Shown: one piece after another, positions 1 to 36,576 of the stretch | How positions within the stretch are numbered: position 1 is the first letter of the stretch | Layout of the letters: each line of letters opens with the position of its first letter | From: a virus | IMG/VR virus record: IMGVR_UViG_3300042520_000085 | Span: 1-36,576 of that record | Length of the DNA stretch: 36,576 nucleotides | Reading direction: 5' to 3' (one strand) | Position numbers and translations under genes: made by a program | The notes under the pieces: generated by a model | Told to the model about the DNA's origin: nothing | The model's database searches: none | Seen by the model: the letters and a program-made list of their open reading frames with translations, nothing else

Positions 1-799
1 AACCAAACTCTTGGTCGAACTGTCTTTGTGAGGTGTTTCGAATCGTTTCTTGCGCCCATGCTTCGTCTCTACCCGGCACCATGCTCCAGTGAATTTCAAT
101 AGGCATATATGTGCTAGTCTTTTCGACGGCTTTCGTCCACATCTTATAGAACAAGTTCATGCCGTTAGGTGTAGAGACGATAACGACCTTAGAAGTTTTA
201 CCAGATGAAATAGTAGGATATGTAGAATTAAAGAAGTCCTCAGCAATATTATTCGGTACGAACGCAAACTCGTCTAGAAAGATTAGGTTGAATGAGAAAC
301 CACGGACGGAACTACCTGAGGTAGAGTCGGCTAGAACTCTCGAACCGTTGGCGAGATAAATGGATCCTTTGTTCCACTCTTTGATGCCCTGTTTTAGAAA
401 CATTGGCAAGTATTCGAAGGCTAGCTTAAGTTTGCCAAGTAGTTCTCTAGCAGTCGGTGCACGGTTAGCAAGAATAGCGACAACAAAGTTCTCGTTAAAC
501 AAGACTTGGTGAAGGATATACGCTACCGATGTAGTAGACTTACCGACCTGACGAGGTAGTTTACAGATAGAGAAACGATTGTCGTGGAATGTTTGCAGCA
601 TTCTTTCCTGGAAGTCCCACATTTCGAATGGGATCAAACCACGGTCAACGTTAATGATCTTGATATACTTGCGAGCAAAATAAACAGGATCTTCGGCACA
701 CTTTAGATACTCATCTAGTTCTTTTTGAGTAAAAGAATGACGATACTGCTCATTAGGCAGATTGGGATTATTCTGGTAGCTGTAAGGTGTCCTTGCCAT
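1..799 (-). CDS. 17: Terminase large subunit, ATPase half (gp17-like), 3' end off the window
   Basis: This is the motor ATPase that pumps DNA into the prohead and cuts the concatemer. Translating the minus strand from the ATG at 797-799 gives 266 residues before the window edge. Visible motifs are Walker A (LPRQVGKSTT, residues 81-90), Walker B with catalytic Glu (LIFLDEF, residues 172-178, D176/E177) and the coupling motif (VIVSTPNG, residues 206-213, followed by MNLFYKMW). This order matches the N-terminal ATPase domain of T4 gp17. The C-terminal RNase H-like nuclease lies outside the window. Walker A comes about 80 residues earlier than in T4 gp17 (recalled at about 161), so the N-terminus is short, as I recall for other far-T4 phages. 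The start overlaps the end of gp16 by 32 nt, with a purine-rich AAGAAAGAGCAAG just upstream. The family is certain; the exact start is very likely. Confidence 0.96.
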   Translation of the reverse strand, partial: MARTPYSYQNNPNLPNEQYRHSFTQKELDEYLKCAEDPVYFARKYIKIINVDRGLIPFEMWDFQERMLQTFHDNRFSICKLPRQVGKSTTSVAYILHQVLFNENFVVAILANRAPTARELLGKLKLAFEYLPMFLKQGIKEWNKGSIYLANGSRVLADSTSGSSVRGFSFNLIFLDEFAFVPNNIAEDFFNSTYPTISSGKTSKVVIVSTPNGMNLFYKMWTKAVEKTSTYMPIEIHWSMVPGRDEAWAQETIRNTSQRQFDQEFG

Positions 800-1235
800 C
801 TTGCTCTTTCTTGTTCTTTATGGCAGATAACAACTCTGCGGTAGAACCCACAAAAACTGCTTGTTCAACATTAATATGTCCCTCGGCGTTTTTCTTGCGA
901 GGATCCGAATCAGGATCAGGTTCTTTAAGATCCCTTTTCATTTTCTGTAGATTATATAGGTCTTTAGATGTTTCACCGACCGTCTTGATTAGGTTGGCAA
1001 CTACCTCAAAGCCTCTTGCTGATTCGTTTTGTCTAGCAATAGTAGAGATATCTTCAAGGGCATCGTTACCCTTTTCGATAAGATTACGGAGGGTATTTCT
1101 GACTAGTTTATAGTCTGCGTCTTGATCTTCTTCTGCTGGCAATTGTTCATATACAACAACTTCCTTGCTTGGCTCATTTTTTGTTTCTTCAACCTTATGC
1201 TCAATACCTAGTGCGTCAGATAAGTTCTTTGTCAT
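768..1235 (-). CDS. 16: Terminase small subunit (gp16-like)
   Basis: This 155-residue protein is close to T4 gp16 (164). The small terminase recognises DNA and stimulates gp17. The central helical part (residues 41-105, with ARGFEVVANLIKTVGETSKD and LYNLQK) matches the conserved core of T4-type gp16, which forms oligomeric rings. A Pro/Asp-rich linker (EPDPDSDP) follows, then a C-terminal segment with VFVGSTAELL, a pattern I know from cyanophage gp16. The acidic N-terminal 40 residues look disordered. It lies directly upstream of gp17 in transcription order, and the 32-nt overlap suggests translational coupling. GGAAGTGAG precedes the start and is a usable ribosome binding site. Confidence 0.9.
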   Translation of the reverse strand: MTKNLSDALGIEHKVEETKNEPSKEVVVYEQLPAEEDQDADYKLVRNTLRNLIEKGNDALEDISTIARQNESARGFEVVANLIKTVGETSKDLYNLQKMKRDLKEPDPDSDPRKKNAEGHINVEQAVFVGSTAELLSAIKNKKEQDGKDTLQLPE

Positions 1236-1248
1236 GTCTCACTTCCAA

Positions 1249-1875
1249 TTATGTAACTAAGAATGTCATTCCATATGCATTTTCAGCATCGATAGTAAAG
1301 TAGTTCGATTTGCTAATTGTGGTATAGGTATTTTGTAGGTAACCAATTGTTGTGCTTCTAGTATCATTGTTAGAGCGAGCAAATGTAGCAGTTGTATTGG
1401 TAATACCAATAACAGCATTTGCTACCGCACCGTCTTGATTGAACATAGCAACCCAAATCTGTCTAGACTTGACAGTTGTATTAGCTACCACACCAATTGA
1501 ACTATTAGCAACCCACTCGGTAACATTAGAGAATTGTTGATTAAAACCTCTCAATGCGACACAATTAATATTACCTCCACCAGATACAAAGACGGTTGAA
1601 TTTGACTCGTCAATGCCTCTTTTCTTATATGCAAGCAATCTACCAGAACCCGAACCATTAACGGCGGTTGTGGTATTAGAATATATTGTATTCCAATCTG
1701 CTGGCAATTCTGGAACTGTTAAGTTATCTGCTACAGCAAATACAACCAGTGTATCACCTGCATAACCGCTTGGATACTCAAAAGTTATATTCTCTACAAC
1801 TCTTTCAGAAGTCATAGTTTGTCCAACAAATTTTGGGTTGTTACCTAGTCCAACTAATGTCTGTTGAATTGCCAT
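1249..1875 (-). CDS. Putative fibre tip or adaptor, beta-sandwich virion protein
   Basis: 208 residues. No catalytic motif is visible. The middle (residues 25-110: YAGDTLVVFAVADN, LPADWNTIYS, LLAYKKRG) follows a pattern I associate with small beta-sandwich proteins in phage fibre clusters: a strand GDxLVVFxxADN, then LPxxWxxI, then xLxYKxxG. The composition is rich in Asn, Thr and Val. The start codon shares its A with the stop of the 767-residue fibre gene (TAATG), so the two are probably translated together. The fibre has no S74 chaperone, and this product may be its distal tip or its folding partner. Role is inferred from context; it could also be a head decoration protein. Confidence 0.5.
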   Translation of the reverse strand: MAIQQTLVGLGNNPKFVGQTMTSERVVENITFEYPSGYAGDTLVVFAVADNLTVPELPADWNTIYSNTTTAVNGSGSGRLLAYKKRGIDESNSTVFVSGGGNINCVALRGFNQQFSNVTEWVANSSIGVVANTTVKSRQIWVAMFNQDGAVANAVIGITNTTATFARSNNDTRSTTIGYLQNTYTTISKSNYFTIDAENAYGMTFLVT

Positions 1876-4178
1876 TATGACAAACCAGCTCCTGATACGG
1901 CAAATGTATTAGCACGGACACAGATAAGAGTTGCGAGTCCATAATTGCTCAACAATCTATTTCCTGTATCGTTGGTACCGGATAGAAGTAGCGTAACATT
2001 GTTGTTCTGTGTAATCGTCAATGATGTTGCGGTATTGTTGAAGATGCTTACTGTCTGACCGGTGGCAAATACAGAGTTTACGATAAACACATTAGCACCG
2101 GGTGCATCAACAGAAATCAACTTACCGGTATCAGCCAATGTTAGAATATATGATGCAGGCTGACTATTAACTGGCAAATCTCTTAGCGGACCGTTAACAT
2201 CAGATACATAACCATTTACATATAGACTGCCTTCAAGACTTGCATTTGTATTAGGTAGAGAATTGTTTGCTGTATTAAATGCAGCAGTAATGGTAGTACC
2301 GAATGTGTTAACTGTTACCGCTGCGTAGTTAGCAATGTTGAATGATGTATTAGAAATGGTTGAAATTACATTCAACTGTCCATATGAAGCGATTGTAGTT
2401 GCGGCAACATTATATGCATACTCATATGTCGAGTTAGCAAAGTTAGATCCGTTATTAGCTAGAATGTATGCGGCATTGGCTCTATCGAATGCAGGACCAG
2501 GATAACCGAACTCACTAGCAATTGTATTAGCACGGTTATATGCACTGTTAGCAACATCATAAGATGAGTTGGCATGAAGGAATGCAGCATTAGTATTAGC
2601 AATGACACCATAAACAAGAGCATTACTTGTATTAGCTAGATCAAACACAACAGTTGTGGTGGCAGCCACATTGTATGAGAAGCTATTAACAGTGTTTGCA
2701 AATGTGAATGATGCAATAGCATTGACTAGAGCGGAATTTGCTGTATCATTTGCTAGGTTTGCTCTCTCAAATGCTCCGGTGAATGCAGCAAGGGCGATAG
2801 TATTGACACTAAGTCCACCAAGGAAGTTATTAACATTGGTATTGGCAGCCTGAGCGATTGCTAGAGCGTTTGCTGTATTAGATGCTGTAACTGTAATAGT
2901 ATTGCTAAATGAGTTGAGTGTATTACCGAACTCATATGCCAATAGAGAAACAGCACCACCGTCTAGGCTATAGACGAAAGAGTTTGCGGCAGTTGCAGCG
3001 ATATATGCGGCAGTTGCTAGATCAAATGTTTGATATCCGAATGTATTGACAGTATTAACTAGATTTGAAACGGCATTAACTCTTTCATCTACCAATGTAA
3101 TTCTGTCATTACATGTATTGGCTTCATCAAATGCAGCAATAGCAATTGTTGGGAACTTATATTCTAGAGTGAATGATGAAAGACTATTTGCTAGATCATA
3201 AACGGTGTTTAGTGTAGCATAGACATTCTGAGAATAACCGTTTGAGGTATTAGCAACATTGAATAGCTGGTTGATTCTAAACTCTAGTCCATCGGAACGA
3301 GTATTAACAGTATTGGAAGCATTGAAAACAATAGCCACACTGTTAGCAACATCGGATACATATGTATTTACCGTATTTGCATAATCAAAGGCAGCATTTG
3401 TTCTGTCTGATACTTCGGCAACAGTAGCGGCTAAGCCTGCGCCAGATGTAAGCGAAAGATTGTTAGCAAATGCGAAAGCGGCTACAGCAACATTAGATGT
3501 GTCGTTAGCAAAAGCAAATGCAGCATTCGCCTGGTCATATACTGTATTGACTCTGGTATCCAGATCACCATTTGTAAGTGAATAAGCATATGCATTAACC
3601 GAATTGGCAAATGTATAAACATTAGCAACATCGGAATTTGTGGCCGATGTAATGGTGACAAGTGTATTGGCTAGATCATAAGCATATGATAGAGTGGTGC
3701 TAACAAGTCCTGTTTGTAATAGGGCACTGTTGGCAAAGTTATATGCTGTATTTGATTGATCATATGCAGCACTAAGTTTAGAGCCAAATGTATTAGCATA
3801 ATCAAAAGATGCTTGTGATGTTGCATAAGCAAGGTTCGATTGATTGTAAGATACAGTAAAGTTGGCAGATAATGTCGATACAGTAGCATTAGATGAGTTG
3901 AGTGCGCCTTGAAGCGTAGTAATACTATCAAGTGCATTTCCGATAGAAATGAATGCTGTATTAGAAAGATCCGATAATGTATTAGCAGCCAGGGCAGTAT
4001 TGTTTGCTAATCCATATACAGATGTTACAGTGTTTGAGGTATCGTTAGCAAAAGCAAATGCTGATATTACTGTATTTGATGAATCGTTTGCAAGTGCATA
4101 TGAGCTATTAGCGGTTGTGTAAGCCGCATTAGCTGTATCATATGCTGAATTTGCTGTATCGAAAATTGGGTCTGCCAT
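1875..4178 (-). CDS. Long Asn/Ala-rich heptad-repeat fibre protein without S74 domain
   Basis: 767 residues. Residues 1 to about 665 are built from seven-residue units of the type ANxAYxx or ANDTSNT (for example DTANSAY, DTANAAY, TTANSSY, ALANDSS). They read as a long Ala/Asn/Tyr heptad coiled coil, probably trimeric like other phage fibres. The last 100 or so residues form a separate domain: DTGKLISVDAPGANVFI, then TGQTVSIFNNTATSLTI, ending TFAVSGAGLS. This resembles the small beta-rich C-terminal domain seen on many phage structural proteins (start DxGK, middle GxxVxIxN, end GxLS). No S74 chaperone is present. GATAGGA lies 8-9 nt before the ATG, and the stop overlaps the start of the 208-aa gene (TAATG). 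Likely role: accessory tail or neck fibre. Confidence 0.7.
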   Translation of the reverse strand: MADPIFDTANSAYDTANAAYTTANSSYALANDSSNTVISAFAFANDTSNTVTSVYGLANNTALAANTLSDLSNTAFISIGNALDSITTLQGALNSSNATVSTLSANFTVSYNQSNLAYATSQASFDYANTFGSKLSAAYDQSNTAYNFANSALLQTGLVSTTLSYAYDLANTLVTITSATNSDVANVYTFANSVNAYAYSLTNGDLDTRVNTVYDQANAAFAFANDTSNVAVAAFAFANNLSLTSGAGLAATVAEVSDRTNAAFDYANTVNTYVSDVANSVAIVFNASNTVNTRSDGLEFRINQLFNVANTSNGYSQNVYATLNTVYDLANSLSSFTLEYKFPTIAIAAFDEANTCNDRITLVDERVNAVSNLVNTVNTFGYQTFDLATAAYIAATAANSFVYSLDGGAVSLLAYEFGNTLNSFSNTITVTASNTANALAIAQAANTNVNNFLGGLSVNTIALAAFTGAFERANLANDTANSALVNAIASFTFANTVNSFSYNVAATTTVVFDLANTSNALVYGVIANTNAAFLHANSSYDVANSAYNRANTIASEFGYPGPAFDRANAAYILANNGSNFANSTYEYAYNVAATTIASYGQLNVISTISNTSFNIANYAAVTVNTFGTTITAAFNTANNSLPNTNASLEGSLYVNGYVSDVNGPLRDLPVNSQPASYILTLADTGKLISVDAPGANVFIVNSVFATGQTVSIFNNTATSLTITQNNNVTLLLSGTNDTGNRLLSNYGLATLICVRANTFAVSGAGLS

Positions 4179-4183
4179 TTAAA

Positions 4184-5764
4184 TTATCCTATCTTCTTCT
4201 TTAATTCATCAATTTCAGCCATTAGTCCTTTGATTGCTTCTACTAACACAGGAACTATCTTTTCTTCTCTTACTGTCAAATATGGGTTTTCAGGATCATA
4301 GTTGATGCCTTCTCTAGGAATCAATCTGTCACCATCCTTATTAGTATATTGTAGCATTTGAATTGCTGCTGCCTGTGGAAGAACCTCTTGAACTTCCTGT
4401 GCAACCAAACCAACTTCGATGCCAGTATTAGTTTCATCCAAAAGTTTGTTGCCGATATCATTCCATTCATAACGATAACCATTTATACCATTAAGAATTG
4501 TGCGCCAATCAGTAATCTTAGTAAGGTTCTTCTTAAGTCTTCTATCCGACCAATAAGCAGTAATATTGCCGTTTGTGTAGAAGTTGCCAGCGCCTTCGAA
4601 AATAGCTCTAGTACCATTGTCTTGTGTGCCGAATCTAATCCACCACTGATTTGTAAAGCTTCCTGAAATCCAGGTTGCACCACCATTACTGAAATGGAAT
4701 CTAACGAAATTATCTGGATATGATCTAACCCACTGATCGTTGTTTAGCTCAAGGACATTCAATCTAGTTCCAGCAGATGGATCAACATAATAGTTGATGT
4801 TGTTTCTATCTCTAATAGAACTTACTTGAACTTCGTTTAGAATTGAAGTTCCCGCAGGATCGAGTAAGAAAGTCTGATTATCTTGATCAAGGAATCTTCT
4901 TCCAACAATATCACCAAACGAACGAATATAATTAACATCAAGGTTAGCTAGTTTAGAATTGCCATTAGGATCAACTCGGTAATCTTGATTGTTTAGATCG
5001 ATCAAGAGAGGAGCGTAAACGGCATTAGAGCAAGTCATATTAACAAAACTTGTTCTTTCGAATGCGGCATTTGCTTTAATGAATGCAGCGTTAGCATGTC
5101 TAAAGACTGTTGAATTGGGTGGTAATGCTTGCAATGCTATCAATACATTGTTAGAATGTAGGAATGCGGCATTAGCATGTGTGCGAGCCGTGTTAGCGTT
5201 AATATAACCAGCATTCGCATGGGTTCTTGCCGTATTGGCGTTTATGTATGCTGAGTTGGCATGATCCCTAGTAACATTTGCTCTTCCGAATGCATTGTTA
5301 GAATGTGAGAATGCCGCATTAGCATTGAAATACGCTGAGTTTGCATGACGGAATATAACAGTATTCGCTCTAGCAAAAAGATTGTTAGAGTGATTGAAAA
5401 CGGTATTAGCATTGAAATATGCAGCATTAGCATGACGCCAAACGGTGTTTGTTGTCGCAAAGGCATCGTTTGCCTTAAAGTATGCTAGATTGGCGGTGCG
5501 AAAAGCTAAAACAGTATTTTGTGATATTTGTGCGAAGCCACCGAATGTTAGATTTGCACGATCATATGCAGAGTTGGCGTGAGCCCATGCCAGATTAATT
5601 CTGTTGTTTGTGCTTCTACTAAATGAGTTAATTGTATTAACGGTATTAGTGCCGTTGGCAAACAATTCTTGAAAGTTGTCGTTTACTTTAATAAACGAAT
5701 CTCTAAGTGTATCGCCTTTGCCGTCGTTAGCAACCGAACCTACATTTACTATTTGTCTGGTCAT
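4184..5764 (-). CDS. Fibre protein with heptad shaft and C-terminal S74 intramolecular chaperone
   Basis: 526 residues. The N-terminus (IVNVGSVANDGKGDTLRDSF, then IKVNDNFQELF) is a head motif I recognise from many T4-like fibre and baseplate-attached proteins (pattern GSxANDGxGDxLRxxFxKVNxNF). Residues about 55-225 are heptads of the form xANxAYx, with repeated HANAAYF, NANTART and HSNNAFG, consistent with a trimeric coiled coil. Residues 240-385 are a beta-rich body. The C-terminus is peptidase S74: SDRRLKKN with Ser406 and Lys411, then GLVAQEVQEVLP and VPVLVEAIKGL. In the endosialidase family this chaperone trimerises, helps the shaft fold, and cuts itself off just before the Ser. Here that would release 121 residues. 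It lies between gp15 and the 767-aa fibre, away from the main fibre cluster. Confidence 0.85.
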   Translation of the reverse strand: MTRQIVNVGSVANDGKGDTLRDSFIKVNDNFQELFANGTNTVNTINSFSRSTNNRINLAWAHANSAYDRANLTFGGFAQISQNTVLAFRTANLAYFKANDAFATTNTVWRHANAAYFNANTVFNHSNNLFARANTVIFRHANSAYFNANAAFSHSNNAFGRANVTRDHANSAYINANTARTHANAGYINANTARTHANAAFLHSNNVLIALQALPPNSTVFRHANAAFIKANAAFERTSFVNMTCSNAVYAPLLIDLNNQDYRVDPNGNSKLANLDVNYIRSFGDIVGRRFLDQDNQTFLLDPAGTSILNEVQVSSIRDRNNINYYVDPSAGTRLNVLELNNDQWVRSYPDNFVRFHFSNGGATWISGSFTNQWWIRFGTQDNGTRAIFEGAGNFYTNGNITAYWSDRRLKKNLTKITDWRTILNGINGYRYEWNDIGNKLLDETNTGIEVGLVAQEVQEVLPQAAAIQMLQYTNKDGDRLIPREGINYDPENPYLTVREEKIVPVLVEAIKGLMAEIDELKKKIG

Positions 5765-5799
5765 GTTCTCTTAATCCGAGGTTATTTAAGTATATTTAG

Positions 5800-6798
5800 T
5801 TACCGTCTATACAAAGTTTCGCTATACCCATAATCGTCGCCGGGTTCAGAATTAATAGGATCGGGTGTATGTCTAATCATAAATGCATCTTCTACAGGTT
5901 GTTTCTGTGATATGATAGTGCATACCGCATTGGATTCGGTGGCATGAACTCTGTTGTTAGCGAAGAATCTTCCTTCTGTGACATTAACAACAAGGCTGTG
6001 TGCATTAGCATTATATGATACCACTTTGCCGTATGCATTAGATGTTAGAGGATTATGTCCCTGATAGACCACATCACCTCTATTGAAGCTACCGTTTGCA
6101 TTTGCAACATTCAATGTGGCAATATAGCCATTGTTTGTTATGATAGTGTTATCAGCAAACACTCTAGTATTAGCAGAAGTGATAATCTTGGGCGTTGTGA
6201 TTGGGCCATAGAAATGCATCTTCATTGTGAAAGTGAGAGTCCAATATACATAACGAACTGAGTCAAAGTTGCCTTCGTATTGAATGTCGTTTGTTACTGA
6301 ATTAAGAATTACAGGCACATCTTTTAGAAATCCTAGATCGGGAATCATGTTTGTTGTGACTGTGAAATCGGGATTGAAGAAAGGTAAAATCTGTTCTACA
6401 ATATGTGTGCCATCATCAATGTTTCTTGCATAGATGTTCAAAGCGAATGTAATGTCATAAGGCACACCAACATACTGCGACTTAACAGATGATCCATTAT
6501 TAGGTGCTACTGCCCTTAATGTAGAGTTTTGCTTGCGAGTAGGATCATATGAGATACCTGTAATCTCGAAACTCATTCTAGGAAGAATAGCTTGAAACTG
6601 TTTTAGTAGTGCTGGGTCGGACTCAATACGAGTGACCATCTTCTCTTTAGGAGCATAGATGATCGGGACCAAGAAACGCTGTGTCTCTTTGCCTGTCTGA
6701 TTATTCGTTCTAACTACAGTAATGTCATCAAACAGTCTGCCAAATAGAATGACTGCTTTCTTAGTTAGTGAGTGATAAAACGGTGCATTACCTAGCAT
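5800..6798 (-). CDS. 15: Tail completion and sheath stabiliser protein (gp15-like)
   Basis: 332 residues against 272 in T4 gp15, which forms the hexameric ring capping the tail tube and sheath at the neck. Matching parts are the start (LGNAPFYHSLTKKAVILFG), VPIIYAPKEK, the LPRMSFEITGISYD region, and IVEQILPFFNPDF (T4: IVEQILPYFQPHF). The first 210 residues form the gp15 core. Residues about 205-300 are extra compared with T4 and hold a beta module with VVYQG and GRFFANNRVHA, also seen in gp14 and gp8 of this phage. The start shares its A with the gp14 stop (TAATG). The order gp13-gp14-gp15 matches T4. Confidence 0.9.
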   Translation of the reverse strand: MLGNAPFYHSLTKKAVILFGRLFDDITVVRTNNQTGKETQRFLVPIIYAPKEKMVTRIESDPALLKQFQAILPRMSFEITGISYDPTRKQNSTLRAVAPNNGSSVKSQYVGVPYDITFALNIYARNIDDGTHIVEQILPFFNPDFTVTTNMIPDLGFLKDVPVILNSVTNDIQYEGNFDSVRYVYWTLTFTMKMHFYGPITTPKIITSANTRVFADNTIITNNGYIATLNVANANGSFNRGDVVYQGHNPLTSNAYGKVVSYNANAHSLVVNVTEGRFFANNRVHATESNAVCTIISQKQPVEDAFMIRHTPDPINSEPGDDYGYSETLYRR

Positions 6799-7691
6799 TA
6801 CGGTGTTCCGAATGGATTGATTTCAGATAGATCAAGAATAAGTTCTGTTGACTTGCCGAAATCATCGTTGTTAAAGAAATCTTGCATTACGAAATCACCA
6901 GTTGCATCTACACCGTTGGCGGTTGTAGAGAATATTGCCTGCGATGTATTACCATAAACATTAGCACTTGGGCTGAATGTGCCCATGATGTTGTGTAGAA
7001 GCATTGTTCCATTAGCTGCAAACCATTCAGAAACTTCGGCTGTAGCAGTAGCGTTTGCCCATGTTCCGTCTGGTGACTGATAAACAACCTCGTTATCACG
7101 GAATGATCCTGAACCAGATGTGTTTAGAGTTAGTTTAATTGTGTAGCCGTTATCTTCTTCGACTTGATCAATCTCACCAATGCCAGTATCAAAATCTTCT
7201 TCACTATAACGGAAGACTTCACAACGCATTTCAAAGACGAATGGATGACGATTGCCCAATGAATAGAACATAAGTTTCTTTTCAATGAACTTAATCTCAA
7301 ACATACGGTGTAATAGTGGTACCCAAACAAGATCGCCCTCTTGTGGGCGTTCTCTAAGTGCTGATGGAACTATACGAGCAAATGAACGGCGTGAGATAAC
7401 AAAGTTAGATGTATCTCTAATCTCTAGACCAAACTTAGAGAAGAAATCATGATCACCTTCGTATCCTTCTGCATTGGCAATATATGCTTCAATGATGTAA
7501 GCATGTTTAAATTTGACCTTGGTAGTTTCACCAAAGATCATATCAACATTGTCTAGCGATTCTCTAGGAATGTAATAGCAATTATGTCCCATGATTTGAA
7601 TAGATTCAACGATAACATCCTCCATAAGAGAATGCTCGTTTCCCAATCTATTCTGTGAGGGAAAGTTATTGAAATAACCGTTTACTGCCAT
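6798..7691 (-). CDS. 14: Neck protein (gp14-like)
   Basis: 297 residues against 256 in T4 gp14. Together with gp13 it closes the filled head and forms the neck to which the tail binds. The N-terminal part (FNNFPSQNRLGNEHSLMEDV, IQIMGHNCYYIPRE, DMIFGE) and the middle (FFSKFGLEIRD, RPQEGDLVWVPLLHRMFEI, NRHPFVFEMRCEVF) match conserved gp14 segments. Residues about 185-265 form an inserted beta module (NEVVYQSPDGTWANATAT, GTFSPSANVYGNTSQA) absent from T4 gp14. The end (STELILDLSEINPFG) is typical of the family. AGGT lies 6 nt before the start, inside the last codons of gp13, and only 1 nt separates the two genes. Certain by sequence and order. Confidence 0.93.
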   Translation of the reverse strand: MAVNGYFNNFPSQNRLGNEHSLMEDVIVESIQIMGHNCYYIPRESLDNVDMIFGETTKVKFKHAYIIEAYIANAEGYEGDHDFFSKFGLEIRDTSNFVISRRSFARIVPSALRERPQEGDLVWVPLLHRMFEIKFIEKKLMFYSLGNRHPFVFEMRCEVFRYSEEDFDTGIGEIDQVEEDNGYTIKLTLNTSGSGSFRDNEVVYQSPDGTWANATATAEVSEWFAANGTMLLHNIMGTFSPSANVYGNTSQAIFSTTANGVDATGDFVMQDFFNNDDFGKSTELILDLSEINPFGTP

Positions 7692-7692
7692 T

Positions 7693-8442
7693 TTAACCTA
7701 CCAAGAAGGCAGGAGGCTGCTCATAAGTCGAACGAATTTCTAGTTCGATCTTTTCAATTTCTGCCGTGGCTTCATTGAAGATATCGACACCACGCATCAT
7801 TACACCACCTGGCAACTGCATCTTGTCAAACTTGGACATATTCTGTCCCCATTGTTTCTTGACATACGCTGTGGCAAGTTTCTTGAGCATACGGTCGTTC
7901 CAAACTCTAGTGTAAGTTGTTGGGTCTGTAATTACGATACCTTCAACGATGATATATTCACCGGGTTGAATGTCATTCTTCCAGTCCCAATCGATATAGA
8001 GTTTGTTAGTGATACGATTGAAACGAATAGGCTGCTGACCTGTGAAGATCATATTAAGTGTGGCAAGATGCTGCATTGTTAGAGCATAATTGACATATGA
8101 TGTTGATGAAAGGTCCCAGAGGTCGTTAAGACGCAACTGGTACCTTAAATCAAACATGTTCATGGCGAGGTAAGAACCACCAACAGGAAACACACGAATA
8201 GCACCAATCAAACCATCAGATACAGGAATGTATTGATTGTTTAGGTCTTGCTGTGTTATTTGATGCTTCACATACGATCTTTCAGTGCCATTGAAATGGA
8301 ACTCATTCCAGAACTCAAATGCCAACTCAATGGCATCTTCGACCTGAACATCATCAACATTAACCTGAATGACAGGATATCCTAACTGTCTTAGGCAAAA
8401 GTCTTTTAGTTCTTCTTTATTTGCTGGCTGATTGATCGACAT
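7693..8442 (-). CDS. 13: Neck protein (gp13-like)
   Basis: 249 residues; T4 gp13 has 309. It acts with gp14 in head completion and tail joining. Diagnostic features are the start (KEELKDFCLRQLGYPVIQVN followed by VDDVQVEDAIELAFEFWNEF), which matches the gp13 pattern of far-T4 phages, and the C-terminal helical part (RVWNDRMLKKLATAYVKKQW, KFDKMQLPGGVMMRG, IFNEATAEIEKIELEIR). GAGGT lies just upstream of the ATG with short spacing, and a second ATG overlapping that site is too early to use. The gene starts 18 nt after the 59-codon gene and is followed immediately by gp14, so the neck genes form one unit. Confidence 0.93.
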   Translation of the reverse strand: MSINQPANKEELKDFCLRQLGYPVIQVNVDDVQVEDAIELAFEFWNEFHFNGTERSYVKHQITQQDLNNQYIPVSDGLIGAIRVFPVGGSYLAMNMFDLRYQLRLNDLWDLSSTSYVNYALTMQHLATLNMIFTGQQPIRFNRITNKLYIDWDWKNDIQPGEYIIVEGIVITDPTTYTRVWNDRMLKKLATAYVKKQWGQNMSKFDKMQLPGGVMMRGVDIFNEATAEIEKIELEIRSTYEQPPAFLVG

Positions 8443-8460
8443 TTACCTCATCCGTGTCTT

Positions 8461-8640
8461 TTACTTATTAAGGACAGAACTCTCAGTGACATTCACATTT
8501 AGTTCCTGCACCTGTGAATCTGCTTGTTGACGAATAGCTAGAAATGTTTCCAATGTCTGTTCTAGGGGCATCTTAGATAGAGCCGTAAGAACATTGTTAA
8601 TCATAGGAATTGTAAGTTCTAGTTTAATTGTCTTTTCCAT
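8461..8640 (-). CDS. Small conserved-type protein, 59 residues
   Basis: Found by translating the stretch between gp13 and the 2278-residue fibre. It begins MEKTIKLELTIPMINNVLTA, continues LSKMPLEQTLETFLAIRQQA and ends VTESSVLNK. An AGAGGT ribosome binding site sits about 6 nt before the ATG, one of the best in the window, and the frame is open to a TAA at 8461. The pattern (charged start, alternating strand KLELT, helix INNVLTALSKMP, then IRQQADSQVQ) resembles a small protein that I recall recurring in T4-like and other phages: a VNxxLxALxxLP segment followed by xxIxxQAxxQ. Its function is unknown. Its place before gp13 suggests a virion-assembly or regulatory role. Confidence 0.75.
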   Translation of the reverse strand: MEKTIKLELTIPMINNVLTALSKMPLEQTLETFLAIRQQADSQVQELNVNVTESSVLNK

Positions 8641-8658
8641 AATATACCTCTTTAGTTA

Positions 8659-8681
8659 ATGCCTGCTTGAAGCAGATGCAT
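8659..8681 (-). promoter_or_regulatory. Bulged hairpin between giant fibre and 59-codon gene
   Basis: The 41 nt between the stop of the 2278-residue fibre and the next start (8641-8681) is the longest gap in the window. On the minus strand, ATGC pairs with GCAT and CTGCT pairs with AGCAG around a TCA loop, with a 2-nt AT bulge, giving up to 9 pairs. No U-run follows, so it is not a classical intrinsic terminator. It could stabilise or process the mRNA between fibre and neck genes. The strong AGAGGT site follows it. Confidence 0.35.
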
Positions 8682-11600
8682 TTATTTAACAGTATTTAGC
8701 ATATCAACAATACGCTTTAGATTGTCTATCTCGGTTTGCTGCTCCTTGATTGCTTCGATCAATAGAGGAACAAGTTTTTCATATTTAACTGTTAGATAGT
8801 TTTTGCCTGTTCTAGAAATCTTATTACCATTTTCATCTGAGTCGCAATCAAAAGGTGCAATGTCAACAGCATCAGACATTACTTTTTCGACTTCCTGAGC
8901 CTTTAGTCCGTGTTCATGTTCTCTATATGGAGCAAAGCCTAAAGACTTACACTTTTCTACTCTCCAATCGAAAGTATAACCAGAAATGCGCTTGATCTTA
9001 TCAATAGCATTTGCGATAGGACTAAAGTTTTCTTTTAGTCTTTCGTCAGAAGCATAAGCGGTAATGTTTGCTCTACATGACAAATCGCCTGTTCTGGCGT
9101 TTAGCCACATAGCATTTTCCCATTGTGGAACAGTCTGACCAGAAACCGATGGACCAAAACCAATACCGAACCAAGAAGTAATCTTCAAGTTTGAAGTGGT
9201 AGAGGCGACACTATCACTAGTTGTACCAAAGATATAAGCACTTCCTTGTGCGCTGAAATTGACACCGGCTGTAGTAGAACCTGTAGTATTGCTTGAGTTT
9301 GGAACTGTTACGCTACCTGTGAAGTTACCTGACCCAGAAACATCAAGTCTATGAGTTGCCCCAGGAAGTGTAGTGTCTGACTCACCATAACCTAGTCGAA
9401 CGCTATGAGCAACTGTCAACTTACCGTCGGTTGAAAGGGCCATAGCACCCTGAGCGGCTGTATGCGCAGCGTCGCCCCACCAAAATCCTCTAGTAGCAGA
9501 ATCATTCATTTGGAATGTCATAGCATATTCGTTTTCGATCGGTCCGAAAGTAAATCCATTGGTCATGCCAATCGTATAATTACTATCACTCCAAACTCTA
9601 ATTTTATCTCTACTGGTTGATGCTGGACCAGTAAGAACTGTATATGTTAGAGGTCCGCTGAAAGCTGTTGCTGATACTGTACCATTAAAGGTATGTGTGC
9701 CACCTGGTGCTCCTAGTGTTAATCTATAAGTATTAACACCATCAGACCAACCACCAATTCTGAATATGTTGTCTATATCAAGACCAAGGTTGATAGCGTA
9801 GGCACCAGTTCTATGAAATGACATGACGGCGCTAACGAATTGTGTGCCTCTAACAGAAAATGAACCTGTATCATTAGAAACTGAGGTATTTGATGTATTG
9901 GCCGCCGCAGCATTGGTTCTTCCGGTAATCAATCCGGTCATTGTTCCGCCAGCTAATGGAAGAGCATCTGTAATACCATAACCAGATAATGTAGTTGGTT
10001 TGCCTGTAACACCTGACCAAGGAATGGTACAGTTTGTTAGTGTGCCAGATGATGGAGTACCAAGTGCAGGAGTTGTTAGTGTGGGGCTGGTTGATAAAAC
10101 AACGCTACCTGATCCTGTGCTGGTTGTAGTACCCGTACCGCCGTTGGCAACAGCTAGAGTGCCAGAAACATGGGTCGTTAGACCAATCTTACCCCATGCA
10201 GGTGCTACGCCTACACCGCCTGAGATAAGAGCGTTACCTGTAGCAACATCGGCAAGTCTTGTCAATGCTGTAGTTGTTGAAGCATACAGAATATCACCAA
10301 CGGCATATGATGCGTTTCCTGTACCGCCATTAGCCGCAGCAAGCGTTCCCGTAACACCTGTAGTTAGTGGTAAACCGGTACAGTTTGTTAGTGTGCCAGA
10401 TGCTGGTGTTCCGAGAGCAGCATTGGCAGTTAGAACTCGTTTCCAAGCACCGTAAGTTGATAGTGCTGATCCGCTACCTCTAATCCATAGATTATCGTTA
10501 TCAGTGAAACCAAGTTGTCTTGTACCACCACCAGATGCGTCAGCGTATTGCTGGAATGTCATAACACCATGGTAGGTGCCGCCATCATTTAGACCGTCGG
10601 TGGTATTTGTTTTAAAGTCAAATTGAACACGGGCCGCACCAAGGCTAGGTCCATCTACGGTGGCTCTTGTATCACGAGAAGTTATATAAAAGGCAGAGCC
10701 GGTAGTGTTCTGATTTAGAGTTGGAAAGGTACAGTTTGTTAAGTTTCCGCTTGATGGTGTTCCAAGTGCAGGAGTTGTTAGTGTGGGGCTGGTTGATAAA
10801 ACAACGCTACCTGATCCTGTGCTGGTTGTAGTACCTGTACCGCCGTTGGCAACAGCTAGAGTGCCAGAAATATGAGTTGTTAGACCAATCTTACCCCAAG
10901 CTGGAGCAACACCAACACCACCAGAGATAAGAGCGTTACCGGTAGCAACATCGGCAAGTCTCGACAATGCAGTAGTTGTTGAAGCAAAAAGAAGATCGCC
11001 AACGGCATATACTGTTTGACCGGTACCGCCATTAGCCGCAGCAAGCGTTCCCGTAACACCTGTAGTTAGTGGTAAACCGGTACAGTTTGTTAGTGTGCCA
11101 GAAGATGGTGTGCCTAGAGCGCCACCATCTAGTAATACTCTACTCCATGCATTGCTACCCGAAGCATTGGTCGATCTATAATATAGACTATTTGAATAGA
11201 AGTCTGCCGCAAGTTGCATAGAATAATAATTTGAACCATTACTATGCGTTGAGGCAATCAAATGATACCAAGATGAAGTTGTTACTGGCCAACCGTTAGC
11301 TGTTGTGGCATATGATGTTTGCCAGAAACCAGAATTAATACGTGATGCAATACTTTGATTAGGAGCATCAGCACTTGACTGGGCGGCATTTAAAAATGTT
11401 GCAAAACCTGTAGTATTCTGATTTAGAGTTGGGAAGGTACAGTTTGTTAGTGTGCCAGATGATGGTGTTCCAAGGGCACCACCATTGGTGACGAATGCAC
11501 CAGCAGAACCAACGGCTGTTGCAAGTGCAGTAGCAACACCTGTGCCAAGACCAGAAACACCAGATGAAATCGGAATAGATGCTGTAACACCAGATGCCGA

Positions 11601-14600
11601 GGTAATTCGACCATAAGCATCAACGGTGAATGATGGAATGGTTGCAGCGCCGCCATATGTGGTTGCTGTAACACCAGATGTGGCTAAATCTATGAATACT
11701 AATTCATTGCTTGATGCATCAACTGTTGTATTAGCCCAAATTCTTGATGTGCTATTACTTGATACAGAAGCAACTTTGGTATTTGACCAAGCATTAGATG
11801 AAGCGCCTACTCCTGTGACACCAATTTCAGTCAATGACCAAGAAACATCGGCGCCACCGTTAAATGTCTTACCAGTTGAACCAATAGTTAGTGTTCTAGC
11901 TGTAGTTAGAGTTGCAGCAGAACCGGTGGTGCTTTGATTGAATGTTGGCCAAGTAAATGTTCCAGTTGAGAAGTTACCGCTTGCGGGTGTGCCGAGAGCA
12001 CCGCCGTTTGTTACGAATGAACCCGCAGTTCCTACAGCAACAGCAAGAGCAGTTGCAACACCGGTACCTAGACCAGACACACCGGTAGAAATAGGAATAG
12101 ATGCAGTAACATTAGAAGATGAAGTTATGCGACCATAAGCATCTACTGTATATGAAGGTATAGTTGCAACACCACCGTATGTGGTTGCTGTAACACCAGA
12201 TGTTGCTAGATCAATAAACACCAATTCGTTGCTTGAGGCATCGGTAGTTGTATTGGCCCAAACTCTTGAAGTGCTGTTGCTTGAAACTACGGCAACTTTA
12301 GTATTAACATATGGATAAACTGTAGAAGCAAAGTTCTGAGAGTCGAGTGACTTACCAGCAATGACCGTAGATTCGACTGTATCAAATGCGGTAACAAGTG
12401 AAATCTGCCAATCTTCTCTCCATGCAGCCGCAGTTCCACCACTAAAACCTGCTTCGACTTCTGTAATGTAAACTTTTGGATAAGCCCAAGCTGTTGATGT
12501 CTCACCAATCCAGATACAGTCCGACGTAGCGTCTTGTCCGAAACGAACATTTAGTTCTGGTCCTGACTGAGTTTCTTGTGTAACAAATGTATTATACCAT
12601 CCACCAACAACACTATAGTTATAACCACCAAATTGTAATGTTGTTGATGTTCCTGTTACATAGTTGAAAATTTTTACAGTAACACGCAACATTGTGTTAT
12701 TGTTATTTGCAGCGACAGGCATTTTAATTTTAATAGCACCAGTAGCAGTCGCAGCGTTGTTCGAGAATGCACCACCGCCAGGGTTAGTTATTCTAACAGT
12801 ACCAGCTACACCGTCATCATACACACCACGAGTAGTCGAAACATATCCAAGAACACCAATGTTACCTGCTAGAACGACATTATTGTTTGATAGTTTGGTA
12901 TTTGACCAAGCATTAGCAGATGCACCAACAGTAATGGTGTAGTTGTTGCCAGCAGCACCAACGGCTACTGTGTATGAATTTCCTGATGTTCCAACTGTAT
13001 TGGACCATGTATTGGATCTTGCTCCGATTGTATTTGCCCAAGCGTTGGCAGATGTTCCGACAGTATTCGACCAAGCATTAGCAGATGCACCAACGGATAA
13101 TGTATAGGAGTTGCCTGATGTACCAACTGAATTGGACCAAGCATTGGATGCCGCTCCAACTGATACTGTATAATTATTACCTGATGTACCAACTGTGTTT
13201 GCCCATCCATTGGCACCGACAGCATTGTTCCGAATAGTTATGATAGCATTAGCACCACCAAGGATCAGGTTGCTTGTTCTGATATCAGAGTTCAGAACGG
13301 CATTGACCATATTGTTTGCATACGGAACAATATCGTTTACTAATGATGGTTCTCCAGACAATCCACTGAATAGGAAATATTCTTTGGAAGCATGGTCTCT
13401 ATACAATCCAGTATGAACATTAGATGTTCCGTTGCTATAGTGTCCAACAAAACCAATATCAACAATATCAGAAATGTTATTTGTTGCTAGAAAAATTAGA
13501 GAATCTTCAACAGAAAGACTATCTGTTGTGATAGTTGTTGCATTACCAGATATTATTAGATTGCCTGTAACTTGTAAGTCACCGGTAATTGTGCCACCAG
13601 ATTTCTTAAAGTAGGTTGAATCTGAATATATGTTTACTGAATTGGCCCAAGCATTGCTTGATGCACCAACAGTAATGGTGTAGTTGTTACCAGCAGTACC
13701 GACAGAAATGGTATAGTTATTACCTGAGGTGCCGACTGTATTAGCCCAAGTATTTGATCTTGCGCCAATTGTGTTGGCCCATGCATTTGCGGCTGCACCA
13801 ACTGCTACTGTATATGAGTTACCGGCTGCACCAACTGCTACTGTATATGAGTTACCGGCTGTACCAACAGTATTTGACCAAGCGTTTGTTACTGCTCCTA
13901 CGGATACAGTATAAGCATTACCGGCTGTACCAACTGCTACTGTATATGAGTTACCTGAGGTACCAACAATGTTAGCCCAAGCATTTGAACTTGCACTGAT
14001 TGTATTGGCCCAAGCATTAGCTGCCGCACCAGTTGCAATAGTATAGTTGTTGCCGGCTGCATTAACAGCAAGCATGTATGTATTACCTGACGAACCTACC
14101 GTATTAGCCCAAGCATTACTTGAAGCTCCGACTGCTACTGTATAAGCATTACCTGATGCATTAACGGCAAGCATATATGTATTACCGGATGAACCTACTG
14201 TTGTGGCGACTGATAATGCATAAGCATTTGCGGCTGCTCCAACTGCTACAGTGTATGAGTTACCTGAGGCTCCAACTGCTACTGTGTAAGCATTACCGGC
14301 TGCACCAACTGCAACAGTATAAGCATTACCTGCGGCATTAACGGCAAGCATGTAAGTATTACCTGACGAACCTACTGTATTAGCCCAAGCATTTGAACTT
14401 GCACTGATTGTATTGGCCCATGCATTTGATGATGCACCAACGGCTGTTGAATAAGCATTACCGGCTGTACCAACTGCTACAGTATAAGCATTACCGGCTG
14501 ATCCGATTACAACTGAGTAAGCATTACCAGCAGCACCAACAGAAATGGTATAGTTATTACCGGCGGCCCCGACTGTATTAGCCCATGTGTTTCCTGCTGT

Positions 14601-15518
14601 TCCAACTGCTACAGTATAAGAGTTACCTGATGATCCAACCGATGTAGCTGTTGATAAAGCATAAGCGTTACCGGCTTGTCCGACTTGTGTAGCTGTTGAT
14701 AAAGCATAAGCGTTACCGGCTTGTCCGACTTGTGTAGCTACTGATAATGCATAAGCATTGGCAGATGATCCAACTGTATTGGACCATGTATATGATCTTG
14801 CGCCGATTGTGTTAGCCCAGTTATTACCTGCAACACCAACAGCAACAGTATATGCATTACCAGCAGCACCAACGGCATCGGTGTAATTATTACCTGCAAC
14901 ACCAACAGCAATCGTATAGTTATTACCGGCTGCGGCAACTGTAATGACATAAGCATTAGCACCAGCACCCGTATCTGTAATTCTATTATTTGCTAATTCA
15001 AAAAGATATCCGGAGTAAGCATTAGCGCCTATTCCTGTATCATACGCCAGAACATTTGCAGCATTCGCTTTATCGAATGCAGCATTGGCATTATCATAGG
15101 CGGCCGCCACATAGAGAACATCATTTGAAAGATTAGCACGATCAAATGCTGCTTGTGTTAAAGTAAGAGTGGTGTTAGTGCTATCAAATGCTGCCGAAGC
15201 AAGATCAATAGCAGGTGTCAGATTTGCAGAGATTGTAATTGCATCTGTGAGTGCCGAACTAGTAATCTCAATATTCTGTCCTTGATTAAAGGTAAGAATA
15301 TCATTTGGGATATCTGCAATTACCAGTGTGCCGGCTGCATTGATGGTTCCGAAGTTGAAACCACCTTCACCACCAGAGATAGACTGAATGTTGCCGTTAA
15401 TGTCCTTATAGTAAATAAGACCATCGGCATAGTTAATAGCAATTTCACCATTAGCTAGATCAGCCGGTGAAGATCCTGGAATAGATGATTTCTTTAGAGC
15501 AATTACTGTGTTGGTCAT
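8682..15518 (-). CDS. Giant tail fibre with hendecad shaft, knob-like domains and S74 chaperone
   Basis: 2278 residues. The N-terminal head (1-60) has VIALKKSSIPGSSPADLANG followed by EIAINYADGLIYYKD, a phage fibre head pattern also present in the 359-aa gene. Residues about 85-155 are AFDxAN heptads; 180-630 and 765-875 carry about 49 units of an 11-residue repeat (GNxYTVAVGxx or SNxWANTVGxx), with some 15-residue units. A GGTITGD domain lies near 635-735. Then come repeated cassettes (VDAYGRIT, ALGTPSSGTLTNCT, ANGGTG) and two segments near 1396-1466 and 1609-1694 whose W/Y pattern resembles pyocin-knob fibre domains. S74 occupies the C-terminus (SDERLKEN, Ser2157, Lys2162), releasing 122 residues on self-cleavage. 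It starts by TAATG overlap with the 179-aa gene and lies where T4 carries wac, just before gp13. Probably a receptor-binding long fibre. Confidence 0.85.
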   Translation of the reverse strand: MTNTVIALKKSSIPGSSPADLANGEIAINYADGLIYYKDINGNIQSISGGEGGFNFGTINAAGTLVIADIPNDILTFNQGQNIEITSSALTDAITISANLTPAIDLASAAFDSTNTTLTLTQAAFDRANLSNDVLYVAAAYDNANAAFDKANAANVLAYDTGIGANAYSGYLFELANNRITDTGAGANAYVITVAAAGNNYTIAVGVAGNNYTDAVGAAGNAYTVAVGVAGNNWANTIGARSYTWSNTVGSSANAYALSVATQVGQAGNAYALSTATQVGQAGNAYALSTATSVGSSGNSYTVAVGTAGNTWANTVGAAGNNYTISVGAAGNAYSVVIGSAGNAYTVAVGTAGNAYSTAVGASSNAWANTISASSNAWANTVGSSGNTYMLAVNAAGNAYTVAVGAAGNAYTVAVGASGNSYTVAVGAAANAYALSVATTVGSSGNTYMLAVNASGNAYTVAVGASSNAWANTVGSSGNTYMLAVNAAGNNYTIATGAAANAWANTISASSNAWANIVGTSGNSYTVAVGTAGNAYTVSVGAVTNAWSNTVGTAGNSYTVAVGAAGNSYTVAVGAAANAWANTIGARSNTWANTVGTSGNNYTISVGTAGNNYTITVGASSNAWANSVNIYSDSTYFKKSGGTITGDLQVTGNLIISGNATTITTDSLSVEDSLIFLATNNISDIVDIGFVGHYSNGTSNVHTGLYRDHASKEYFLFSGLSGEPSLVNDIVPYANNMVNAVLNSDIRTSNLILGGANAIITIRNNAVGANGWANTVGTSGNNYTVSVGAASNAWSNSVGTSGNSYTLSVGASANAWSNTVGTSANAWANTIGARSNTWSNTVGTSGNSYTVAVGAAGNNYTITVGASANAWSNTKLSNNNVVLAGNIGVLGYVSTTRGVYDDGVAGTVRITNPGGGAFSNNAATATGAIKIKMPVAANNNNTMLRVTVKIFNYVTGTSTTLQFGGYNYSVVGGWYNTFVTQETQSGPELNVRFGQDATSDCIWIGETSTAWAYPKVYITEVEAGFSGGTAAAWREDWQISLVTAFDTVESTVIAGKSLDSQNFASTVYPYVNTKVAVVSSNSTSRVWANTTTDASSNELVFIDLATSGVTATTYGGVATIPSYTVDAYGRITSSSNVTASIPISTGVSGLGTGVATALAVAVGTAGSFVTNGGALGTPASGNFSTGTFTWPTFNQSTTGSAATLTTARTLTIGSTGKTFNGGADVSWSLTEIGVTGVGASSNAWSNTKVASVSSNSTSRIWANTTVDASSNELVFIDLATSGVTATTYGGAATIPSFTVDAYGRITSASGVTASIPISSGVSGLGTGVATALATAVGSAGAFVTNGGALGTPSSGTLTNCTFPTLNQNTTGFATFLNAAQSSADAPNQSIASRINSGFWQTSYATTANGWPVTTSSWYHLIASTHSNGSNYYSMQLAADFYSNSLYYRSTNASGSNAWSRVLLDGGALGTPSSGTLTNCTGLPLTTGVTGTLAAANGGTGQTVYAVGDLLFASTTTALSRLADVATGNALISGGVGVAPAWGKIGLTTHISGTLAVANGGTGTTTSTGSGSVVLSTSPTLTTPALGTPSSGNLTNCTFPTLNQNTTGSAFYITSRDTRATVDGPSLGAARVQFDFKTNTTDGLNDGGTYHGVMTFQQYADASGGGTRQLGFTDNDNLWIRGSGSALSTYGAWKRVLTANAALGTPASGTLTNCTGLPLTTGVTGTLAAANGGTGNASYAVGDILYASTTTALTRLADVATGNALISGGVGVAPAWGKIGLTTHVSGTLAVANGGTGTTTSTGSGSVVLSTSPTLTTPALGTPSSGTLTNCTIPWSGVTGKPTTLSGYGITDALPLAGGTMTGLITGRTNAAAANTSNTSVSNDTGSFSVRGTQFVSAVMSFHRTGAYAINLGLDIDNIFRIGGWSDGVNTYRLTLGAPGGTHTFNGTVSATAFSGPLTYTVLTGPASTSRDKIRVWSDSNYTIGMTNGFTFGPIENEYAMTFQMNDSATRGFWWGDAAHTAAQGAMALSTDGKLTVAHSVRLGYGESDTTLPGATHRLDVSGSGNFTGSVTVPNSSNTTGSTTAGVNFSAQGSAYIFGTTSDSVASTTSNLKITSWFGIGFGPSVSGQTVPQWENAMWLNARTGDLSCRANITAYASDERLKENFSPIANAIDKIKRISGYTFDWRVEKCKSLGFAPYREHEHGLKAQEVEKVMSDAVDIAPFDCDSDENGNKISRTGKNYLTVKYEKLVPLLIEAIKEQQTEIDNLKRIVDMLNTVK
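10000..11122 (-). repeat. Direct duplication with 702-nt offset in the 2278-aa fibre
   Basis: Two blocks recur exactly 702 nt apart: 10060-10133 equals 10762-10835 (74 nt, perfect) and 10321-10400 equals 11023-11102 (80 nt, perfect). Sequence between them is similar but not identical. The duplicated unit is 234 residues: an ALGTPSSG/ANGGTG linker pair plus a knob-like domain. The linkers are almost identical and the knobs are different. Confidence 0.85.
12892..13220 (-). repeat. 33-nt coding repeats (hendecads), second block of the 2278-aa fibre
   Basis: Ten units of 33 nt encode 11-residue repeats such as GNSYTVAVGAA, SNTWSNTVGTS and GNNYTITVGAS. They follow the GGTITGD domain. Unit copies differ mostly at synonymous positions and at the residue after Asn (Ala, Ser, Thr, Asn or Gly). 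Confidence 0.85.
13635..14970 (-). repeat. 33-nt coding repeats (hendecads), main block of the 2278-aa fibre
   Basis: About 39 consecutive units, mostly 33 nt, encoding [GSA]Nx[YW]xxxVGxx. Some units are 45 nt (15 residues: GNAYALSTATQVGQA, near 14640-14760), which is the 11-residue unit plus 4. Tandem copies make this stretch prone to length change by unequal recombination. Confidence 0.88.
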
Positions 15519-16057
15519 TAAAAGTCGTCTGTCTTATCTTCCTGTTCCACAAAGGGCATTTCTATAATCTTTGTATTTATGTTCTTTTTAGACGGCTGTT
15601 TTTTGGGCTGAGGTGTTAACTTAATGAGTTGCTTATCTTTTGCTTGTAACTCATTCTTAACACTCGTTAGTTCATTGTTGGCTGTTTCTAGTTGTTGTTT
15701 CATAGATTCTACTAGAGAATTGAGTCTATCAATATCTCTATTCTTATCAACAAACTGATTTCTTAGATCATTATATTGATTAGTCAAGGTGTCCATATGA
15801 CTCACCTTGTTTTTCATGGCATTGTATTCTTGTTCCCATTTTGTTGCATTTTCAGTTGCTTTTGAAAACTCTTGCTGATTTTTACTAGCATTTGTAAGTT
15901 CTTCTTTCAAAGTGGAAATGACCCCATCTTTTTCGGCGATGAGGTCACTAGCCAACTTTGCTTGCGTTTTCAACTGTAGAATAGTATTGATTTGATCATG
16001 TAATGTTGAAACTGTAATATCAACATAAGTATTCATAAACTTGTTAGCATCACTCAT
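15518..16057 (-). CDS. Coiled-coil protein of unknown function
   Basis: 179 residues. Residues 15-145 are almost continuous heptad-like helix rich in Lys, Glu, Gln, Asn and Leu (LISTL-type spacing, DIDRLNSLVESMKQQLETAN, NELTSVKNELQAKDKQLIKL). A basic Pro/Lys segment (TPQPKKQPSKKN) and an acidic tail ending DKTDDF follow. The composition is quite unlike the Ala/Asn/Gly-rich fibres around it. GGAG lies 8 nt before the ATG, and the stop overlaps the start of the giant fibre (TAATG). A small coiled coil tightly coupled to a fibre gene could be an assembly chaperone (as T4 gp57A is for T4 fibres) or a fibre linker. This is inferred from position only. Confidence 0.55.
   Translation of the reverse strand: MSDANKFMNTYVDITVSTLHDQINTILQLKTQAKLASDLIAEKDGVISTLKEELTNASKNQQEFSKATENATKWEQEYNAMKNKVSHMDTLTNQYNDLRNQFVDKNRDIDRLNSLVESMKQQLETANNELTSVKNELQAKDKQLIKLTPQPKKQPSKKNINTKIIEMPFVEQEDKTDDF
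15574..15581 (-). promoter_or_regulatory. Late promoter-like CATAAATA
   Basis: The minus strand reads CATAAATA, one base from the T4 late consensus, 56 nt before the start of the 2278-aa giant fibre and inside the 179-aa gene. A transcript from here would begin with the giant fibre and run into the neck genes. Weak motif-only evidence. Confidence 0.22.
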
Positions 16058-16076
16058 AATAAAGTCTCCGTGTTAG

Positions 16077-17156
16077 TTAGAATGTTCCCCCATCTAGCAT
16101 ACCAAACGCTGGAACACCAAATGCATCGGCCTGTAGAACTTGTCCTTCAGTACCGGCAGAAGTAACCTGTAGAGAACCTGCATTGTTTCCGAATAGGATA
16201 CCATTAGTTGTAAATAGATTCTTTCCGGTACCACCGTATGGAACAGTGATTGTGTCTGCATTCCATGTACCAGAAGTTAGAGTACCAACACCGGTGATTC
16301 CTGAGTATGTTCCCGAAACTCTTGCAGATGCAATGATACCAGATACTAGATTTGCTGCATCAGAGAATGTCTGGAAGATTTTTGTGTTGACTGCATTGGT
16401 GTAAGCATTACCGGCTGTACCGACTGCTACAGTATAAGCATTACCAGCAGCACCAACGGCATCAGTGTAATTATTACCTGCAACACCAACGGCCTGTGCA
16501 TAAGCATTGGCACTGGCTGCTACGCTGTTAACAAATGTGTTAGAAGCAATTTGGTGATATGTCGAACCATCATTAGTGAATGTCCAAACTGTCTGAGACT
16601 CGTCCCAAAGAATTGCGACATCGTTCTGATTACCACGATTAACTTCCATACCAGCATTTTCAGATGGTGAAGCACCTGCTGGAAGATCGGCATTTAGAAC
16701 GAAGATGTTATCGCCAACATTCAATGTCTGAGTATTGGCATAAGTTGTAACACCTGAAATTGTTAGGTTACCAGAAACGACAACATCACCTGAAATGGTG
16801 CCGCCTGTCTTGGCATAGAATGTATCAGTTGCATATGTGTTAGCAGATGCACCAACAAATTCGGCGTAAGCATTACCTGAGGTACCAACTGTGTTAGCCC
16901 ATGCATTACCAGAGGCTGCAACTGTGCCTAGCCATGCATTGGCAGCACTAGCCACCGAGTTTGCATGTTCAAAGGCAGCTATTGTGTGGTTTACCCAATA
17001 GGTACCACCGATTTCATTAACGCTTAGACCATTTGCTGTGCCGATAAAGAGTCTATCGGAAGCGTAGGAATACGCTAGTTCTGCGGCAGAGAGCGAACCA
17101 CCTGGTGGGGTGGTCGTCCCTGTTGATCGTTTAATCTGAATTACTGTATTGCTCAT
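16077..17156 (-). CDS. Fibre or baseplate-attached structural protein
   Basis: 359 residues. The N-terminal head (VIQIKRSTGTTTPPGGSLSA followed by AELAYSYASDRLFIG) is a widespread phage fibre start. Residues about 70-115 and 210-250 hold eight hendecad units (GNAWANTVGTS, GNAYTVAVGTA) as in the giant fibres. Between them, residues 118-205 form a GGTISGD domain (TTYANTQTLNVGDNIFVLNA, NAGMEVNRG) nearly the same as one in the 1715-aa fibre. The end is TVPYGGTGKNLFTTNGILFG and finally MLDGGTF. No S74 chaperone is present. It begins by TAATG overlap with the 77-aa gene, which ends in the same GGTF. It may be a short fibre or an adaptor joining a larger fibre to the baseplate. Confidence 0.75.
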   Translation of the reverse strand: MSNTVIQIKRSTGTTTPPGGSLSAAELAYSYASDRLFIGTANGLSVNEIGGTYWVNHTIAAFEHANSVASAANAWLGTVAASGNAWANTVGTSGNAYAEFVGASANTYATDTFYAKTGGTISGDVVVSGNLTISGVTTYANTQTLNVGDNIFVLNADLPAGASPSENAGMEVNRGNQNDVAILWDESQTVWTFTNDGSTYHQIASNTFVNSVAASANAYAQAVGVAGNNYTDAVGAAGNAYTVAVGTAGNAYTNAVNTKIFQTFSDAANLVSGIIASARVSGTYSGITGVGTLTSGTWNADTITVPYGGTGKNLFTTNGILFGNNAGSLQVTSAGTEGQVLQADAFGVPAFGMLDGGTF

Positions 17157-17389
17157 TAGAAGGTTCCTCCGTTTACGATGGGCAATTCTCTAACTACAAA
17201 TTTGTCACTCGCCTCATCATAAACAATAGTTTCGTTGTTATTCAAGCTGGTAGCATCAACATCATTCAATTGTCTCAAATTTTCTTTAAGGTTTTGTTTA
17301 CCTGACAATCCTACAGATTTAATATTTGACTGTTGCTGTATGTTGATAGAAATTCTATTCTTGGGTTGTGTTCTAACAATGATTGACAT
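17156..17389 (-). CDS. Small virion-type protein ending in GGTF
   Basis: 77 residues. The second half (LRQLNDVDATSLNNNETIVY, then DEASDKFVVRELPIVNGGTF) matches a motif frequent in phage fibre proteins: LxxLxDVD, NxxxLxYD, KxxVxx, ending in DGGTF or NGGTF. The first half is basic (VRTQPKNRISINIQQQ). TAGGAC lies upstream of the ATG in the 7 nt after the 114-aa gene, and the stop is shared with the next start by TAATG. Probably a minor fibre or baseplate part that works with the 359-aa protein. No enzyme motif is seen. Confidence 0.6.
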   Translation of the reverse strand: MSIIVRTQPKNRISINIQQQSNIKSVGLSGKQNLKENLRQLNDVDATSLNNNETIVYDEASDKFVVRELPIVNGGTF

Positions 17390-17396
17390 TTTAGTC

Positions 17397-17741
17397 CTAT
17401 CGAGTTATGCCATGTGTTACGAAAATCACACCCTCTATTAGTCTCGTTGTTTCGTTTTGCGCTCTAGGGTTAACAACTTTAACATCAAAGAAATAGTTAC
17501 CGGGTCTTAGATTAGCGGTATTCGCTGCCGTCATTGACAGTGATAGTTCGCCATTTGATCCATCTAATACTGAGCAAGTTAGATTGGCAGAGGCGTTTAC
17601 GGACAGTAAAGAGCGTCTTAACTGACTTGTTATAACATACCCAGAAGTGTTCTGTGGCATATTCGTATTGTCATCATTTAATTCAATTACTACATTGAAA
17701 TCCGCACCTCTGTCTATGTAAAGTTCTGCGTATTCTGCCAT
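17397..17741 (-). CDS. Small beta-sandwich virion protein
   Basis: 114 residues. The start (MAEYAELYIDRGADFNVVIE) and the end (NYFFDVKVVNPRAQ, RLIEGVIFVTHGITR) follow a family I recall from T4-like aquatic phages, with pattern LYIDxGADF near the start, GxYxYDVxVxD, and a final EGxVxVxxGITR. Residues 30-80 (GYVITSQLRRS, SNGELSLSMTAANTANL) look like an immunoglobulin-like beta sandwich. AGGAAAG precedes the ATG. It sits between the 1715-aa fibre and the 77-aa protein and is probably a small virion part near the fibre base. Exact role unknown. Confidence 0.6.
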   Translation of the reverse strand: MAEYAELYIDRGADFNVVIELNDDNTNMPQNTSGYVITSQLRRSLLSVNASANLTCSVLDGSNGELSLSMTAANTANLRPGNYFFDVKVVNPRAQNETTRLIEGVIFVTHGITR

Positions 17742-17750
17742 TTACTTTCC

Positions 17751-17758
17751 TATTTATT
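17751..17758 (-). promoter_or_regulatory. Late promoter-like AATAAATA
   Basis: The minus strand reads AATAAATA in the 21-nt gap between the 1715-aa fibre and the 114-aa gene, one base from the late consensus. A start site about 6 nt downstream would leave only a few bases for the AGGAAAG ribosome site, so it may be chance. Confidence 0.15.
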
Positions 17759-17762
17759 CCTC

Positions 17763-20700
17763 TTATTTAGCTTTTAGCTCATCTAGCTCGGTCTTTAGTT
17801 CTTTGATTGCTTCAATTAGAAGCGGAACAATACGATCATACTTGACTGCTTTGATTCCGTCTTCTCTAGTTGCAACAACTTCTGGAAGAACTGCTTCAAT
17901 CTCTTGAGCGATAACACCAATATCATGCTTGCGAACAAAGTAATCATCTTCACCACCTTGGGCTTCAATGAAGGCGTCTGTCCAATCAAACTCAACACCA
18001 TTGATCTTTTCGATCTTGGCAAGAGCATTATCGATAGTCTTAACATTCTCCTTCAATGAAGCATCGGATGAATAGAATGCTGTAATATCGTTTGTTGCTC
18101 TAATCTGACCAGCAGTTCCAGAACCAGCGGTACCAACACCGATTGAGTTAAACTGTGAATTTTGAGTTGTGCTAGTAAATGTAACAGCCGATCCGTCAAT
18201 ACTAGTAATACCAGTTAGTGACTGTGCAGCCGAGGCTCTATTAAGAGCAATGGCGGTAGTACCAACATAAGTGGTTGCTCCTACAGCGGCAGCACCAATT
18301 TCGGCTAGTGACCATGAAACAGCAGCAGAACCATCCACGCTCTTTCCGGTTGAACCGATAGTGATTGTTCTGGCAGTTCCCCATGTAGCGGTAGTAATAG
18401 CAGCAGAACCGTTAAAGGCTGTACCGTTAATATTTCTTGCTGTTGTTAATGTAGCAGCCGATCCATCAATTGAAGTGATACCGGTTAGCGATTGTGCGGC
18501 TGATGCTCTATTGAGTGTGATGGCAGTAGTACCAACATAAGTAGTTGCTCCTACAGCGGCAGCACCAATTTCGGCCAATGACCAAGATACTGCGGCAGAA
18601 CCATCAACAGACTTACCGGTCGATCCAATTGTAATGGTTCTTGCAGTACCCCATGTGGCAGTAGTAATTGCTGCCGATCCATTGAATGCAGTACCGTTAA
18701 TGTTTCTAGCGGTTGTTAGTGTAGCGGCTGAACCATCAATAGATGTAATACCAGTTAGTGACTGCGCTGCCGATGCTCTATTTAATACTATTGAAGTAGT
18801 ACCAACATTGACAGTAGAATCGTTAGCGGCCACACCCATTTCGCTATGTGTCCAAGTATAGTTGCCTGAACCATCAACAGATTTTGCAGTATCGCCGAGG
18901 GTGATTGTTCTAGAAGTACCCCAAGTGGTAGTGGTGATATTACCCGTACCATTGAACGCTGTACCATTGATGTTTCTAGCGGTTGTCAATGATGCAGCGG
19001 AACCATCAATAGAGGTGATGCCGGTCAATGACTGTGCTGCGGATGCTCTATTAAGTGTAATAGCGGTAGTACCAACATAAGTGGTTGCACCAACGGCTGC
19101 TGCACCAATTTCTGCTACTGTCCATGATACAGCGGCCGATCCATCGACAGACTTACCGGTCGATCCAATGGTGATTGTTCTAGCAGTACCCCATGTTGCG
19201 GTAGTAATAGCAGCAGTACCATCAAAATTAGTACCATTGATGGCTCTTGCTGTAGTTAGTTTAGCAGCCGAACCATCAATGGAGGTGATACCAGTTAGTG
19301 ACTGCGCTGCTGAGGCTCTATTCAATACGATTGATGTAGTACCAACATTGACAGTGGCATCATTTGCAGCAACACCCATTTCAGATAGTGTCCAAGTATA
19401 GTTTCCTGAACCATTAACTGATTTGCCAGTATCACCAATTGTAATAGTTCTAGCAGTACCCCAATTGGCAGTGGTGATATCAGCAGAACCATTAAATGCA
19501 GTTCCGTTAATATTTCTTGCTGTTGTTAGTGTGCCTGCTGAACCAGTTGTGTTCTGATTTAGTGTCGGGAAGGTACAGTTTATTAATGTACCAGAAGATG
19601 GTGTGCCTAGCGCACCACCATTTGTAACAAACGCACCGGCTGAGCCAACTGCGGTAGCTAGTGCAGTAGCAACACCGGTACCAAGTCCAGATACACCGGT
19701 AGAGATTGGAATAGATGCTGTAATATTAGATGCTGATGTAATTCTTCCATAAGCATCTACAGTGTATGATGGTATGGTTGAAGCTCCGCCGTATGTACCG
19801 GCAGCAACACCAGATGTTGCAAGATCAACGAATACAAGTTCATTACTTGAGGCATCAACAACATTATTGGCCCAAATTCTAGTAGTGTTATTGCTTGTAA
19901 CAGCAGCAATCTTAGTATTGGCCCAGTTATTAGCAGCCGCAGCGACACCAATAACACCAATTTCAGATAGTGTCCAAGAAACATCGGCAGTGCCATTGAA
20001 TGTCTTGCCAGTTGAACCAACAGTTAGGGTTCTGGCAGTTGTCAATGATCCAGCGGAACCAGTTGTGTTCTGGTTTAGAGTTGGGAAGGTACAGTTTCCT
20101 AGGTTACCACTTGATGGTGTACCGAGAGCACCACCATTGGTGACGAATGCTCCGGCAGTACCTACAGAGGTAGCTAGTGCAGTTGATACACCAGTTCCTA
20201 GTCCAGATACACCAGATGAGATTGGAACAATCGATGTAACATTAGCTGATGATGTAATACGACCGTAAGCATCGACTGTAAATACTGGAGTAACAGTAGC
20301 ACTACCATATGTGGTTGCTGTAACACCTGACTGAGCAAGGTCAATGAATACAAGTTCATTGCTTGATGCATCGGTGGTATTGTTAGCCCAAATTCTTGAG
20401 GTGCTATTACTTGTAACGGCACCAATCTTGGTATTAGCCCAGTTATTAGCACTGTTAGCCATTCTACCGGCTAGTGTATTGGCACTAACTGCGGTAAGCT
20501 GAATGCTTCCAGCGGCCCAAGCATTAGCACTCTCAACATGGGTATTGGTTGCAATACCATAGTTGCCTGTACCGTCATTAAGTGTCCATCTGTTTAAGGT
20601 TTCGTTCCATAGAACAGAGACAGCATTTGAAGTTAGACCACGATTAACTTCGATACCAGCATCTTCTGTAGGAATAACAGAACCGAACCAGTCAGCGTTT

Positions 20701-22910
20701 AGAACAATGATATTATCGCCAACCATTAGTGTTTGTGTATTGGCGTATGTTGTCTGTCCAGCGATGACAAGGTTGCCAGTTACGGTAACATCGCCACTAA
20801 TTGTACCACCTGACTTGGTGTAGAAAGTTGCACCAGCATGTGAGTTAATAGAGTTAGCCCATGCATTTGATGATGCGCCAACTGATATTGCATATGCATT
20901 ACCGGCTGCTCCAACTGCTACAGTGTATGAATTACCGGCTGCGTTAACAGCAAGCATATAACTATTACCAGATGATCCAACGGTGTTGGCCCAGGTATTT
21001 GATCTTGCTCCAATTGTATTAGCCCAGCCATTAGCGGCTGCAACCATAGATTCTGAAACTTGGTTCTGATTTAGAGTTAAGTTCTGAATCTGTGCGTAAA
21101 TTGCTGAATTGACGGTGTTGGCCCAACCATTAGATGCTGCACCAATTGATACTGAGTAGTTATTACCGGCAGTGCCTACTGTATTAGCCCAGCTATTAGA
21201 TGCTGCACCAACGGCTACTGTATAAGAATTACCAGCAGCACCAACGGCTACTGTATAAGCATTTCCTGCGGCTCCAACTGCTACAGTATAAGCATTACCT
21301 GATGCATTAACGGCAAGCATATATGTATTGCCGGATGAACCGACTGACTGAGCATAAGCATTACCTGATGTACCTACAGTGTTGGCCCATGCATTTGATC
21401 TTGCACCAATTGTGTTTGACCAAGCATTAGCAGATGATCCGACAGCAATAGCATAATTATTACCAGCTGTTCCTACAGCAATAGCATATGCATTAGCAGA
21501 TGATCCTACTGCTACAGTATAAGCATTGCCGGCAGCGCCAACAGCTATAGAGTATGCATTAGCAGATGATCCTACTGCTACTGTATAAGCATTTCCAGCG
21601 GCTCCAACGGCTACTGCATAAGAATTTCCTGCGGTTCCAACTGCTACTGTATAAGCATTACCAGCGGCTCCAACGGCTACAGAGTATGCATTTCCTGATG
21701 AGCCTACTGTATTAGACCAAGCGTTTCCTGATGCTCCGACTGCTACAGTGTAAGCATTACCTGATGTACCTACAGTATTAGCCCATGTATTGGATCTTGC
21801 ACCAATTGTGTTTGACCAAGCATTACCAGCAGCGCCAACAGCTACAGTATAATTGTTTCCAGCTACGCCAACTGCTACAGTATATGAGTTACCTGATGTT
21901 CCTACTGTGTTTGACCATGCATTACTTGATGCACCAACTGTATTTGACCATGCATTAGCAGAAGCACCGACAGTGTTAGACCAAGCATTGCCAGCAGCGC
22001 CGACTGCTACCGTATAAGTATTACCAGCGACACCTACAGCGACAGTGTATGAGTTACCAGCAGCACCAACGGCTACTGTGTATGAATTTCCTGATGCTCC
22101 GACTGCTACAGTATAAGCATTACCTGATGTGCCTACTGTATTGGCCCAAGTATTTGATCTTGCGCCAATGGTATTGGCCCATGCATTTGCGGATGCGCCG
22201 ACAGTGTTAGACCAAGCATTACCAGATGCTCCAACAAAATTAGTATAGACATTGCCTGCAACACCCACTGTATTAGACCAGGCATTGGCTGATGATCCAA
22301 CAAATACTGTATAAGCATTTCCTGCAACACCTACTGTATTAGACCATGCATTACCAGCAGCACCAACGGCTACTGTGTATGAATTTCCTGAGCTACCGAC
22401 TGTATTAGCCCATGTGTTTGATCTTGCACCAATTGTATTGGCCCAAGCATTAGCAGATGCACCGACAGTATTCGACCATGCATTACCAGCAGCACCAACG
22501 GCTACTGTATATGAATTTCCTGAGCTACCGACAGTATTTGACCAAGCGTTACCCGAATCGGCTACTCTATCGATATAAACATTGGCAGAAGAAGCTAGAT
22601 TGTTTGCCCATGCATTGGCACTAATAGCAACGCTGTTTACCTTAATCATGGTAGCGTTTGCTAGAGTGAATGTATTACCTACGACACGAATACCAGCAAC
22701 ATTAGATGATACTGTGTCGAGAACATTCTGAGAGGGGATAACATCAATGTAAATGATTTCGCCTACATTGATTGAGGCCGTGGTTCGAACAGATAAACTG
22801 TTAGAACGAGTTTGGGCTGTATTACCACTGTATGCGTAAATAATCTGATTTGTTTTGATGCGCCATTGATCAAATGTGTCAGTGAACGCTACGTTTGGTA
22901 AGTTGGCCAT
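17763..22910 (-). CDS. Giant tail fibre with hendecad shaft, tandem 90-residue units and S74 chaperone
   Basis: 1715 residues. The N-terminus (LPNVAFTDTFDQWRIKTNQI) is a fibre head type seen in T4-like aquatic phages (pattern TFxxWRxKTN). Residues about 95-685 carry about 52 hendecad units (GNSYTVAVGAA, SNTWANTVGSS), broken once near 600-620 by a Gln-rich non-repeat segment. A GGTISGD domain follows (about 690-790), then two cassettes with NELVFIDLA and VDAYGRIT. Next come five tandem 90-residue units (about 1125-1575; TARNINGTAFNGSAAITTAT to NRASAAQSLTGITSI). The end is S74 (SDASLKEN, Ser1615, Lys1620; GVIAQEIEAVLP; VPLLIEAIKEL), releasing 101 residues. The start lies immediately after the stop of the 68-aa gene. 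Likely a receptor-binding fibre paralogous to the 2278-aa one. Confidence 0.85.
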   Translation of the reverse strand: MANLPNVAFTDTFDQWRIKTNQIIYAYSGNTAQTRSNSLSVRTTASINVGEIIYIDVIPSQNVLDTVSSNVAGIRVVGNTFTLANATMIKVNSVAISANAWANNLASSANVYIDRVADSGNAWSNTVGSSGNSYTVAVGAAGNAWSNTVGASANAWANTIGARSNTWANTVGSSGNSYTVAVGAAGNAWSNTVGVAGNAYTVFVGSSANAWSNTVGVAGNVYTNFVGASGNAWSNTVGASANAWANTIGARSNTWANTVGTSGNAYTVAVGASGNSYTVAVGAAGNSYTVAVGVAGNTYTVAVGAAGNAWSNTVGASANAWSNTVGASSNAWSNTVGTSGNSYTVAVGVAGNNYTVAVGAAGNAWSNTIGARSNTWANTVGTSGNAYTVAVGASGNAWSNTVGSSGNAYSVAVGAAGNAYTVAVGTAGNSYAVAVGAAGNAYTVAVGSSANAYSIAVGAAGNAYTVAVGSSANAYAIAVGTAGNNYAIAVGSSANAWSNTIGARSNAWANTVGTSGNAYAQSVGSSGNTYMLAVNASGNAYTVAVGAAGNAYTVAVGAAGNSYTVAVGAASNSWANTVGTAGNNYSVSIGAASNGWANTVNSAIYAQIQNLTLNQNQVSESMVAAANGWANTIGARSNTWANTVGSSGNSYMLAVNAAGNSYTVAVGAAGNAYAISVGASSNAWANSINSHAGATFYTKSGGTISGDVTVTGNLVIAGQTTYANTQTLMVGDNIIVLNADWFGSVIPTEDAGIEVNRGLTSNAVSVLWNETLNRWTLNDGTGNYGIATNTHVESANAWAAGSIQLTAVSANTLAGRMANSANNWANTKIGAVTSNSTSRIWANNTTDASSNELVFIDLAQSGVTATTYGSATVTPVFTVDAYGRITSSANVTSIVPISSGVSGLGTGVSTALATSVGTAGAFVTNGGALGTPSSGNLGNCTFPTLNQNTTGSAGSLTTARTLTVGSTGKTFNGTADVSWTLSEIGVIGVAAAANNWANTKIAAVTSNNTTRIWANNVVDASSNELVFVDLATSGVAAGTYGGASTIPSYTVDAYGRITSASNITASIPISTGVSGLGTGVATALATAVGSAGAFVTNGGALGTPSSGTLINCTFPTLNQNTTGSAGTLTTARNINGTAFNGSADITTANWGTARTITIGDTGKSVNGSGNYTWTLSEMGVAANDATVNVGTTSIVLNRASAAQSLTGITSIDGSAAKLTTARAINGTNFDGTAAITTATWGTARTITIGSTGKSVDGSAAVSWTVAEIGAAAVGATTYVGTTAITLNRASAAQSLTGITSIDGSAASLTTARNINGTAFNGTGNITTTTWGTSRTITLGDTAKSVDGSGNYTWTHSEMGVAANDSTVNVGTTSIVLNRASAAQSLTGITSIDGSAATLTTARNINGTAFNGSAAITTATWGTARTITIGSTGKSVDGSAAVSWSLAEIGAAAVGATTYVGTTAITLNRASAAQSLTGITSIDGSAATLTTARNINGTAFNGSAAITTATWGTARTITIGSTGKSVDGSAAVSWSLAEIGAAAVGATTYVGTTAIALNRASAAQSLTGITSIDGSAVTFTSTTQNSQFNSIGVGTAGSGTAGQIRATNDITAFYSSDASLKENVKTIDNALAKIEKINGVEFDWTDAFIEAQGGEDDYFVRKHDIGVIAQEIEAVLPEVVATREDGIKAVKYDRIVPLLIEAIKELKTELDELKAK
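18186..19535 (-). repeat. Five tandem 270-nt coding repeats in the 1715-aa fibre
   Basis: Each unit encodes 90 residues running from DGSAATLTTARNINGTAF to NRASAAQSLTGITSI. Two variants alternate: type A (GNYTWTLSEMGVAANDATVN) and type B (AAVSWSLAEIGAAAVGATTY). Protein order from the N-terminal side is A-B-A-B-B. The 270-nt period is plain from the recurring gtaccaacat at about 18269, 18529, 18799, 19069 and 19339 on the plus strand. Confidence 0.85.
20850..22625 (-). repeat. 33-nt coding repeats (hendecads) in the 1715-aa fibre
   Basis: About 52 units of 33 nt, of the same design as those in the 2278-aa fibre. They are interrupted near 21040-21120 by a Gln/Leu-rich segment (YAQIQNLTLNQNQVSESM). 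GARSNTWANTV units recur at intervals among GNxYTVAVG units, hinting at a higher-order repeat made of several hendecads. Confidence 0.88.
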
Positions 22911-23117
22911 TTACTTTACGAGTCCCTTTAGTAATTCTTTAATTTCGTTTATGTCTTCTTTTACCGTCTTCATATCTTGCTGTAAAGTATCTACAGCCAT
23001 CATTCTTTGCTTGTTTCGCTTGTATGCATTTAAAGCATCGGTATCTCTATTTATAAGTATTCCTTCAGAGACTTTATAGAGACCCGGAACTTCTGTTTTC
23101 TGTTCTTTATTTGTCAT
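22911..23117 (-). CDS. Small helical protein of T4-like fibre region
   Basis: 68 residues: VPGLYKVSEGILINRDTDAL, then NAYKRNKQRMMAVDTLQQDM, then a helix ending KELLKGLV. The pattern GLYKxxxGxLINxDxxALxAYKxxK followed by a helix is one I recall from many T4-like aquatic phages, usually beside fibre or large baseplate genes. The C-terminal half is a predicted coiled coil (heptads VDTLQQDMKTVKEDI). It overlaps the 210-aa gene by 11 nt and stops directly at the start of the 1715-aa fibre (TAA ATG), so translation of the fibre may depend on it. A TATAAATA sequence lies inside it. Function unknown. Confidence 0.6.
   Translation of the reverse strand: MTNKEQKTEVPGLYKVSEGILINRDTDALNAYKRNKQRMMAVDTLQQDMKTVKEDINEIKELLKGLVK
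23048..23055 (-). promoter_or_regulatory. T4-type late promoter -10 candidate (TATAAATA)
   Basis: The minus strand reads TATAAATAG, a perfect match to the T4 late promoter consensus, which is read by RNA polymerase with gp55/gp33/gp45. It lies inside the 68-aa gene, 138 nt before the start of the 1715-aa fibre, so it could drive the fibre cluster. Such an 8-mer can occur by chance in AT-rich DNA; support is motif plus position only. Confidence 0.35.
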
Positions 23118-23739
23118 TGTCTATGCACCCGTGAAATTCTGCAACTTTGCTAAGTAGCTTCGCCCATTCTTCATCAACACCTTCGATGTTGGTTATCTGG
23201 CTAGGTGGTATAGCATACTCACCGAGAGTGATATGATGGTCGGTAATTACTATGTCAACATCAAAACCTAGAATAGCAACTGCTCGTCTAGTAACAATGT
23301 TGTTAGAGTTGATCTTAATGTTACCTGATAAATCAGCATCGCCACAAACAATTGCTGAACCATATACTTGCGAATGGTTTCTCACCTTTGCATCTTCATA
23401 AACTTCGGCATCGCCGTAAATCATTGCATTGTTACAAACTACTGCATTTCCATATACTTTAGAGTTACCTGATACTCTTGCACTGTTTGTAATAGTGGCA
23501 TCGCCATATACTCTCGCCTTATCATATACTCTTGCATTACCGGAAACAACAGCATTTCCATACACTCTTGCATCTTCGCCAATGAAACAATCTTCATCAA
23601 CTTTGGCAGTGTTAGCAACCCATCCTTTTCCTTTTGGGTGTCGATGGGCTGCTACTAATCCGTTGCCATCTTTGAAATCAAATAGTGTTTCATCAATATC
23701 AATTTCAATCACTTCAACTTCACTCATATTATTCTCCAA
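23107..23739 (-). CDS. Left-handed beta-helix (hexapeptide repeat) protein
   Basis: 210 residues. Residues about 48-145 are some 16 imperfect hexapeptides of the form [V/I]xGNA[R/V] (GNAVVSGNARVYDKARVYGD, ATITNSARVSGNSKVYGNAV). This is the signature of a left-handed parallel beta helix, usually trimeric. The preceding AHRHPKGKGWVANTAKV is the typical lead-in (pattern HPxGxGxVAxTAxV) in the YdcK-like group that also occurs in phages. The C-terminal 60 residues (LGEYAIPPSQITNIEG, WAKLLSKVAEFHG) are a separate cap. No acyltransferase motif stands out, so a structural role on the tail fits better than an enzyme. It is followed by the 68-aa and 1715-aa genes and preceded by the DUF4815 gene without a gap. 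Confidence 0.75.
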   Translation of the reverse strand: MENNMSEVEVIEIDIDETLFDFKDGNGLVAAHRHPKGKGWVANTAKVDEDCFIGEDARVYGNAVVSGNARVYDKARVYGDATITNSARVSGNSKVYGNAVVCNNAMIYGDAEVYEDAKVRNHSQVYGSAIVCGDADLSGNIKINSNNIVTRRAVAILGFDVDIVITDHHITLGEYAIPPSQITNIEGVDEEWAKLLSKVAEFHGCIDNDK

Positions 23740-26700
23740 TTACATTTGCAATGCGATACATCTAATGTCGGCAACTCTTGGCACGATTGCTGTATCAGTT
23801 ACGCCAGGATCTAGCAGTAGTCCAATCTTAATTGAGAACTGCTTGTAGCCTTCGAATATAGCACCAGTTGATGATGTATATGCGATTGCGCCGCCTGTGC
23901 CAGTCATGTTTGCACCAGGAATCTTATACTGATATTCTTTCCAATCATTTCTGCTTGTTTCAGAAATTGTTGAGAAGTTAAATTCGCCAGTAAGTTTTTC
24001 TAGTTCAATCCAAGGTCTATCTTCAAATGAAGTAGAATCTTCACGATGCTTGAACTTTACCCATACCTTAATATCAGTTCCTCTTGGACGAAATGCTGAG
24101 AGATAAATTCTCAAATCTTCTGCGTCTTGATCATCAGCTAGTGTTACGGTTTTTGAAATATACTTATTGAGCATATTTCCGCCGTCAGGACTTGTCTCAT
24201 TTGTATAGTCACTACTAATGATATTATCAGTTGCGACAGCATTTGTTCCGTCGATGTTGATAATGGGCGAAATAACATTTGATGTGGTTGTCATAGAAAT
24301 ATGAACATTCATTGATCTATTGACACCACGAAGTCTTTCATTTGAAATAGAAAGAACTGTTCTTTCGTTCAAATAGTTAAGCTGCTCACCAGGTGTCATT
24401 GCCTTTGTGTTTCTTGTAAAATCAGACTTTGATGTTGATTCAATCTGATAAGAAACAGATGTTCCATTAAACTTGATAACATCTGGGTCATAAGTTGCAG
24501 TAGAATAGTCAAAGTTGAGCAATTCATTGATAGTAGCATAGAATGTGGAATCACTAATGCTTCTAATTACCTGACCGACAACAAAGCCACCAGATGCACT
24601 TGAGAACTCTGCAATTGTTCCGGATTCACCTGGTAGAGTGTAAACGCTAGTTAGTGTACCGAAGGCAACCTGAATGTTCTCTAGAACTCTAGTGAACTTA
24701 GCAGTATTGGCTGAATTGAATACATTAACTGTTCCAGTTGAGAAGTTGGTGAAGCCAGTTAGTGTAACAACTTTTCCGCTAACAGATGCAACAGTACCTT
24801 GTGCAACAACGGTTGCACCGGACAACTTCTTAATGATATCGCCAGGAACAATGTTAGTTGTGCTATCTAGAACCAATCTATCAGGAATATGGAACATATC
24901 ACCAAGAGCCGGTGTAAATTCTTTACTCATCGAAACAAGTCTAAGCTTATCAATTGGCTTGTTACCTAGTGTTGCGGTACCAAGTGAGTTTCTAACGAAC
25001 TCCGCTCGTCTTAATCTAATGGTCATATCAACATCAGGTTCCATATCCCAGTTCATATTATTGTTTGTTGTGTAATATGTTCCTGTGTATGGACGGCTTG
25101 TTCTTCTAGCACCTGTATTAACATCAACCTCGCCTAGTTTGGCTGTCCAGATATAAGTATCTGGATCGGCTGCGTCAGAGTGAACAACGAATGCATATTG
25201 TGTATCATTGAACAAGAAAAGAGGATGATTAAAAGTTATTGTCAAGCCATTATCGATTCCGTTTGTAGAAATCGGGATCTCAATATTTTCAAAATGCTTT
25301 TCTGAACCAGGTACCTGATTTCTTGTAATGCCGCCGCCAGAGTCAATTTCTCTAACTTCAAACCAAATACCTCTTGAGGTTGAAGTTGACTTTCTTCCCA
25401 CGAAGATAGTTGCGCTTGTTAAGAACATACCTTCTTCGTTGTTTGGTGTTTTTGCCAAGAATGAATAGGCAGAGCAAGAGCCCATGAAAAGCCACCATGG
25501 GAATGGAGGAGGTGGTGGTGGATCTCTTGGAACTGTTTCGGAATCAAATGTTCTTCTCTGTTCATCGACAGGCTTGGTTACATTTTGAACTGTTGGAATC
25601 TTAATAACAGTTCTTTGTTTAATCATCTTTTGTCCAGCAGCCGTAAATGTTGCTGATGCGCCAGTAGTAATAGACTCTGATGGATCATCTAGACTTACGC
25701 CTGATTCAGAAATAATAACACGGCTATCACCGATAATCATCTTTCTTTCACCAGTTCTAAACTGTCCCTGCTGTATTCTATAAGAGAAAAAGCACTTTCC
25801 ATCTAGTCCAACAAAAATAGGTGTTCCTTCTGCCGGAAGATTACCTAAAGCAGCAGGAAGACTTGCTGTTACGAGGTTGTCAGTAATGTTAATGGATGAA
25901 ATGAATACACCGTTAGCATCAACTGCCTGACTTAGTGCCTCACCTGGATTAACAGGACCTGATGAACCAAATCTATATGTGGTCAATGCTGTATTATACT
26001 GTGAGGCTGTTAGTGGGCGACAAGTATTAGATACAGGAATGTTATCAAAGTAAACCCAAATTCTTGCATTTGGTTTTAGATTTGATGCTTCACAGTAAAT
26101 GACCTGAGGTCTGATATAAGGAACGATTTCAACGTCACGAACAGTAGCGTTCTGGACAATGAAAGAAGTCTGGTTGTTTCTTCCGTATTCGGTTCCTGTT
26201 CTATTCCAATCAATGTCAATAGCAATATTAACAGATGAATTTGTGTTATACTGATCAGCAGTTCTTCTAGCTGTAGAGTAGTCGGTGCCTTGATAGACAA
26301 TACCACCACCAGCAGGGTTACGAACGGTATAAGTTCTGTTAGTTACATACCAATCATTCCATGTCGTGGAAATCTTAGTGTAAGTACCACCGAGATTTTG
26401 CTGTGTAACAAACTCTGGAGTTGTTAGAACTTCGTCGGCTAGGAATGTTGTATCGGTCCAGATATCTCTATCGGGAGTTAGTTTCAACTGTCCCAAGAAT
26501 AGATATGAGGCTCTTTCGAGATTTCTTTCAGATGTTGCGACATTCTGATTTAAAAATTGCATTTCAGAGTAGTTTAGAATAACCATTCTATCTCTAGCAA
26601 CAACGCCCGATGATCTAATCAAATCGAACATGAATGATTCTGAGGTATAGATTGGTCTATAGCTCTGTTCAACTGGATCTAGACACCACTGGCTTGATTT

Positions 26701-29700
26701 ACCGTTGATGCTAAGTGTATCGTCTTTGAGTGAGTCAACAAAGATACCGTTTTTAAATCTATCAAGTCCGGCTTCGTCACGGACTGTTACGGTCGTTGCT
26801 GCCTTTTCAAGAGCATTCAATGTGGTGTAATATTCTAGATTCTCAATTCTATCTTGAAGAATACCAATATCACGCATCGTAAATCTATTGATCGCAGATG
26901 CCTTGGAGGCACATGATAAGTCTGATCTGCCCAGTCTATTACCGTAAGCTGGTGATAGTGATGGATAAGGAGGAATCTTCAATACAGATAGAGTCAACTT
27001 ATCTGGATCAAACTTTGGTGTAATTGGTGTTAGTGATGGAACACCACCAACAACTGATAGTGATCCAGTCTTGTCTAGTGTAACAAGATCGATACGACCA
27101 AGATAGTTCTGAACATCAAATGTCAGAGGGTTCGATGGCATAGGAATCTTGATGCCCTGACTGACAAACTTAAATGTTGCCCAAGCAGCCTTAGGATATG
27201 TTGATATATATGCAATACCTGGATTTTCTGTTGCTGCTGATGGTAGAACCGCCGCAGTAGCAATGTTATTCTTGACAGGTCTAAAGTCTAGAACATTTCT
27301 TAGATCAATCAACTTACCGGTTGCAGTTCTGTATCTTGGAACATTCTCAGTTCTAATATTTGTCTCTGCATTGAATAGAGCATCATTGTCCTGAATAGGA
27401 TAAGAATCGACAGAGAAGTAACCGCCAGTACCGGTAGCGGTATGATCAAAGTAATCCAACTCAATAAGAAGTCTATCGGTTGCTTCCATAGCTGATCTTG
27501 GTCTAATATAACCGTGATCATACATGTTATCTGTCTGTCCATTGTTGAAAATGAACGAAGATGTGACATCTGTTCCGCCAGTATTAGATGTTGGGTAAGA
27601 ACCTGAGCCTTTTCTGATAGATTTAATTCTATAGATATCACTGAAACCTAGATTGATAGGACCAGTTAGATTAGGTAGAGTTGATGCATTGATCTTAACA
27701 TATCTATTGGTTCTAAGAACCTTTGACATTTCACGAGCGGTAACTCTTGCTACTGGGAATGTAACAGCAGCGGCTACAGTTGATGAGAATGTTTCTTTAA
27801 GATCGATTGTCAATGATGATGGAGTTGTGGTAACTGATCTAACAGTGCCAGTATTAGCACCCTTAGTTGTTAGATCGATGATATCACCAACTAGATAAAC
27901 CTTGGTTACTGTATTGCCTGCTAGTGCAGGAATACCTGGGCTGACGATCAAATCTCTGTTATTTGCAGATGCAGTTGTAACAGTATAAGTCAAACTGTTG
28001 CCAGAGAATCTAACCTTGTCACCAACATTCAATGTTAGGAAGTTTGTGCTTAGATCACCAAGAAGTCTGGTTGCACCCACAGTTCCGGTTACAGTTCCTG
28101 GAAGGCTGAGGTTTGTATTGGCTTTCAATACGAGTTTGATTTCTCTCTTATCAGCACTTGCAAGAGTTGTCGTACCATAAGGTAGAGTTTCAATACCTGA
28201 TGGTATAGTAATTGACAGTAGACCAGTTGTATCAATAGCAACAGTGTTATCGATACCCTCAGTCTTTAAGAATGAGAATGATGTTGCAGATGTAGTTGGA
28301 TCATCCTTATCTCTAACGCTCTTGGTTGATAGTGAACCAGTATCGTAAAGAAGATATGAATCCTGTGCTTGTAGAACAAATGAACTGCCTACAATGTCTG
28401 CCTTAGCGCCAGTGGCAGGCATATAGAACGATTGAACATTACCTGGACCATAACCAGAAACATATTGCACATCTGTTAGATAAAGATTATACTGAGCATC
28501 GTAGCCCTCTCTGCCATCAACATATTCTAGTGATAGAACTTTAGCATAACCAACTAGAGTTCCGGCAGCGGCACTAGTTGCTAATTTCTTATCAGTGATT
28601 GAGTTCTGTGCGGTATCATAAAGGTAAATAACAGCACCCTTGTTCTGCTCCCACATACCGATAACTTCATTAACCACAACATATGAACCCATGGTTGTGG
28701 TAATGATATGAGTATCGCTGGCTACATCAAGACCTTTTCTTGTTACAAGTTCCTGTGTAGTTTCATAATTGATTTCATAACCTTTGACATATGCAGTACC
28801 GGCTGATACAGAAACGGCTAGAAGCTGGTTATTACCGTTATCGTAACGACCGAAATTACTGCCTGTATTGTCATGCTCTCTAATCTGAACGGCCATACCA
28901 CCTACAAGATAGTTGCCCGATTCATCAAAGGTTCTCTTTGCCATTTCATCGGCAATAATATTGTATTCTGGTCTATCGTTTCTTTCCGTTACGATACCAT
29001 TTTCAATTCTAACAAGAGAAATAAAGTCCTGCTGATCAATCTGATCTGTTAGATTATATGTGTATAGAGTTGGTGAGATAGAAAATCTATCAGCACCAGG
29101 TGCGGCATAGTTTGATGATTCAAGAGCAGGATCGAGTAGTGAAGTATCTTCCTCAGAACTTACAATCTCCTCTGATAGAAGCATACCTACAATCTTTGAT
29201 GGGTTTCTATTGTATCTTTCAATAATGATAGACTGCTTTGGAAACTTGATGAAATGGTTCTTAGCGAATATAACACCTTCTTCAATCTGAAATCTTGAAC
29301 CGAAGCCAGTTGGACTAGAAGCAAGAGCAACGGCAGTTCCTACACTTGAATTAAGAACTTCGTTTGGCTGAAATACTTTAAGTGCTGAGTTGGTTGATGC
29401 TCTAGTGTAACGAACATAAAGAGTCTTGGTGTTAGTTGATGTTTGAACACCATCTAGAACATCAATAACAATTGCCTGAATACCAGTTGTGGCACCAGTT
29501 AGAACAACATTCTTAAAGTTATTGACATTTACTGTATTGTTTAGAGTATTAAGGTCTTTGATCTTAACATAATCGACAGCCGAACCACCAGATGCGAAGC
29601 CTTCACTTGTCTGAACTGAGAACCCACCAGGAAGAACAATAGAACCCTCACGGAACATGTGACGACCGAACCGAGTAACCTGTTCTTGAAGGATAGTCTG

Positions 29701-29835
29701 TAGCTGTGTTAGCTCACGAGCCTGGACGGCATAACCAGGCTTGAATAGAATGCGATAAAAATCTTTATTGAAATCATAATCATCATAGTAAGGACTTACA
29801 TTGAAGTTAGTTGTCAATACAGTATTGGCTGCCAT
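23740..29835 (-). CDS. Giant DUF4815-type baseplate periphery / virion structural protein
   Basis: 2031 residues. The start (NFNVSPYYDDYDFNKDFYRI, then LFKPGYAVQARELTQLQTIL, FREGSIVLPGG) is the hallmark of DUF4815 proteins of far-T4 phages. Residues 1-900 contain beta modules and KGYEINYETTQEL. Helices near 960-1060 (CASKASAINRFTMRDIGILQ, RIENLEYYTTLNALEKAA) may form a coiled coil. Around 1435 is a DPPPPPPFPWW stretch. The domain that follows (about 1450-1580: AYSFLAKTPNNEEGMFLTSA to FNDTQYAFVVHSDAAD, TWAKLGE-like TAKLGEVD) is a jelly-roll type common in phage fibres. AAGGA precedes the ATG. It follows gp8, where T4 has genes 9-12, so it probably makes the outer baseplate and anchors fibres. 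Not an enzyme as far as I can see. Confidence 0.85.
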   Translation of the reverse strand: MAANTVLTTNFNVSPYYDDYDFNKDFYRILFKPGYAVQARELTQLQTILQEQVTRFGRHMFREGSIVLPGGFSVQTSEGFASGGSAVDYVKIKDLNTLNNTVNVNNFKNVVLTGATTGIQAIVIDVLDGVQTSTNTKTLYVRYTRASTNSALKVFQPNEVLNSSVGTAVALASSPTGFGSRFQIEEGVIFAKNHFIKFPKQSIIIERYNRNPSKIVGMLLSEEIVSSEEDTSLLDPALESSNYAAPGADRFSISPTLYTYNLTDQIDQQDFISLVRIENGIVTERNDRPEYNIIADEMAKRTFDESGNYLVGGMAVQIREHDNTGSNFGRYDNGNNQLLAVSVSAGTAYVKGYEINYETTQELVTRKGLDVASDTHIITTTMGSYVVVNEVIGMWEQNKGAVIYLYDTAQNSITDKKLATSAAAGTLVGYAKVLSLEYVDGREGYDAQYNLYLTDVQYVSGYGPGNVQSFYMPATGAKADIVGSSFVLQAQDSYLLYDTGSLSTKSVRDKDDPTTSATSFSFLKTEGIDNTVAIDTTGLLSITIPSGIETLPYGTTTLASADKREIKLVLKANTNLSLPGTVTGTVGATRLLGDLSTNFLTLNVGDKVRFSGNSLTYTVTTASANNRDLIVSPGIPALAGNTVTKVYLVGDIIDLTTKGANTGTVRSVTTTPSSLTIDLKETFSSTVAAAVTFPVARVTAREMSKVLRTNRYVKINASTLPNLTGPINLGFSDIYRIKSIRKGSGSYPTSNTGGTDVTSSFIFNNGQTDNMYDHGYIRPRSAMEATDRLLIELDYFDHTATGTGGYFSVDSYPIQDNDALFNAETNIRTENVPRYRTATGKLIDLRNVLDFRPVKNNIATAAVLPSAATENPGIAYISTYPKAAWATFKFVSQGIKIPMPSNPLTFDVQNYLGRIDLVTLDKTGSLSVVGGVPSLTPITPKFDPDKLTLSVLKIPPYPSLSPAYGNRLGRSDLSCASKASAINRFTMRDIGILQDRIENLEYYTTLNALEKAATTVTVRDEAGLDRFKNGIFVDSLKDDTLSINGKSSQWCLDPVEQSYRPIYTSESFMFDLIRSSGVVARDRMVILNYSEMQFLNQNVATSERNLERASYLFLGQLKLTPDRDIWTDTTFLADEVLTTPEFVTQQNLGGTYTKISTTWNDWYVTNRTYTVRNPAGGGIVYQGTDYSTARRTADQYNTNSSVNIAIDIDWNRTGTEYGRNNQTSFIVQNATVRDVEIVPYIRPQVIYCEASNLKPNARIWVYFDNIPVSNTCRPLTASQYNTALTTYRFGSSGPVNPGEALSQAVDANGVFISSINITDNLVTASLPAALGNLPAEGTPIFVGLDGKCFFSYRIQQGQFRTGERKMIIGDSRVIISESGVSLDDPSESITTGASATFTAAGQKMIKQRTVIKIPTVQNVTKPVDEQRRTFDSETVPRDPPPPPPFPWWLFMGSCSAYSFLAKTPNNEEGMFLTSATIFVGRKSTSTSRGIWFEVREIDSGGGITRNQVPGSEKHFENIEIPISTNGIDNGLTITFNHPLFLFNDTQYAFVVHSDAADPDTYIWTAKLGEVDVNTGARRTSRPYTGTYYTTNNNMNWDMEPDVDMTIRLRRAEFVRNSLGTATLGNKPIDKLRLVSMSKEFTPALGDMFHIPDRLVLDSTTNIVPGDIIKKLSGATVVAQGTVASVSGKVVTLTGFTNFSTGTVNVFNSANTAKFTRVLENIQVAFGTLTSVYTLPGESGTIAEFSSASGGFVVGQVIRSISDSTFYATINELLNFDYSTATYDPDVIKFNGTSVSYQIESTSKSDFTRNTKAMTPGEQLNYLNERTVLSISNERLRGVNRSMNVHISMTTTSNVISPIINIDGTNAVATDNIISSDYTNETSPDGGNMLNKYISKTVTLADDQDAEDLRIYLSAFRPRGTDIKVWVKFKHREDSTSFEDRPWIELEKLTGEFNFSTISETSRNDWKEYQYKIPGANMTGTGGAIAYTSSTGAIFEGYKQFSIKIGLLLDPGVTDTAIVPRVADIRCIALQM

Positions 29836-29850
29836 TTTGTTCTTTTCCTT

Positions 29851-31173
29851 TTAGAAACTTAATACGATCTTGAAGTTCTCGGTCTGGTTCGGATCTCGTT
29901 GAACTGGTTCTATATTATCTATGTATAATAGTTTACCTGAATTGGTTTCCAGTTCAGGCTGTTGTGTTACGGTGATTAGCTGACGAACAGCGGCTGATGA
30001 ATAGCCTATCAATCTATCGTTTGTAGGTAGACCTTCAATACCGTATAGTCTAAGAGTATTAAAGCCATCCCAATCTGATACGATACCTCTGAATGATGAG
30101 GCTGTGAAAGACAACCCCTGATAGACAAACTCGTCCTTTTCATAGTTTACAGAAACACCAGAAACAGAAACGGTTGTTACTTGTGAGAATGTAGTATTCG
30201 TAAACGGAGTAGTTGATAGTCTTTTTGTTGGATCGGCAATAATAGCAACTTGTCTAAAGTCGTTAGCAACTGTTAGCTTGTTATTTTCAGATGCAGCGAG
30301 TTTAACAGAAATGATAAGATAAGAACCGCCTAGTTCTGTTACTGGGTCTGATCCGTGTCCACCTGGTGGAGGAATAACTGCTCTAGCAAATGCGCCCTGA
30401 CCACCGCCGCCACTGATTACTACGCTTGCTCTGCTGTATCCGTATCCAGGATCATCGATAACGATTTCTGAAATATTATTAGCAGTTGTATTTCTAACAG
30501 CAAAAGCATTAGCATTGAAGCCGTCACCAATAATACGAACATTGATATTAGATGAGGTATAATTAGCACCTCGGGTAACAACTCTAATGTTACTAATAGT
30601 TCCTTCGATGGTATTAGTCTGCACTGACCACTGTGTAGAGCCGTCGGCAATTGTTAGAGTCTTAACTGGAATAAAGTTTGCGGTAGTGAACTGTGTCTGT
30701 TCTTCTGCACTAATAGAATACATATACTTCCAAACATACTTGTCGGAAGTAGTGAATGGTAGAGAAGTAGGAGTGCCAGCAGGCTTTACGGTAGAAATAC
30801 CACCATAGTTGTTAGACAAACATTTATAGACATGAAAATCGTCTGTCACAACATAGAATTTATTGTTAGCGGCAGTTAGAGCCGATGAATCCCAAAAGTC
30901 TTCATACTGATTCCAGATTTCATTTGGAGTCCAGTTATATCTAGGAATACAATGTCTGATATCATTACCAGTGACTTTCTTACCACCAAGCATGTTCTTA
31001 TAGATATCAACAATACTTGAAACGGAAGTGGTTGGAACAGGTGGATTAGTATCAGATGGCCATGGAGATGTTTTGCCAATTGTCATGTATAAATTGGTAA
31101 CATTCTGAGCCACAGATGTTTTGAACATCTTGGCATTATGAATTTCAAGGTCTTTTGAATGTGAAGATGGCAT
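29851..31173 (-). CDS. 8: Baseplate wedge protein (gp8-like)
   Basis: 440 residues against 334 in T4 gp8, a wedge subunit that dimerises at the baseplate edge. Aligned landmarks are LYMTIGKTSPWPSDTNPPVP (T4: FITFGRSEPWSSNEN), DNVRHCIP-like IRHCIPRYNW, VYKCLSN, DKYVWKYMYSI, FRQVAIIADPTKR (T4: FRQISIITNPLE), and the end LLYIDNIEPVQRD...NFKIVLSF (T4: MIYMENRPPII...NILFTF). Residues about 185-280 hold two GxNYT/GYGYS modules, and about 335-410 a VYQG module; these extras explain the length beyond T4. It follows the 83-aa gene after 27 nt. A weak AAGAGAA precedes the start. Confidence 0.9.
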   Translation of the reverse strand: MPSSHSKDLEIHNAKMFKTSVAQNVTNLYMTIGKTSPWPSDTNPPVPTTSVSSIVDIYKNMLGGKKVTGNDIRHCIPRYNWTPNEIWNQYEDFWDSSALTAANNKFYVVTDDFHVYKCLSNNYGGISTVKPAGTPTSLPFTTSDKYVWKYMYSISAEEQTQFTTANFIPVKTLTIADGSTQWSVQTNTIEGTISNIRVVTRGANYTSSNINVRIIGDGFNANAFAVRNTTANNISEIVIDDPGYGYSRASVVISGGGGQGAFARAVIPPPGGHGSDPVTELGGSYLIISVKLAASENNKLTVANDFRQVAIIADPTKRLSTTPFTNTTFSQVTTVSVSGVSVNYEKDEFVYQGLSFTASSFRGIVSDWDGFNTLRLYGIEGLPTNDRLIGYSSAAVRQLITVTQQPELETNSGKLLYIDNIEPVQRDPNQTENFKIVLSF

Positions 31174-31200
31174 TACTATTCTCTTATTAATTTAATTGTA

Positions 31201-31452
31201 TTATTTAGCATCATTTGTCGGAGGGTCCCATTCCTCATCTTTTACTATCTCTAGCATTTCTTCATGAGTATAAGGACCATCGGTATTCTTTAGTTTAGAT
31301 ACGAAGTCTGGTTGATCGCCAATCCATTTGATAAATGTCTTTTTGAGGTCTTTAGTGTATCTTAGATGTTCAACAGATGTTTCCAGAATTTGCTCGAAAT
31401 CAACTTTCTTTAATTCTGAAACAGGTAGTATCAGATAGTTTCTATCTTCCAT
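31201..31452 (-). CDS. Small conserved-type protein between gp7-like and gp8
   Basis: 83 residues. It has LILPVSELKKVDFEQILETS, then KTFIKWIGDQPDFVSKL, then GPYTHEEMLEIVKDEEWDPP. I recall the same pattern (ILxxSELxxIDFxQVLETS, TFVKWxGxxPxFV, GPYxHEEML) in many far-T4 aquatic phages, in this position among baseplate genes. It is acidic, without membrane or enzyme motifs. The start codon overlaps the stop of the gp7-like gene (TAATG), which indicates coupling. It may be a minor wedge part or an assembly factor. Function unknown. Confidence 0.65.
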   Translation of the reverse strand: MEDRNYLILPVSELKKVDFEQILETSVEHLRYTKDLKKTFIKWIGDQPDFVSKLKNTDGPYTHEEMLEIVKDEEWDPPTNDAK

Positions 31453-34400
31453 TATACACCAAATCTTTCTCTATCAGTATTGAAGTTTCGTTTAACTTCG
31501 GCTGCCGATAGCACACGGTTATAAACTCTCATGATTGAAATTCTACCGATTAGATAGCTCCAACGATAAATGTCGTTATATGCACCAGATGCACCGACAG
31601 ATACACCACTATTATTTGTAGCAATAGTTCCTGCCAGTGCTGACGAAGCAACTAGAGTATTATTGACATATAGTCTTTGTGCGCCTGAGGTATATGTTAG
31701 CGCAATGTGTGTCCATCTATTGCTTCTAATATAGTCTTCTGCATTAAAGCCTGGACGAACAGCCGCATAGCCAGGAGGTGGCACTCTAGTTGCTGTTAGT
31801 GAGGCCGCCTGTTGCCATACACCATTAATCTTAGCATTGAATACTAGATCACCCAATAGATTAAATTCTAGTGAGTATTGACTTCCGTTGGCACCCTTCT
31901 GGAAAATTACAGCATTCTGGAATGTAGAAGGAACATTGATCCAAGTTTCTAGTGTCAAATTCTGTAGATCAAGAGTTGTGCTATTTGGGAATCTAATAAC
32001 ATCATTTAAGCCGTCAAAGCGAATAAGACCATTAGTTACAGAAACACCATTGAGCATTTCACCTTCATAACTTGTATTAATGAGGTTAGCAATTCTACCT
32101 GCTGTAGTTGTTCCAGTATTAGCAGCCGACATATGGAATATTAGACCAGTCTTTACTAGGTCTGGGTAATGGCTGCTACTGAATACTTGTGCGCCGTTTA
32201 TATTTGTTGCTTCAATATCTTCCTTTTCATACTGACCAAACATCTTCATGCCGGCAGGATGTGTTAGCGACTTAAGTGTGTTTCTATACTTTGATAGAGG
32301 CTTGTCAGTTCTAACGACATAAGAGAAGTTCTGATAATAATCTCTATTCTGTAGGTAATTCTGGGCGCTGATAAAGCCATCGTCATTAATATAACGACCT
32401 GGGTATGAATAGATACCTGTAACAACCGAAGTATTAACGACAGCGACATTACCTGTATGACCTGTTGTTAGGTCAAGAATAGGTGGAACAGTGTAACCAG
32501 TTCCTGGGTTAACAATAGTAAATCTTCTGATGATACCAATATCTTCTGTTGTGAATGTAAATGAACCACCACGGCCCAGTGTGGTCATTGGCTGAACATT
32601 AGCGCCGGTTCCTGTTGCTGACTTAATTACACAATAAGGCATCATTGTATAATCGTATCCCTCACCACCAATATAGTGACCAGAAATTTGAACCCATGCA
32701 ACATTCATAATAGCGCCAGCAGCATTGACTACGCTTACTCTGGCAGCCGCACCTGATCCGAAACTATTTGCTTCGTTTCTATTGTGGAACTCGATAACAT
32801 CATTGACCTGATAATTTAGACCAGGATTGAGTATCTTTAGTTTGCCGATGATGCCCATTTCTTGGACGATTGTATTTGCTTGAATGGTAAATGTAGGTGT
32901 ACCGAAATAACTCTCACCAGGTTCGACAACGAAACAAAATTTAGCTGCACCGGTATTTGAATATGACCAGTAACCAACGGCATCTGCAATAACAGTTTCG
33001 CCTACTGTAGAAGCACCATCAACAGTCAAACCACCGTTAGCGACCTCTGTAGCAAAGCCATACATGTCGCATCTAACATTAGCAACATCTGAAATTCTAG
33101 TGTTACAAATATTATATTGATTGGGATGATAAATGTTTTCCCAAACGCTTTCTACTTCACCTAGAGCACCGATACCACCACCGCCAGATACAGTAATAAA
33201 ATCGCCTCCTCTAGCTTCTGGACCGTCTTCTATACGACCACGATAGCCTGCACCACCATTATCTGGCAATGAACCTTCAATAAAGATTCTTTCAATACCA
33301 CCGGCAGATACTCTTGAAATTCTTACTAGACCGCCAGTACCAGAACCATTTACTGGAATAATTGGAACAGTAGTACCTTCAACATAACCAGTACCACCAT
33401 TAACAATATCAATATCGACAATCTGACCGCCGAAGATACGAGCAGTAGCATATTTTACTTGTCCGTCTTCTTCGAATAGTGCATAGATTGATTCGTCAGA
33501 TAGAAATGGCTTATTAGAGTTTGAAATTCTTAGTTCGGTAACAAGTGTATTGTTATCATAGAATACATTAACTGCCTCGACTAGTGCAGTTGCTTTAGAA
33601 GTCAAGCCTTTAACTTCTTTATTCTGAAAATATGAATAGACCATAGAGTTGGCAACATTGTTAATAGCGCCGTTCTGGACTCTTAATGCTCTTTCAACAT
33701 ACCACTTACCGTCTGACGCTCTAAGAACATCTTGCTTAGGATAATAAACCTCGGCAGTTGTATTATATAAGGCTCTCATCAAGAAACGAATAGACTTTTC
33801 CGAGCCTCTTGATCTATAGAAATCCTTGGCGTGTTTCAGCACAAGGTTCTTATCAGCCAACATATTCTTGGGAAGTAGCTTGATATAATTGTTATAGAGT
33901 GTTTGAAGGATCTGATCATTATCACGAGCGTTATCGACATCCATATAACGACCGAAATTCTTCATAATGTTTGTTAGATCGGCACCGGGTGCATTAGCAA
34001 CAGTTTTGTAAACGAAAAATCTTTCACCAACCAAACGCACTGGGTAACTATTACCTGTGATATTGAAGGTGTTGCTGCCTGGTACGACATTAGCTGCATA
34101 AGCACCAACATCTGTATTGGCTATTCTAATCTTGGTACCGTTAGCGATAGCAACATTTGATCTACCAACAGGAAGACTTACAACCACAGTGTTCGTATAA
34201 TCTACGCCATATGGTGTTGTCGCACCAATTACGGTACTGATTGTCAGATTAGAAGTGACTGGCTTGATATAACTTGGAGTTTCTAGAAATCTATAATAGC
34301 TTCTAACAAACTCCAAGAAGATTTCGTGTTCTTCTCTGACGAACCCCGGAACCTGTTGATCAATTAATACTGATGTTCTGTTATTTGAAATAAATGGCAT
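31452..34400 (-). CDS. 7: Baseplate wedge protein (gp7-like) with C-terminal LamG-like domain
   Basis: 982 residues. The N-terminus (SVLIDQQVPGFVREEHEIFL, EFVRSYYRFLE) and the segment near 173-222 (KNMLADKNLVLKHAKDFYRS, EKSIRFLMRALYNTTAEVYY) resemble the helical part of T4 gp7 (RSYDFYSTKGIEASYKFLFK). Residues 685-723 (LSKYRNTLKSLTHPAGMKMF) match its SSRYKSDVIRFVHPVGFGFI. Between them, residues 260-660 carry repeated VNGGTGY, NPGLNY and NPGTGYT beta modules. Residues about 750-975 are a concanavalin/LamG-type fold (GLIFHMSAAN, IRFDGLNDVIRFP, LTLETWINVPS, WTHIALTYTSGAQRLYVNNT, GRISIMRVYNRVLSAAEV). T4 gp7 (about 1032 aa) has a quite different first half. Coupled by TAATG to gp6 before it and the 83-aa gene after it. 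Confidence 0.8.
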   Translation of the reverse strand: MPFISNNRTSVLIDQQVPGFVREEHEIFLEFVRSYYRFLETPSYIKPVTSNLTISTVIGATTPYGVDYTNTVVVSLPVGRSNVAIANGTKIRIANTDVGAYAANVVPGSNTFNITGNSYPVRLVGERFFVYKTVANAPGADLTNIMKNFGRYMDVDNARDNDQILQTLYNNYIKLLPKNMLADKNLVLKHAKDFYRSRGSEKSIRFLMRALYNTTAEVYYPKQDVLRASDGKWYVERALRVQNGAINNVANSMVYSYFQNKEVKGLTSKATALVEAVNVFYDNNTLVTELRISNSNKPFLSDESIYALFEEDGQVKYATARIFGGQIVDIDIVNGGTGYVEGTTVPIIPVNGSGTGGLVRISRVSAGGIERIFIEGSLPDNGGAGYRGRIEDGPEARGGDFITVSGGGGIGALGEVESVWENIYHPNQYNICNTRISDVANVRCDMYGFATEVANGGLTVDGASTVGETVIADAVGYWSYSNTGAAKFCFVVEPGESYFGTPTFTIQANTIVQEMGIIGKLKILNPGLNYQVNDVIEFHNRNEANSFGSGAAARVSVVNAAGAIMNVAWVQISGHYIGGEGYDYTMMPYCVIKSATGTGANVQPMTTLGRGGSFTFTTEDIGIIRRFTIVNPGTGYTVPPILDLTTGHTGNVAVVNTSVVTGIYSYPGRYINDDGFISAQNYLQNRDYYQNFSYVVRTDKPLSKYRNTLKSLTHPAGMKMFGQYEKEDIEATNINGAQVFSSSHYPDLVKTGLIFHMSAANTGTTTAGRIANLINTSYEGEMLNGVSVTNGLIRFDGLNDVIRFPNSTTLDLQNLTLETWINVPSTFQNAVIFQKGANGSQYSLEFNLLGDLVFNAKINGVWQQAASLTATRVPPPGYAAVRPGFNAEDYIRSNRWTHIALTYTSGAQRLYVNNTLVASSALAGTIATNNSGVSVGASGAYNDIYRWSYLIGRISIMRVYNRVLSAAEVKRNFNTDRERFGV

Positions 34401-36481
34401 TATGTCTCTGCAATAACGTCGAATTGAATACTCTGTGGATTATCCACATCGATAGCTAGGATTCTATTTCTAGATGGCTTGATAATTTCCTGTGCAGGTA
34501 CCGCACTGAAAGATACAACATCTGTATCATAGAATGAATTGTTGGCAACATCTACTGGTCTAATATAATTTAGCACAACCTGGCCACGGTCATAATAGAT
34601 CGTTCCTGCGTTGTTATCTACAATTACCTGATCACCAGTTGATGTGGTGTAATATGTGCGAACTGTTCCTAGATTAGTCTCTAGAACTGGAACTGCCGCA
34701 GCACCTTCACCAAGACCTGTAATCTGCACCTGCGCTCTAGTATAGTTGCGACCCTTGTTGGTTACATTGATCTTGATAACCTTTTCATCTACCACAACAG
34801 CGGTAGCAGTAGCACCAACACCGTCACCGGTGATTGTGACTTTAGGAAGTTCTGTATAGCCGTCACCACCATTAATCATAGTGACAGAATTGATACCAGA
34901 GTTAGCACCTGGATCTTCTTCAAAATAAACATTTCTCTGATTTAGAGCGGTATCGATTACTTTGATCCATGGATATGAATTGAAACGATTGTATGCATCG
35001 CTTTTCATTAGAGGCATGTTATAGTTGATGATGTATCTTCTCAACTCATCAACGATCATATCAACTCTTTTCTGGACATAAACATCGATATCTGAACCTG
35101 TAATGGCAGGATCTGATCCTTCAATATACTGCTGCAACTTAGACTTACGGAAAGTTGACTTAAAGGTATTCAACTCATCGTTATTATACTTAAGAATAGC
35201 AGCCCTTACGATTTCTCTAATCTCATTAGCTGTTTTTGATGTTCTGTTAGGATCGTATGTTACTCTACCAGTCAATACAACGAATACATAATCTGGATCG
35301 ACAATCTCTGGTGTAACAGTGACAACATTCTTATTTCTAACATAGTCACGCTTGATTATTTCTTTGTCCTGATCAGATAGCTTGTAATAGCCTTTGGTCT
35401 TAAATGACATAAAGACTTTGCCATATTGAATAGGAACATTATCTTCACCGCCCCAAACAGAAACGGCGTCGATATTTGGATAATTCTTAACAAGAGTTGA
35501 TTCATAATCGGTTGTTGTAACAGCACGATTTTGTGCAGTATAGAAATTAGGCGCACGAATACGAATTGTTTCGATATCTTCCTTATCCACCGCACCTCTT
35601 GATGCCTGTCTAGTGGTAACTCTAACATCTTCACGATAATAACCACCAACTGGCTGAACGAACTTAAAGCCACCGATATTATTAGCGGCTGCTCCTGTTG
35701 TATCGAGATAGGTGATTTGAACAATGTTGCCGTTCTTAGGCTTATAACCTAGAACACCATCGCCAAAGTAAACAGTCCAATTAAGATTTTCGTTTTCTTC
35801 TACGAAATATACGAATGAGTCTGGTGATAGTTCTGTCAAGTCATTTGCTAGTGAATATTCTTCACTGTATGAATTACTTGATGACTCGAATACTAGAACA
35901 GTAAGGGTTGATGTATCGACATTAGCAGAAGGCAATTCAAATCTTCTGTATGGATTAGATGCATCTACCTTAAACTGCTGAGTAATTGCCTCGCCTTGCT
36001 TAATAACGACATTAGAAAAGGTGAATGCGGAGGCAAACTTTGAAACAGTATTTGAGTTAACTGTTACGAAAGGATAATTAATACCATTAACATCTGTGCC
36101 TAGAAGTCTAGTATATTTCTCTAGTGTGATTGTAGGAATAGTTGTTATTTCATTTCTGGTTGGCTTAACATAAACATCGATAACTGCCTGTGAACCACGA
36201 GCGGAAGCAGGCACATATCCAATAGCCTTAGAATGTGATAGAATGTTCTGACGGATCTGTGCAGTATCTAGAAAAGACTCATTGGCAAGCATGTTCATAT
36301 AGAAAGCATTGTAATAAGTGTTATAGGCAAGCATGTCTAATAGAACAGCAAGACCAGAACCTTCGAAGTCATAATCTTGAAAGGTATCTTGTGAACGAAG
36401 ATATTCCTTAAGATTCTCTCTAATCGATGTAAAGTCTAATTCTGTGACTCTTAGTGCTGCGTTTGAATTTGCGGATGCCAT
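34400..36481 (-). CDS. 6: Baseplate wedge protein (gp6-like)
   Basis: 693 residues against 660 in T4 gp6, the wedge core that forms the inner baseplate ring and drives its hexagon-to-star change. Diagnostic parts are LDFTSIRENLKEYLRSQDTF, DYDFEGSGLAVLLDMLAYNT followed by YYNAFYMNMLANESFLDTA, then ILSHSKAIGYVP and VYFGDGVLGYKPKNGNIVQI. The first 500 residues are the conserved J-type wedge. Residues about 525-600 add a NGGDGYTELPKVTITGDG and NKGRNYTRAQVQITG module pair as in gp7 and gp8. It starts 5 nt after the gp25 stop and ends in TAATG with the gp7-like gene. Confidence 0.95.
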   Translation of the reverse strand: MASANSNAALRVTELDFTSIRENLKEYLRSQDTFQDYDFEGSGLAVLLDMLAYNTYYNAFYMNMLANESFLDTAQIRQNILSHSKAIGYVPASARGSQAVIDVYVKPTRNEITTIPTITLEKYTRLLGTDVNGINYPFVTVNSNTVSKFASAFTFSNVVIKQGEAITQQFKVDASNPYRRFELPSANVDTSTLTVLVFESSSNSYSEEYSLANDLTELSPDSFVYFVEENENLNWTVYFGDGVLGYKPKNGNIVQITYLDTTGAAANNIGGFKFVQPVGGYYREDVRVTTRQASRGAVDKEDIETIRIRAPNFYTAQNRAVTTTDYESTLVKNYPNIDAVSVWGGEDNVPIQYGKVFMSFKTKGYYKLSDQDKEIIKRDYVRNKNVVTVTPEIVDPDYVFVVLTGRVTYDPNRTSKTANEIREIVRAAILKYNNDELNTFKSTFRKSKLQQYIEGSDPAITGSDIDVYVQKRVDMIVDELRRYIINYNMPLMKSDAYNRFNSYPWIKVIDTALNQRNVYFEEDPGANSGINSVTMINGGDGYTELPKVTITGDGVGATATAVVVDEKVIKINVTNKGRNYTRAQVQITGLGEGAAAVPVLETNLGTVRTYYTTSTGDQVIVDNNAGTIYYDRGQVVLNYIRPVDVANNSFYDTDVVSFSAVPAQEIIKPSRNRILAIDVDNPQSIQFDVIAET

Positions 36482-36486
36482 AGCTA

Positions 36487-36576
36487 TTATCTAATCCTTT
36501 CTAGGAATACCGTCGTGACAACTGGCTCATTTCTATTTAGAATAACAAATTCAATGGTTATATCAAAACCATTTCT
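36487..36576 (-). CDS. 25: Baseplate wedge protein gp25-like, C-terminal fragment
   Basis: The minus-strand frame entering from the right edge encodes 29 residues (NGFDITIEFVILNRNEPVVT, ending VFLERIR) and stops at 36487, 5 nt before gp6. The strand pattern and the final hydrophobic-xx-Arg match the end of gp25, whose T4 form ends in a comparable beta strand plus short tail. gp25 directly precedes gp6 in most far-T4 phages, as I recall. gp25 is the lysozyme-like wedge protein that starts the sheath handshake. The rest lies outside the window, so the assignment rests on 29 residues and position. Confidence 0.65.
   Translation of the reverse strand, partial: RNGFDITIEFVILNRNEPVVTTVFLERIR

Follow-up and report, generated by a model that had tools for sequence, protein, structure and literature searches.

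The window analysed here is a 36,576-base virus record whose proteins match T4-type terminase, neck, tail-sheath stabiliser and baseplate wedge proteins, and by these sequence matches its phage is a T4-like myovirus. Identical DNA was found in metagenome contigs reaching 174 kb. Three fibre proteins of 1715, 359 and 2278 residues (W1715, W359 and W2278), all encoded on the minus strand, lie between a large VrlC-like protein and the neck genes (Table 1). In relatives such as Pelagibacter phage HTVC008M and Sinorhizobium phage phiM12, the tail-fibre genes occupy this same place. The C-termini of both giant fibres carry PF13884 matches that exceed the cut-off. This S74 chaperone domain is a mark of trimeric fibres, in which the tip folds with its aid and trimming follows. 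At the other end of W1715, blastp with residues 1-98 retrieved relatives with 36-48% identity and, over short stretches of 19-21 residues, three matches at 81-84%.

Several neighbouring features were recorded on the same strand. A 0.9-kb stretch is common to distal W2278 (11405-12306) and distal W1715 (19541-20436) at 75% DNA identity, which points to duplication or exchange between the two genes. Between the VrlC-like protein and W1715 lies the gene for a 210-aa YdcK-type/hexapeptide beta-solenoid protein (23107-23739), for which a single relative was found outside the same phage population. Two further proteins, of 767 aa (1875-4178) and 526 aa (4184-5764), contain heptad-like repeats of Asn and aromatic residues; in the latter, the N-terminus resembles T4 gp9/10 and the C-terminus is of S74 type. 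Residues 797-970, at the C-terminus of a baseplate-wedge-like protein (31452-34400), match a Laminin_G_3/concanavalin A-like lectin domain (Pfam E 3e-18), possibly a sugar-binding module on the baseplate.

Table 1. Fibre genes, repeat blocks and associated domains, in window positions
Feature	Position	Strand	Basis
W1715, 1715-aa tail fibre	17763..22910	-	ORF; Peptidase_S74 and PHROG long-tail-fibre matches
W1715 N-terminal anchor, residues 1-98	22617..22910	-	conserved in relatives (blastp)
46 consecutive hendecad units, W1715 residues 99-604	21099..22616	-	Nx[YW] spaced exactly 11
22-residue break in W1715, register kept, heptad-like hydrophobic spacing IYAQIQNLTLNQNQVSESMVAAA	21033..21098	-	sequence; spacing 33
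6 more hendecad units, W1715 residues 627-692	20835..21032	-	Nx[YW] spacing
Five tandem 270-bp (90-aa) repeats of ARTITIGSTGKSVDGSA type, distal W1715	18178..19532	-	Tandem Repeats Finder
Peptidase_S74 intramolecular chaperone domain, W1715 residues 1615-1679	17874..18068	-	Pfam PF13884 E 2.7e-15
114-aa protein between fibre genes, L-shaped-tail-fibre-assembly-like	17397..17741	-	PHROG 3304 E 5e-15; Pfam LtfC
W359, 359-aa third fibre protein	16077..17156	-	ORF; hendecads; orthologues whose slot holds 7-, 11- or 15-residue repeats
W359 hendecads, two blocks of 4	16809-16940 and 16377-16508	-	Nx[YW] spacing
W2278, 2278-aa tail fibre	8682..15518	-	ORF; Peptidase_S74 and PHROG matches
W2278 heptad-like lead-in AAYDNANAAFDKANAAN, residues 109-165	15024..15194	-	sequence; AF2 helical from residue 137
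W2278 first repeat block, residues 166-639, mostly 11-mers	13602..15023	-	spacing; AF2 (residues 1-330) helical where covered
Three consecutive 15-residue units, W2278 residues 254-298	14625..14759	-	spacing 15,15,15; TRF period 45, 95% match
Fourth 15-residue unit, W2278 residues 431-445	14184..14228	-	spacing
W2278 second repeat block, 10 units, residues 770-879	12882..13211	-	spacing
Peptidase_S74 chaperone domain, W2278 residues 2157-2218	8865..9050	-	Pfam PF13884 E 8.7e-13

All three fibres contain an 11-residue unit, Nx[YW]xxxVGx[SA][GAS]. Successive Nx[YW] motifs of W1715 are spaced by 11 residues 50 times, with the 46 units at residues 99-604 consecutive, and those of W2278 by 11 (41 times), 15 (4), 22 (3) and 7 (1), while W359 has 8 units in all. 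The strict motif [GSA]Nx[YW]xxxVGxx occurs 30 times in W2278 and 40 times in W1715, against 0.03-0.04 in shuffled sequences. An earlier note on this DNA had reported about 100 such units in the two giant fibres, and the 50 and 41 steps of 11, nearly absent after shuffling, bear it out. Its single range, 13635-22625, covered the array start near 15023; it nevertheless ran across two separate arrays, left out part of the W2278 array (the end of the first block and all of the second) and enclosed W359 with its additional units. In W1715, the units at residues 594 and 627 are separated by 33 residues, or 3 x 11, so that the register passes unbroken through the intervening IYAQIQNLTLNQNQVSESMVAAA, which by its sequence reads as ordinary coiled coil.

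At the DNA level the hendecads are mostly diverged (33-bp period, 60-87% match by Tandem Repeats Finder). The 15-residue variants described in the earlier note were recovered as 45-bp units of ALSTATQVGQAGNAY at 14643-14756, with 2.5 copies at 95% match; since these copies are so alike, unlike the 33-bp units, they look recently duplicated. Three contigs otherwise identical to the window (L009, L010 and L056) stop inside the W2278 array, at window positions 14662-14851. Such ends are expected of assembly breaks, and array lengths in these assemblies need caution. An apparent 55% match had suggested allele swapping between near-identical strains; we dropped this idea on finding that it reflected contigs ending inside the array.

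The repeat is not confined to the window. An in-frame DNA pattern of three units matched at least 115 stretches among viral contigs; a version with its spacing one base out of frame, serving as chance control, gave 1 match. Pattern matches and tblastn relatives together gave 126 non-redundant arrays with 660 distinct 11-mers. Direct reading of five related cultured phages (L166-L170) revealed no hendecad array, and tblastn of the array against cultured phages gave no match, in a search where BLAST masks low complexity. Across 21 arrays there was no consistent Pfam or PHROG match over the array; matches to Pfam PCC_BT and DUF7726 were judged low-complexity artefacts. The fibres had no Pfam match to Hep_Hag head repeats or a YadA anchor at E up to 1, and a PDB sequence search with the array returned chance-level matches only. 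A match to an already solved repeat family, an outcome raised in the earlier note, was thus looked for and not found, nor did the literature searched yield a paper describing this repeat family.

Structure prediction gave opposite answers for the same motif in sister proteins. AF2 modelled W2278 residues 1-330 with helices at 137-249 and 256-329 running through heptads, hendecads and pentadecads (pLDDT 44-80 in ten-residue blocks), and W1715 residues 85-720 as a regular beta-solenoid, each unit contributing a single 6-residue strand (pLDDT mostly 57-76 for blocks within the array, pTM 0.45). The second model would make each 11-mer a strand (A-Y-T-V-A-V) followed by a Gly/Asn turn (G-A-A-G-N), with strands stacked along the fibre as a beta-solenoid or beta-fibre. 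The alternating YTVAV and the turn-like Gly-x-x-Gly-Asn fit such a fold, as does the hydrophobic moment of the window's Tyr-type units (YTVAVG), which taken alone is larger at 164 degrees (beta) than at 98 degrees. However, confident but unrealistic beta-solenoids are a known AF2 product for tandem repeats: about 40% of random ones receive a beta-solenoid fold, and the models disagree (PMC11795689). AF2 itself also made the same motif helical in W2278. Foldseek returned no confident PDB match for the beta model and weak long-helix matches only for the helical model against viral models. Because the two AF2 models contradict each other, we dropped AF2 as arbiter of the fold, counting neither model as proof, and sought evidence independent of it.

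The lengths of the units provided such evidence. In the 126 arrays, 906 steps were of 11 residues and 111 of 15, the commonest length after 11, and steps of 12, 13 and 14 occurred only 2, 2 and 2 times; 97% of 1154 spacings were sums of 4s and 7s. This is the coiled-coil stutter rule, under which 7+4=11, 7+4+4=15 and 7+7+4=18 (PMC4786415), and it favours a helix, since a beta turn would accept insertions other than the 4 residues that make up almost all single insertions here. Some of the 15-mers are related by descent, yet they fall into at least three sequence types (ALSTATQVGQAG, ASILAANNAVGA and TRVFANSVGDSA).

Covariation between unit positions pointed the same way. APC-corrected mutual information was -0.002+-0.005 at i+2, 0.016+-0.005 at i+3 and 0.039+-0.006 at i+4 (bootstrap over loci), counts that are not fully independent because units within arrays share descent. 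It was also high at i+1 and nil beyond i+4. The pattern was stable across reweightings and appeared in every locus bootstrap (column permutation p=0.03), and the subset of Val/Ile-Gly units gave a weaker signal of the same shape. A heptad control, drawn from repeats of the same phages, covaried at i+3/i+4; a hexapeptide beta-solenoid control from viral contigs reached 0.013 at i+2 and 0.024 at i+6, where the corresponding hendecad values were -0.0007 at i+2 and -0.010 at i+11. In covariation, the hendecads thus behave as a helix, like the heptad and not the beta-solenoid control.

Composition formed a further line of evidence. Proline is absent from all 660 distinct units. Gly7 is exchanged for Ala, Thr or Ser and Gly10 for Ala or Ser, with Asn or Asp rare at either position, unlike in turns, which speaks for a helix. 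Large residues (Y2, V6, S/A9 by column composition) are spaced 4-3-4 over the 11-residue period, and the hydrophobic moment over all units was 2.73 at 98 degrees versus 1.36 at 164 degrees. Variability is high at two neighbouring positions, 4 and 5, the first of which is often polar, features that a two-faced strand leaves unexplained. Against a helix counts the richness in Gly, Asn and beta-branched residues, which makes the unit an intrinsically poor helix former. A conservation (entropy) wheel was non-significant (p=0.26) and does not discriminate by itself. Weighing these results, we regard a beta fold as unlikely.

The same composition, rich in Gly, Asn, Ser and Ala, together with the low to moderate pLDDT of both AF2 models, could instead indicate a low-complexity linker, flexible or disordered, into which AF2 read too much in both cases; structure predictors can over-fold disordered repeats (PMC11795689). 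Such a linker would hardly keep Asn, aromatic and Val residues strictly conserved at fixed spacing across hundreds of units, nor hold its register over 506 residues, and quantised unit lengths with i+3/i+4 covariation imply a regular fold. We consider a linker very improbable.

Further evidence for a helical shaft came from orthologous fibres. Orthologues of W359 share the N-terminus, a GGTITGDL-type beta domain and the C-terminus, and differ in the slot between, which holds heptads in L128, L063 and L191, hendecads in the window and pentadecads in L239 (NAYTRVFANSVGDSA repeated). Among 30 such slots with a significant period, which are not all independent because some phages are closely related and units share descent, the period was 7 or 14 in 12, 11 in 15, 15 in 3 and no other value. 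A slot filled alike by repeats of 7, 11 and 15 residues argues for an alpha-helical coiled coil, and a heptad coiled coil in the slot counts against a beta fold. The earlier note had left helix and beta as alternatives. Its helical option, with the logic of 7, 11 and 15, gains from unit lengths, controlled covariation, the absence of Pro, the scarcity of Asn and Asp at the Gly positions and this replacement by heptads, pentadecads or collagen; in favour of its beta option stand the YTVAV appearance of the Tyr-type units and a single AF2 model of an unreliable class.

The W2278-type slot bears on the number of chains. In at least four relatives (L128, L181, L199, L236 and L287 are listed) it carries collagen-like Gly-X-Y repeats (GTQGTTGTQG), which argues for three chains. 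A helical shaft that is not a homotrimer, whether dimer, tetramer or other helical bundle, has precedent in the right-handed hendecad and pentadecad bundles of tetrabrachion and VASP, which are tetramers. Yet collagen is an obligate triple helix, and the S74 domains at the C-termini of both giant fibres belong to a family of trimeric fibres, so we hold another oligomer to be quite unlikely. The number of hendecads borne on a conserved anchor ranges from 0 to about 50 among orthologous fibres. The best reading of the shaft is thus as a spacer that changes length in evolution by whole units between a constant anchor and tip, and from these sequences the stalk appears to be an exchangeable, length-adjustable spacer.

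We propose, with a probability of roughly three in four, that the three adjacent fibres carry trimeric, nearly straight hendecad coiled-coil shafts, acting as spacers between an anchor and an S74-chaperoned tip. Each repeat array would fold as a long alpha-helix with a periodicity of 11 residues per 3 turns and, in local stretches, 15 per 4 turns, and the helices would assemble, most likely, as a parallel homotrimer, nearly straight or weakly right-handed. Plotted on an 11/3 wheel, Tyr/Trp2-Val6-Ser/Ala9 would form one 4-3-4 stripe and Ala/Thr3-Gly7-Gly/Ala10 an adjacent 4-3-4 stripe of small residues. The Gly/Ala holes of one chain may receive the aromatic and Val side chains of its neighbour, and such large-into-small packing would account for the glycines. 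The shaft would serve as a rigid spacer from the conserved N-terminal anchor to a distal beta tip requiring the C-terminal S74 chaperone. At 0.15 nm per residue, its main block would measure about 76 nm in W1715 (506 residues), in agreement with the roughly 75 nm that the earlier note gave for 46 uninterrupted units if helical, and about 71 nm in W2278. Shaft length would evolve in whole units, with modules of 7, 11 and 15 residues gained, lost or swapped, and with collagen in one fibre type.

Some known systems resemble these shafts in part. The PCoil of E. coli prophage collagen-like side-tail fibres (EPclA/B) is helical by CD and trimeric by SEC-MALLS (PMC3368898), and resembles the window shafts as a low-complexity, Ala/Ser-rich helical spacer of a phage tail fibre, varying in length by whole repeats and adjoined by a collagen module (PMC3368898). 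It differs in being heptad-based and rich in Ala, Ser and Glu: its Ala-X-X-Ala/Ser-X-X-Ser heptads are not those of the window, where the period is 11, the aromatic position is invariant, Asn, Tyr/Trp, Val and Gly are fixed and the runs are far longer. The trimeric autotransporter adhesin NadA3 (PDB 6EUN) mixes undecads, of 11 residues per 3 turns, with heptads in a trimeric stalk (PMC6191539), but its undecads are two and isolated, in contrast to 46 consecutive, Gly-rich units in the window, and we found no sequence relation. Similar in composition are the heptad NxxY shafts (ANxAYxx) of related uncultured phages and of the window's 526-aa and 767-aa proteins, which share the Asn, aromatic and Ala residues and, in the related phages, occupy the same slot of orthologous fibres; their period is 7 and their Asn lies three, not two, residues before the aromatic. 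The tetrabrachion stalk and the VASP tetramerisation domain are right-handed coiled coils of cellular proteins, tetrameric with aliphatic cores, that share hendecad and pentadecad periodicity with the window shafts. The C-terminal region of the window fibres matches PHROG long-tail-fibre families, of the T4-type distal subunit (gp37), with its best-scoring stretches in the S74 tip and distal repeats, outside the hendecad shaft.

Hendecad coiled coils, trimeric Ala/Ser spacers of phage fibres (PMC3368898) and adhesin undecads (PMC6191539) are already known. What appears to be new is a sequence family that no Pfam or PHROG model matched consistently and that has no solved relative among the PDB matches. 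On balance, we favour the broader view that, from one orthologue to the next, one slot is filled by 7/2, 11/3 or 15/4 coiled coils or by a collagen triple helix, and that a glycine-and-aromatic hendecad core gives uninterrupted trimeric rods, nearly untwisted and 70-76 nm long, which may be the longest hendecad runs of any virus. The repeat also documents a case in which AF2 gives two contradictory folds for one motif. If our proposal is right, these fibres would provide a natural series for the study of coiled coils, comprising hundreds of tandem hendecads with in-register pentadecads and an unusual Gly/Tyr/Trp core, and would give protein design a source of straight, unit-adjustable rods. 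Orthologous fibres in which 7-, 11- and 15-residue coiled coils and collagen are exchanged would allow a direct test of how periodicity, twist and rod length are related. The proposal would also suggest that uncultured T4-like phages tune the reach of their fibres while leaving anchor and tip untouched.
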